The notes under the pieces are model-generated. The model worked only from the letters and a program-made list of their open reading frames with translations. It was not told the DNA's origin and did not search any database. A stretch of 64,000 nt of DNA from Trichosporon coremiiforme (lineage: Eukaryota; Basidiomycota; Tremellomycetes; Trichosporonales; Trichosporonaceae), in the NCBI GenBank assembly GCA_039545355.1, contig BCJJ01000036.1, positions 1-64,000 of the forward strand, given 5' to 3'. This document shows, in pieces, positions 1 through 64,000 of this stretch; position 1 is the first letter of the stretch, and each line of letters opens with the position of its first letter. Both the position numbers and the translations under genes were made by a program.

Positions 1-373
1 CCTCCCCACCTCTCCTCCCCACCTCTCCTCCCTACCCCCTTTCTCTTTCTCCCCTGCCCCACCTCGTCCCCTGTCCCTTGCTCGTCAGCATGCGCGCTCC
101 AATCTCGTCGGCAGCTCGCTCGCAAGACCGGACCTGACCTGAACATCAGAGCGCCTCAGAAGCTTAGCTCGACAATGCTAACCAGTTGTCCGGCAACCCC
201 TCTTCTACCGTACCCATTGAATAATAGCGAACCACTTAGTGCATTCGGTTTCGCAGCTCTTGTTATCACTCCCAACATCACCACATCACCACACTCGACT
301 TCCACAAAAAACCTTGTCTTTGTCCACACTCTTCATTTCTTTCCCTCAACCCCGTGTACAACTCTAGCCAGTC
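1..373. promoter_or_regulatory. Upstream region of the sugar transporter gene
   Basis: No gene is visible here. The first 40 bases carry an imperfect tandem CT-rich unit (about 17 nt, starting CTCCCCACCTCTC). Pyrimidine-rich sequence continues to the transporter ATG at 374, as is common in basidiomycete promoters and 5' leaders. A transcription start cannot be placed from sequence alone. Confidence 0.5.
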
Positions 374-2579
374 ATGGGTGGCGGCGGCGGAGCTCCCACT
401 TCTGACATCGACGCCGTGCTGGCGCAGTCCTCGTCGGGCGCGTCCGGCTTCCGCGGCCTGTTCGCGAACCGCAAGACGTTGGCCATCGCTACGTTTGCGT
501 CTCTCGGTGGCGTCCTCTATGGTTACAACCAGGTTAGGCAGCACACGCGCGGCGGGAAAGCTAACTCTACAGGGTGTATTCGGTCAAGTTCAAGTAATGA
601 CCAGTTTCTTCAACCGATACAGGGACACTGTACGTATCCCGTTGCAGTGCAAGACTGACAAGACAGCTTGATGAGCAGGATGCTTCAGCTACGAAGGGCC
701 TCCTTACTGCTATTCTGGGTGAGTTGATTAGCCACAGCATGGGCTCACGATACAGAACTCGGTGCCATGATCGGTTCGCTCATGGCTGGTCCCCTGGCCG
801 ATATGTACTCCCGCAAATACTCTATCTCTGGCTGGTGTGTCGTGTTCATGATGGGTGTCGCTATCCAGACTGGTGCAAACATGCACGTTGCCTGTATCTA
901 CGGTGTGTACTGCTTCCCTGTTTCCAAAGCTCACTTTAGCCGGTCGTTGGTTCGCTGGTATGGGCGTTGGTGCTCTTTCCATGGTGAGTTTGCGTGTTAC
1001 AACTATCTGACGTGTTTAGCTGGTCCCCATGTTCAACGCCGAGCTTGCTGCCCCTGGAATCCGTGGTTCCCTCGTAGCCTTGCAACAGCTGGCTATCACC
1101 TGTGAGTCGAGGTCAGGTGGAGCCAACGGCTGAGTGGGCGGCGCAGCCCTTTCGCCACAACGCCACTCAACTTGTCTCTAATGTCGAGCCTGCAGACAGC
1201 TGACGGCGGCCCAGTTGGTATCATGATCTCCTATTGGATTGCGTACGGAACGGTGAGTGCAGTATTTCCGATGTCGCTCGCATCCGCTGACATTCTAGAA
1301 CTTCATTGGTGGCACTGGTCAGAGCCAGAGTGACACTGCCTGGCGTCTTCCCCTCGGTCTGCAGCTCGTTCCCGGTGTCATTCTTTGCGTCGGAATCTGC
1401 TTTTTGCCCTTCAGTCCCCGTTGGCTGATGCTGAAGGGCCGGGAAGACGAGTGCCTCATGAATCTGTCCCACCTACGATCTCTTCCTCCCGATCACCCAG
1501 CTGTTCAGGCCGAGTTCCTTGCCCTGCAAGCGGAGCGGCTTGTTGAACGTGAAGCTGCCAAGGAGCGCTACGGCTACGATGACGTCAACTTCAAGGTCAC
1601 CTGCCTCGAGTACAAGCGTCTTCTCACCACAAAGTCCTTGCTCTACCGTCTCCTCGTCGGTGCTGGTGCTCAGGCCCTTCAGCAATGGACGGGTATCAAC
1701 GCCATCATCTACGTGAGTCACACGTGTCATTCCGCGCTAACGGCTAGTACGCCCCGTCGATCTTCGAGGGTCTCGGCTTGACTGAAAACACCATGGGCCT
1801 TCTCGCCACAGGTGTTGTCGGAATCGTCAACTTTGTTTTCACAATCCCTGCTGTGCTCTGGGTCGACCAGGTTGGTCGTAAGCCTTTACTTATCTGGGGC
1901 GAGTTCATGATGGCTGTCTCGCATGCCACAATCGCCGCCATCGTGGCCGTCTACGGGCCGTCTCGTGCCGAGGAGGCAGCGGGAATCGGGTGAGTCTCCC
2001 AACAATCTTCTTCAATTCTTCTTCCACGAGACGCAACTGATTCCCCAGATTTCGCAACAAGGCGGCCGGGAACGCGGCTGTGTTCATGGTGTTCTGGTAC
2101 ATCGTAAACTTCGCTGTAACGTGGGGACCGCTTGCCTGGGTCGTCAGTGCCGAAGTCTTCCCTCGTGAGTTGATTTTTTGATAATTATCGATATTTTCTG
2201 TGCTGACTTTTTCCCAGTTGACATGCGTGCCAAGGGCATGTCTATCTCGTCTGCGACGAACTGGATCATGAACTTCACTGTCGCGATGGTCACGCCCGTC
2301 ATGTTCAACTCAATCCGCTGGAAGACGTACATCGTGTTCATGTGCTTCTGTATCGTCGGTCTCCTCTACTCGATCTTCATTCTTCCCGAGCTCAAGGGAA
2401 AGTCTCTTGAGGACATCGACCAGGTCTTCGGTGACAAGTCTGGTGCCGAGGACCAGCGCCGCCGTGAGCGCATTGCCCAGCAGATCGGTCTCGACAAGGT
2501 TGCCCGTGACGTGCAGCACATCGACAACGACCCCGAGGCGTCTGCTGGTGCCGAGAAGAAGCAGATGCGCGACCTCTAA
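374..2579 (+). CDS. MFS sugar (hexose) transporter, spliced
   Basis: This is a plasma-membrane sugar:H+ symporter-type member of the major facilitator superfamily, with the usual 12 membrane segments. The ATG at 374 opens a Gly-rich cytosolic tail and then a first membrane helix (LASLGG-type, ending YGYNQG). Exons are separated by about nine short introns, for example one starting GTTAGGCAGC after YGYNQ at about 533. Diagnostic family motifs are seen in order: SPRWLMLKGR after helix 6 (variant PESPRWL), QQWTGINAIIYYAPSIF in helix 7, DQVGRKPLL, AEVFPLDMRAKGMS after helix 10, and PELKGKSLEDID at the end (variant PETKG). The charged C-tail ends MRDL. The family is clear. Glucose as substrate is inferred; quinate or another monosaccharide is possible. 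Confidence 0.92.
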
Positions 2580-3447
2580 GCTGCGTGTCACACTCTTTTG
2601 ATCCTGTCGCAACAACCCACAATCACCCTTCCATATCACCTCTCCACGTGTTTGTGCATCGCGCCACTAAGGCTCTGCTGCGTAAATGTTAATCAGTAGC
2701 TTAAGAACATGCAGTCTGATCTGTCCTGATGCCACTGTAGACGACGAGGGCCTGTGGAAGTGCCACCGCCATCGGGCATCTCACCAAGACCTTGGGCACC
2801 ATGGAAACCACATGCAAGGTGACGGGTTCCCTTGGACCCACATACTGTGCTCTTGGGGTGCAGCGATTGCTGTTTGATACGCTCGCCCTCCACCGCACCA
2901 ACAGGTGGCTCGCAAGGAGCGTTTTGTTTGCGATAATGAACCGTGATCCACCGTCTTTGTCGTGTGCCCGCACGCGAGGGCTGTCCTGCGCCACAGGGTG
3001 CCCCGGCGTTCGACTGCGTGACTAAAATCGGAGCCATTTGGGGCCGATGCAGCCCGTTGGGCCCGCTGGACCACCAACAGGGCCCACTGCCGCCGGATGT
3101 GGGGCTTTTGGGGCTCGCTGATCCCTCGGAAACAGCACAAATCCGCACAATGCCGCGCGGCCTCGGAAGCCGACGCTGGCTGCGCATCCTGGCTAGTACC
3201 TGCGGTGGCGTCGGCAAGTGACAGGGTGTTTCGTCGGGGACTGACCAGTTGGTTGCCGAGACCACTGATTATTATCAGTCTCAGCGGCGTCCACGAATCA
3301 TTGCTAAACGGCGACGTGTCCCACAACCCTGTCGGCGACATCCAGTGTGTGTCTGCTGCTCTCACGTTACAATACAAACGTGTTCTGCATGATTTGACGG
3401 ACTTCCTGCGTACAGACATTTTACAACTTCTATCATCGCAATTTGGC
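2580..3447. other. Intergenic region between convergent genes
   Basis: This lies between the 3' ends of the transporter and the ClpX gene. Long open frames exist on the minus strand (2693-3265 and 2781-3419), but they have random-looking composition, no recognisable domain and no splice logic. I see no gene here; 3' UTRs of both neighbours must lie in it. Confidence 0.6.
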
Positions 3448-5711
3448 TCAGCCGACTGCTCTCAACTTCTCATCATCGCCTAGGTCGATGTCCGGGGCGC
3501 GGCGCCGGATACCATCTTCTCGTTCGAGCACTTCTGTGAGAGCATGCCGCTGACCACGGGAAAAGTACATGGCAGGCTCTCGACCCTGAGCGGTTGCCGC
3601 CGTAATCAAACAGTGCTGAACCCCCTGCTTGTCAATTTCGCACGCGCAGCATCTACTCACGGAACCCGGCACCTCGAACATGGCGTCGACGAGAATCTCC
3701 TCAAGAACTCCACGGAGCCCACGGGCGCCGCCTCCTCGATCAAGACCCTCCTGAGCAATAGCATGAAGCGCTCGTCGGGTGAAAACAAGCTCAGACCCGT
3801 ACCGCCGGAACAGGGCTTGGTACTGCTTGATGAGAGCGTTACGCGGCTCGGTGAGAATGCGCACGAGGTCTTCCACCTCCAAAGCATGGAGGGACGACAC
3901 GACTGGGAGACGGCCAAGGAATTCAGGGATCAGCCCGTAGTCCTTCAAGTCATTCGAAGTGGCCTTGAGGGGTCCCGAAGGGAGATTAGCATTGATAGGA
4001 GCTCCAAAGCCAATAGACTGACTGTCAGCCCAACCCCGAGTCGAAAGGCTCACCCCTTTGCCCAGACGCTTAGAGATAATGTTCTCCAACCCAACAAAAG
4101 CGCCTGAGAGAACGAAAAGAATGTTGCTGGTGTCGACAACGAAAGTCTCGCCCTTGGTAACTGCTAGTCAGCGAGTGTCCCCACAGGGAACACACCACCT
4201 GGACCACCGGTGTAACCCGGGAGTCCTTCACGGACACCTTTCTTGGGGCCGGGTGAGGCCCCGAAACTGCGGTTCATGGGATTGTTGGGGTCCCAAGGAG
4301 GAGGGTCGTTGGCGTAAGGGTTGGACTCTGTCTTGGAACTGCCGGTGGTCAAGGTCGACGACGGAGACGAGGCGGTGGGCGCGTTGGAGCTGATGGGAGC
4401 GTTCTTAGCTGAGATAGTCACGCTGGTCCCTTCCAGAATGCGGAGCAAAGCCTGTTGCACACCCTCACCACCGACATCACGACCTCCGCCCCAAGTGCCG
4501 AACTCGTTGCCGCCCCGTCGGGCTAGCTTATCGACCTCATCGATGTGAATGATGCCCACTCTGGTTGTCAGCAGAATGAATAGTTGGATAGCTCACTCTG
4601 CACGTCCCACATCAAACTCCGCAGCCTGGAGAAGACGCAAAATGCAGCTCTCGACATCCTCGCCGACATCTGCTTCGTCAGTAACAGCATAAGCACACGT
4701 ACTCACAGCCTGCCTGGGTGTACGTCGTTGCATCGCACGACACGAAAGGAACATCCAAAGCCCTCGCCAGAGTTTTCGCCATGAGCGTCTTGCCGGTACC
4801 GGTGGGCCCGCTAACCATCAGCACTGACCTTCATGCCCAACGTACATCATCAGGACGTTGCTCTTTTCCACAACAACGTGAGGGTCTTCCTGAGTGGCGG
4901 CACCCTGAATGCTGCTCTTGACGGCTGCCGCATACTTGGCTTGCGCTTCCTCTTCCAGTCGTGCCTCTTCAGCGGCTCGAGCTTCATCTTTTCGAGACTT
5001 CTCCAGCCTTGCTTCCTCCTCTGAAAGTTCATTAGCGGACCGCTGATCCTCCTCTGTACTCTTTCGTCGGCGACCACGGACGGGCTTCTCCGGATCGCCC
5101 TGGTTGCTATCCTGGTTCGACACCTTGCCTAACAGTGTTGGCGGTCGAAGGGATGAAAAGTATCCATCACCTCGAGCTTCCTTATCAGCCAAGGTCCTGA
5201 TGCCACTACACGTACCCCACCGTTCTTCCCGTGACAGTACATGGTTGTGCGTCAGGGTTGGGTCGGAGCCCCCCTCGGCGCCAACAATGCGCGTGGCATC
5301 GCGCTGTGGCTGATTGGGATCATATGACGACTCAAACCCAGGTCGATCCCAATTGATGTAGTCCTCGTGGGGTAGAGGTGGAGCCGGAACGGCTTCCGCA
5401 GCGGGAACCGACGCCGGGGCTGGTGGGGGCGCTAAGAGTGGCTCAATGCGGCGGTAGTGGTTGAACACCCTTGCTGTGAGCTCAATGAGAGCTAGTCGAA
5501 ACTCACGCAACTGAAAGTGTCTTCTTCGCTCCCTCCTGGCCGATGATGTACTGCGACAGATGGTTGTACAACTGAGGTGTCAACAGTGACGAGGACGTAG
5601 GTGGGGGTGGCAACTCACGTCTTTGGGGGTCCTGACGGAGGACAGTCCGGAAGACCACCGCAGCGTCAGCTGTGGGAATCGCTTGGGATGAAAGCGCGTT
5701 CGAGCGAGCAT
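3448..5711 (-). CDS. MCX1: Mitochondrial ClpX-type AAA+ unfoldase (Mcx1 family), spliced
   Basis: This is an ATP-dependent unfoldase of the mitochondrial matrix, acting alone or with ClpP. I place the start at the ATG at 5711, not at the longer TTG-initiated frame. From there the first exon encodes a typical presequence rich in Arg, Ser and Leu, ending RTPKD. It splices with a 47-nt GTGAGT-CAG intron in phase 0 into [20 protein letters not shown], the classic ClpX N-terminal block; the next join restores VFNHYRRI. Then come a long Pro/Ala-rich and Glu/Lys-rich insertion, Walker A GPTGTGKT (about 4790), Walker [14 protein letters not shown] with the ClpX-specific [15 protein letters not shown], sensor 1 EFLGRLPV and sensor 2 GARGLR. 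The bacterial zinc-binding domain is absent. Near the end, an intron at 3660-3625 (36 nt, in frame) probably splits MFEVPGS from the C-tail. The gene is divergent from the histone deacetylase gene. Confidence 0.9.
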
Positions 5712-6154
5712 ACTGTATGGTGTCAAGACTGTCACCTATGCTCGAAGAATGATATAGACGCGGCAAGTCCAGTTAGACGATCAGACGTGAGTCGACTCGG
5801 CCGGCGCACTCCGACACCTCGAAAGTGGAGGTGGGGGATGGCAATGGGGAGCCGTGGGAGAGCTAAGGGTCCAAGTCACGTGACTATGGCAGCTTGTCTT
5901 CGTCGCGACTCTGAACCGGTTGCTCACCTAGTGCCACCCCTTCCATCGTCTTCATTCTCCTGCTCACCGCATCCACTCGGCTTTGTCACCTGAACTCAAC
6001 GCGCTACGGCTGTGCATCAACGCAATCACTGTGTATCCACCGTGCTCCACGCCGGAACTTGCTGCATCCGAAGCGTATACGACCTCGCCTCGATTGAGCC
6101 TTCAATCATCATTACCCTTCGACTGGAGAACTCATCGTCAAGCTCAAAGTCAAG
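5712..6154. promoter_or_regulatory. Shared divergent promoter of ClpX and histone deacetylase genes
   Basis: This 443-bp gap separates two divergent start codons, so it must hold both promoters and 5' leaders. The side toward the deacetylase is rich in CT runs. No obvious TATA box or palindrome stands out. Confidence 0.6.
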
Positions 6155-8153
6155 ATGAGCAATCTCGCTGATCCTAACAAAATGGTTCCTTTTGAGCCGA
6201 CGGATTTGAACGATCCGAACCGCTCAAATCGTCGAGTGGCCTAGTACGTTACATCGATTTATGTACCGCTAACATCAGCTTCTACGACCGTTAGTCAATC
6301 TACCCCTCTTTGTGCTGACAAGCAGACGATGTAGGAAACTATCACTTCTTCCTGGGACATCCTATGAAGCCGCACCGTATCCGAATGACTCACAATCTTA
6401 TCAGCAACTACGGTCTGTGCGACGAGAATGAGTACGATGCCCCGGAGGGAGCTGGCGAGGGAGCGCGTGCTCTCAACGACTGGGCGGCCGACAAGGATCC
6501 GGAAATCCAGGAGGCTGCCAAGTGGGAGAAGCGCATCATGAACGGACCTCGAGGAAAAGCGATGCAGGTGTTTGTGAGTAACGTGTACTTGTCGATGGCA
6601 ACTGACGAGGAGCGCCCCCGCCGTGCCACTAAAACTGAGATGACGCGCTTCCACACCGACGAGTACATCGACTTGCTGGAGGCTGTCACACCTGAGACTG
6701 CCGACGCGATGACAGGAGGAGGTATCAGATGTGAGTTGTGATGCCCAAGGGTGTTCCACTGACCTCAGGTCTTACGGGTGAGGATTGCCCTGCTTTCGAG
6801 GGAGTGTTCGAATTTTGCACAATCTCCGCCGGTGGTTCTCTCGGCGCTGCTGAAAAGCTCAACTCTGGGCATGCAGACGTCGCTGTCAACTGGGCTGGTG
6901 GCCTGCACCACGCCAAAAAGTCCGAGGCGTCTGGATTCTGTTACGTGAACGACATGTAGGTGTTTGTCACCCATCCTATGCTGACCACTAGTGTCCTCGG
7001 CATCCTGGAGTTGCTTCGAATTCACCCACGTGTTCTCTACATCGACGTAGATGTCCACCACGGAGATGGAGTGGAAGAAGCCTTTTACACCACCGACCGT
7101 GTCATGACGTGCTCGTTCCATCGTTTCGGTGAATTCTTCCCTGGAACCGGAGATGTTCGTGACCGGGGTATCAAGCGAGGAAAGGGTTACGCTGTCAACG
7201 TCCCTCTGCGTGACGGTATCACCGATCAGACCTACCAGTCTGTCTTCAAGCCTGTCATCAAGCAGATCATCGAGACTTTCCGACCAGGCGCCATCGTTCT
7301 GCAGCTGGGAGCGGACTCTCTGTCCGGTGATAAGCTTGGTGGTTTCAACCTGACGCTGGAGGGACATGGCGAGTGTGCCCGGTATGTTCGCAGCTTCAAC
7401 ATCCCCGTCATGATGGTGGGTGGAGGAGGCTATACAATCAAGAACGTCTCTAAGGCGTGGACAAAGGAGACAGGCATCATGTGCGGAGTCGAGCTACCGG
7501 AGGATCTACCTTACAACCGCTACCTCGAGTACTTTGGCCCCCGTTACAAGCTCGAGGTCATGCCCACCAACGTCGACGACCACAACCCGCCCGAGTACCT
7601 CGAAGCGCTGAAGCGTACGATTGCCGAGAACTTGCGCGAGCTGCCGCACGCGCCGAGTGTGCAAATGCGCGAGGTCCCGAGCAAGTCCATTTCGCGCGCC
7701 ATCGGTCTTTCCAAAGACGATGACGAGGATGACCCGGACAACGAGATCGATCAACGCATCAAGAAAATCTTCCGCCAAGGCGGAGATGTCGACTCAGACT
7801 CGGATTCTGATGACGACACTGCCGCGTATGCACGGGCGAACCGCGCCCGCCGTCAAGGAGGGCTGTCATTGCGTCCCAACCCAAGACCCCGCGTTAACGG
7901 CTTCCCCTCATCCAAGCGTCAAGCTTCGTGCTCGCCCGATGAGGGTGACGAGCAGGAGGGCCGCAAGAAGCGCAGTTTCTTCTACTCGAAGGCGGGTGAC
8001 GGAGTTTGGGACCCGACGTCATTGCTCAACCCCAATGCCAAGCCTGCGGACGGCTTGGTGAACGGCGTCAAGCCGAAACTCTTCGGTGGTATTCCGGAGA
8101 CTTGGAACGTCGGTCGCACGAGCCGTGCCGGTAGCCCTGCTAGCGTAGTGTAG
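6155..8153 (+). CDS. RPD3: Class I (Rpd3-type) histone deacetylase, spliced
   Basis: This is a zinc-dependent lysine deacetylase, the catalytic subunit of Rpd3/Sin3-type co-repressor complexes in the nucleus. The ATG at 6155 starts a short N-tail. Splicing gives [20 protein letters not shown] and then [19 protein letters not shown]. Active-site blocks are complete: [55 protein letters not shown] and [11 protein letters not shown]. About 45 residues (acidic, about 6421-6560) are inserted after NYGL relative to yeast Rpd3. An in-frame 39-nt intron at 6574-6612 probably must be removed to restore [14 protein letters not shown]. The other introns are 35-38 nt. The last exon (from about 6992) ends in an acidic, basic and Pro-rich tail of some 190 residues. 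The deacetylase call is firm; which paralogue it is cannot be told. Confidence 0.95.
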
Positions 8154-8427
8154 TTATAGTCATAGAGTCAGTGTACGATTTCCGCAGACGTGTTTTCTTA
8201 TGGAATATGAACCATCATATATGTAGACTGGAGCAGAGCGACTATTCTTATCTATCCGTTCGTACTGGCAGGTACAGCGGCATCAGATTGGGTACCGTGC
8301 CTGACGCCCGATTGTGTTTTGCCACTGCGAAACACTCCAGTTGGCACCATCACGATCGCCTCGCCTTGCCTCCTGCGATCCTGCACCATCCCCGCCGCAG
8401 CGCCGACGCACATACACACGGTCTAGG

Positions 8428-10582
8428 ATGTCCAAAACAATCTGCAGAGACTGGCAATCCACCGGGTGCGTGCAACGGGACCAAATACTCGGCTGACACG
8501 CAGTAACTGTCGATTTGGCAACAACTGTCGCTTCGCCCATCCACCTGGTAAGCATTGAAATCATGCGGAGACTGAGACCAGGCAACCAAGGCGGCCGATT
8601 CGGCTCGATCAGCTCCTCCAACGCCACTCCATTGGGAACACGAGCCCCGTCACAGACGGCTACAAATTATCAGTTCAAGTGAGTCTGCCGAAGAGTAAAG
8701 CTGACCGGTCAGTGAAGACACGGTGAAGCTCGAGCTCGGCGCCGAGCGACCGCTCTGGGTCATATCTTGCTTCGGTGCATCCAAGTATGAGCCGAACGTT
8801 CTCCAAGGAGACATGTCGCCGGAGGAGCTGCGCTGGAAGGCTGTCCAGGCGCTGAAGACAGGCGGCAATGCCGTAGACCAGTACGTTGCGGAGGAGAACA
8901 AGCTCGTGGGTGACGCCAAGTCAAAGCTTGACGAGGCGCTGTCCAACATCCCCCAAGTTGTGCGGACGGCTCAACGTATCCACGATCTACGCTTTAAGAA
9001 CGGTGCTGTCCCGGGTTCAGATCGCCCGGCCGACTTCAACGAGGAAGCGGCGCTGGCTGCGGCCAAGTCGGGCGGCCCTGCCCCGTCGGCAGGCGGATCC
9101 GCGTTTGGCCAATCCTCGTTTGGGGGTAGCAGCAACGCTGGAGGAAGCGCGTTCGGCAAGTCCTCCTTCGGCTCGTCGACGGGAGGAAGCGCATTCGGCC
9201 AATCGGCGTTCGGGCAAAAGGCTCCCGCACCTGGCGGCAGTGCGTTCGGACAGAGCGGATTCGGCGCCAAGCCAGCTACCAGCGGCGGCGCGTTCGGACA
9301 GAGTGCATTCGGCTCAGGATCTGGTGGCGGAGCGTTCGGCTCTTCCTCGACCACGGGCAGCGCCTTCGGCTCCAATGCGGCGAGCACGAGCACGACGGGT
9401 GGTGCTTTCGGGCAGTCCTCATTCGGCCAGAAGTCCGCGGGTTCTGCGTTCGGTCAGAGTGCGTTCGGCAGCACGGCCGCTTCGACCCTGCCGTCGGGAT
9501 CTACCACCGGCTCTGCATTCGGGCAAAGCGCGTTTGGTGCCAAACCAGCTGGTGGCTCTGCGTTCGGTCAGTCTAGCTTCGGCCAGAGCAGCACGACCAC
9601 CAGCACCACCGCCCCGCCCCCCGGTTCGGCGTTTGGACAGTCCGCCTTCGGTGCCAAGCCCAGCGCTTTCGGATCGACCACCAGCACGACGACCCCTGCC
9701 CAGGGCTCTGCATTCGGCCAGTCCGCCTTCGGCCAGGCGTCCACCCCGGCCGCACCGACGGCGTCTGCTTTCGGCGCCGGATCGGGCACGACCCCCTCGA
9801 CTTCCGCTGCAACTGGCGGCAGTGCGTTCGGCAAGACTGGCTTCGGCGCGTTCTCTTCCGGCGGTAGCGGCGCTTTTGGACAGCAGTCTGCTCCTGCTAC
9901 GGGCTCCACGTTCGGCCAGACTTCGGCCCCTGCTACCGGGAGTGCCTTCGGCAACACCTCGAACACCAGTACGCCAGCGACTACGACTGCCTTCGGCCAG
10001 TCCGCGACACCGGCAAAGGGCAGTGCGTTCGGCCAGACTTCGACTCCTGCAACTGGCAGCGCGTTCGGCCAGACCTCAACACCGGCGACGGGCAGTGCCT
10101 TTGGCCAGAGTGCGTTCGGCAAGCCCGCTGCCCCGGCCACGGGCAGTGCGTTCGGACAAACCTCGACGCCAGCCGCGGGCAGCGCGTTCGGCCAGACGTC
10201 CACGCCCGCTACTGGGAGCGCGTTCGGCCAGACCTCGACTCCCGCCACGGAAAGCGCTTTCGGCAACACGAGCGCATTCGGCAAGCCTGCGGCCTCGGCG
10301 TTCAGCGCCTTCTCTGCCGCGTCCAGCACGCCAGCCGCGCCCGCACCCTCCGCCTTTAGTAAAGGTGGCGGGTTCGGGCAGCCCTCGACAAATGCCTTTG
10401 GCAAGGCGACGTTTGGCGCCGACGTCGAGATCCCCGACGGGTGGAGCTATGAGGATCCCTGGAGCTGTTTCCTCCCCAAGCCGGAGGAGCTCGAGGAGGA
10501 GGTGCGCAAGGCGTTCGAGGCGGTGCAGTTCCAGCCGGACAAGATCCCCCTCCTTCCCCCGCCTGTCGCGCTTCGCTCCTAG
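8428..10582 (+). CDS. NUP42: FG nucleoporin with N-terminal CCCH zinc finger (Nup42/NUPL2-like)
   Basis: This is a cytoplasmic-side nuclear pore protein expected to act in mRNA export with Gle1. The ATG at 8428 begins MSKTICRDWQSTG. Splicing of a 37-nt intron (GTGCGTGC...ACGCAG) completes a perfect C-x8-C-x5-C-x3-H finger (CRDWQSTGNC, CRFGNNC, CRFAH). Two more short introns follow, then a folded block (LELGAERPLWVISCFGASKY, about 8725-9000). The middle (about 9100-10410) is a low-complexity domain with more than 40 FG dipeptides, mainly SAFGQ and paired SAFGQSAFG units. The end is conserved: EIPDGWSYEDPWSCFLP, then a terminal IPLLPPP motif resembling the Gle1-binding tail of vertebrate NUPL2. 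The family call is strong; exact orthology is inferred. Confidence 0.88.
9103..10410 (+). repeat. SAFG/FG-repeat coding domain of the nucleoporin
   Basis: This is a degenerate tandem array of codons for SAFGQ, SAFGQSAFGxK and TSTPATGSAFGQ units. At least 40 Phe-Gly dipeptides are separated by Ser/Thr/Ala/Pro linkers. The last third (about 9990-10270) is the most regular, with near-identical units of about 39 bases, which suggests recent duplication by slippage or unequal exchange. The long open frames on other frames across this block are products of the repeat composition. Confidence 0.9.
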
Positions 10583-10692
10583 TGCCCTTTTCAGTTCACG
10601 TGTATCAGTACTCTCATGCCATGTAACCCTTCAGCTATTGCAGAGGATGGACGTTCATACATGTTCTTCATTACGAGCCCGTGGGGGGCAGT

Positions 10693-13130
10693 CTAAGCGC
10701 GCCCGGTCGAGCCGAAGCCGCCAGCTCCGCGCTGGGTGGAGTCGAGCTCGTCGACCTGGCGGATGGGCGCCATGGCGATCCGCTCAAGGATGAGCTGGGC
10801 GATACGGTCGCCCTGCGCGACTGTTTCTGTCAGTTATCTTCCGGTCATTCTAACTCACTCTTAAAGTCGGCGTCGTTGTGGTTGAAGAGGACGACCTTGA
10901 CCTCGCCGCGGTAGTCGCAGTCGACGACGCCAGCGCCGACGTCGATGCCGTGCTTGGCCGCGAGACCCGAGCGCGGAGCGATGCGTCCGTACGTCTCGTC
11001 CGGGATCGCGATCGAGATGCCAGCCGAGACTATGCCCTTGCCGCGGGCAGGCAGCGTCGCGTCCTCGGCGGCGTACAGGTCGTAGCCGGCCGAGAGGGGC
11101 GAGCCGCGCGTGGGCACCTTAGCATTCGGCGTGAGGAGCTTGATGAGCAGCTCGTTCTGCGTCGGCTTGGGCGCAGCCGCGTCCTTCGGGGTCTCGGAGC
11201 CGTTCACGGGCGTCGAGGGCTTGGAGGCAGAGGCAGACTTGAGCGACGCAGCGACACCGGAAGCAAGACCAGTCGGGGCGGGGATCTTGGGCGATGACGG
11301 CTCAGAGTCGCTCTCCGGCATCTCCTTCTCGAGGCTGCGAGCGGACGGCTGCGGCTCCTCCTTCTTCGGCTCGGGCTTGGGCTCTTCCGGCTTCTTCACC
11401 TCCTCCTTCTTCGGCTCGGACTTCGGCTCCTCCTTCTTGGCCGCAGCGGCGGGGGCGGGAGACGGAGCGCTGCTAGTCTTGGTAGGCGTGGCAGTGATGG
11501 GGGTCTTGTTCGCCGACGTAGCCTTGGTCTCGAGGTCGACGAGGTTGGGGCGCGCAGTCTTGCCGCCGAACCAGTCGGCAGCGGAGAGGGCAGGCTCAAT
11601 CGAGTTGGCGGGAGGGTAGATGCTGAGAGTCAGTTCTGGCTGAACGTCGTCACTGGACGTACTCGGACTGGAAGCCCTCGGCCTTTCGGGGGACAACGAA
11701 GGAAAGGGGGTCAATGCCACCGCCCGAAAGCTTGAAGGCGCGGGCAATTTCGTTGTGCGAGACGTCGAGGCCGCGGCGGGGGATGAATCCGATTCCACGC
11801 TGCGGGTCGGAAGACTTGTACTCGTTCAGGAAGTGGAACTGGTCGCCCTCGAGCTCGTAGTAGCGAATGTTGCCGTCACTGACGTCAGCTTTTGCAGCAA
11901 CCACCACAGCTTACCCCTTGCCTGCAAGGAAGAGGACGTCGTTGCCCTCAGCAAAGAAAGGAACGATGATACCGGCGCTCGAGTCAAGGCTTTGCGTGTC
12001 GAGGTTGGTCAGGCCAGCAGTGTCCCAGAGGGAGAGCTGACGGTCGGACATCTTGGAGAACTGCAGTGTTAGCTATGAAGAAATGAGAAAGCTCACTCCA
12101 GTCGTGGCGATACGGTCGCGATCACCAAGCCAGACGACGCGAGAGCCCTTGATGCCTCCGTGGCCGTCAGTGATGCGAACAGCCTCGGTGCCAGCACGAG
12201 GGTCGAAGAGACGGAGCTTGCGGTCACGGCAGGTGGTGGCCAGGAGGGTGCCGATGGGGTTCCAGCACATGCTCTGAATGCTGTCCTTATGCCCGGTGAG
12301 GACAATGTTGGGCGAGTCGGGGCTCTCAATGTCCCAGAGGCGGAGCTGGTGGTCACCCGAGGCGGACGCCAGAACGTTCGCCGCAGCGGGGTGGAACTGG
12401 ACCTGGCCGACCTTGCGGCCACCGGCGTTCAGCAGACCGACGGGAGAAAGGTCCTCGGGCTCCCAGTCGTCCTCACCCCATCCGTTGAACATTCCATCGT
12501 CAATCTTCCAAACGAAGACTGCCTGTCAGCTTCAAGACGGTCATTCAAGCTCACTCTTGCCATCCTCTCCTCCAGAGACAACGAGGTTGTCATCGAAAGG
12601 AGACCATGCGGTGTCAAGACTGTCTCATCAGCGAGTTTGTGACATCTTGTGACATACACAGGGGCGGTGTGACCGCGAGCGAGGGGCAGTAAGTCCGGGA
12701 GCTTGGTGGGGAATCCCTCGGGCTGGGGCAGCTCGAAGGGGGAGAAGGAAGGGAGGACAGCGAACGCCTGGCGTGTTAGCAACGCTAGATCTCCATCAAA
12801 TCAACTCACACCACCTCCCGAGACCTGCCAATTGACAGCAATGTATTTCTGCGACGATCAGTACCAACACCTCCGTTGCTTCGTAGGACCTACCCCGCCG
12901 GCGGTCACGAGGTCAGTGTCCCACGCGCTGCCGCTGATCTTGGCGTTCTCGTAGTTGACCTTTGAGCGGGTCGCGTACGTATGCCTGTACTTGCTCTGAG
13001 ACTGTTAGCTGTGATTCTATCGGGAACGGCCCAATGCTGCACATGACCTGGACCTCGATATCGCCCAGCTGAATCTTGCTCCGGGCTTCCCCGAGGTCAA
13101 AACACTCACTGGTCGCACGAATCTTGACAT
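10693..13130 (-). CDS. CRN1: Coronin-dUTPase fusion protein, spliced
   Basis: The ATG at 13130 opens MSRFVRP. Splicing gives [20 protein letters not shown], the coronin signature, then WD repeats ([71 protein letters not shown]) to about residue 295. The coronin C-terminal extension follows ([61 protein letters not shown]). Without any stop the frame continues through a linker of about 118 residues rich in Lys, Glu, Pro and Ser into a complete trimeric-type dUTPase (about residues 525-670): [35 protein letters not shown] after a short intron, and [10 protein letters not shown]. Coronin binds actin and Arp2/3; dUTPase hydrolyses dUTP to dUMP. The normal coronin C-terminal coiled coil is not seen. 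Both parts are certain; that they are made as one protein is strongly indicated but not proven. Confidence 0.9.
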
Positions 13131-13501
13131 TGTCAACCGCTGGTTGTCTCGAGACGTAGCTGATGAGGGAACGAAAGACCAAAGGAGTGAAGTTTAACAG
13201 ATGATGATGAGTTGAAGCTGGCTTGGCAGTCGGATGGTCGCAATCACAGCACCGCGCTGTCACATTGCGTCCCCCCGCAATTCAGCCACGTGGATGTGCA
13301 TCACTGCCGGGTCTGCATTGACATTGCGGTTCTTCGCCGTGCACATCGTCCAGCAACTGCAGACGCGTTCATGCATCAATCGTACAACGAGATGCTGCTA
13401 TGGGACATTTTACAGGCTAGATGTATAACGTATTTTGATACGACTTGGGAACTAGAAATTATAAAAGGAGAGGTAAGCTTGCAGTTCCCCGATCCTATGT
13501 T
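13131..13501. other. Gap between tandem minus-strand genes
   Basis: These 371 bp hold the coronin-dUTPase promoter and the 3' end of the next gene upstream. It is less GC-rich than the flanks, with an AT-rich patch near 13430-13465. No gene is seen. Confidence 0.5.
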
Positions 13502-14794
13502 CTAAGTGATAGTGATGATGTTGCCCTTCGCGTCCCGGAGCACAACGAGGTCACAGGGGATCGTCTCGCCAGTGTCCATGTACGTGAGCGCGGTGGGGTC
13601 AAGGGGGTCGACCCTGCTTGTTAGCGCTGAAAGGACGTCGAACTCACTTGATGTTCATCTTCTCAATCCAAGAGCGACCAAGCACGACATCGAAGTGCTG
13701 CTCCTCTGACAGCATGACGGGGTGAAGAGCCGTCTTCTCTCCAACAGTAATGGGGACATTTCCGAGCATAACCAGTCCGCCGTAGCCGCCGAATCCCGGT
13801 CGCTCCTTACGGGAGATAAGGCCGTGGCGAACGGCGAAGGAACGCGAGACGTAAACGCCGCGGTAGCCTTGCTTGAGGAGCATACGCACGCCTTGCACAT
13901 CGCCAACGGCACCCACAACTGTTCGTACACCATTGTTCGCGTGGAACTGTATATTAGCAGAGCGCCAGGTCGGAGGTACTCACATCCTCCCACTGTCGGC
14001 GCTTCACGTCGCCCAGAGGCTCAGCATCATCATCACCCCACTTGCTCCTGCGGGAAGTGGTGCTCCGCATCGATCGGACGCTGCGAGCGCGGTTCTTGTC
14101 GCGGTTAGGAATGCACAGCGAGGTGGACGCCGTCAGGGGGTCGGTGCCGGATCGGATCACAATGGTGCTGTGGGTCGACGGGGCCACAGAGGCGCGAGAA
14201 CCAGCTCGCGATCCCGCCCTCGACGATGGCCGTCCACCGGCCTGGCTACCGTTGGCGTTGAGCCTCGAGTTGCTCTTCTTCTTCTGAGACTTGTTCGCGT
14301 ACTGCTGGCTGGCCGAGCCGTAGGCCGGGGGAGGCGGAGCGGGATAGCCGTTGTTGGACTTGTTCGCGTTCGGCTGAACAATGTGGAGAGTGACGCTGGG
14401 CATAGCCTTGCCCTGGCGGTCCTCCGCTTTGAAGCGCTCAGTGACGATGGACAGGTCGTCGTCTGATGGTCAGCTGGTTCTCACGAGCAGAGGTGATAGT
14501 CTTGCCGCACGCCAGATCACACTCACCATCCTCTAAAGCCCAACGGTCGCCGTCAAACTCGTACACGACGCCAGCGCCACCACGGTTGCTTCGGACAGCA
14601 TTCTCCTCGTCGTCGTCGAGCTTGGCCTTTGCAAGAATGCGGGAAAGAAGAGCGTCGCAGTCCTCGGTCTCTGCGATGGAGGTCAGCTCGGCTTTCTGGG
14701 GAAGCGGGTTCTGAAGCCCACAAGAGGCGTCCGACGTACCCTTTGCCTTGAGTGCGAAGGTTTTGTTGGGAGCGTGGACGTTGTATATAAACAT
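13502..14794 (-). CDS. Conserved fungal protein with retropepsin-like C-terminal domain
   Basis: The role is unknown. The ATG at 14794 starts MFIYNVHAPNKTFALKAK. Two introns are removed (about 64 and 63 nt); the joins give KAKETEDCDALL and WALEDDDDLSIVTERF. The N-terminal part (VVYEFDGDRWALEDDDD then VTLHIVQ) looks like a beta-grasp/PB1-like domain. A disordered Ser/Arg/Asn-rich middle follows (GSRAGSRAS, RSVRSMRSTTSRRSKW). The last about 130 residues, after another short intron, look like a retroviral-type aspartic protease fold: MLLKQGYRGVYVSRSFAVRH, GLVMLGNVPITVG and FDVVLGRSWIE, then DPLDPTALTYMDTGE. The DTG/DSG that should precede the VSRSFA helix reads KQGY, so proteolysis is unlikely. 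The structural reading is inference from motif order. Confidence 0.75.
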
Positions 14795-15324
14795 GGCTGT
14801 GTTGAAATGAGCAAGTGTGTAAGATGAGTAGCGGAAGAAAAGAAAGAAGTTGAAGGAACGAGATGAGGTGAGATGGGATGCGACCGGCAGGTAAATAGAG
14901 AGTGGGTGTCTCGAGTATGATGTCGCGAATTGAGTTGGGTGGAACGGGACCTGTGTGCAGGGCTGGGGCCGGAGGGCGTGTCCTAATTCAGCCATGTAGT
15001 GCGGTGGGCGTGGTGGGCCGCGAGCCATGAGATCAGGGACGCATGCCCTATGACGTAGCGCCTCCTCCTCTCGGACGGCTGAGAGACTGAATTAGCTTAG
15101 GCACCTAGGTGCTAGTGTTCGGTTGGCCCAGCGCACCCAGCGCACCCAGCGCGCCCAGCGCACAGGAGTGCTAGAGCGAGCGCTCGGCCTGCGCAGAGCA
15201 TAAAGGCACCACCGTTCTACGGCTCACCGGCATTGGCCCTCTCACAACAGCAATGACCCGATGAGGTCACCCTGAGTTTGATGTACTGCGATATTGCGTC
15301 CACGCGTCCACCACCGCAATGTCA
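14795..15324. other. Upstream region of the retropepsin-like gene
   Basis: This holds the promoter and leader of the gene starting at 14794. It contains a short tandem repeat near 15128-15165. I see no coding sequence. Confidence 0.5.
15128..15165. repeat. Short tandem repeat, 9-nt unit CAGCGCACC
   Basis: Four to five nearly perfect copies of a 9-base unit (CAGCGCACC, one copy with G for A) lie in tandem in an intergenic region. It is a minisatellite-like slippage product, with no evident regulatory role. Confidence 0.8.
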
Positions 15325-15749
15325 TCATAACTGATTCCTCCAAGCACAAAAAGGAGTCGTCCCTCCACCGTGCCAGCTACCTTTCCTCTTTCGATTTCGA
15401 GGTCCCTGGGCTCGTCGTCTGCATCTTTCATTGGACAGGTCGTCGTCTGAATCTTCCGAGCCCTGGTCACCATCTGCCAACCTTGCTTCCCGGTCGGCAC
15501 ACCTGAATGTCGATCAGCGATTGCACCTGACGACGTTCAACGCACACCCCTCGTACTCACCGACAGTTCTAAGTGCGGCGAGCGGCGCGTTGAGCCCCTC
15601 TGGTCACGTGCTTCGTGGGCAATGTCCCAATCTGCTGCATGCTCGAGAGAATAGACGTGCAAGATATCGTCTCGGCGCGCAGTACGAGAGCTTGAAGAGC
15701 AGGGTGCTGTTCCATGGCAAAGCTGCTCAAGTGGGATAAGTGTAACCAT
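15325..15749 (-). CDS. Possible small spliced gene, unknown
   Basis: This is a doubtful model. The frame from the ATG at 15749 reads into HEARDQRGSTRRSPHLELS. A GTGAGT donor follows there; an acceptor GTCGTCAG 34 nt later would join VQSLIDIQ. A second intron (GTGTGCCG...GGTGACCAG, about 40 nt, with a good branch point) would then join GSEDSDDDLSNERCRRRAQG and a basic tail ending at TGA 15325. Both junctions use the same very short intron style as the genes around and keep the frame open. No homologue is recognised. It is divergent from the epimerase-like gene. It could equally be chance. Confidence 0.3.
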
Positions 15750-16001
15750 ATGTTATCCGCATGAGCGCACGAGTCCCATCAATCCTGCAACGTGCGAATG
15801 TGATGCATGTACGGAGTTGTGGACTTGTGCACCTCGATGTAACTGCAGTCTTAAGATCGAGAGAGCCCAGTCGCAGAAGAGCCCGGCATCTAAACCCGCT
15901 CGGTCTCTTGATGTTACGAAGCCGAAGAAGTCCCATCCGCTTCGTCTGCGTCCGCTCTCTATCCGACCTCGACACACTCTCCTTTCAGCCAACAAGAAAC
16001 G

Positions 16002-17157
16002 ATGAAGGTCCTCGTCCTCGGCGCGAGCGGTAAGCTTCGTGGTCCTTCCAGTTCCAGCTAACCCCAGGATTCGTCGGCTCTGCCGTCGCCTCCGCCTTCG
16101 TCCGCGCAGGACACATAGTGTATGGTCAGACACGCAGCGACGACACTGGCTCGCGGATGGCCGCGCAGGAGATCTTCCCCGTTGTCTGTGACCCCTTCAG
16201 CGACACCGAGACCTGGGCCAAGATAGCAAAGGAAGTCGACGTCGGTGAGCTTCACGAGTCGGTGTGAGCTGACATCAGTCGTGGACGCCCTTGCCTCGAT
16301 CGGACTGAAGGAGGCGCAGCTCGTGCTCTCCGCCTTCCTCAAAGCCGTCAAGCACAGGCCAAGCTGTCCAGTTCTTCCGACTTATGTGTATTGCTCCGGA
16401 CACTATGTCATGGCCGCCGGCCTGCGATGGACAGACGAGAGACAGCCCGCCCTCGCGCCCTGCAACAAGGGCAGCGCTTGGCGCCGAGATATCGAGGACG
16501 CCATCCTCACCTCGTCGCACGTCAACGGCGTCGTCATACGGCCAGTGTGCCTGTATGGAAAGGGCGGGAGCTACTTTGGCGCGTACCATTTCCGGCCCGC
16601 TCTGAACGCACTCAAGAAGGGCAAGAAACGGTTCGAGAGCATAGTGGGGGACAGCGGGAAGATCGCTACTGTGCACTGCGACGATGCGGCTGAGCTCTTC
16701 GTCGCGGTCGCTGAACGCGTTAGTACAGCTAGGGGATTGACTAGGTAGCTGACAACCACAGGGCCCCATCTGCAGAGGACATGTGTTCGTCGCGTCTAAC
16801 CCGTCCACGGACAATGTGAGGGATATCCTCGACGGTGTCGTGAGAGTAACGGGGTTGGAGGGCTGGGACGCTCGGAAACCGAGGGACGGTGAGTCTCTTT
16901 CTCGCCTTAGAAGCCTACAAATCGCGGCATCTGCAGCTGACAACAGATGGGGAGAGAGCGTGGGTTACGCCAGTGCTACAGAAGCCGAGTCTCGGACATG
17001 CGGTCACGGGATGGGCGCCGAGACGGATTGGCGTGTCGGACGGTATTGAGATGTATTGGGTAAGGCTGAGGAGGCTTCGTTAGGCTGACGACAGAACTCG
17101 TTCGTGCACAACCAGCCGAAGAAATATCAGGTCGAGCCCGAGTGGGTTGTGCTCTGA
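16002..17157 (+). CDS. NAD(P)-binding epimerase/dehydratase-family protein (extended SDR)
   Basis: This is a cytosolic Rossmann-fold enzyme of the NAD-dependent epimerase/dehydratase type; the substrate is unknown. The ATG at 16002 gives MKVLVLGAS, and after the first short intron GFVGSAV, completing the GxxGxxG dinucleotide-binding loop. Then come RAGHIVYGQTRSDDTGSRM (the NADP-selecting region), a strand-4 block VVVDALAS, YVYCSGHYVMA at the usual active-site Ser position, VVIRPVCLYGKGGSYFG, and KIATVHCDDAAELFVAVAER, typical of atypical extended SDRs of the NmrA/epimerase side. Five or so introns divide about 320 residues. The C-terminal block ends WVVL at TGA 17157. The 3' end faces Yta7 only 141 bp away. 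Confidence 0.82.
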
Positions 17158-17298
17158 GTTGTACTGAGTCGAATGCAAACTGCTGCCATTTGTACAGACG
17201 GTTTCTCTATTGCTCTGCGCATAGCATTTCTCGCTCGCGCACAGCTTACATGCTTACTCTCATACGGATACATAAAGTCTACATCTAGCCTAACAACT

Positions 17299-20200
17299 TT
17301 ACTCGTACTCCTCCTCGCGGTCCAGCTTCACCTCCTCGAGGTACTGGCGTACAAACTTTTCCAACCCCTCGACGAGCGGGGAGCGGTCCCAACTCTGGCG
17401 AGCGCGCCACACGCGGTCTAGCAGCGCGGCACGCAGCTGCTCCAACTCTTCAACCGTCAGCAACCCCGTGTCGTCACGCAGCGCCGCGCGCAGAGCAGAC
17501 AGGTCAGGGACCTCCAGAGGTGGGTAGACTGGCGGAGGAGACGGAGACTTGGCCGGCGTAGGCTCCTTTGGAGCAGGCGTCGGCTCCCTGGGGGCAGGCG
17601 TGGATTCCTTCGCTGGGTTACCATTCGCGGGCGCTGGCTCCGCGCTGATGGCCGTGGTGGGGTCCCCACCGCCGATCGGCTGTACAGTCGCCGCGATCTC
17701 GTTCGCTGTCTCGAGCGCCACCTCGGTCGCGGGGTCAACGTCCATGGCGTCGTCGCGGGAACGCTTCGCGGGGGTGTTCTCGTCCTCACCCTCCTCGCGA
17801 GGTCGCTTCAGGCTTGTAGCTTCGCCCTCATTCTGTGCGTTGGCGACGGTCTCCCCGTTGGCTGCAGCAGCCTCAGCCCCGCCGTCCGCCTTCTCCTGCT
17901 CCTTGGCCCTCTCTGCCTCTCGCGCCGCCCTCGCCTTTGCGCGCTCAGCCTTGCGTTGGCGCATACGCTCGCCGTAATGCGCAAACTCGGGGATCCACTT
18001 CGGGTCAAAGCTCTGAACATGCATACGCGCATGCGCAGCCATCTCAGACATCTTGAGCTGGCGATCCGCATCCATCGTGTGGTTCGCGTTGTCCTCGATC
18101 AGCGCAATATCTGCAAGCACCTCGTCCGGCGTAAAGTACTTGTGCTTGACAAGCTTGCGCTGAATGATGTCGATATCAATGTTGTGCGCCTCCCACGGTT
18201 TGGCGACCGTGGCGACCGCCTGCTCCTGCTGTTGATCGCCAGCCTCAGTAGGCGCAGCCGTTGACACTTCACCACAGGCGGATGTGATCATGACAGCAGG
18301 AACGGTGGGCACCCCGGTAGTCGCGGCTTCCACGACGACATTGCCGTCCGCTTGAGCTTCGACCACTGTTGCCTCGATGGACGCTGGCTCCATCGTCACC
18401 TCGCCATTGGCGGTCTCAACCGGCGCGACGACTTGGGCAGCCGCGGAAGGTGGAGTCTGAGGCGGGTTGGCGTTGAGCGCTGCCTGCTCCGCTTGCCAGG
18501 CGGCGTTGGCGAACGCCTCCTCCTTGACGATTGAGGCTGGTCGGCGGTACTTCCTCATGAACTCGGCGATCAGTGACGAGAAACTGACGAATAGCATGTT
18601 GCGGGCGGCGGCGTCGCGCTCCAGTTCGCGCTGAACCTCAGCTTCCGTCGGCTTACGGGGAGGCAGAGGCTCAGCCGGCGGAAGGATCTCGAGGACACGT
18701 TTCTTACGAGGAACCCCGTCCGGGAACTCGTTCGGGGGTCGCTGCACAGAGTCCAAAAGGTCCGAGAAAAACTTCTCCCTCTGGTCCGCGTTAGGTTTGC
18801 CAATCTCAATGCGGCTCTCGTCGCCGATACCGAACCACTTTCTGACATCGGAGGGGATAGACGAGAGAGGTCCGTCGACGATGGCGAGGAGCAATACCGG
18901 GTCAGACGGTGGGATGCTGTCGAGCAGTGCTCTCGTGGTCGATCGCGCGGCGTCCGAAATGGTATGCGCCCACTGCGCGAGCGAAGGGATGAAGATGACG
19001 CTCGGCTGGTGACGCTTGGCCTCGACGAAGAGCTGCACGACAGCCGCCTCGGGTGTACGCGTTGAGTCGCTCATGAGCGTCGCAATGTCGAATGACTGCA
19101 CATGGAAGCCCTCCAGATGGTGCAAAAGCGCCGGTCCGAGGTACGTCTGTCCCATGCCAGCTTCACCGTAGATCAGCAGGCGAGGGCGGTATGTTCGAAG
19201 TTTGTCAAGGGCTGATGTCAGTTGGAAATACGCGTTACCCAACGTACACTGCAGCATGAGTTCCTTTTCGAACGTGTCACCATCGTCATCCTCAAATTCA
19301 GCTTCCTCCAAAGCTGTTCGCTTCGTAACGGGCGGAAGGGCAAGATCGACTGCCCGCTTAATCCCCTCGAGACTGTCAGAGAGTAGCGGTACAAGCTGGG
19401 GCGGAAGTTGAGCAGCCGCTGAAGACGCTGAACGAGCACTGGATGCAACGATTTCTGTCGTCAGAGAGGTTGCGATGCGATCTACTCACTGTTCACTGCC
19501 AACATGAAATCCTTCGGCTGCACCCGTACTGAACCAGGCTGGACCTGCAGACGATCGGTCGACTTGTAGATCTGCGGGTACCTCCTCTGGATGGCGTTCA
19601 GCGCCGCCTCCGTACACAGCGCTCGCAGGTCGGAGCCACCGTAACCCTTAGTGAGAGTAGCGAGCTTATCCAGCATAGGCTCTGGCAGCTGCGGGTCCCA
19701 CTCGCGAGTGTTGATCTTGATGATCTGCTTGCGGGCGTCGATGTTCGGAAGCGGGAAGTAAAACTCTCTGTCGAAACGTCCCGGGCGTCGCAGAGCAGGG
19801 TCGACCGCATCGGGACGGTTGGTGGCACCGATGACAATGACCTGTCCTCGCCCATCCATACCATCCATCAAAGCGAGCAGAGTGGACACCAAGCTCGCGT
19901 GGATCTGGTCCTGTTTGCTGCTTCGCACCGGCGCCAGACCGTCGATCTCGTCGAAGAAGATGATGGAAGGCTGAGACGCTCTTGCTTCCTCGAAGAGCAT
20001 TCGAAGCTGGCGTTCTGCCTCACCTACCCACTTCGACAAAACGTCGGCACCCTTGCGCATGAAGAAAGAGATCTTCGTATTGCCATTGCTGCAGGATGCG
20101 GCCAGAGCCCTTGCGAGCAGAGTCTTACCCGTACCGGGTGGACCGTGGAATAGAACACCTCGAGGAGGGATGATGCCGAACTGTTGAAAGAGCTCGGGGT

Positions 20201-22187
20201 AGAGTAGAGGCAGAGCGACCATCTCTTTGAGCTGGTTGATGTGATTGTCGAGGCCACCCACACGATCAAAGGTGACGTTAACGTCAACACCGAGAGGGTC
20301 GGCGTCAGCCATGTTCGACTTTGGGTTCACGCGTCCAAAGTTTGGAACGTCGGATGGGCCTGCAGCTCGGCCAGGCATACCGGACGGACCACCGACAGTG
20401 CCGGCACCACCGGCGGCGGCTGCACCTCCACCTGCGCCCAAGGCGGGAAGATCCATGTCAGAGTCCGACGAGTCGGGGTCTCCCATGGCCTGTGCAAAGT
20501 CCTTACCCTTGAGTGACCAGGGTAAGGTCTTGCCACTGACTGCCGCGCCAAAATTGGCGGCGCCAGCGCCGGGGAAGCCACCTCCGCGTCGGGCGCCACC
20601 CGGCCTTGAGGCAGCGGCGATGGCGTTGTTCATGATTTCCGCCGCTTGAATCTCGGCGGAAATGTCCATCGGTGGCAGCTCGTAGTTTGGACGCGATCCG
20701 CGCTTGCGTAAAGTCCGTTTGGCTCCATAGGAGTCGTCCGAATCCATAGCTCGGGTCGACCGGGTCGCTCTGACAGATGACCGGGTAGCACGACGAGTCG
20801 GGCGGCGGCGAGGGGGTGAATCATCGAGGAAGTTGTCGTCATCCTGCTCTTCATAGTCGTCCACTACCTCGTCGGGGCTCTCGGGTTCTGAGGATTGGTC
20901 CGATTCTGTTGGAGCAAATGATTCGGCGTCGGCGGACGAGTGGCGTTGACGCGACGGCTGCCTATTCCTCTTAGGAGCAGGCGTGTCTTCAGGCGCCGTG
21001 TCGAGTACAGGTCCCTCAGTTCCATTGACCGGTTCATCGTCGTCAGGGTCTACGATGCGACGGCGCGCCTTCCGTGTGGCTACTTCCTGGATAACCGGGC
21101 TGGTATCCAGCATGTTGTTCTCAAAGTCATCGTCATCGGCATAGCGTTCAGGGACCTTGCTTGACCTAGATGAGCGGCGAGTAGGTTCAGCAACGGGCGG
21201 CGCCGGCGCAGAGGGTTCGTAATCAGCCTCGCCGTCGGCATCCTCGTCTTCGTCCTCTTCCACCACCGTGCGGCGAGTAGCTCGTCGACCAGTTCGCGTC
21301 GGTCGATTCACAACCGGTGGTTCAGGTTCGTCTTCGTCCTCGCCGTCGTCCTCTTCCTCGGGCTCCTCCTGGAAGTCCCCATCGTCCTCATCTTCATTGT
21401 AGTTGACCTGTTTAGCGGCTCTACCACGCCGAGGGCGGTCAGCAACAGGAGTCATGGCCTCTTCCTTGACTCCCTTCCGCGAGCGCGAGGGCATGTCGCC
21501 GCCGGGGTTGAGGCGAAGGATGATCTTCTTCGGGTTGGACAGAGTGGCTGTTGGAGGAGAGTCAGCCGCCAATTGAGGCTGCTCCGTCGGGACAGGTTCG
21601 AGAGGGGATACCGATGCCAGAGGCTGAGTGGGTACCTGCTGCTGTTGCTGTTGCTGCTGCGGCTGGTGCTGTTGAAATTGTGCGGGGTAGGCAGCCTGCG
21701 CTGGCCAAGACTGAGCCTGCTGATCGAAAGTTGGCGGCAGTCCTGGACCAGAAAATGAGTGAGGGGCAGACTCGTAGGCAGGGGTGATAGGGTTGCCGTA
21801 GCCGTCGACGCGAGCGGGCTGGTGAACTAGTTGTTGGTGATTAGTGGCTTGATCGTAGTACGGAGGTTGGTTGACTTGGCTCAGGTAAGGCACGTGAGCG
21901 GAGCCGGAGGGTAGTTGATGATGATCAACGACGCCGTTAGGGACCTGATATGACGCCGAGTGATGGAAGCCCTGCTGGTAGGGAAGGGGTTGGCCGGCGA
22001 GATGGGGAGGGAAGCCTTGGTTGGGATGGAAGTCGGGGTGGTGTTGAGGAGAGGGTCCAGGGTAGTAAGTGCCCGAGGATTGACTACCGATGCCGATACC
22101 GTGAGGAGGGTTCGGAGAGGGATGCGAGTGAGGGTGATGAGGGTGGTTGTAATCAGGCTCGGGCGGACCCCGTGGAGTGCCCGACAT
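17299..22187 (-). CDS. YTA7: Yta7/ATAD2-type chromatin AAA ATPase with divergent bromodomain
   Basis: This is a nuclear histone-chaperone ATPase (Abo1/ATAD2/Yta7 family). I chose the ATG at 22187 (MSGTPRGPPEPDY); the frame is open further upstream but carries no family sequence. The N-terminal about 550 residues are low-complexity: Pro/His-rich, a poly-Gln run near 21650, then acidic and Arg-rich blocks. The first AAA domain is intact: VGGLDNHINQLKEMVALPLL, GPPGTGKT (about residue 690), [34 protein letters not shown]. The second AAA domain has a degenerate Walker A (GEAGMGQTYL, Lys replaced by Gln), probably inactive as usual in this family. The bromodomain is broken up: MLFVSFSSLIAEFMRKY, then about 110 Ala/Thr/Val-rich residues, then IDIIQRKLVKHKYFTPDEVL. 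A 36-nt in-frame intron at 19247-19212 is likely. The tail ends DREEEYE. Confidence 0.93.
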
Positions 22188-23852
22188 GGAAGGGCGCCTT
22201 TGGGGGCGCGGGGGGGACAAGAAGAGCGGCAACGATGCGTGTGAGGGGGAAGGCTCGTTGTCGTCGTGAAAGGTGGTGCGCCCTGTTGGTCGTGAGAGGG
22301 TGATGCGCGTTTCAACTCGGACGTCGAGGTCGTTTCTGCAGTGGAAGCAGTCTACGTGCTGGTTACGGGTCGGGTCACCAACGGGCCAACGTGACGTGAC
22401 TGACAAACCAGCCAGCCAGCCAGCTTCGACAGCCGCCCACGCACTTTTGGTCCCGCTTCCTGCTGACAGCCACCACTGCGCCCGGTTTGATTCCGTTGAA
22501 GCTTCCTCCACCTCAGACCGAGCTGCGCTGCACAGAGAGACGTCCACTCGACCAGTGAGTGCATTATGCCCACGTCGAGCGCGACACGTCGACCGACATA
22601 CCTATAGATGAGCTTCTCTGTCAATCGTACACCTTGCGTAGATATCAGTGTCAACGTCAATACCAAGGCGGAATAGCGCATCGCGAGTTTTGAGCGGGAT
22701 GAGCGAGCGAGCATGGAGGTGATGACGAGCAGGTGGAGAGGATGACAAGCGTGCGAAGTGGGCAGTGAGAAGAGGAGTGAATGCAACATGGAACGAACAA
22801 CGGTGTGGACACTGGCAGCGAGGGTCGAGGGTTGAGGGAAGGCGGTATCGGGAGCTGGGCGGGGTAGGATTGACCAGCCAGAGTTTAGATGGTCGCGTGC
22901 CCATGACCGGGCCGCCCGACTTTCGGACTAGGGAACTCGAGCGAGCTGCGATGCAAGCAAGCATGACGCAAAGGCTTTGCACTCTCGACGGTCCAACGGG
23001 CACGACCGAGTACAGAAACTTTGCTCTCCGGACTTGGACCCGAGAACAGATAGACCTCGATCAGGACACGGAAATTGGGGGAGCATCACCACCGGACCAG
23101 CACTGCGATGTCTACCTGTTCGCGCTGCTGGGCCATGCTGGGCCCTGTGCCTGTGCAATTACCAAGCGTGATCGTAGTTCGATGGACAGGAGAGGAAGAA
23201 TGGTGGAGGTAGAATAGGGAGGCGAACCAGTGATTGACTTGCTGCGTTACGGCCTATTGCGCACCTCCTTGACCGTCCGCGTTTAACTACGCATAATTGA
23301 GTTCATATTGAAGCCGGATGCTGCCCTAGCAGGGGGGCAAACGAAGGCCAGCAGAGCGGTGAAGAGGAGCAGGGCTCAATGAGCTGGTCTTGTTCGGTCG
23401 TTGCCACTGGACTGTCAGAGCTGATGCCACTGCTGAGACGCCGACGACTGACGAGCTGACGGTGGTACAGTGGGCACCTCTGCATCTTCGAAATCGCGGC
23501 TCGTCCGCACCCGAGCCTTTCGAGCCTTTCGAGCCTATCGAGCTAACCCTTGGACCTTGATCTTGCAAAGCCCTGTCAGGTCCCTGCCCTTAGCTATGCG
23601 ACCCTCTCCCCTCCACTCATCATTCGCTTCCCTTCAGCTCAGCATGCCATGCCTCAGACCCTGTACCCCTCAATCTGCCTTACGCCGGATCGCCATCCCA
23701 CCACTCATCCACCTTCCTCCACCCGGGGCGCTCTCACCAGATTAGCGTGATTTCGCCAGACTCAGACTCACCTCCTCCATGTCTCTCCATTGCCACCTCT
23801 GACATCCCGAGTCACTCTCAACACAGTACATCTCCTTTTCCCTCAACACTCC
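22188..23852. promoter_or_regulatory. Divergent intergenic region between Yta7 and SPRY genes
   Basis: These 1.67 kb separate two divergent start codons. Several open frames of 60-150 codons occur on both strands (for example 22765-23217), but none has recognisable protein character. Short direct repeats of CGAGCCTTT lie near 23520. The first about 400 bp upstream of Yta7 remain open in its frame, so an upstream start cannot be fully excluded. Confidence 0.5.
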
Positions 23853-26669
23853 ATGTCGGCGCCAGTGCAAGACGATCTGCCTGCGCGCCGCACACACCGC
23901 AACGTCGATCCCGGACCCAGCAACCCCTCCCACCCGGGTCCGACTAACCCTCCCGCCACCGACGATGCCTGGGCGGCTGAGGACGTCGACGTACCCGACG
24001 GCCTGAGCGAACTGTTCACAACGCTTCCTCCCCCATTCTCAACCTCCCGGTCCGGTTCTTCGTCCCGCAGAGAGGCCTCAGGGAACGAGGGTGGCGCCAC
24101 GTCGATTCTTGCGTCGTCTTCCTCCACCCCTATCGCAACACCAGCAACACCCTCTGAACAGCAGCTCACCCTTGATGCTCTTCTTGGGCCGCCAGCCCGC
24201 TTGCCACATCGACGAACCCAATTCCAAACACGGCGCACGTCCACTTGGCGCGATTCGAACGCTTCGTCGGCTTTGGGAATGAGCTTCCCAAACGGCAGGA
24301 TCGGCGATCAGCCGCAAACCTCCAGTGATCGCGAGCACACACGAGATAGCGACGAGTCTGCCTGGAGCGGCTTGGCGACAGCACGGGCCTACTACGATTC
24401 CAGATCAAGAATGAGTGCGGGCCAGTTTGCTCGTCTGGAGACACTTACCGACCTCATTGACCGTAACCGCCACCAGCCTGGGAGATCGTCCGGGGAGCGC
24501 GCACCTGTTCGCGCACGCTTGCCACCTGGACCGCGCACTGATTCACAAGGTGGACCCAGCAGCACCTTGTTTAACTCTCTTGTTCGCCCAGTTCCGACCA
24601 CCTCGACGTCCGCGGCCACAGCGACAGCGACCGCGAGCGGTCCTGGCTCGAGCAGCACGAACGAACGAATGGCCACAACGGTCTTGCGGCGCCGCAATGG
24701 CGACGGCATGCGCTGGGAGAACCGCACAGCTTACAGTTTTGATCCTTCGGACATTGCGCCTCCGGGAGGAGCCGACGATCACATCTGGGACATTCTCGGC
24801 GATCCCGACTCTGACGACGACATGTGGGGCATCTATCGCATGGGAGAAGGCGACGACGTAGACGGCTGGGGAGACCCACCAGAAGGTGGAGCGTCGCTGA
24901 GCCGTGGGCGAAACAACAGGCGCAGATCAAGGCATGAGGACGACTCGATGAGCATTGACTTCACCCCCGGAAGATTCCAGCCAACGAACACTTCGTCAGA
25001 AGGTTCGCCAATCGTCGTCGGGCGACGGCGGCGTCGGTCCGCCGGGACGGTGCCGCTCAAAGATGCGAATGACATGGCGAACAAGAAGCGCAAGTGCACC
25101 ACCCCCACACTGCCTCCGGCGCGGCCAGCCTATTTGCGCTACACCTCCCTGCCTGAAACAAGCGAACTTCCGAACGACTTCATGGAACCCACCCGCAGCT
25201 CGCATCTCGAGGTCACCTACGATGGAGACCGACCGATCGTCACCTTTGGTGAGCAGCACCGGGACCAGCTGCAAGACAGCGAGAGCGACGCCTGCGCGCT
25301 GCGCGCGAACCACAGCATACCCACCGGCATTGGCGTTCACTACTATGAAGTGGAGGTTCTCGATGCGGGACGACTGCGCTATGTCTCAGTTGGCTGGATG
25401 TCGGCCACGTCTTCGCTTAACAGGCTAGTAGGCTGGGACCGAGGAACGTGGGGCTTCCACTGCGACGACGGAAATTCATTCGCGGGGCAGAACCATGGCA
25501 ATGAGTTCACGGAGCCATGGGGCTCCGGCGACATTGTCGGTGTCGGCATCGATTTCTCGACTGGCCGTGCTTTCTTTACACGAAACGGCTCTCTCATCGG
25601 CAACGCCTTTGCGGACCTGCCGCAGCACCTCTTCCCGGCGGTGGGGATGCGAAGTCCTCGAGAGAGCGTGCGTGTCAACTTTGCCGGGCCGTTCGTGTAC
25701 GACGTCGATATGCACGTCGCCGAGATTGCGGAGCGCGTGCGTGCCCAGCACGTCCCCGAGCGGTGGCGGTTCAGCGTGCCGGCACCGGAGACGCGCATCC
25801 CGAAGCTCGCCGGCGTGTCCCGGCCACCACCACCAGCAGATAGCACAATCTTCCCGCGCGGCGCGAGCGGCGACAGCGTCCTAAGCAGTGGCTCCGGCAG
25901 TGTCTACCTCGCGATGCACGGCAAGGCGAAGGGTAAGGCTTCGATTTCCGCCGTCAACGGTCTGCCGCAAGATAGTCCGCTGCGGGACCCCGCCTTCCGC
26001 GCCGAGACGGCCTTCGTGCTTGACCACCTGCAGCAGAACGGCCACGGGCGCGCCCTTTCGCTGCTGAAAGACGCGATGACGAAGCGGGGCTGGGTGCGTC
26101 CCTCGCCTTCCTCCGATGGTAAAGGAGCCCAGGACCTCGCAACCTTCCTGGGTGGCTTCCGCGAGGGCCGCATCGACCGCGCCCTCATTCCGCCCCTCTT
26201 CGGCACACTCGAGCAGCGCCTCTCGGTGCACGAACTCGCCCAGGCTGCCGCAGCCGCGGCCGCGGCAGAGGAAGGCGAAATGGCCGACGAGGCGGATACG
26301 CGTGCGATAGAACTCGGGCGCGAGCTGCGCGCTCGCCAGAGGGAAGAACGCTGGGGAGAAGCGGAGGTTGAGCTGCTTGGTCACGCGGCCGCGCTGCTTG
26401 CGGGTCGCAACGCTGTGGCCGAGGCGGCGCTCGCGGCGGCACGCGCAGTGGATGTCACTGCGATCGACCGCACCATTCGCGCCGACCTGGGCCTGCGTCC
26501 TCGGTCCGCATTATCCTTAGCTGTCGCGCAGATGCGCCTCATCACGGACAAGCTGGGCGAGGCAGGCGACGGCGAGGCGCCCTTCCTTGGCGTCGACCGA
26601 CTTCTCCCCAGTACCTCCGCCCAGACCGATGCCGGCGAGGCTGCGAGCAGGGCCATTGCCACGGATTAG
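23853..26669 (+). CDS. SPRY-LisH domain protein (RanBPM/Gid1-like)
   Basis: This is probably a scaffold of the RanBP9/10-Gid1 type, which acts in GID/CTLH ubiquitin ligase complexes; that role is inferred from the domains. It is one long exon. I prefer the ATG at 23853 (MSAPVQDD); an in-frame ATG at 23790 has weaker sequence. Residues 1-440 are disordered, Ser/Arg/Pro-rich with acidic patches (DPDSDDDMWG). SPRY spans about residues 450-620: GIGVHYYEVEVLDAG, VSVGWMSA, GWDRGTWGFHCDDG, GDIVGVGIDFSTGRAFFTRNG and LFPAVGM. A LisH/CTLH-like helix pair follows at about 720 (ETAFVLDHLQQNGHGRALSL), then an Ala/Glu-rich helical C-terminus (CRA-like) to TAG 26669. At about 939 residues it is much longer than yeast Gid1 cores, so it may be a distinct SPRY family. 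Confidence 0.85.
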   Translation: MSAPVQDDLPARRTHRNVDPGPSNPSHPGPTNPPATDDAWAAEDVDVPDGLSELFTTLPPPFSTSRSGSSSRREASGNEGGATSILASSSSTPIATPATPSEQQLTLDALLGPPARLPHRRTQFQTRRTSTWRDSNASSALGMSFPNGRIGDQPQTSSDREHTRDSDESAWSGLATARAYYDSRSRMSAGQFARLETLTDLIDRNRHQPGRSSGERAPVRARLPPGPRTDSQGGPSSTLFNSLVRPVPTTSTSAATATATASGPGSSSTNERMATTVLRRRNGDGMRWENRTAYSFDPSDIAPPGGADDHIWDILGDPDSDDDMWGIYRMGEGDDVDGWGDPPEGGASLSRGRNNRRRSRHEDDSMSIDFTPGRFQPTNTSSEGSPIVVGRRRRRSAGTVPLKDANDMANKKRKCTTPTLPPARPAYLRYTSLPETSELPNDFMEPTRSSHLEVTYDGDRPIVTFGEQHRDQLQDSESDACALRANHSIPTGIGVHYYEVEVLDAGRLRYVSVGWMSATSSLNRLVGWDRGTWGFHCDDGNSFAGQNHGNEFTEPWGSGDIVGVGIDFSTGRAFFTRNGSLIGNAFADLPQHLFPAVGMRSPRESVRVNFAGPFVYDVDMHVAEIAERVRAQHVPERWRFSVPAPETRIPKLAGVSRPPPPADSTIFPRGASGDSVLSSGSGSVYLAMHGKAKGKASISAVNGLPQDSPLRDPAFRAETAFVLDHLQQNGHGRALSLLKDAMTKRGWVRPSPSSDGKGAQDLATFLGGFREGRIDRALIPPLFGTLEQRLSVHELAQAAAAAAAAEEGEMADEADTRAIELGRELRARQREERWGEAEVELLGHAAALLAGRNAVAEAALAAARAVDVTAIDRTIRADLGLRPRSALSLAVAQMRLITDKLGEAGDGEAPFLGVDRLLPSTSAQTDAGEAASRAIATD

Positions 26670-27081
26670 CCGCTCTGTACACCTACTCTACTTGTACATA
26701 TGTATGATACTGTCACTTTTGCTGCTCCAGTTGCGTGCGCTGCATGGTTTCCAAGGAGAGAACAAGTTTACATGCCGACAATCCAAACTAGTCTATAGGG
26801 GTACGTGGGGCGGAGCGAGCGCGCGCTCAACGCCGTGAGAAGCGAAAGAAGGTGACACATGATGGTCCGTGGGAGTCTATGTCTATAGGTTGGGGGTCGC
26901 CCCGAGGGGGCGGTGGGCGTGAGGATTCGTGAGCGTCATAATTATATGATTCTCAAGGCTGTCGGCCGAGGGCTGTGTGGTCGCACTCGCGGCGCTGCTG
27001 GCTGCTGCTGCGAGCTGTCGGACGCAAGGTGCGACTCGCGGTCGAGGGGAGGGCGCGGACACCCGCGCGTTCGCAGCGGGC
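26670..27081. other. Gap between convergent genes
   Basis: These 412 bp between two 3' ends contain a purine-rich stretch near 26880-26920. No gene is seen; it must hold two polyadenylation regions. Confidence 0.5.
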
Positions 27082-27570
27082 TTAATGCCTCATCGGCTCG
27101 TACGTTGCGTACTTCGGGGGCTCGTACGTGGGCTCAAACTTTGTCTGGTCGTACTCATACGGTGTCGGGGTGGGGTGCATGTCGTTCATGGGGAGGTAGG
27201 CGTTGCGCGTACCGCCGGGCACGTCGTGGTAGTGATGAACCTCCTTCGTGCGGCTGCCGCCGCCACAGCCCGAGCAGCAGCAGGAGCAGCAGTTGCACGT
27301 CGCGCACTTGAGGCATCCGACGCAGCACGAGATGAGGCCGATGATGACGAGGCCGACGACGACGGCGACGACAATGATCGTGATCTTGGCCCACTTGGGC
27401 AGCTTGTCCCACCCCTTCTTGTAGTCGCCATTCTTGATGTCCTTGCTGCCGTCGCTGATCGCGTTGTAGTCGTCCACTACCCCGTCGACTGTGCTTCCGA
27501 CGTCGCGGGGGACGGCAAGCGCAAGTGCCGTTTCGGCACAGACGACAGCCCAGACGAGAGCCGACACCAT
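27082..27570 (-). CDS. Small single-pass membrane protein with cysteine cluster
   Basis: This is an unknown 162-residue protein, one exon. The ATG at 27570 starts a hydrophobic signal peptide (MVSALVWAVVCAETALALA) likely cleaved before VPRD. A short extracellular segment follows (DGVVDDYNAISDGSKDIKNG), then one strong transmembrane helix (ITIIVVAVVVGLVIIGLI). Directly after the helix are eleven cysteines in about 25 residues (SCCVGCLKCATCNCC..., then CCC and C), a good candidate for palmitoylation or metal binding. The tail is rich in Tyr, Pro and His (HHYHDVP, PTYEPPKYATYEPMRH). The topology is predicted from sequence; the function is not known. The layout recalls small fungal plasma-membrane or eisosome-linked proteins, but I cannot assign it. 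Confidence 0.8.
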   Translation of the reverse strand: MVSALVWAVVCAETALALAVPRDVGSTVDGVVDDYNAISDGSKDIKNGDYKKGWDKLPKWAKITIIVVAVVVGLVIIGLISCCVGCLKCATCNCCSCCCSGCGGGSRTKEVHHYHDVPGGTRNAYLPMNDMHPTPTPYEYDQTKFEPTYEPPKYATYEPMRH

Positions 27571-30099
27571 TGTTCAGTTAACTTCGGGTTGCGATAGGAG
27601 GAGGTGGGAGGCGGTGCGAGCTGTTAGCTTCGAGTGAAGGTATAGTGGCAAGGAGCAAGGAGACAGTCGCGACGCCGAGTGATATGTGCTGTTTGCGGTT
27701 GGTGGCGAAAGCGCGAGCGTGAGAGTGAGTGTTGCGAGTGTGACGAAGCGGAGTGGAGTCGATAACGCAGTGGACCGCTGACGAAGACGAGATGGGAGAA
27801 AGGAGAACAGCATGCCATGTCACGAGCCGTGTGGTTTATAACGCGTGAGAGGAGTGAGCGCCAGTGAGCGTTCCCCTCACGTTTCCCTCACGCACATCAG
27901 ATGCGGAGGGTTCTTGGCACTAGCACTGCCTGAGCTGCCTGGCTACCTAGTGCCTGCACCGCAGCTGCTGACTGCTGTGCGCGTCCTTGCTCGCGATAGG
28001 CCGGAGACAGGGACAGACGCCCCGTTCCATGTATCTCGGATCGGGGGTGCTCACGCGTCGTCTGGCCAGCTCGCAGCAGCCGGTTGACGGCTGACGGCGC
28101 ACGGCGCACGGGCAAAGGGGTGAGGAGGACAGGTCGCGCGAGGATGATTCTTTTGCACAGGAAGGGCCGAGAGACAGAGAGACAGAACAAGGGGTTGAAG
28201 AGGGATCGGATCAGGGGCGCCCCCGCCCAATGTACCGGTCGCGGGTGTACTGGTCGATGGGCGGGCACTGGAGCGCGGGGCCGCAGAGACTTAAAAGTTC
28301 CACGCGCCGGGTGGCCACAGTGGGTACGCTGGGAGGTGCACAGCCCTGACGTGCCTGTGGTCCAAGGAAGCTGCGCCTGCAGCGCATCGGCATCTCGGCC
28401 CTGAATGACCCTGGCGTTCGCGGGGCCGTCACCGAGCCGTCCTTGGCTCCAGTGCCCAGATCTGCACAGTGTGCCGAGCGAAAAGAACGCTTGGCCCCTT
28501 GATCCTGCATCTTGCGTGTCGTTGGCATGCACTGCGACCTGAACGCCTGAACGCCTGAACGCCTGTCCTCCTTCCGCATGCTTAAGAGCGTCAAGGATGG
28601 CTAGGATCGAGGGAACCCACCGAACACATGTCCACCAGACCGAGATCATGCGCTTGCGTACAGCTGAGGGATGAAGAGGACCAGCACTGTTACGATTAGA
28701 TTTTAAGTGGAAGTAGACGATTTGCATAGAGTTACACCGTCGCTAGACAACGACACAGGTGGAGGGGTCATGGCCGCTGCCCGCTGCCTGCTGCCTTTGA
28801 ATGTCTCTGCCTCCTGGGTTGCTGGGTAGTCACGCACCTATAACTTGTCTGTCCATAGAGCGCATGCCCTGTATGGCAGACTGCGTTGGACGTGTTTCGC
28901 CATGGCGGGGTTATCGACCGGGATCCTGTGATCACACATCGTGTGTGGCAGTAGGCTGCACCCAGTCCCACCGCACACTCGTATTTGACTGTTTGAGTCG
29001 CGAACATTCTTCCACTTCGTCCCTCCACAGCGACCCCGTTCCTGTATGCCCGAAGACGAGCCTGGCTTTCTTTGTCGGTTCCGTTTGCAAGGATACATGC
29101 GGATCCGAAGACCGAGGACCCTCCGGCCCCCTTGAGTGGCACACATTCACTGTTGCCGAGGGGATCCTTTTCTGCGCGAAATCGCAGGTCTCGAGGCAAC
29201 TGTGCTGAGGTGACTCGGGAACTCGGAAGAGAGACCCGCTAGAGAATTGGGCAATTGGTGGACGAGAGCGGGAAATGGAATCGGCTGCACATGGTACCAT
29301 CTGTCGCGGCTTTGCTCCGCCCCTCGGCATGCTGCTTCACTGCAGGACCGCAGCTGTTCGAGGCCAGCACAAGCATGATGGCTGGACGCACACACCGAGG
29401 AAAATGGCGCATCTCCGACATGGGAAGGCTTGCGCCGCAATCTGGGTGACACTCTGGAAGTTTAGGTGCTTTTGTAACGGTCTGCAGTGCCAAACTCGTG
29501 CGCTGTAGGAAAAGACCTCTCCCATCAAAGGGCGATGACTGCCGCCCAGGCGCTGGTCTTCCGCAATGTCATTCTACAGAAGTGATTGCTCGCTTTACTG
29601 CTTGCTCTACCTTTGTAGGACCTGGGTCCTAAATAACGGGGAAGCTTGTGCTAAACCGTCTGTGGTTATGCTCAATCTGCGTATGTGGCAGTCGTTGTAA
29701 GATCATTCGGCTACCATACGGGGAACATGGCTATGGCTGTACTCCAATATGACGACCTTAACGAGCCCCGTAGCCAGTGTGCCATAGACTGGTAACAGGA
29801 GTCGTGCTGCAGATGGCAAAACCGTCTCCGGGAGCGAACGACATAACAACGTCGAGGACATGGTCGCTCTCTTCCCATCGGTCCTCTCTGCAAACAAGGC
29901 AGCGTCTCTGGCAACTCTGGCCACTCTGGCAACTGTATCTCGCACACAGGACACACACGGTCTACATTCCTCCAGCACCCCTATGGTAGCGCTCGACCAG
30001 TTTGGGGAACGTTGTGATACGCCAAGCTCGTGGGTCAAGGGCGAAGGAGTTCAAGTGCGGACATGGCTGGGCGGGCTATACGGGGAGGTCCCCTCACCG
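27571..30099. other. Gene-poor intergenic stretch
   Basis: In 2.5 kb I find no convincing gene. Open frames up to about 276 codons exist on the minus strand (27897-28727) but lack domains and overlap other random frames. A 9-base tandem repeat (CTGAACGCC) occurs near 28537-28563. Base composition is lower in GC than the flanking genes. Confidence 0.5.
28537..28566. repeat. Short tandem repeat, 9-nt unit CTGAACGCC
   Basis: Three full copies plus a partial copy of CTGAACGCC lie in tandem in non-coding DNA. It is a simple slippage repeat. Confidence 0.8.
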
Positions 30100-30890
30100 T
30101 CCAATGCACGGCCGGTCGTGTAGATTTCAACCGACACCGATTTCCCGGTTTGCGGATCATACGTGAGAACGTGCCATCGAACCTTTCCACCTCCCCCTCC
30201 AACTCTTCCCGGTGCTGAACCCTGGGATCGTACCGTCCAAGGTCATCGGGATTGAACGGCCACGCTGGTTACGCGAGCCCTCATGTCCACGAGGAGGACA
30301 GCGAGGACATCCATCGCCGTTCGACAGAAGATCTTGACCTCGACAGGCTCAGGAACAATATTCTCCTGGCCAAGCCTAAGCAAACTCCTCCGCGCCAGGT
30401 AGTAGGCGAAGTAGATCAGCCTGTCCGTCTCATCTTGCCACTCTTCCGCCCGGGGGGTTCACGCGGCGGAGGCGCCACTGCGCTCCGTTTCTGCTGATCA
30501 GTATCTCGCATGAGTGCAAGGGGGGGCGACTTACAGCTCGTATGCGCGATCAAGCACTGCGAGTTGGACAGTGTCATAGTCGATCGCGTCCCAGTCCTGG
30601 GCGTCGACGGCGCGGATCCACTCTCCGCTCGCGTGCAGCCCAGAGGATGCGCGCGGTCTTGCGAGTCTTGGCGTCGAAGTACAAGTCCAGCTTCCGGGAC
30701 TCGGTCCGAGGGAAGTGCCCCGCGGAGATGGGCCCACAGTTGTTGCTGCGACGCATAGGGGCGGTGTGAATGGAGTGCAGAGAAGATGAAGTGGCAATCG
30801 TCGAGATGAAGGCAGCTTGTTTAGTGGCACTGACACTTACACGGAATCAAACAGCAGTCAGTCAGTCTTCGACCTCTGGATCTTGTCGCA
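30100..30890 (-). pseudogene. Probable decayed gene of unknown family
   Basis: Protein-like segments follow one another on the minus strand but in different frames. They are LDLYFDAKTRKTARILWAA (about 30640-30700), then SGEWIRAVDAQDWDAIDYDT shifted by one frame without any possible intron between, then a normal-looking donor after DRAYEL. A second shift leads to EEWQDETDRLIYFAYYLARR and SLLRLGQENIVPEPVEVK (about 30330-30440). After a stop comes VRWHVLTYDPQTGKSVSVE with IYTTGRALDG (about 30115-30185). The texture is that of a real protein, broken by at least two frameshifts and a stop. I do not recognise the family. Alternatives are a spliced gene I model wrongly, or sequencing errors (a C-run lies at 30453). 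Confidence 0.4.
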
Positions 30891-32165
30891 GCCGGCGAGA
30901 GTCTTAACAGATCCGCCACTGCCACAGGGCGAACTCCGCGATAGTCTGGGACCGAGTCTTTCACCGCAGTCAGCCTCGCACGTTAGTCGCGGTACGCGAA
31001 AGGCAGGAGCGACACTGAACGAATCATCACGGAGTTGATGGCATCAACGTTACACGCAGCAAAGGGCAAGGGATTGGGAGATCCGCTACCTCGCGGCCTC
31101 CAGTAAACTTAGGGGCCGACTACAGTATGCCGTGGATTTTCCTAAAGGAACAGATGGTCATATTTGGCTACCTTTCACTCACGTTACTCATCATTGTCAA
31201 GAGCTCAAGACCCCTTGGAAAGGGCACTCCTGAGCACTGCTGGTGAAAAACATGCAATCACGGTGAGAATGACAGCCACACTGTCTTCTTTGAGATATCA
31301 ATTCACCTCTTTCCTTCGTCAGTCTTCGAGGTTAGTCGTGCTGCGTCAACTTGTGACGGGGATACCCTTCCTACTTTGAGCCATGTCGCTCGTCCGTGTT
31401 TGCATACCAGCCATCCAGCTATCCAGTTCGTCTCAGACGTCACCGCCACCGCCATGGCGCCATGGCGACACAAACCCAGCTGCTGTCGATGATACTTAGA
31501 GGCAATGGAGGGTCAGAAATGGTAGTAGCAGTTTCTTCACGCTCCCTCGCCAAACACTGCGAGTGCCCGAGGCCAATGTCTAGCCAACCTCACCAAGCTC
31601 TCCAATGGGAGCGGTAGGGTAGCGGCGGTAACGATTGTCTTGCACCCTCGGAAGTAGCCAGACTCGATAGCTGAACTTCGCCAGCCCCAGAAGCAAGGTA
31701 AGAGCAGGCCGAGCCGACTGCCAGACGCTAGGTGCGAATACACTCCACGATGGGCGGGTGAACGTCGCCTGACCTGCGCTGGACGTCTGTCGTTGATGCT
31801 GACCCCTCCGATGAGCCCGAATGGCCTCCGACAACAGAACAGCAGGAAGTCTGCGTATGGGCGACGCGCGGATAGTGATGATTCCCGTGCGGCATCGCGG
31901 CGCGACCCTTGAACCTTGGTGTGGGTGCACATGCACATGAAGGGGCTTGGGACCGAAGCGCAGCCTCAAGAGGGGCGGCGAAACGTGACACCGGCAGCTA
32001 TTGTGAGCTACTACGCGACTTGTGAACCCGTGAGAAACGTCCATTAGTGTCAGTCAACAGTCAGTCGCTCGCCAACCCGACACCCCGCTCGCAACACGCT
32101 ACGGTAGCGCGTGTCAATGCTACTGGTACATATGCAAATGTCGGCGGCCGCTGTTGGGCCTATGA
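30891..32165. other. Intergenic stretch without visible gene
   Basis: These 1.3 kb are upstream of the decayed gene and downstream of the Nem1 gene. Only short overlapping open frames without domains are present. I see nothing further. Confidence 0.5.
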
Positions 32166-33744
32166 TTAGACGAAACCTCTGATGCCGAGAATGCGCCGGA
32201 CGTCCGTCACGAAACGCAGGCTGTCGAGCACGGGGATGCTGTGCAGGAGCGCCTCGTCGTTCGGGTCCGACGTCCAACCTTCGATCGGGAGGGCGTTGGC
32301 TGTATGTTAGCTCATCAGGGTCTTCATCGCAGCTGGGACGACCTCGTTCGCATCGCCAGGACTCACCTTTGTTCCAACTGTACGAAATCGGCGAGTTGTC
32401 CATGAAACACACGCGGCTCAGGTCCGGATCGACGAGGCTCAAGTCCTTGACGTAGCTCCCGCTCGGCTGCAGGTGGCACGCGTCGCGGTACAGGCGCTTT
32501 GCGAACAGGCCGCGCCCGTTATCGAGCCAGTCGATGACCGGGTCCGCGTACTCGGGCATAGATGCCGTGTAGATGACGAGCGTGTACCAGGACGCAACCT
32601 GCAATGTCAGCTTTCAATTGCAACAGCTTCGATAGCTCACCCTCTTCAGGAAGAAATCGACGTAGGGGCGCTTGTACACGTGGTACGTCGTCGAACGGCC
32701 GTTGAGCACGACCTCGATTGTGTGCCCCTCGCGGCGCCGGCGCTTGCCCCCAAACAGCCCCGGGCCGAGGCCCAGCATGCCGGTGCCCGAGTGGGCTGCG
32801 CCCATGGGGCGGCTCGTCGAGTGAATGAGTGTTTCGTCGAGGTCGAGAATGAGCGTCTTCTGCAGGTGGAATGGCGTGTGCTGAGGGCGAACAGACGGCG
32901 CGCTCGTCGGTGACACGCTGCGGTGCGGGACGGCGGGGACAGAGGGGTCGAGCAGGCTGGTCTGCATCGGGTTCGGGAGAAGGCGAGGCGTGCGTCGCGG
33001 CGTCGGGGCCGTCACCGTGGTCACGAACTTGGGCTGCTTCGTGTCCAGCTTGCTGTCGAGGCCCGACTTGCGTAACGAGCTCTGCAGCTGGATCGACATT
33101 GTCTCTGGCACGCGCGGACGGCCAAACTCGACCTCCGAGTCAGAGTCCATCGGGGTGCCATTGTCGACCGGTGCGCGCGTCACCGGATCGACCCAGCCTT
33201 CGTGCTCGCTCGCAGACTCGTCAGAACTGGCGGGGCTCGCTGCAGGATGCCCCAGACCCAGGACTGGCTTGCCTTTCGACGCGGCAGCAGGTGACTCTGC
33301 TAACCGGTCCGGGGCAGCCCCTGCACCGACCGGCACAGCTGCGACTGTGACTGTGCGCTTCTTGTGTCGAAGGACACGGACGGCGCGGGTATCTCCCACG
33401 AGACTGCGCCAGAACGAGAGAAGAATTGACCATATCGCGAGCGCTACGCGGAGCAGCAGCGGCGTCGTCGGGGGCGGGACCTTGATGCTGCTGCTAGTTG
33501 GATGACGTCTCCTACGACGTCGAGAGGAGGGAAATCGCCGCCGGACGGTCGCATTTGACGGAGCGGGCGAGGGGCAGGGCGAGACATTCACAGACGAGCT
33601 CTGCGACGCGGGCTCGTTGGAAGTCGGGAAAGTGAACGTGGGAGTGGGCTCTGGTTGTATGTTGGACAACGCCCCCGGGGCGGGTGGCGGGTGAGAGCTC
33701 ACCAGGCTGAATAGGTACGAGTCAACCCTGCTGAGCGTGTTCAT
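32166..33744 (-). CDS. NEM1: Nem1/CTDNEP1-type phosphatase, spliced
   Basis: This is a catalytic HAD-type (DxDxT) Ser/Thr phosphatase of the endoplasmic reticulum and nuclear envelope. With Spo7 it dephosphorylates the lipin Pah1 and so controls phospholipid versus storage-lipid synthesis. The ATG at 33744 starts MNTLSRVDSYLFSL; a GTGAGC donor follows and a short intron is likely there, though the frame stays open. A basic Pro/Ser-rich region precedes one membrane segment (LLLRVALAIWSILLSFW), as in yeast Nem1. A disordered linker leads to the catalytic loop ILDLDETLIHSTSRP (about residue 297), then VYKRPYVDFFLKR, the next exon VASWYTLVIYTASMPEYADP, the Lys and Asp motifs (YVKDLSLVDPDLSRVCFMDN), and after another intron DPNDEALLHSIPVLDSL. 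It ends GIRGFV at 32166. Confidence 0.9.
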
Positions 33745-35834
33745 TCTTGCCGATGGGTGCTATCGCATCGCTAGATGGAACGGCGAAGGTGCGGCGGGTG
33801 TGTTGGGAGGAAGAGGTGAGGTGAGATGAGGTGAGGTGGAGGGAAGACGCAGTCAAGTTTGTGAGGGAAGGCCGCGCGGATGTGTGCTGAGGAGACGCGG
33901 GGAGGCTGATTACTTCGGTCGGGGGTCGCTGGAAACTGTTATCGATGCAATGAAATGATTGGAATGCCTTTGGAATGCGAGTCGGAGTCGGAAGCGGGCG
34001 CTGGAATGCTTTATGCAAGTGAAATGAGACTGGAGACTTGGAGACGGAAACAGGCGAGAGGAGAGTTGCGGCCAAGACGGCTTCAGATAGAAAGATAGAG
34101 TGGGGCGACAAGCGGCGGAGGGCGGATCGGATGGAGGCAAACGGTGGAACGGGTTAGGTTGAATCCAAAAAAGCGACCGGGGCTAAGGAAGAGATAAGGG
34201 GGGACAAACAATGACGAGGGTGCGGATGCGTTGTAGTCGGGGGTGGCAACGGATGCGTAGAGGATGAGGGTGAAGCCTTTGATGAGGATGCAAAGGGAAG
34301 TAAAGGAAGTATGTATGCAGGACGACTGACGGAGGCCGGGGTGGCCGAGGGTTGTCCAGGTGGCCAGGTGTCTAGGTGGCCGTGTCTGATGAATGGTGCT
34401 GGGGCTGGGCGTGCGCTCTGCTGCGGGTGCGGGTTCCTCAGATCCGTGGTCCTTCCTTGGCTCTGGGTTGAGGCGAGGCGGCGGGGGGTTGATGATGCGA
34501 CGATACACGGTGCCGTCAGGCCATCAGGCCATGAGCCCATATGCGACAGGGTTTACCCGGGCGAGACCGTTCGACTCTGCTGCAATGCATTCTGTGTATA
34601 GGCGGCTGGTTGCTGCTCGCCGTTGGCTGCAATGGCTGCACTGGCTGCATTGGCTGGCTGCACTGGCTGTATTGGCTGTCGGGTACGCGGGGCAGTTCAT
34701 GTTGAATGACCGGATGACCTGTGACGTCGTTCGCTGGCACCTGCGCCCCTTACTGCCCGCCGACCCTTCACTGCCCTCACTGCTCCGAGCATACAACCCT
34801 TACTCTGGCCCCATCCCCACCGATTTCACCGTTTGATGGGGCAACTCGCATCGAGCATCGAGTCTCCGTATGCGACTGTGTGCCCCCGACGCACACTCGC
34901 ACCCCCGCACTCTGCGAGCAGACTGCATGCTTCAAAGTCAATGGAACGTGCTTTGCGGGCAGAACAGTGGACCAGTCCAAGTCGACCTCGCGAAACGACA
35001 TGTCCCACGTCTCTCTGCTATTCCGAACCCATAGCCGAAACCCTTATCCCACGTTCGGTGTGCTCATCTTTTGGCCACCCGCCCTGGCACACAAGGCACC
35101 CATCCCTCACACATCGACACATCCCTTCCTCCCATGCAACCACCGCTGATCTCCCGCTTGCTCGTTGATGCCGCGAGCCTGCCGTGTCCCGGCCACCGGC
35201 TCCGGTCCCACTACTCCGCTGCATCCTTGCTCATGCTTGTTTCTAACGTCGGCGGCCTCGGCCAGACCGCTCACAGCAGTGACTAATTGACCGCACACTC
35301 CCTCCCTTCACCGGAACCTCGGATCCAGCCATCCCCACTCACCACCTTCCTTCAGTTCCTGCAATCATCCCGCTGACGACGCCATTGTCACCGCAACGGG
35401 ACCTCTGGACCTGCAACAGCGCAACCTCTTTCCCTCGTCATGCACATGCCTCTTTCGGACTCGGCCCACAGCTCCGCTTTCGTCATAAGCCGTTACAATG
35501 TCTAGCCGTTACATTGTCTATTTCTAATGCCAAAGGTTATGCATGTCTGCTATATGCTGTAATGTTCACAACGGTCTGCGTCTCCTCCCGTGATCCCCCA
35601 CCCAGTCTGACGTCCGGTCTACGGCCCCGGGAGGCCATAACAGAGACCAAGCCCGTTCCTTCGCCTCGATCTCGATTCACCCCTCCACTCGCCGAACTCG
35701 CCGCCCCAACTCGACCGTTTAGGTCGCTTACGTTGCGCACCAGCCGCTCTCAAGAGCGATCGGGGTCCTATCCGTAATATCTGTGATATCTGGGCCAGTG
35801 CGCTCCAACACTCGGACTCCACATTACCCTTCTC
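33745..35834. other. Nem1 upstream region and gap to RPB2
   Basis: These 2.1 kb contain the Nem1 promoter (GA/CT-rich, about 33760-34300) and the RPB2 3' flank. A degenerate repeat of (T/C)GGCTGCA(A/C/T) units lies at 34616-34680 and creates a misleading Trp/Leu-rich open frame. No gene is seen. Confidence 0.5.
34616..34680. repeat. Degenerate GGCTGCA-unit repeat
   Basis: About seven imperfect copies of an 8-10 base unit (GGCTGCAAT, GGCTGCACT, GGCTGTATT) lie in tandem. They are probably slippage-derived, in non-coding DNA. Confidence 0.7.
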
Positions 35835-38800
35835 TTAAGCGTCGTCCTCGTCCGAGTACATGCGCACGGTCACGTTCATCGCCTGGAGCTCCTGGAAGAG
35901 AAGCTGGGGCGTTAGCGCCACTCCCCACGACTACTTCGACTCGGATCATGCGATGACTCACCTTGGCAGCGTAGGGAATGTATATTTGACTGATCTGCGT
36001 GCTGTTGCGGCACACCGAGCAGTGGAACTCCTGCTTCTTCAAATTTGCCACAGCCATCAGACCACACTGGTCGCAGACGTGTAATCGGAACGCGTCCGAC
36101 GACTCGTACATCCTCTCCTTCAGGAAACCAGCGATACCGTGTGAGATCATGCAGTCCCTCTCCATCTCACCGAAACGGAGACCACCGTCACGGGAACGAC
36201 CCTCGACGGGCTGACGGGTCAGAATCTGCAGTGGTCCACGGGCACGGGCGTGAATCTTGTCGTCGACCATGTGCTTGAGACGCTGGTAGTACGTGGGGCC
36301 AAAGTAGACTTGGGCACGGAGCTTTTTGCCCGTGTGTCCGTGGTACATGACCTCGAGACCACGGGACTGGTAGCCACGCTGGCGCAGGAGCTTGGAGACG
36401 GACTCGACGGTCAGCTCGGTGAACGGTGTGGCGTCACCCTCGCGACCCGTCAGCGTGGCGAGCTTGGACAACAGACACTCGACCAAGTGTCCGATTGTCA
36501 TACGCGACGGAATGGCGTGCGGGTTGATGATAATGTCGGGCGTGATGCCCTCGGCAGTGAACGGCATGTCCTCCTGGCGGTACGTGATACCAATCGTACC
36601 CTTCTGACCGTGACGCGACGCAAACTTGTCACCGATCTGCGGCACACGCGTCGATCGGATACGGATTTTGACGAACTTGAGACCGTCAGCGTTGGTCGTG
36701 ATCATGACCTGATCGACGACACCCTGCTCAGTACTCTTCATCGGCGTCGAGACGTCACGCTTGGTGTGGGTGGCTGATCGCTGACCCAGCTCCTCGCTGT
36801 CAGGCGGGATAGGCGCCGTCTTTCCAATGATAATGTCGTCACCGTTTACGTTGGTCGCCGGGGTGATGAGACCGTCGTTGTCGAGCTTGGCGTAGCGGTC
36901 GCTGGAGCCGTGCTTCATGCGCAGCGTCTCGTTGCGGTCCGGCTTCTCGAACGACTCAACCTTCTGCATACCGACCATCTTCTCCGTGTCGGTGTAGGCA
37001 CGGTAGTAGAGCGATCGGAACAGACCACGGTCAATTGAAGACTGGTTCATGATAACCGAGTCTTCCTGGTTGTAACCCGAGTAACAGAGAATGGCGACAA
37101 TGGCGTTTTGACCGGCCGGCAGGTCGCTGAACTTGAGGTACTTCATCGACTGCGTAGTCGCGAGCGGAGACTGCGGGTAGTAGAGGATGTTCGCCATCGT
37201 GTCCATGCGGAGCTGGTAGTTCGTGAGGTGAATGCCCATGGCCTGCTTACCCATCGCCGACTGGTAGGTGTTACGCGGCGACTGGTTGTGGTCGGGGAAT
37301 GGAACGATGGAGGCACAGACACCGAGAATCATACTCGGGTGAATCTCCATGTGCGTGTAGTTCTGGGACCAGCTGGAACTCTTGACACGCGCCGTCGGGT
37401 CGAACGCCTCCAGAGTGTGCGCGGCCTGGGCACGCGCTACCTCTTGCGGTGACTCGTACATGCGCGCGTTCTCCAGGTCCTCCGACGTCATCGCAATCAG
37501 GATCGTCTCCTCCTCCTCGGCATCGACGTACTCGATCACACCCTGGTACAGCAGCTCGTCCCAGGCGGATCCGTCCATAGCCTCCTCCAGACCGTCGGCA
37601 ATGTTCTCGAGGCGGTCAATGTGCTCGCGCTTGAGGCGAAGCGTCTGCGTTGGCCGGTCGACAATGAACAGCGGGCGACAGACACGACCAGCGTCGGTGT
37701 ACAGTCGGAGCTCTCGCTCACGAATGTCACGAACAATGGAGACCTCGTGCTTCAGCTGTCCTCCACGACGCATCTCCAGGAGGTTCTCGTGAAGCTTGAC
37801 GGCGTCACGGTGGATACCCATCCAGACACCGTTCACGAACACCTTGGTCGCGTTCGGCGCACTGCCGTACTCGTCCTGCGGCTCCAGACCCCATTCCTCG
37901 AGGAACTCCATAACGGGCGCGGAGTATGATCCGACGGAGATGTAGGACATGAGCGCCAGGTTCTTGACGAGACCACACGCCTGTCCTTCGGGCGTCTCGG
38001 CGGGACAGATGAGACCCCAATGCGTGTTATGCAGCTGACGCGGCTTGGCAATCTTTCCGTCACGACCGATCGGGGTGTTTGTTCGTCGAAGATGGGAGAG
38101 GGTGGAGGCGAAAGTGTAGCGGTTAAGCACCTGCGACACACCGGCACGCGCCTGCATGGCCTTGGCCTGGTCACCCCAGTTACCCGTCGCGAGCGAGTAC
38201 TTGAGACCGTTCGTGATGATTCCGGGCTTGATGGCATTGACCAGCGTGAACTCCTTGTGCGTCTCAACACACTTCTGGAGGTGGCGGTACACATCCCTCG
38301 TGAGCTTCTTGAACAGAATTCGGAACAGGTTGGCGAGCAGCGGGCCAGCGAGGTCGAGACGCTTCTTTCCAAAGTGGTCACGGTCGTCGAGCTCTCGTCG
38401 TCCCAGAGCGGCGGAACACAGACGGTGAATCATGTATCCCAGGAAGAACGCCTTCCTAGACTCGAATCCTTCCGAAACGGAAACGTGAGGCAGGAACTCT
38501 TTCTGGAGAATGTCGAACGCCGCACGCTGACGAACCGCCCTCGTTCCCTTTTCCTGCTGTCCACGACGACCGATAAAGTCGAGCGCAGTGTCGCGATCCT
38601 GAATCGAGAAAGCCTCCTCAATACACGGTCGGAGCATCTCGAGCATGGCCGTGTCGTTCGGGTTGAAACAAATGTGCGACAGAACGTCGCGGTCAGGAAC
38701 TATGCCGAGCGCACGGAAGACGATAACAATTGGAATGTCGGTCTTGGTGTACGGGAGCTGGACACGGATGACCGAACCAGTCGTCGCCTTATCCTGGGCA

Positions 38801-39720
38801 CGCAGGTACATCTTGACGACCGTCTTCGAGGGCGTCTTGCCTCCCTTCTCCATCTGCGACGTCACCTCGGAGAGGTAGGTGACCGGTGACGGGTCCGCCT
38901 TCTTGAAGACGTACACCGTGTTGGCCGCCATACGCTCCTGGGCGATGAGCACCTTTTCGGAACCGTTGATGATGAAGTATCCTCCCTGGTCGTAGGGGCA
39001 CTCGTTCAGGGCGTAGAAGTGGTCGTCCGGCAGGCCGTGAAGGAGACAGAAGTTGGAGCGGACCATGACAGGCACTTTTCCAATCCAGATCTTGTCCTCC
39101 TCCGCTCCCTGCATGACACCGTTAGCGTCGACTGCCGGCTTCCAGTCGGCCTCGATCGGGTCGTCGACGTCGCCGGCAGACAGAGTCGACTTCTTCATGT
39201 CGACGTAGAGCGGGGCGGCATAGGTGAGGTTACGCAAGCGAGCCTCTTGGGGGAACAATCCGACAGTCTGACCGTCCATCTCCGTCATGGCGACCTTGGC
39301 GAGGTAGATCTGACCGAAGGTGATCTCGTACCGACGCTGAGGTTTGTGAGCATGGATGCACATGAACATGAGCAAGGGTGACTCACCGTCTCATCTCCCA
39401 TTACGCCGGTGTGCTGGGTGTGCTGGTCCAGCGTCAACCGTTGGTTCTCGTCGACGAGCTCCTGCATCGTGTTCTCGACGAACTCGTTGAAGGACTCGAG
39501 CTGCTGTCTGACGAGACCCTTCTCATCGAAGAAGGAGTTGATCACCTTCCAGTAGTCCTCCTGGGAGATGGGCTCCTCCTCCTCGACGCCGTTCTCGCCA
39601 TTTTGCCCGTCGTCGTACTGGTACTCGGGGTTGTACTCGAAGCCGTCACCTGTGCAGTGTTATAGTCATGATCTTTCGCATAGCAGGGGAAGCAAGGGAA
39701 GAATATTCACCTCCATCCAT
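35835..39720 (-). CDS. RPB2: RNA polymerase II second-largest subunit Rpb2, spliced
   Basis: Rpb2 forms one side of the active-centre cleft of RNA polymerase II. The start is ATG 39720 (MDGG), followed at once by an intron; the second exon reads [33 protein letters not shown] and [14 protein letters not shown] further intron (about 39341-39390) precedes [14 protein letters not shown]. The long central exon has the expected blocks: [72 protein letters not shown] and [18 protein letters not shown]. It also has the four-cysteine zinc site [12 protein letters not shown] with HCSVC. A last intron (about 35897-35959) separates IPYAAK from [13 protein letters not shown]; the end is DEDDA. Length about 1,200 residues, as usual. 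It is divergent from EBP2. Confidence 0.97.
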
Positions 39721-40177
39721 CTTGGGCAGTGATGACCAAGGACAAAGACGATCGCGATTCTAGAATTCTACGTGGCAAAACAAGCGGTAGCCAGTTCGCC
39801 CTTTGTATGTAAGCACCGCAAGCGGAGGAAGCGGAAAAGCGAGAGTCGTCGCGCAGTCGGTAGCCAGAGGTCAGCAGCGAAGTGATCTGGTCGAGTCGGT
39901 CGCGCGGGTAGCTTGCTTGTCCTCCGCAGGCTGTGGTGGATGCAACAATGAGGGTGCGAGTGATCGCGACGGCCGTCTCGTCTCGTGCGTCGTAATGCGT
40001 TCGATGACTGCAGCAGTCAGCATGCCGCCCAGGGTCGGGACCTTTTGCGGGATTACACCCGTGTGGCACCCTGCTAATTTCAGTGAGACCTCCACCTTGG
40101 ATTCAAGATTTTGGTTACCGACCCTTCTCAGCTGTACCGCCTGCTGCTAGCACTACCCAAAACAAACACATCCGGCA
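39721..40177. promoter_or_regulatory. Shared divergent promoter of RPB2 and EBP2
   Basis: These 457 bp lie between two divergent start codons, for a polymerase II subunit and a ribosome-biogenesis factor. Co-regulation of such pairs is common in fungi, but no specific site is recognised here. Confidence 0.55.
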
Positions 40178-41487
40178 ATGGCCAACCTCAGCAAGAAGAA
40201 GGCCGCCAAGTCCGCCGTCAAGCCCAGCCCCAAGGGCAAGGGAAAGCAGAAGGACATCGCCAAGAAGCCCGCCAAGGTCCCGTCCCCCGAGCCCGAGTCC
40301 GAGTCCGAGGAGGTTGTTGAGGAGGATGATGAGGTCGAGATCGGCGAAGACGGTGAGGAGAGCAGCGAGTACGACTCGGACGAGGACTCTGAGAACGGTG
40401 GCGTCAGCGAGCGTGGAATGGCTCGGTTGATGGAGCTCGTTGGACCGGAAGACCTCGAGGAGTATGAGCTCGCTCAGTTCGCCGGCGAGGATGAGGAGGG
40501 TGAGGAGGACGATGAGGAGGACAACGAGGAGGAGGAGGAGGAGGGAAGCGATGAGGAGGAGGAGGAGATCGTGAGTATTTACACACAGAGCTCAAAGTGC
40601 TGTTGTGCTGACGGTATCCAGGCCGACGAGTCAATTGTTATGGACGTGGCCGACCCCGACACTCTCGCCGTCGACGAGCTTGGTTCCGACCTCTCCGTCG
40701 ACGAGGACGCCGTCCCGATGCGCAAGGTTACGATGAACAACCCCGCCGCCATGCGTATCCTCACAGAGGGCATCAAGATGTCCAACACCCCCTTCATTGA
40801 GCACCTCATCATCCAGTCCAAGGAGATCCTGGACGTCGACCCCTCTGATGGTGAGCTAGGTTTTGGATGATGCCAGCTGACAATGCAGACCTGAAGCGTG
40901 AGACTGCGTTCTACAAGCTCGCTCTCGACGCCGTGCCGCAGGCGCGCAAGCTGTGCGCCAAGTATGACATTCCGTTCTCGCGCCCGAACGACTACTACGC
41001 CGAGATGGTCAAGAGCGACGAGCACATGGAGCGTGTGCGCAGCAAGCTGGTCGAGGAGGCGCAGGGCATCAAGAAGTCGGAGGACGCGAAGCGCCAGCGC
41101 GACCTGAAGAAGTACGGCAAGCAGATCCAGATTGAGAAGCTCAAGGCGCGCGAGCAGGACAAGAAGGCGTTCGCAGACCGCGTGCAGGGCCTCAAGCGCA
41201 AGCGCAAGGAGGGCATGGAGCTCGGCGACGAGGACGACTTTGACATTGAGCTCGACGACGACTCCTCGGCTCGTCCCGGCAAGCAGGGCCGCGGACAGGG
41301 CAAGGACGGAAAGCCCAAGATGCCCCGCCACGCCCGTGACGCCAAGTACTCCCTCGGAGGTGGCAGCCGCCGCTCAAAGCAGAACGACAAGGACAGCACC
41401 AACGACTTTGGAAGCGAACACAGGAAGACCAAGGCCGGAAAGGCCAAGCGTCCCGGCAAGTCGCGCCGCCACTCGCGCCGCAAGTAG
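40178..41487 (+). CDS. EBP2: rRNA-processing protein Ebp2, spliced
   Basis: This is a nucleolar factor needed for 27S pre-rRNA processing and 60S subunit assembly. The ATG at 40178 starts a basic Lys/Ala-rich tail (MANLSKKKAAKSAVK), then a very acidic region with long Glu/Asp runs up to about 40568. Two introns (about 40569-40620 and 40852-40888) lead to the conserved Ebp2 domain: MNNPAAMRILTEGIKM, DLKRETAFYKLALDAV, IPFSRPNDYYAEMVKSDEHM, RVRSKLVEEAQGIKKSEDA and LKKYGKQIQIEKLKAREQDK. The C-terminus is basic (AKRPGKSRRHSRRK), typical of nucleolar localisation. Length is about 400 residues. The 3' end is convergent with LYS12, 234 bp apart. Confidence 0.95.
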
Positions 41488-41721
41488 AGTTCCATTTCAT
41501 AGATCTGTCAGTACCTCATGTGCACCCATGTATTCTAGTTCATTTGCCCGAGCGTGCGCTGCGCTTGTCAGTGCGTCAAGATCGCTCTTGCCTGTGCAAT
41601 CACGTGCCTTGTGGCGTCACTGTTGGGGTTGCGTCAGAAAAGTCAGGAATGTCAGATCTCCCCCAACGCGGGAACGTTCTGCTGAGTCACGATGCATATG
41701 CGGTAGTAATACTACTAGATT

Positions 41722-42862
<1,141 letters not shown>

Positions 42863-43301
42863 TTTTTGTTTTGGTTAGAAGAGGGAGTGGTGAAGTGAAG
42901 TCTTGTCTCGAAAAGAGAGCGAAGTAATGGAGTCGAGTCTGAATTAACGACGCCAACTTGCTTGTAACCGCACGGCGTGCCTGAAAGCGTCGGCCGAACA
43001 ATACCGCCGCCCTCTCCTCCCGCGCCAGTGGCCCTTCCCCCGCAGCCAGCCGAGAAATAACCGGGGTCGGGCGAGCGATACACTTACCCTTAGTCGCACC
43101 ATTAGCACTCTCCTAGACACTCCGATTAGATCGGATTAGCACCTAATCGTAATCCGAATCTAATCAGACACAAACCGGGCACGCGGCGTTGTGCCTGGTG
43201 ATCCCGAAGTCCAAAGTCTGGCTTCGCCTTGGCTTCGAAACAGCTCAACAAAAGTCAACCGACACCCCAATCCGCACCTTCCCACCACTGTCCTCGCCGC
43301 C
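42863..43301. promoter_or_regulatory. Shared divergent promoter of LYS12 and PGS1
   Basis: These 439 bp hold both promoters. A striking AT-rich inverted repeat at 43124-43165, built from GATTAG/CTAATC units, sits about 140 bp before PGS1 and 260 bp before LYS12. Confidence 0.6.
43124..43165. repeat. Inverted repeat of GATTAG/CTAATC units
   Basis: The left arm GATTAGATCGGATTAG (43124-43139) is matched by the right arm TAATCCGAATCTAATC (43150-43165), complementary except for one extra base. The 10-base loop contains another CTAATC. It could be a regulator binding site or a cruciform-forming element; nothing shows which. Confidence 0.75.
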
Positions 43302-44933
43302 ATGTCCTCGAGTTCCCGGCCGCTGCGGCTGGTAACGACCTCGGCTTGCCGCTGTGTCGGTGTGCGCACCGCTCCGGCGCCGGCACGGGCAGCTGTGCGC
43401 TCGCTGCACTCCTCCCGCTCCAGCGCCGCGGCCACGGCCCAGGCGTCCGAGATCGTCCAGCTTCCGCACCCGCACAACGCCTTTGCCGACCTCTCGAACA
43501 CGCTCTCGAGCACGCAGCCCTGCTTCGCAACGCACGGCGATGAGGTGCACCTCCTCCCCTCGCCCACGGCGTTCCACGAAGAGCTCCTCTCCATGGTCGC
43601 GAATGCGAAGCGTCGCATTCTGATCTCGACGCTGTACATTGGCACCGAGGAGGCGTCTCTCGTCGACGCGGTTGCGACTGCCCTCCGCGCCAACTCCCAG
43701 CTCAAGTGCACCTTCATGCTGGACTACAACCGCTCCACGCGGCTGGGCAAGGACGAGCCCAAGTCCACCGTCCACATGCTGTTGCCTCTGATCCGAGAGT
43801 TCGGCGACCGCGCCGAGGTCTGGCTCTACCGCAGCCCGAAGCTCCGAGGCCCGTTGGAGCGGATAGTGCCCCCGCGCTACAACGAAGGGTTCGGCACCTG
43901 GCACGCAAAGTACTACTGCGCCGACGGCGACGTGCTCATCTCGGGCGCCAACCTCGCCAAGTCCTACTTCACAAACAGGCAGGATCGGTACGTCCGTCTC
44001 TCAGGCGCGCCGTTCGTGTCGTACCTCGGCAGCCTCACGAGATTGCTCACCGACTACGCGTACCGCGTCACGCTGAGCCGGGCGGCGGAGGAGCCGCAGC
44101 GCGTCGTGAAATTGCCCGAGGACGGCGACGACGTCCGGCTCGTATGGAGGCAGCGGTCCCTCCCCCCGCGAGGATGGGGTGCGCACGCGCACGCAACTCT
44201 GACGGCATTCCAGCAAGCATGGAAGGCGTCCAACGCCGTCCGAACGGCCTCGGGAGCCGATAACGGCGCCGACACATTCTTCTGGCCCGTGCTGCAGGCG
44301 GGATACCTCGGTCTGCGGGAGGAGGAGCGCGCAATGGACGCAGCGTGGACGGCGATCAACGCCGCGCGCGACGTCGATGTCGACCTGACGTCGGGATACT
44401 TTGGCCTGTATGCCGCATACAAGCGGGCCGTGCTCGAGTCGAACGCACCCGTGTCCGTCATTGCCGCGGCGCCGGAATCCAACGGGTTCTACAAGTCGAA
44501 AGGGCCCAGTGGACTGATTCCGGAGGGATACACGCTGCTCGAGCGGCGGTTCTGGGCCGACGCGGAGCGTAAGGGAAGAGCGAGCCGGGAACAGGAGGGC
44601 GGACGGCACGAGGGCATCGTGCTGAAGGAGTGGAAGAAGGCGGGGTGGACGTACCACGCCAAAGGGCTTTGGGTGTCGCCCGAGCATGACGCGCCGTTCC
44701 TCTCCTTCATTGGAAGCTCGAATCTGTCCACCCGCTCGCTCAACCTCGACACGGAACTCAGCTTGTTCCTCGGTACCCGGAATCAGAGCCTGCGCAAGGC
44801 GCTCGCAGAGGAGGTCGCGCACCTGAACTCCAACTCGCATGTCGTCGACGCGAGGACGTTTGCGCTCCCCGAGCGGAGGGTCAGCATGGCGGCCAAGGTG
44901 CTCGTAGCGCTGGGTGTCGAGGGGATGCTGTAA
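43302..44933 (+). CDS. PGS1: Phosphatidylglycerophosphate synthase, phospholipase D superfamily
   Basis: This mitochondrial inner-membrane enzyme makes phosphatidylglycerophosphate from CDP-diacylglycerol and glycerol 3-phosphate, the committed step to cardiolipin. It is a single exon of 543 residues. The ATG at 43302 starts a presequence rich in Arg, Ser and Ala (SSSRPLRLVTTSACRC to AAVRSLHSSRSS). The catalytic HKD motifs are both present: FGTWHAKYYCADGDVLISGA with NLAKSYFTNRQDRY (about residue 200), and GWTYHAKGLWVSPE with FLSFIGSSNLSTRSLNLDTE (about residue 450-490). Between them lies RRILISTLYIGTEEASLVDA (near residue 105), typical of Pgs1. The end is VALGVEGML. Its divergent partner is LYS12 and its 3' end faces the flippase gene 145 bp away. 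Confidence 0.95.
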   Translation: MSSSSRPLRLVTTSACRCVGVRTAPAPARAAVRSLHSSRSSAAATAQASEIVQLPHPHNAFADLSNTLSSTQPCFATHGDEVHLLPSPTAFHEELLSMVANAKRRILISTLYIGTEEASLVDAVATALRANSQLKCTFMLDYNRSTRLGKDEPKSTVHMLLPLIREFGDRAEVWLYRSPKLRGPLERIVPPRYNEGFGTWHAKYYCADGDVLISGANLAKSYFTNRQDRYVRLSGAPFVSYLGSLTRLLTDYAYRVTLSRAAEEPQRVVKLPEDGDDVRLVWRQRSLPPRGWGAHAHATLTAFQQAWKASNAVRTASGADNGADTFFWPVLQAGYLGLREEERAMDAAWTAINAARDVDVDLTSGYFGLYAAYKRAVLESNAPVSVIAAAPESNGFYKSKGPSGLIPEGYTLLERRFWADAERKGRASREQEGGRHEGIVLKEWKKAGWTYHAKGLWVSPEHDAPFLSFIGSSNLSTRSLNLDTELSLFLGTRNQSLRKALAEEVAHLNSNSHVVDARTFALPERRVSMAAKVLVALGVEGML

Positions 44934-45078
44934 TTATAGATTTCATAGAGGACGATGTTTACCATTCACTGCCACAGCACTACTTCCTCAAGCTGATATA
45001 GCCAATCATCGCTTCGCTTCGCTCAGCGCAGCGCTCGCTCGGAGAATCTATAGTGCATCTAACACCTAATCTATAATA

Positions 45079-48000
45079 CTACACGGCGTACCCAGCAAAT
45101 GCCGGGTCAGCCTCGGAAGGCGGGCGGTTCGCCCACTGGGTATCTTTCGTAAAGTCGCCAGCTGCCGTAGAAGGGGGGCGGTAGTCCGGTCCCTGCTGGC
45201 CTTGCTGGTGACTGTTGTAATCGTCCATGTCCTCGGACAGTTCCTCGCGCTGCTGAGGGTTCTTGCGCTGCCGCGTCGTCGGCGCCGGGGTGCTGTTGTT
45301 CCATCCGTACTGCTGCGGGAAAGACGACGGCGGCGCACGCGTCGGCCGCGGCTCCTGCAAAACGCCGCCGTTGAACATATCCGGACTGCCGCCGCCGCGG
45401 CTGTACGGCGAGTCCGCACCGGAGTAGTTGTACTCATACGGAGGAGCGTGGACGTCAGGCGGGTCGTGGACGGGCGCGCGAGGCGGCCGCATGAGGCCCG
45501 GCCGGCGTGGCTCAGGAGAGTTGGGCAACGACGGGACGTCGGTCGGCGAGCGTAACGATCCCGAGTTTGAGTCAAGCAGCGGGTCAACGGCACTGCTGAC
45601 TTGCGTCATCTCGAGCGCTGTGGGCTGGTACGTGTCCAGCCCCTCGTGGCGCTTGTGGTACCGAGCTTCCTCCACGTCCTTGTGCTTTCTGTTCTTGCGA
45701 GCCTTGCGGTGCGGGATACCGAGCTCGTCCTTAAGGGTGCCGCCAACCCAGGCCTCGCGGATGATGTCTTTGTCGAGGTACAGGTACGACTGGCGGAACG
45801 CGCGCAGCAGCCAGTGCGGGCCAACCGCAAGCGCGACTGTGATGAGGATCGTGAACCAGAAGTTGAATGTCGGCACAACAATGTTGACAACGCCATAGTA
45901 GTCCTGCGGCGCCCAGACCGAGTACAGCGCGATCCACACAAAGACCGTGATCGTCGAGAGCGGGAAGACGATACCGGGGATGATCGTCCAGTACCGCGTG
46001 TTGATGCCGACGTACAGGTTGGCGGTGATAACGGCGGCGGCGGCGATCGTGGACGAAAGGTCGTACATGTCGTTTGTGTCCCAGCCATTTGCGGACCACG
46101 TCGCGCCGTCCCAGTACACGAGCAAGGGGATGAAGAACACGATGGCCGACTGGTACAGACCGTCCAACATGTAGAGCCAGAAGCGGAAGCGGGTGTACTC
46201 GAGGCCGAGGATACCACGCTTGTACAGTTGCGGGAACGCCATCGAGGCGCGAGCGTTGGTGTCCTGGTCGAACGCGCCCAAGACACCGACGGGGAGCGAA
46301 GTGAAAACGAGGTTGTACAACATGATGAAGGTGTACTGGAACATGTATGTTGCGTCGAAGCTGCTGTAGATCAAGAACCAGAACATGGTGATTGTCCAGA
46401 CAACATTCTTGTAGAAGAAACTGAATGTCAGCTAAAAGGCTTCCTGGAAGAGTGAGCGACTCACTTGGCGTGCATGTCAGCGATGCGGACGTAGGACCAA
46501 CGGCCGTGGACAAGGAGGAGTCGGGTGAGGAAGCGGAATTGCCCAAACGCATAGTCAGCAGACATGGCAGCCTGCGAGCCCTCGAGGCCGAACAGGCCGA
46601 CTCCGATGTTCGCCTCCTGGATCATGGCGACGTCGTTGGCACCATCGCCGATCGAGAGCGTCATGGCGTTGCAGCCCTCCTTGACGAGCTTGACGGTCTG
46701 CGCCTTCTGCGCGGGCGAGACACGGCAACAAATGACAGCAGAGCACTGGGTGCCGAGTGACAGGAAGAGCGGCTTGAGCTCCGGGCTGAGAGCGTAGCGG
46801 AGCGACTCGCCGTCAATGACGACCGCAAACGTCGCGCTCGGGTCCATTCCGGGAACCTTGCCACCGCCCTTTGTCACAGGCGGGCCCTGGATCGAGGCGA
46901 TCTTGTTCAAACCTGCTTCGATCTGCGCTCGAGCGCCTTCTGGCGAGTCGGTCGAGATGATCATGACCTCCATGTCGTTCGTGAGCAGGTTGCACGAGTA
47001 TCCGATTTCGATGGCCGTCTGCAGCTTGTCGCCCGTGAGAATCCAGAGCTTGATTCCGGCCTTGTGCAGCATCTCGATCGCGTCCGGCACGCCCTGCTGG
47101 AGCTTGTCCTCGAGCGCGGTCGCACCAAGGATCTGCAGGCTGTGCTCGACAATCTCGCACGCCTCGTCGATCTTGCCCTCGCGGTCCTCGACGGCGGCGC
47201 ATGCAGCGTCGTACTGTTTGGACCACGTGGTGAACTCCTCCTCGGACATGTTACGGTAGGCAATGCAGAGTGTGCGCAGACCGCCGTTTGCAAACGTCTC
47301 AAGGTCCTTCAGCGTTGCCTGCTTCAGGGCTTCGTCGTGGTCCTTCGCGAGGCGCTCGTAGATGACACTGTCAGCACCCTTGCAAAAGAGGACGACTTGG
47401 CCGTCCGGGCTGCGCATGACGGTGCTCATACGCTTTCGGGTCGAGTTGAACTCCAGAACACGAAGGGGAATCCAGCGCTCCGGCTGGCCGAGAACTTCAA
47501 TATCAACCTTGTTCGAGTTGCGGGTGACGAATGGGAAACCGACATCACGGGCAGCAGCGACAAGAGCCTCCTCGTCGGGGCTCTCGGCCTTGTAGTCAAG
47601 GACGAAAGGCTTGTCCTCGGGTTCCGGCTTGTCAGAGAGAACGGTGTGGCACAGGGCGAGAGCACGGAAGAATGCAATGATCGGAGCGCGAAGCGGGTCC
47701 TCCTTGTTCCCAAGGTGTTTTGGGAGCTCGGGGGCGATGAGGGTGAGCTTGTCATCGCGCAGGTAGCGGTTTTTGTAGATGCACTTCATCTGGTCGACCA
47801 TGACACCCTTCTTCTGCTGAAGCTCTTCCTCCTGGTCCTCCATCGTGTGGCTAACGTCTTTGCCCTCGCGCTTCATGGCGCCGAGGGACGCTTCGGTGAT
47901 GCCTTCTCCGAATGTCATACCGCCGATGGAGCACTTCTTGAACTCCATCACGTTCTGCGTGAGAGTGCCGGTTTTGTCGGAGAAAACGTACTCGATCTGG

Positions 48001-50227
48001 CCCAGATCATCGGAGATGTTCCACGTCTTGGGCACACAGGGCGTGTCGTACGGCGCGTAGTACATCTCGATGTCCTGATAGATGAAGTACGCCTGGACCG
48101 TCTTGACAATTTCGACTGTGATGTAGAGCGAGATGGGCACGATGTTCTGGAATACGATTAAGGACGAGACAAAGATGACTACCGAGTCGAGGTAGATGTT
48201 GTCCGACGCCTGCGCGTGCTGTTCGTACGAGTTGGCGCTCTCGTTGTCCAGCGAGCGGTAGTACCCGTGTAGGAGCGCCGTCACCAAACAGAGCAGCAGC
48301 AGGATGATGAAGTTCATGATGACGTTGAAGTTAGTCTCCTTCTCGATCTTGGAGCGCTTCGACGGGGTCTCGCCTCCGTTCATCATAATCTTCGTGTCGG
48401 CGCCAGTGAAGACGACGAGGCCAATGACCCACTTCGTATTGCGGAGCGTGCAGCCACGGAGCAGGATCTCGTTGATCGTAACCGCCTCAATCTCCTCCAC
48501 GACGTCGACCTTTGTGCTTCCCGCAGCGGGGCGGTACTTCAGGACACCATTATAGGAGTAGAGGTTGGCGTGTGGCGGTTCCGAATCAAGCACGAAACGG
48601 GCGTGCTCAAGGTCTTCTTCAGAGCCAATCGACGAAGTCGCCTTCATCGCCTTGCGGACCTTCAAATTCGTCTCACCGTCGAGGTTCTTCGTCTCAACGA
48701 AACAGAGGTTGTCAGGGTCAGAAGTCGAGAGAACCATGAGATCGGCAGGCACCTGCTCGTCGCCACGGAGAAGCACAATGTCTCCAACCTCGAGCTTCTT
48801 CCACAGCGTGCGCTCCCACTGCGCCGTACCCGGAGCCGACTTGCTGTAGTCGATTACGCCAGTGCTGCGACGGGACCATGTACTCGGTGCCGACGACGCG
48901 TTGGAGATAGCTCGTCCGCGGCCCGGGTTGACGCCCATAACAGACTCGGACTGAGGGTATTAGCACCAGGAGTAGGCCCTGAACGTACCGATGGCACACC
49001 TTTGAGGGCATGGAACGGGGGACTGGCGTTAGGGGGTTGCAGATGAGAGGTGTCAGCCGCCTCGCTGGGGTCGGTCCCGTTGCCATAGAGGTGCTCCATG
49101 GCAGCTTGCTCCGACTCCTCGGCATGACGCTCAAAGACAACCTGCTTGCCCTCCCTGGCTTCCTTCTCGCGGAGCTTTCGAACACCCTTGGACGGTTTAT
49201 GCGGATCTGATGACGTTTAGCGAAGCGACAGATCCCTTAACCTACCAGGACCGAGATGGAACAATCGCTCAAACCAGTTGCGCGGATCTGTCGGCTGGTT
49301 GTAGTTCTTCCAGTTGCCGAGCTTCGTCGCAGCAGAGGTGTTCACCTCCTCGTCCAGCTTCGCACGGCGCCAGTCTTCGATACCGTCTTTGATCGCCGTC
49401 ATACCGAGAATGGCGACAAGAGGGAGCATTGCAATCTCCGGTGTCGTCGCACCGAAGATCGAGAACAGCTGCAGGATCACCAACGCCAGGAAGTAGATGT
49501 TCGCGACGCGGTGAAACTGCTCGAACAGGTTGCGCGGGAGGAAGGTCACGAGCGTGTATTTGGACGTGCGCACCTTATTGCGCGCATAGAGGACCGTCGG
49601 CTCGCCCTTGGCATTGAGCTGATCGGCCGGTAATGGCATGTTGACGTAGATCGATCTTCGTGTCAGAGGCTTTTTCTTCTTCTTCAGGCCCAGGCCCTCC
49701 ACGGCATGGTCGACAGCACTGCCACCCCCGCTGTCTCCCGACGGTTGTGGTGGCTTTGACGGCGGCTCGCCGGCATCACTGTCGACAATGCTCGGTAACC
49801 CGTCATGCTCTCCGATCTGGTCGTCGCCATGGTGTTTCCGTCCTCGCCGTGATTTGGCACTCCGCAATCGTGTCGTGCCATGGCGCTTGAGGTGTTTCAG
49901 AAGTCGCGAGCGTCTCCGCTGGACTCGCTCGCCCTCGGATCTGATAGACTCGGCAATGACCGAGTGCGCCGTCTTGGTCGTGCGCAGCCTCAGCGCCGGA
50001 TCGATCTGGTCAATGTCGAACGGCTCAATGTCGTCCTCCGGGTACTGGGCGTACTTGGAGGAGAACTCGGACTCATGGCGGTACAATGGCGGCTGCTGTG
50101 ACGGCATGGAGCCCGAGGCATAGTTATTGTCGAACGGGTGGCCATAGTTGTCGTAAGCGTAGTTGTAGCTGCCGTGCGGGGGCGTGGAGGAAGATGACGA
50201 GTATGGGTCTTGTCCTGGTCGGCTCAT
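45079..50227 (-). CDS. P4-type phospholipid-translocating ATPase (Dnf1/2-like flippase)
   Basis: This is the catalytic subunit of an aminophospholipid flippase with ten membrane helices. The ATG at 50227 starts a Tyr/Ser/Pro-rich tail (MSRPGQDPYSSSSS), then acidic and basic regions to RRSIYVNMPLPADQ. Conserved parts: RNKVRTSKYTLVTFLPRNLF, DGIEDWRRAKLDEEVN, the dephosphorylation motif KNLDGETNLKVRKA, PISLYITVEIVKTVQAYFI, the phosphorylation site FSDKTGTLTQNVMEFKKC, the nucleotide-binding KAESPDEEALV and FCKGADSVIYERL, ILTGDKLQTAIEIGYSCNLL, GDGANDVAMIQEANIG and GAFDQD. The C-tail (about 45090-45720) is long and Pro/Arg-rich, ending FAGYAV. Introns near 49205-49246, 48940-49010 and 46425-46465 are visible. 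The insertion after EVN resembles Dnf1/Dnf2 more than Drs2; that subtype is inferred. Confidence 0.94.
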
Positions 50228-52700
50228 GGCGAGCTAGTAAAGGTGCGTCCGAGGCTCAACGAGGTGGTGCGGCTGTTTCGTGAGCTCGACGTGTCACCGA
50301 AGGACGTGAAAGGGTGAAGGGGGAAGGGAATGATGTTGAGTGGAGGGTTCGTGCACGTTGCTGGCGTCTATGAGTTATAGTAGACAGTAGATCTGACAAT
50401 AGGTCGAACGGGCGAGCAGGCGGTGCGAGGCGATCTGGGCAGACCGGGCGCTGGTGGCGATCAGCTGCTCGAAGCGTGCAGGGGGAGGGTGACGAGCGTG
50501 TGTGAGATCGTCTTGACACCAGTCTCGTATCCTTTTCGTCGGGTCGAGGTCGTAGCCGTGTGCGCAGTCGCAGTGTGCAGGCGAGGTCGCAGTGTCCGTG
50601 GCCTGCTGGAGGGTATGTCTTGTTACAGTACAGGTATCGTGTACAGCGTCATGAAACGAGTGTCGAGTGTCGAGCGTATGTGAGGTAGGTGGCGATGGGA
50701 GTTGGGGAGGGAGAGAGGAAGGAGGTATCGTGTGGAGAATGCAATCGAGGCGGCAATGACAGGCGTGTGTGTAGCGTGTGCGGTGGTGAGGAAGGTCAGG
50801 CGCCAAGATGTGCAGGACTCAGGAGCTGGACGGTGGTCCAGGTCAGAGTCTGGGTCTTGGAATGCGCTCGAGCAGGAGCAGTGCAAGTCCAAACGTCGAG
50901 TGCACACACGTCAGGCGCCCGGCACTCAGGAAGCAGCAGGCGTCGGGGCGCCAGGCGTCAGGCTCGCGAGAGACCCAGACGTTACCGCGTCCCAAAGTCT
51001 TCCCGGGTCCGAGAAGACAGGATCCAAAGATGAATAATCCTCAGCCAAGGTGTGCCAGGTCCCAAAGACCAAGCTTCAACTGAGATTACAAACTTTCGTT
51101 CAAGGTTGATGTACGTGTGTCCGCCTGAGCTTGGTAGCCGCTGTCGCCGTAATGTGATCGGAGGGGGTATGTGTCGGGTCGCGAGTGAGATCAGCAAGTG
51201 CAAGCAATGTGTTGGGTGATGACAAGGCTACCAAGGCTGACTGACGCTGACAAGTGCAAGATGCATTGCCCGCTGCGCGCTGCGCCGGCTGCGAACCAAG
51301 GGCAAGCCAGGAAGGAAGCCGGAGGGACAGAACGTGGCCAGCCGCGATCCCCTTGGGTCCTTGTCCTTGGTTCGGCAGCGATTCCTCTACATGAGCGCGC
51401 GTGAGTCAACGGGCTGGGCGGCCGGCACCCGGTGGCATTTGGCATGGCTTGCGGGACCCACGTCACCTGCGCCTGCGCCTTTGTCTGCTGCCTCCTGGTA
51501 TGCAGGAACTTGAGGACTTCCGGGCCGCCGGCGGCCAGTATCAGGACTTCATGAGCACGGCGGGGAGGCATGCAGCGGTGCAGAGGGATAAGGGGGAGGA
51601 AATATCAGGACGGTGGCTCAGCGTACCAGCGTAAGGTGCAAGGGAATCGAGGAACACAGGAGTTTCTGTTCAGGGTCCGGGCGGCCGTTGGCTTAACGCG
51701 TCCAGGAGGCGCTCCTCGCGTCGCGGCAAGCCGACGGGCGCGCGCGGCCACGCCCGGACGCGCCCCGCCGCGCCTTCCCCTCCGCCTGCCAAGTCACCGC
51801 CTGCGGATCCTTAGCCTTCCAGCCCGATCTCACATGACCTCTTCCACACACTCTACTGAACCCAAGCTTCAGCGTTCAGAGCGACAGCTTTGTATGTCTC
51901 TGACAGCAGGGGACGATGATGCAACAGCCGCTGCATGCATCGCTATCTGAGTCACTCCGCACTGCTCACCCCTCACGGTCTCCGAACTGTCGAGGGGTCT
52001 GGTGTGCAATGTGCCGCCCAAAGATTTTCCATGTTCAACGGAGGGCACATGAAAAAGAAATCAGGGGCGAGGGTCCGCACGAACGCAGGGAGGTGGAGAT
52101 GGGCGCACGACTAGCGCGAACATAGGGAGCACAGGGTGTGAGCTGAAGGGAGCGGGTTCCGTGGGACTGCCCGTTCATCCTTGACGTACCTTCACCCTTG
52201 GTCCACTCAACGTTCATGATTGCAACGCACAGTCAATGCAGCGCCGTCGGCCAAGGATCGCTGCGATCCTTGTGCCACTGCTCGAGCTGTGCACTGCGTC
52301 CTGCGTCTGACACAGAACGACTCTGCACTGATGTTCCCCTCTATGAACCTGAAGCTTGCACCCTTAACATGCTGCACGCGCAGACAAACGTCCATGCCCA
52401 TCATGAAACGGCCAGGCTGCGAAAGTGCAAGGCACAGGTCTACTTGTCAAGAGGATTCAGCCCCGTGCAAAGCCACGGAGCTGAGTATCAGCGCAGCCAA
52501 TCTGACCTGTGTGCTGATGCAATGCATCAAGCTCGCCCAGTCATGAACTGTTGTGATGCATGCAAATTGTTGCGTCTATCCCTATGCTGATGGTAATGCT
52601 GCTGTGCTATAGATTGTGTTCCCGGAATATACTTTTGCCTTCTCTTAACTTCAACCCATGCAACCCTCCATTCCTCCTAGTCATTCACCAGCACATGCCC
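50228..52700. other. Long intergenic region upstream of the flippase gene
   Basis: These 2.5 kb lie between the flippase start and the 3' end of the next minus-strand gene. Many short overlapping open frames occur without protein character. The first about 700 bases are rich in GA on this strand, as expected for a leader/promoter. I see no gene. Confidence 0.5.
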
Positions 52701-55271
52701 TCACGTCACCACCTGTCCGGTGGTGACGGGTTGCACTGACCCCCCCGCCTCGTCTGAATGCTCTTCGTGTTGTGTCCCCTGGCTCTCCTGCGTGTGGGTC
52801 TCGAACGCCAAGGCTCCTGAAGGCGCGTGCTTGGACGTCTCGGCGTCAACTCCTGGCGCCTCAGGCGCTTCGACCGGCGGTTCCGGCGCCCGCAGCTTCT
52901 TGAGGAATTCGAGGTAGTGCCGGTTCGGCCTGTATCCGTTGTGCTCCACGGTACCGCCATCTTCACCTGCGTACACGTCGAGATCAACGTCGCGGCCGGC
53001 CTTGATGTCGACGAGCAGGCGTGCACCGCGCACGGCCTTGTCGTTCACGTCCTCGTTTTCGCCCACGAGTGCGCGCCAAACGCGCTCCGCCTCGTACGCG
53101 TCGTCACACCGTCCAGCTTGGGCGAGGTTGGTCATCAACTGGCCGACTGCGCTGGAGCTGAGGAGGACGTTCTTCGATGCGGCCGCCCTGAACATGGCGA
53201 GACCAGCATCCACTTCGCCGTTCTTCAGAAGCGCAGAAGTGATCAGCGAGCTCGTCTTCTCAGCCGCGGGAATACCGCGTTCAAACATGTCATGCACGAC
53301 CGCGAGCACGGGCTCGAGCCCCGCAGCACGATTATTCTTCACGAGTGCCGACAGGACGCGCTCGTAGCCCAGTCGTGCCGCATCCACCGGGAGTTCCCTC
53401 AGCAACGCGAAGGCCAGCGCACGACGGTTGCGCTGATTGGACGCCGCGAGGACGGGGAGTGCAGCCTCGATGGCAGCAGCCGGAAGCTGCCCAGGAGAGA
53501 TGCGCTTTGCGAGTCGAAGACCCTCCACAGCTGATCGTGAGCCAGTCGCGGACATTCCCCGCACCACGGCCGTGATAAGATCGCTGGGTGGCGCCTCATC
53601 CCAAAGGTAATCTTTCACATGTCTGTCGAGCAGGATCGCGCGAGAAACGTTCTCGGTAGCAGCGATGCGCTCGATGAGTCGCAGGAGCTGCTGTCTTGGA
53701 ATGACCAAGCCATCAGATTGAAAGTCGGCGTACAGTCGAGAGGCGAAGAAGATTTGGCCCCGCGAGACGGCCGCGGCGAACAAGCGGTTCCATGCGGCGG
53801 CGGTCGAGTGCAGCCAACGGTGCTGCTCGGGCGGCTCGGCAGCACGCACGAGGGGGTACAGTCGATAAGCAGCCCGGTACGAGTCGTCGGTGGCAGGGCA
53901 GGCAAGAACGAGCTCAAACAGCCGCGTCAATAGCGGAGGCGAGAGACGCCCGCCACTTCCGCTGAAAGACCAAACGTCGTCAGCGAGAGTGAAGACAAGG
54001 TCGTCCCGGTCGGTTGGGCGCGACGTGAGCTGCTTCACTGTACGCCGGATAAGAGGCTCAGGGGAGCCTTTCTTGGCCATGGCAAGACGACAGAGCTTGA
54101 CTAGAGATTCGAGCTCAGTAGCCCCCGCGCTGTCCTTCCTCAATATTCCCGATGCTACCTTGTAAACGTCGTCCGTCGTCGAGGCCGTATCCGCAAGCAT
54201 CTGCACGCGGCCTTCCACTGGCATCATCTTGCGGACGATGCCCAGGACGACAGCATCGATGACAGCGGCAGCAGAGTCAGCACCACCCTCCCGTAGCTCA
54301 GCTGCGAGAGCCAGAGCAGTCGCCTGGGAGCGCTCGGCGCCGTTCTCGCCCTGTACCTTCCACGCTTGACGCAGATGGCCAATCGTACGCGAGATCAGGA
54401 GCGGGCGAATGTTGATGTTGCGGGCGAGGCACCAGGCGGCAAGACGAAGAGAGGACTCGAGAAGGTCGGTGGACTTGTGCTTCGCCATAGACACGATGCG
54501 ACTAGCCTGCTCATCGAGACCTTGTCCGCCGCCCAGCTCGATGACTTCTTCGAGTTTCTGATGGATGAGCGGAATATTGTTGCGGTGACGAAAGGCTGAT
54601 ACTGCAAGCCATTCGCGGCGGATGACAAGCGAAACTTGAGAGAGATCGTCGCCGACTAGGTTCTTCAGAGAACTCCAAAGCCAGTCCATCGTCTTGTAGT
54701 CGAAAGCTCTCTTCACACCGCCGGAAGAGCGGATTTGGCGAGCCGCGGAAGTGAGAGCTTCCTCGAGAGCTTCTTCAACGAGAGAGCGTCCAAGAGCACT
54801 GGCGTCCATGTCGCACTGGGCAGCTAGTGACAGTAGCTCTCCCAGCCTTTCGCCTCTCACAACCTCATCAGCTTGCAGCTGATGGTTGAGGAGAGCCGAG
54901 AAGACATCGTCCGGCACATCCCTGAGCATGTCCGGATGCAGAGCTTCGTAGATCTCCCACGACTGGTCGGGTGATTCGGATAGAATGGCGATGGAAAGCT
55001 TGTGCATGTGTCTCAAAAACGGTTGCGAGTCAGGAGACCATGGCAGTGGTGGTGGGAGCGGGAGGTTGGGCATCTGCATTTGTTGCAAGATCGCGATCGG
55101 GGGAACGGGCGGTCGAGGCTGCACGACACTCTTCCGTCGGAGTTGGGAGTCGTGCGCACAGCAAGTGCAGGAGAACCATCTTGAACAGCTTGGCCCTGGA
55201 GGCGGCCGCACTGAAGCTATCCGTCTTTCAGAAACAAAGACAGCGCGAGCCAACCCGTTGAGCGGCCGCAT
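52701..55271 (-). CDS. Mitochondrial helical-repeat (PPR-like) protein, unknown
   Basis: This is a large intron-free frame of about 856 residues. The ATG at 55271 gives MRPLNGLARAVFVSERRIAS with an Arg/Ser/Ala-rich start, a probable mitochondrial presequence; the frame upstream starts only with a GTG. The body is almost all alpha helix with recurring pairs such as LNHQLQADEVVRGERLGELL, WCLARNINIRPLLISRTIGH, FFASRLYADFQSDGLVIPRQ, AEKTSSLITSALLKNGEVDA and GLAMFRAAASKNVLLSSSAV. The last ones resemble pentatricopeptide repeats in spacing and in AGRCDDA-type turns. This fits fungal mitochondrial RNA-processing or translation factors. The C-terminus is disordered (EPPVEAPEAPGVD, ESQGTQHEEH). I do not recognise a named orthologue. 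Confidence 0.8.
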   Translation of the reverse strand: MRPLNGLARAVFVSERRIASVRPPPGPSCSRWFSCTCCAHDSQLRRKSVVQPRPPVPPIAILQQMQMPNLPLPPPLPWSPDSQPFLRHMHKLSIAILSESPDQSWEIYEALHPDMLRDVPDDVFSALLNHQLQADEVVRGERLGELLSLAAQCDMDASALGRSLVEEALEEALTSAARQIRSSGGVKRAFDYKTMDWLWSSLKNLVGDDLSQVSLVIRREWLAVSAFRHRNNIPLIHQKLEEVIELGGGQGLDEQASRIVSMAKHKSTDLLESSLRLAAWCLARNINIRPLLISRTIGHLRQAWKVQGENGAERSQATALALAAELREGGADSAAAVIDAVVLGIVRKMMPVEGRVQMLADTASTTDDVYKVASGILRKDSAGATELESLVKLCRLAMAKKGSPEPLIRRTVKQLTSRPTDRDDLVFTLADDVWSFSGSGGRLSPPLLTRLFELVLACPATDDSYRAAYRLYPLVRAAEPPEQHRWLHSTAAAWNRLFAAAVSRGQIFFASRLYADFQSDGLVIPRQQLLRLIERIAATENVSRAILLDRHVKDYLWDEAPPSDLITAVVRGMSATGSRSAVEGLRLAKRISPGQLPAAAIEAALPVLAASNQRNRRALAFALLRELPVDAARLGYERVLSALVKNNRAAGLEPVLAVVHDMFERGIPAAEKTSSLITSALLKNGEVDAGLAMFRAAASKNVLLSSSAVGQLMTNLAQAGRCDDAYEAERVWRALVGENEDVNDKAVRGARLLVDIKAGRDVDLDVYAGEDGGTVEHNGYRPNRHYLEFLKKLRAPEPPVEAPEAPGVDAETSKHAPSGALAFETHTQESQGTQHEEHSDEAGGSVQPVTTGQVVT

Positions 55272-55780
55272 TGTCGGGAAATAGAAAGAGGAAGATGAGG
55301 GGGAGAGGAGCAAGCTAGTAGAGTTAGCCGCCACATGCCAATTAAACACACCTTTTTTGCTGCTTTGCTCTTCCCCCTTGTTCTCGTGAGTTTCGGGTAG
55401 CTTGGAGGAGGAGTAGTCGGTTAGCTGGGATATGTTGACAGGAGCTTTCAGTTGGTGACTCGCCCTCGTATGAACGAACGTCAGGTGATTTTTGAACGAC
55501 GACTAAATTTCCACGTGGTGCACCGTGCCTGAGAGTGGCCACCGTGGACGATGCCCTCTTGCCTTCCTCGTACCAGACGGGCGCTCTCTTGCAGCATCTT
55601 CCTCGCCTCGCGAGTCTTCCTCGATGCGCGGACATGAAAGAGGCTCTGATCTGTCATCTTCGTCCCATCCCCCCTTCACAGTCGACTTTCACTCGGCAGG
55701 GACCTCCTCGCTAACTTGACACCTGTACCCAGCTAATCGATCGGCAGGAACAAAGACAGCTCTCCGGAAGACTCGCCGCA
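55272..55780. promoter_or_regulatory. Divergent intergenic region
   Basis: These 509 bp lie between the helical-repeat gene and the CaaX-box gene, which start in opposite directions. No clear motif is visible. Confidence 0.5.
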
Positions 55781-57084
55781 ATGAGACACGTCCGCGCCCA
55801 CAACAAAGAAGGCGCGGACTCTGTCACCTTTGATGTAAGACCTTTCTCGATCTTGGGTCGAGTGCAAGCTGACCTGGCAGAGCGGTGACAGGGCGGACAA
55901 GAAGCGTCGTGCTCGACCTTCCGCCAGTGACGAGCTGCGCAAAAGCTCGACGATGGGCCCCCCTCTCAAGAAGCCTTCTCATTCGCATCAAACATACTCG
56001 CCAACACCGCGCAGGGATAACCCTTCCTTCCCTGCAGCCGTGCAGAGACGCAGCCACACTCCTGGCCCTTCTCGCTCTTCGGCCGATCAAGCTGCAGGTG
56101 AAGCGTTCCTTCAGAGCGTTGTGAGCACAAGCGCCGGTGACCACAGCAAAGAGTTCATGCCGTATGATACCCCATCTCGCTCGGTGAGTGGCAACACAGG
56201 AGTGTTGGCTTATGGAAGAACATGTCAAGCCATCAGTACGGGAGATCGGCCAGGCGGGCAAAGACACCGGGACCAGGGCAGCAATCCGCCATCGGCCACG
56301 AAACAGTTGAACCACAGCGGCATATTCAGCCGTGGATGAACAACGGAGATGACATCCAGAATCCCTTTGCCCAGCAGGTGCTCCCCGTTGGCATTCCCGA
56401 CCTCTTGACCCAGGCGTCCACGTCTCTCGACGCCCAGTCCGCCCGCGGAGGAAGAATCCGAGTCAGCAGCCACCATTCGCCTCCTGCCGTCGATAACCGC
56501 GCCTTGGTTCAGGTTGGCGGGCAACGGGCTCCCTACCCGGGCGACAGACCAGAAGGGGGCGTGGAACTGTTCGACGATATCATCAGCGGTATTGGAGGGG
56601 AACGCCACGCCAATGCTCACCCCAGCGAGCCAACTGTAAGCGAGCAAAGCGGCACCACTGACCCCTCGGACCTTCTCCGCCTTCTCCGGTGACTGGACTG
56701 CGCTCGGAAGCTGGTCCCTTCAAGACATCTGGAACAACGTGCAAGATCAGTGCAAGCATGAAAAATTCTTCCCTCTCGACAACGTCAAGGAGATAATCGA
56801 CTCCCATCGCTGTTCGTGGGCTCTGCTTGAGCAAGCTAACACTAAGCTTCCATGGAGACGTCTCTGCAGGACCTGAAGGCTTCCACAGAGCATTCCGCCG
56901 CAGGTAGGCTTTGGGAGGGCCTCCATTCGCTAAAATCACAGAGCGAGAGCAGCTCGTCATGAAAGCTCAGGGCGTACTCAAGAAGATGAGGAAGAAGACC
57001 GAGAAGTACGACGATGCTCGTCAGAATGTGATCTCGTCTGTGGCCCAGCGGCCGCCCAAGAGCAAGTTCTGCACACTCCTGTAA
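55781..57084 (+). CDS. Unknown protein with C-terminal CaaX box, spliced
   Basis: The function is unknown. The ATG at 55781 (MRHVRAHNKEGADSVTFD) splices with a GTAAGA...GGCAG intron to SGDRADKKRRARPSASDEL. A basic, Ser/Pro-rich disordered part follows. A second intron (about 56183-56240, GTGAGT...CATCAG) joins YGRSARRAKTPGPGQQS, then WMNNGDDIQNPFAQQVLPVG and GGVELFDDIISGIGGERHAN. The next junction (about 56637-56710) is unresolved: a GTAAGC donor follows SEPT, but the acceptor leading to DWTALGSWSLQDIWNNVQDQ is unclear. Later exons give LQDLKASTEHSA, then REQLVMKAQGVLKKMRKKTE in a coiled-coil-like helix. The end is PPKSKFCTLL; CTLL is a CaaX box predicted to be geranylgeranylated, so a membrane attachment is likely. 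Exons and end are well supported; the middle is uncertain. Confidence 0.65.
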
Positions 57085-57218
57085 TCCTGTAGACGACACA
57101 CCACCGTTGTAAGAACCAATCAGTACCATGTTGTAAGTATTCAATGTACCAGGCTTCACGGCGTCATGATTTACATTTTACGTACACTACAAGCTTCAAC
57201 CCGGGAACAGTCCCACCC

Positions 57219-57724
57219 TCAGTTCACCGGCTGCATCTTGGAGTCGAGCTGGGTCTGGCCCTTCTTCGGGTGGACGGTGGAGGGGATAGCCTTGTCGACG
57301 AAGAGCTCCATCTTGAGATCGACGTTCTGGGGGTCCTCAAGAGTGCCGACCTTGAGGTAGCGAACGCCGGGGGCGGCCGAGGGGTCGCTCCAGAGAGGAG
57401 TGCCGCATTCACCGCAGAACGAGCGGGCCATGGGCTTTCCGCTACGGGTCGAGTTGTCCTGGTACACCTTGGGGGTGCCCTTGGTGACCTTGACGTCGTC
57501 AGGGGAAACCTTCAGGTTGAAGGAGCTGGTATGTCAGATCGAGACGGCTGCGGCGACTTACCCATCGGTGGCTGTCTTCTGGCAGTTGTAGCAGTAGCAG
57601 GCAATGCCGTCTTTGGTGTCGTTGGCCAAGTCGAACTGGACGTTTCCTGGCTGTCAGGGGGCTGACTCTCGCTGTTTTTGCTGGTGGGCAACTCACCACA
57701 AAGGCAGGATCCGTGGCGAGACAT
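57219..57724 (-). CDS. GFA-domain (CENP-V/formaldehyde-activating type) protein, spliced
   Basis: This is a small cytosolic zinc protein of the glutathione-dependent formaldehyde-activating enzyme/CENP-V fold. The ATG at 57724 gives MSRHGSCLC; a GTGAGT intron of about 50 nt joins GNVQFDLANDTKDGIACYCY and NCQKTATD, a second intron joins SSFNLKVSPDDVKVTKGTPK. All expected cysteines are seen: CLCG, CYCYNC and FCGECGTPLWSD. The end reads LDSKMQPVN. Length about 135 residues. Members of this family are abundant in fungi and their substrates are largely unknown, so no specific reaction is claimed. It is convergent with the CaaX-box gene 134 bp away. Confidence 0.9.
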
Positions 57725-58933
57725 GGCGGTGGTCTTGGCTGGCTTGGTGGGCTGTCGGATGCAGATGCGGGGAGCTCTCGATCGTGGGGACAACGCTGGC
57801 AGGCTCTTATATGAACGGCCACCTGGTCGTTGCTCGGTTGTGACCGATGACGATACGGATAAACCATGGCGAGATTACCGATCTGCCGGCGCGGTGGCTT
57901 GCCTCAACCGATCCTCTGCCGACCTGCCGAGAGCCTGGGTCAAGTGGAGGCCGCCTGGACTCTGCGCTTTGGCTTGGGTAACTCAGTCAACAGCAGTTGC
58001 GATCGCGCGAACGGAGACTAGCAAAGGATCACCTGATCAGTATTGAGTGGAAGCCGGTAGACCACAGTGCCGTTAGTTCAAGCAGGGACCCAACGAGGAA
58101 TGATGGCGGGCGTGCGAGGGACGACCCATGGCTGACGTGGGTGTCCAAAGGCGATCAAAAGGGGTGGGCATCGATGGTGCAGATGACAGTAGTTGCTTGG
58201 CAGCGGGAGGGAGAGCAAACAACAGTCGTGAAAGAGTGATAAAGTCGAATTGTGACAAGGATTCGGCGTGTGTTATATATCGCGATCAGGCCACCGGCGA
58301 GGTCCTCCTTCTGTACCCTCCTTTTGTACCCTCCACCACATGTCGCAGGTGGTCACGCAGCCCTGCACACTAATCCATTCCTCGAGCCCGCGTGCCGTCA
58401 GCCGTGCCACTGCAAAGCCAATCAAAATCACTGACACGCTCCCTTCGACCGGTTCGACCGAGTCGCACCAGCATGCAGAGCGGCCATTAAGTGAGAAACG
58501 CCCTCAGAACCAGTCGTGCGTCGGAGTTTCATCTGTCTGATGGTGGACGATGCATGACAGACAGCGTTTCAGAAACAATCGTTGACCCATCAGGGCGGCA
58601 GCCATTGACGGACACAAATGAGCAAAGTAGGCGTGGCGCCGGAGACGCGCCTATATTTGTTAGGCTGCGCTTGTTGTTCGTTCCTGGCAAGCCAGGTTGA
58701 CCGGCTGCTATACTTCCAAGTCTACTCGCCTCGCCAACCGATCTCCGACTCCGTCACACAACCACCACTCGACAGCACTCTCCGTCGTAGTCTGCCCTCA
58801 CATCATCGGTCTGAAAACCGGCGACGAACTGGCTGTCAGGGCACAAGGCGCGCATTTCTGCTGCCTTTTCTCCTCGTGATCCACCCCCACCCCCTCTCGT
58901 CGACGCGTCACGCCACCGGACCAAATGATCTAG
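57725..58933. promoter_or_regulatory. Divergent intergenic region upstream of SET1
   Basis: These 1.2 kb lie between the GFA gene and SET1, which start in opposite directions. Only short domain-less frames occur. The last 250 bp before SET1 are CT/CA-rich. Confidence 0.5.
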
Positions 58934-61900
58934 ATGCCTGCAGCCAACGGCCTTTACAATGGCCAGGAGGCGCACAAAGCCGGCTCCTCCTCTATGCTGG
59001 CCAAGAACAGCGTTGAGCGCCCGACTGTCTCCATCACGTTGCCCAGCGCGCCGGCTCTGCCAGCGCCAATCAGCCTTGAATCCAAGCCGACACTCAAGTC
59101 CCGGATCCCTCCCGGAACACTGCCGCCAAAGCCGCCTGCGACAGTAGTTGCAAGGAATGGCGACAAGGACTGGGACGCACGACCGATGGCTGGTCCGTCG
59201 CGCCCGAGGTCAAGGTCACGCGAGCCGCTGCACGAGCGCGACAGGGACCGCGAACGCGATCGGGACAGACTTAGGGAAAGGAGGCGATCGCCGTCTCCTC
59301 CGCCGCGGCGCCGCTCGCGGAGCAGATCGCGGGAACGCGACCGAGAATGGGAAAGGTATCGTGACCGTGAACGCGACCGCGATCGCGACAGGTACCTTCG
59401 AGACCGACGCGACTGGGACGACCGAAGGGACGACCGCGATCGATATGACCGTTACCGGCGTGGGTACTCGCCCGAGCGGCGGCGATCGCCTGACCGGCGC
59501 TACTATTCGCCAGAGAGGAGACGGTCGCCAGATCGCAGGAGAGACTGGAGGTCGCGCTCACCACCACCTCTTCCGCCGCACCGGACACCTGACCGGCGTC
59601 ACTCCCCTGACCGGTATCGCGATCGGCTAGAGCCGACGAACGGCAAGTATCGCGACGATCGCGACCGGGAACGGGACCGCATACCCAGCCGCGGTGACAG
59701 AGACCGCGAGAGAGGACGCGATCGCTCGCCGAAGCACGCGGCTCCACCGCCCGGCGCTCCGCCCCCACCGCCAGCCGAGAAACCTCCCTCACCCCCTCCT
59801 CCACCATCCGAACCTCCACCTCCCCCTCCGCCGTCCAAACCCCCCTCACGCACTGTGTCGCGACCGCTGTCTCCCGTCAAGCGGCACGTCGACCACTTTG
59901 CTCACTATAAGCCCCCGGCGTGCGTCAAGAGGCGACCGGGGATTGGTAACTACCTGTACATCAAGGATCCTGCGACTGGCCAGCGCGTGAAGCGCTTCGA
60001 CGGCGTGCACAATGGCGCTGAAGTGAAGGTTGTCGATCCGCGACTTCAGATCCCGAAGGAAGTGCGGGAAAGGGGACAAGGTTACATGAAGAACCGGTCA
60101 AAAGGCGTCGAAGAACTTCATTACGAGGTGAGTCACCGGGGGTTTTTTTTGTGATGCTAACCGTTATCAGTGGGACGAGAACTCACCCGGCCCGAGACCG
60201 CCCCCGCCCCCGACCGCCATCCTCATCACAGGCCTCAGCCCGCTTACGACTGTCGACCAGATCAGCAAGTTCTTCCGCGCTCATGGCCGCATCAAGGAGA
60301 TCGACTCCAAGATGGACCCAAAGACCGGTATGCAGCTCGGCATTTGCTGGCTGTCGTTCGAGGGGCCGCTACCTGGCCGACCGGGGAGCGCCCACGACGT
60401 CGCCATGCACGTTGTCCGAACCTGCTCCGGACAGCGTGTCGGGCTTACCGGCAACGAGCGCGTTACGGTCGTGCTTGACGGTCGCCGTGTCCGAGTCAAG
60501 GCGGCGGTGAAGGAGGAGATGGAGCGCAGGAACAAGCCGAAGCCGAAACCGCCCACACCTGCGCAAGTCGCTCCGACACCGAAAGCCCCTGCGTCTGGTC
60601 CGAAGGCATCGACGCCGAGCGAGGGCCGCGAGACGCCCAAGCCTGGGTTCGCCGACGGCCCTGGTCCTCGTTTCCAAGGGCTGGGTTCCATGCGCGGTCG
60701 ACCTGCCCCTCCGCTCGGAGGTCGATTCGGCTCTCTCAACCGTTCCATGCCCGTCGGACGATTCCAGCCGCCTCTGCGTGGTGCCCAAGACTTCAGCCGA
60801 GACTTCCGCATGGCACCCGACGGACGGCGGGGTGCGTTCCAGCAAGATTTCAGCGGCGCGTTCCAGCAGGACTTCAGCCGAGACTTTCGCGGTGGAGGTA
60901 CGTCAGCCCGCCGTGGCGACCGATACTCGCCATCACCTTCGCGATCGCGTTCGAGGTCGCGCTCCGTTTCCTCGTACTCCTCCGACTCGGACGACGACAG
61001 ACCATCGTACCGCAAGCGCCGCTCATCATCACCGAATCAACGCACGACTCTCAAGACGGCTCCCGCGGAAGCGGACGAGGCCGGCGTCGAACGGGCCAAG
61101 AAGGCGATCACGGACAACGGTCGAGCGTATGTTTTCATCGATATCAAGTCGCTGCCGTACGGCCAGGTTCGCGACGAGCACGTGGAGAATCACTTCCGCG
61201 CCTTCAAGCCCGACGCTGTGCTGCACAACCACACTGGCTGGTACATCCTCTTTGGGGACGACCAGACTGCGCACCGCGCCAAGCTCATGGACAAGACGGC
61301 CATCCTCTCGCACCGCATTAATGTCGAGGTCAAGCAGCCGACAGCCAAAGCGGGCGAGGGTGGTGTCACGACTGCGATGCCGGAGAAGGGCGGTTGGAAG
61401 TTCCTCACGTTCACGAAGAAGCGGCCGTCGGCGATGCCGACCAAGAAGCGTGCGCCGAGCCCCAAGGCGAAGCCGAAACCGCACCGCCGGCGCTCATTCT
61501 CGTACTCTTCAAGCAGCGATGAGGACGAGACCGTGGCCGCTCCCAAGGTTGTGCCCTCGAAGCGCATCATTGAGAGCGACGACGAGGACGAGGCCAAGCC
61601 GGAAGTCAAGCCGAAGAAGAAGCTTGCCAAGAAAGAGCCCGTTTCGAAGGACAAGAAGGTCGCCAAGAAGAAGGTCGTCACCGACGATGTCGACGTTTCA
61701 ATGTCGGAGCTGACAACGCCTGCCGTCGCCGAGATCCAGCTCGAGAAGCCTGCCGAGAAGAAGCCTCCTCCAAAGCCGAAGGCAGCGCCCAAGAAGATTG
61801 CTGCGGTCGAGAAGCTGGTCAATGCTGGCACGATCGAGGACGACGAGGACGCATATTGGCTTGCGCAGGCGCTCTCGCTGCCCGAGGACGCGGATACGGA

Positions 61901-62636
61901 GGCCATGTCGGACGCCGAGCCTGAGTTACTGGAGGACCACCCGCTCCACCATGCCAGCGGCGCATGGCGCGCCGAGGGCATCCGCAACGTCGCTCCGATC
62001 CTCAAGTCGACTTACCTGCCGCAGCGGAACCGTGCGGCTGCTGCCGACTCGGCGGGTGGAGCTGCTGGTGCCTCTGGTCGAACGGCGCGCATCGCCGGTC
62101 GCCGTCTCGCCCAGGACATCGAGACGAACCGCAAGGTCGGTGGAGGAACTGCTACCGCGGCCGAGAGCGATTTATTCATGTTCAACCAGCTGCGTATCCG
62201 CAAGAAGCAGCTGCGCTTCGCGCGATCCGCTATCGAAGGCTACGGCTTGTACGCCATGGAGACGATCCAGCCCGGCGAGATGGTGTGCGAGTATGTTGGC
62301 GAGCTCTGTCGGTCCTCGGTCGCGGACGTGCGCGAGCAGCTCTACACCAAGCAGGGTATCGGCAGTTCGTACCTGTTCCGTATCGACGGCGACATCGTGT
62401 GCGACGCAACGTTCAAGGGCAGCGTCAGTCGTCTCATCAATCACAGTTGCAACCCAACCGCGAACGCCAAGATTATCAACATCAACGGACACAACAAGAT
62501 TGTCATCTACGCCAAGCGCACGCTGTACCCCGGCGACGAGGTCACGTACAGCTACAACTTCCCACTCGAGCAGGACGAGAGCCTGCGCGTGCGGTGTCTG
62601 TGTGGAGAGCCGACGTGTCTCGGCTTCCTCAACTAG
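58934..62636 (+). CDS. SET1: Set1 histone H3K4 methyltransferase (COMPASS), spliced
   Basis: This is the catalytic subunit of COMPASS, which methylates histone H3 lysine 4. Length is about 1,215 residues in two exons; the intron runs about 60127-60169 (GTGAGTCACC...TTATCAG). The ATG at 58934 starts MPAANGLYNG. Residues about 70-270 are an Arg/Asp/Ser-rich RS/RD block, then poly-Pro. The conserved Set1 N-terminal block (HFAHYKPPACVKRRPGIGNY, RLQIPKEVRERGQGYM) is followed by an RRM (TAILITGLSPLTTVDQISKF, GRIKEIDSKMDPKTGMQLGI). After basic and acidic linkers comes N-SET (GRTARIAGRRLAQDIE, FNQLRIRKKQLRFARSAIEG), then SET (YGLYAMETIQPGEMVCEYVG, GIGSSYLFRIDGDIVCDATF, RLINHSCNP, EVTYSYNF) and post-SET (CLCGEPTCLGFLN). 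The zinc ligand expected after NHSCNP is alanine (see findings). Confidence 0.95.
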
Positions 62637-62942
62637 CGAAAGAACCAGGCCAGAGTGGTGTGCGAACCGGATGGAAGACGCAGCGAGAGTGCAACGACTA
62701 GGAGTATGTACGCAACTTGTACTACACACACATCATCATCACACAGCCACAGTTTCTATCTTTTCTTTTATTTTTCCGATCCGTTTCTGTATGCATTACG
62801 TGGACAACACCCGGATGCCCACAGCACTGACGCACAGCACTGACGACAGACAGACATGGAGAGCTAATGCAGATGAAACGATGTATACACAAGGAACCCA
62901 AAATGAAAATAACTACTACAGATCAGCTGTTTATTCACTCAA
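62637..62942. other. Gap between convergent genes
   Basis: These 306 bp lie between the SET1 stop and the stop of the response-regulator gene. The sequence is AT-rich compared with the genes and includes T-runs near 62760; it probably holds both polyadenylation sites. No gene is seen. Confidence 0.55.
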
Positions 62943-64000
62943 CTATGGCGCGAGGCCCTGCAACTCGCGCCTAGCGCCTTCGACGACCCGGCAGAGCGTG
63001 TCTCTATCGCACGGTTTGGTCAGCCATCCGTCGAAACCACACTCGACGAGACCTCTTCTCTTCTCATTCTGGCCCGCCAGCGCAGTGACGGCGAAGATCT
63101 TGCTCGGCCGTCTCTTGCGTCCTACTCCTACCCGTTGTTTCTCCCGCTCCCGCTCGATGGCGCGCATCTCGCTCGCCGTCGCCCAACCATCGAGCACCGG
63201 CATATTGATATCGAGGAGCACGATGATGGGCCGTCTCCGGCTCAGGTCGCAGAACATCTCGAGCGCGACTTTGCCGTCCGTAGCTTCGGCGAGCTCGCAC
63301 TCCTTCCCCAACGCTTGGCGGAGGATCTTGACCAGGATCTTGCGGTTGATCACATTGTCCTCTACGACGAGGACGGAGGTGACCTCGCACGGCGGGGGCA
63401 GAGCGGGATCCTCGTCGCCTTCGTACAGGGGCGAGTACTCCGGGACGAGATACCGCGTAGCCGGTGAGGGGGAGGAGTGGCTGCTCGGCGGCGTCGATAG
63501 CGTGGCCGCAGATCCCGAAGCGGAGGACCCCCGCGTCGAGGACAGGACAGAGGACGACGTAGCCGTAGGCGGAGGAGGACGCGCACTGCGACGTGAGGAG
63601 AAGTAATCTCCCAAGCACAGCGCGGCGATGCTCTCCGCCACGTTCTTCGGCTGCCAGGCATCCTCCGCCACTACCTCTGGCACAGGTGTCAGCTCTGCCG
63701 CCGCGCTCGCTGCGCTGTGCGCGATGGCCGCGGGCGTGAGGGGTTCCTTCAGCACTTTCACTGTGCGGCCGGGCGGCACTTGAGACAATAACGCGATTGT
63801 GTTGGCGAAGGGCGCAGCGTCCTCGCCGACAAACAGCACCAGGTCAGCCGAAAGGGAGGAGAGCATCGCTGTGCCCTCGGGCGTGAGCGCCAGCGTGGCC
63901 TCGACCACGACGAGATCCGCGTCATTCGGGTCCGCGACGATACCGTGTCCGAGCTTCCGATACGTGCGTTCGAGCATTGCGCCGATGCGCTTCAGCGCGC
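62943..64000 (-). CDS. Response-regulator domain protein, probably hybrid histidine kinase C-terminus (partial)
   Basis: The gene is cut by the right edge: its 5' part lies beyond 64000 and the frame stays open to the edge (ALKRIGAMLERTYRKL upstream of the ATG at 63977). A degenerate receiver-like block (DADLVVVEATLALTPEG, DLVLFVGEDAAPFANTIALL) comes first. A Ser/Pro-rich linker follows, then a complete receiver domain (about 63400-62970): VLVVEDNVINRKILVKIL (acidic pocket), IIVLLDINMPVLDGWATASE with the phospho-acceptor Asp, IFAVTALAGQNEKR, and GFDGWLTKPCDRDTL with the conserved Lys. The end is RRELQGLAP at 62943. It is likely the C-terminal end of a hybrid kinase in a His-Asp phosphorelay; the kinase itself cannot be seen here, so a stand-alone regulator is possible. 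Confidence 0.85.
   Translation of the reverse strand, partial: ALKRIGAMLERTYRKLGHGIVADPNDADLVVVEATLALTPEGTAMLSSLSADLVLFVGEDAAPFANTIALLSQVPPGRTVKVLKEPLTPAAIAHSAASAAAELTPVPEVVAEDAWQPKNVAESIAALCLGDYFSSRRSARPPPPTATSSSVLSSTRGSSASGSAATLSTPPSSHSSPSPATRYLVPEYSPLYEGDEDPALPPPCEVTSVLVVEDNVINRKILVKILRQALGKECELAEATDGKVALEMFCDLSRRRPIIVLLDINMPVLDGWATASEMRAIEREREKQRVGVGRKRRPSKIFAVTALAGQNEKRRGLVECGFDGWLTKPCDRDTLCRVVEGARRELQGLAP

What the first reader, a model, noticed from the sequence alone, without database searches (positions are those of the whole stretch)
10693..13130. Coronin and dUTPase fused in one reading frame
A complete coronin (WD propeller and C-terminal extension, up to [11 protein letters not shown]) and a complete dUTPase with all five family motifs are joined by about 118 residues without a stop; the uninterrupted frame spans 11630-10870. 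Coronins normally end in a trimerising coiled coil, which is missing here. dUTPase is an obligate trimer with shared active sites, so the enzyme could replace the coiled coil as the trimerisation module, or actin binding could localise dUTP hydrolysis. The pairing of an actin/Arp2/3 regulator with nucleotide-pool cleaning is unexpected. The trimer idea is inference.
Basis: partly seen in the sequence, partly recalled or inferred. Interest (0 to 1): 0.88.

Follow-up and report, generated by a model that had tools for sequence, protein, structure and literature searches.

The report
Coronin fused to dUTPase, already published
This fungal gene encodes one protein that joins an actin regulator (coronin) to an enzyme that clears a faulty DNA building block (dUTPase); the joining is real in the sequence, but it was described in 2011 for Cryptococcus and its relatives, together with the idea that the enzyme holds the protein together as a trimer.

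Summary
The fusion is real in the sequence. A ten-exon gene on the minus strand (13130-10693) encodes a 670-residue, 71.6 kDa protein: a complete coronin domain (1-409), a proline-rich 120-residue linker (410-529) and a dUTPase with all five motifs (530-670). The joint lies inside one 764-base exon (11622-10859). The linker shows no coiled coil or trimerisation motif. Two stand-alone dUTPase genes (C29, C13) also exist, 92.5% identical to each other and 62.8% to the fused domain.

It is not new. Eckert, Hammesfahr and Kollmar (2011, PMC3203266) reported that Tremellomycetes coronins carry a C-terminal dUTPase in place of the coiled coil, with cDNA support in Filobasidiella, a second ordinary dUTPase, and the same trimer proposal. 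Genome size and homoeolog divergence suggest a hybrid Trichosporonaceae yeast (inference), so this is one more species of a known kind. The same genome's two tandem coronins carry a D-glycerate 3-kinase between their coronin domains, a fusion that paper reported for Filobasidiella. I found no experimental test of either pairing in the papers searched.

The parts
10693..13130 (-). Whole coronin-dUTPase gene, ATG to stop, 10 exons, 670 aa
   Evidence: Hand-built gene model; nine introns of 36-114 nt, each with GT donor, CTRAY branch point and CAG acceptor; frame closed
11517..13130 (-). Coronin domain, residues 1-409 (with introns)
   Evidence: Pfam DUF1899, WD40, WD40_4; phmmer to coronin-1A 2aq5, E 5.1e-89, residues 3-405
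11157..11516 (-). Linker, residues 410-529, 23 Pro of 120, no Trp or Phe, no coiled coil found
   Evidence: Composition and motif scan
10693..11156 (-). dUTPase, residues 530-670 and stop (with one intron)
   Evidence: Pfam PF00692 at 540-668; motifs 1-5 at residues 552, 590, 605, 632, 659 (motif patterns recalled)
10859..11622 (-). Exon 9: end of the coronin domain, linker and dUTPase motifs 1-3 in one uninterrupted exon
   Evidence: in frame throughout, no consensus intron found inside
11623..11662 (-).
   Evidence: GTACGT..CTGACTCTCAG, 40 nt; aligns to coronin-1A FQEDLYPP
10821..10858 (-). Intron 9, inside the dUTPase between motifs 3 and 4
   Evidence: GTGAGT..CTGACAGAAACAG, 38 nt
11319..11321 (-). 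Only in-frame ATG in the linker (Met475), a possible internal start for a free dUTPase
   Evidence: no evidence that it is used

Best explanation
It is the Tremellomycetes-type short coronin: one 71.6 kDa protein in which a dUTPase has taken the place of the C-terminal coiled coil. Most likely the dUTPase domains of three chains form the usual dUTPase trimer with three shared active sites. That trimer presents three coronin propellers on flexible proline-rich linkers to actin filaments, so the dUTPase does the oligomerising job of the lost coiled coil. It probably keeps hydrolysing dUTP as well, alongside the separate ordinary dUTPase. Shown in sequence: the joined reading frame, the complete domains and motifs, the missing coiled coil, and the other dUTPase genes. 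Inferred: expression as one protein in this species, trimer formation, catalysis, and any link to actin.
For: Continuous spliced frame with the joint inside one exon. Both domains complete by Pfam and PDB comparison. All five motifs, including the catalytic motif 3 (GVVDCDYRG; role of the motif recalled and in a passage of PMC4531489), are shared with the two stand-alone enzymes. Motif 5 is two residues from the C-terminus, so the fusion leaves that arm free. The linker has no coiled coil or R-[ILVM]-x-x-[ILV]-E motif. Eckert et al. [quoted passage not shown] Precedent: the Mason-Pfizer monkey virus nucleocapsid-dUTPase fusion is homotrimeric with low catalytic efficiency (title in the reference list and a passage of PMC4531489).
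Against: No transcript or protein of this species was examined. The trimer was not modelled. The linker frame alone could be open by chance (187 of 2000 shuffles). Conservation of linker and motifs across species could not be tested because the protein database was off. The organism's class is inferred only.
Confidence: 0.75

Rival explanations
1. The dUTPase domain is kept only as a trimerising scaffold and its catalysis is not needed, since ordinary dUTPase genes exist.
For: Two stand-alone dUTPase genes with all five motifs; a fused N-terminal domain goes with low catalytic efficiency in the monkey virus nucleocapsid-dUTPase (reference title).
Against: All five motifs including the C-terminal arm are intact in the fused domain; but many of these residues could also be kept for folding, and no selection test across species could be run.
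Confidence: 0.12
2. The point of the fusion is to hold dUTP hydrolysis at actin structures, while the stand-alone enzyme serves elsewhere, perhaps the nucleus; trimerisation is a by-product.
For: Coronin domain complete, with Lys26 at the place of coronin-1B Arg30 (my reading of the alignment), a substitution that Eckert et al. call frequent. The stand-alone enzymes have their own lysine-containing N-terminal extension; whether it is a nuclear signal was not tested.
Against: dUTP diffuses freely (established knowledge), so local hydrolysis has no obvious use; I did not find localisation data.
Confidence: 0.08
3. Two products: a coronin ending in the linker and a free dUTPase begun at Met475 or from an internal promoter, with joined product minor or absent.
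For: One in-frame ATG in the linker at 11321; the frame openness of the linker alone is not significant (187 of 2000 shuffles).
Against: No stop, no consensus intron found and no second in-frame ATG in the linker; [quoted passage not shown]
Confidence: 0.04
4. Assembly or sequencing error joins two neighbouring genes.
For: Only one copy was found in this assembly, so there is no second copy to check against.
Against: Same architecture reported in other Tremellomycetes; the frame runs on across the joint with third-position GC high in all three parts, though rising (coronin 0.763, linker 0.842, dUTPase 0.894).
Confidence: 0.01

Closest known systems
Tremellomycetes (Filobasidiella/Cryptococcus) coronin with C-terminal dUTPase, Eckert et al. 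2011, PMC3203266
   Same: Domain order, dUTPase in place of the coiled coil, all dUTPase motifs, a further stand-alone dUTPase, and the published trimer proposal
   Different: A further species, probably a hybrid Trichosporonaceae yeast (inferred); stand-alone dUTPase in two homoeologous copies; no published sequence could be compared
Short coronins with coiled coil (yeast Crn1, metazoan class 1)
   Same: Complete coronin domain, phmmer to coronin-1A E 5.1e-89
   Different: No coiled coil or trimerisation motif, no Trp in the linker
Trimeric dUTPases (PF00692)
   Same: Full domain, five motifs, 62.8% identity to each of the genome's two stand-alone enzymes
   Different: Carries a 529-residue N-terminal coronin domain and linker
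Betaretroviral nucleocapsid-dUTPase fusion
   Same: Works alike: a foreign N-terminal domain on a dUTPase that stays trimeric (reference title and passage)
   Different: Unrelated partner and origin; no sequence compared

Membership tests
Tremellomycetes coronin-dUTPase (Eckert 2011) | Coronin domain followed by C-terminal dUTPase in one frame | tested here: met
Tremellomycetes coronin-dUTPase (Eckert 2011) | No coiled coil | tested here: met
   No proline-free run over 18 residues in the linker, no trimerisation motif after the propeller; no coiled-coil program was run
Tremellomycetes coronin-dUTPase (Eckert 2011) | A further ordinary dUTPase in the genome | tested here: met
   C29 and C13 genes
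Tremellomycetes coronin-dUTPase (Eckert 2011) | Joined transcript | not testable with these tools
   Published for several Filobasidiella species
Tremellomycetes coronin-dUTPase (Eckert 2011) | Organism is a Tremellomycete | tested here: inconclusive
   42.04 Mb in 134 contigs, homoeologs 92-92.5% identical in protein, window 59.7% GC. T. coremiiforme JCM 2938 is listed at 42.35 Mb, 59.60% GC but 190 in the sequence-count column, with 7% parental divergence. Against a firm name: the Cutaneotrichosporon hybrid B3 has a similar divergence (92.76% similarity) at 38.70 Mb, and C. mucoides is 40.78 Mb. Circumstantial.
Coronin family | DUF1899, WD40 propeller and C-terminal extension | tested here: met
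Coronin family | C-terminal coiled coil with R-[ILVM]-x-x-[ILV]-E (usual for short coronins) | tested here: not met
   Only match is in the propeller, residue 172; absence of the coiled coil is the published trait of this subgroup
Trimeric dUTPase | Five conserved motifs | tested here: met
   (patterns recalled)
Trimeric dUTPase | Homotrimer and dUTP hydrolysis | not testable with these tools
   Needs purified protein

The most novel reading that the evidence does not exclude
In this genome every coronin that the family searches found carries a metabolic enzyme (dUTPase on the short one, glycerate 3-kinase in both tandem ones). The enzymes may act as ligand-sensitive oligomerising or regulatory modules, so that nucleotide or sugar-acid levels tune actin remodelling. 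Nothing here tests that.
Probability: 0.05. Interest if true: 0.75.

Novelty: already known. Interest (0 to 1): 0.3.

Why it matters
The fusion looks like a natural case of an enzyme trimer standing in for a structural coiled coil, and whether actin regulation and dUTP clearance are connected was still open in the paper that described it. The value here is confirmation in a further genome, probably of another order of the class (inferred), and the second coronin-enzyme fusion in the same genome. The discovery itself is from 2011.

Tried and rejected
Assembly artefact: rejected, because the same architecture is published for other species. Hidden intron or stop in the linker: none found in exon 9 with a donor, branch-point and acceptor pattern. 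By eye all nine introns fit that pattern, but it was not run on them as a control. An acidic Arp2/3-binding stretch in the linker: no Trp or Phe in it; the tandem coronins do end in DDDW.

A second copy of the fusion: none found. The dUTPase family search and the coronin exon search gave the fusion only on C36; other matches to the exon were at most 37% identical. DNA searches of window 4000-18000, 18000-37900 and 44000-63900 gave 8, 6 and 6 matches: four of 63-76 bases at 79-81%, the rest at 65-74%. The seven aligned stretches of two homoeologous pairs are 76.9-93.6% identical. These searches score only the best candidates and skip very common words. Window 1-3999 and 37901-43999 were not searched.

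No coiled-coil program was run. Cross-species comparison could not be made: the protein database was switched off. A search for 'coronin' with 'glycerate kinase' gave one paper, not relevant by title and abstract start. The known paper writes 'glycerate 3-kinase', so that search says nothing about novelty. Two Cryptococcus papers were looked at for coronin passages only. PMC9952340 names a coronin by a Fusarium accession; PMC11651612 lists CNAG_05301 as coronin. Neither passage mentions a dUTPase.

Full report
What is there. On the minus strand, 13130 to 10693, lies one gene of ten exons. The nine introns are short (36-114 nt), with GT donors, CTRAY branch points and CAG acceptors, and splicing gives a closed frame of 670 codons, 71.6 kDa. 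The model is hand-built; no transcript was available. Its open frame starting at 11630 begins inside an intron (11662-11623). Removing that intron restores the coronin sequence FQSDIYPP, which aligns with FQEDLYPP of coronin-1A.

Domains. Pfam finds DUF1899 (3-61), WD40 repeats, the WD40_4 extension (357-399) and dUTPase (540-668, E 1e-45). By phmmer residues 3-405 match coronin-1A (2aq5, E 5.1e-89), and residues 533-668 match solved dUTPases, best 4oop at E 1.6e-52. All five dUTPase motifs are present, at residues 552, 590, 605, 632 and 659 (motif patterns recalled). At the position of coronin-1B Arg30, the residue whose change to Asp abolished actin binding, there is Lys26 (my reading of the alignment). 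Eckert et al. say that arginine there is often substituted by lysine or proline.

Linker. Residues 410-529 hold 23 prolines of 120, 9 Leu/Ile/Val/Met, and no proline-free run longer than 18 residues. The trimerisation motif R-[ILVM]-x-x-[ILV]-E (definition; K or Q also allowed at the first place) occurs only once, in the propeller at residue 172. There is no Trp or Phe in the linker. A coiled coil is therefore not to be expected, though no coiled-coil program was run. The linker frame is uninterrupted within exon 9 (11622-10859) and no consensus intron was found there. On its own this is weak, because 187 of 2000 dinucleotide shuffles of the 360-nt linker also stay open. The joined cDNAs reported for relatives carry more weight.

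Other dUTPases. A family search of the whole 42.04 Mb assembly gave 4 matches: two are the two exons of the fusion, and two are stand-alone genes on C29 and C13. Their two-exon models encode 203 and 201 residues. They are 92.5% identical (185 of 200) to each other, and each is 62.8% identical (86 of 137) to the fused domain. All five motifs are present in all three. On sequence evidence, then, the fusion is not this genome's only dUTPase.

Organism. The assembly is unnamed. Two homoeologous pairs (C29/C13 dUTPase, C25/C1 kinase stretch) are 92.5% and 92% identical in protein. This and the size of 42.04 Mb fit the hybrid Trichosporonaceae. T. coremiiforme JCM 2938 is listed at 42,353,277 bases and 59.60% GC, with parental divergence of 7%; the window is 59.7% GC. 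The contig number differs (134 here, 190 listed). Cutaneotrichosporon hybrids are not excluded: strain B3 has subgenomes 92.76% similar at 38.70 Mb, and C. mucoides is 40.78 Mb. T. ovoides fits less well, with 17% divergence at 40.32 Mb. This is inference, not identification.

Copy number. The fusion was found once. The searched parts of the window gave no homoeolog-like match (the searches score only best candidates). This stretch thus appears to survive from one parent only, to be collapsed, or to be missing from the assembly.

What is known. Eckert, Hammesfahr and Kollmar 2011 (PMC3203266; I read the abstract, sections 7, 11 and 12, and passages of others) state the following. [quoted passage not shown] A further dUTPase is present. 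All motifs are present. [quoted passage not shown] The link to actin needs experiments. The observation and the trimer idea of the finding are therefore both in print. A search for papers holding 'coronin' and 'dUTPase' gave 3 papers, of which by title and abstract start only this one is on the subject. A search with 'coronin', 'Cryptococcus' and 'dUTP' gave 2, with the same answer, and a six-term search gave 11, again with only this one on the subject by title and abstract start. The library is open-access only, so later experimental work elsewhere cannot be excluded.

A second fusion. The two tandem coronin genes (C25, open frame 1376 aa from a GTG; C1, 1238 aa from an ATG; true starts not determined) each have two WD40_4 matches. 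Between them lies a segment whose C25 copy matches D-glycerate 3-kinase (6ckg, E 1.2e-62). Pfam and NCBIfam show only weak P-loop kinase or GTPase matches there. The C1 copy is 92% identical over the 285 residues, and two further matches at 42% identity lie on C24 and C1, in open frames of 242 and 378 aa. The same paper reported a D-glycerate 3-kinase between the coronin domains of Filobasidiella class-3 coronins, and not in other basidiomycetes. If the organism is a Trichosporonaceae yeast, this widens the range of that fusion. The family searches found only this short coronin and these two tandem coronins, so each coronin found here carries an enzyme.

Mechanism. Most likely the dUTPase trimer replaces the coiled coil and presents three coronin heads on flexible linkers. 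The near-terminal motif 5 is left free, which allows the usual shared active sites, so catalysis is probably kept. A fused nucleocapsid-dUTPase of a betaretrovirus is a homotrimer with low catalytic efficiency (reference title and passage in PMC4531489). Such a trimer thus tolerates an N-terminal partner, but the low efficiency also leaves room for the scaffold-only rival. Expression in this species, the trimer, catalysis and any actin-nucleotide link remain untested.

The organism inference was widened from Trichosporon to Trichosporonaceae, and several counts were made exact.

Noticed in passing
G000:C25:529962-534092 (in L027) and G000:C1:1886421-1890137 (in L028): Both homoeologous tandem coronins carry a D-glycerate 3-kinase-like segment between the two coronin domains and end in an acidic DDDW tail; published for Filobasidiella.
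   Followed up: partly
window 4000-37900 and 44000-63900: No homoeolog-like match was found for these stretches in a genome where other genes occur in pairs (for example rows, C29/C13, C25/C1), so the coronin-dUTPase region appears single copy (loss, collapse or missing contigs).
   Followed up: partly
8723-10582 (+): Convergent neighbour with many SAFGQ/FG repeats, like an FG nucleoporin by eye; its stop is 110 bases from the stop of the fusion gene. An 87-residue piece of it was found only once in the genome.
   Followed up: partly
13644-13916 (-): Open frame just upstream of the fusion gene that looks by eye like a retrotransposon aspartyl protease piece; not tested.
   Followed up: no
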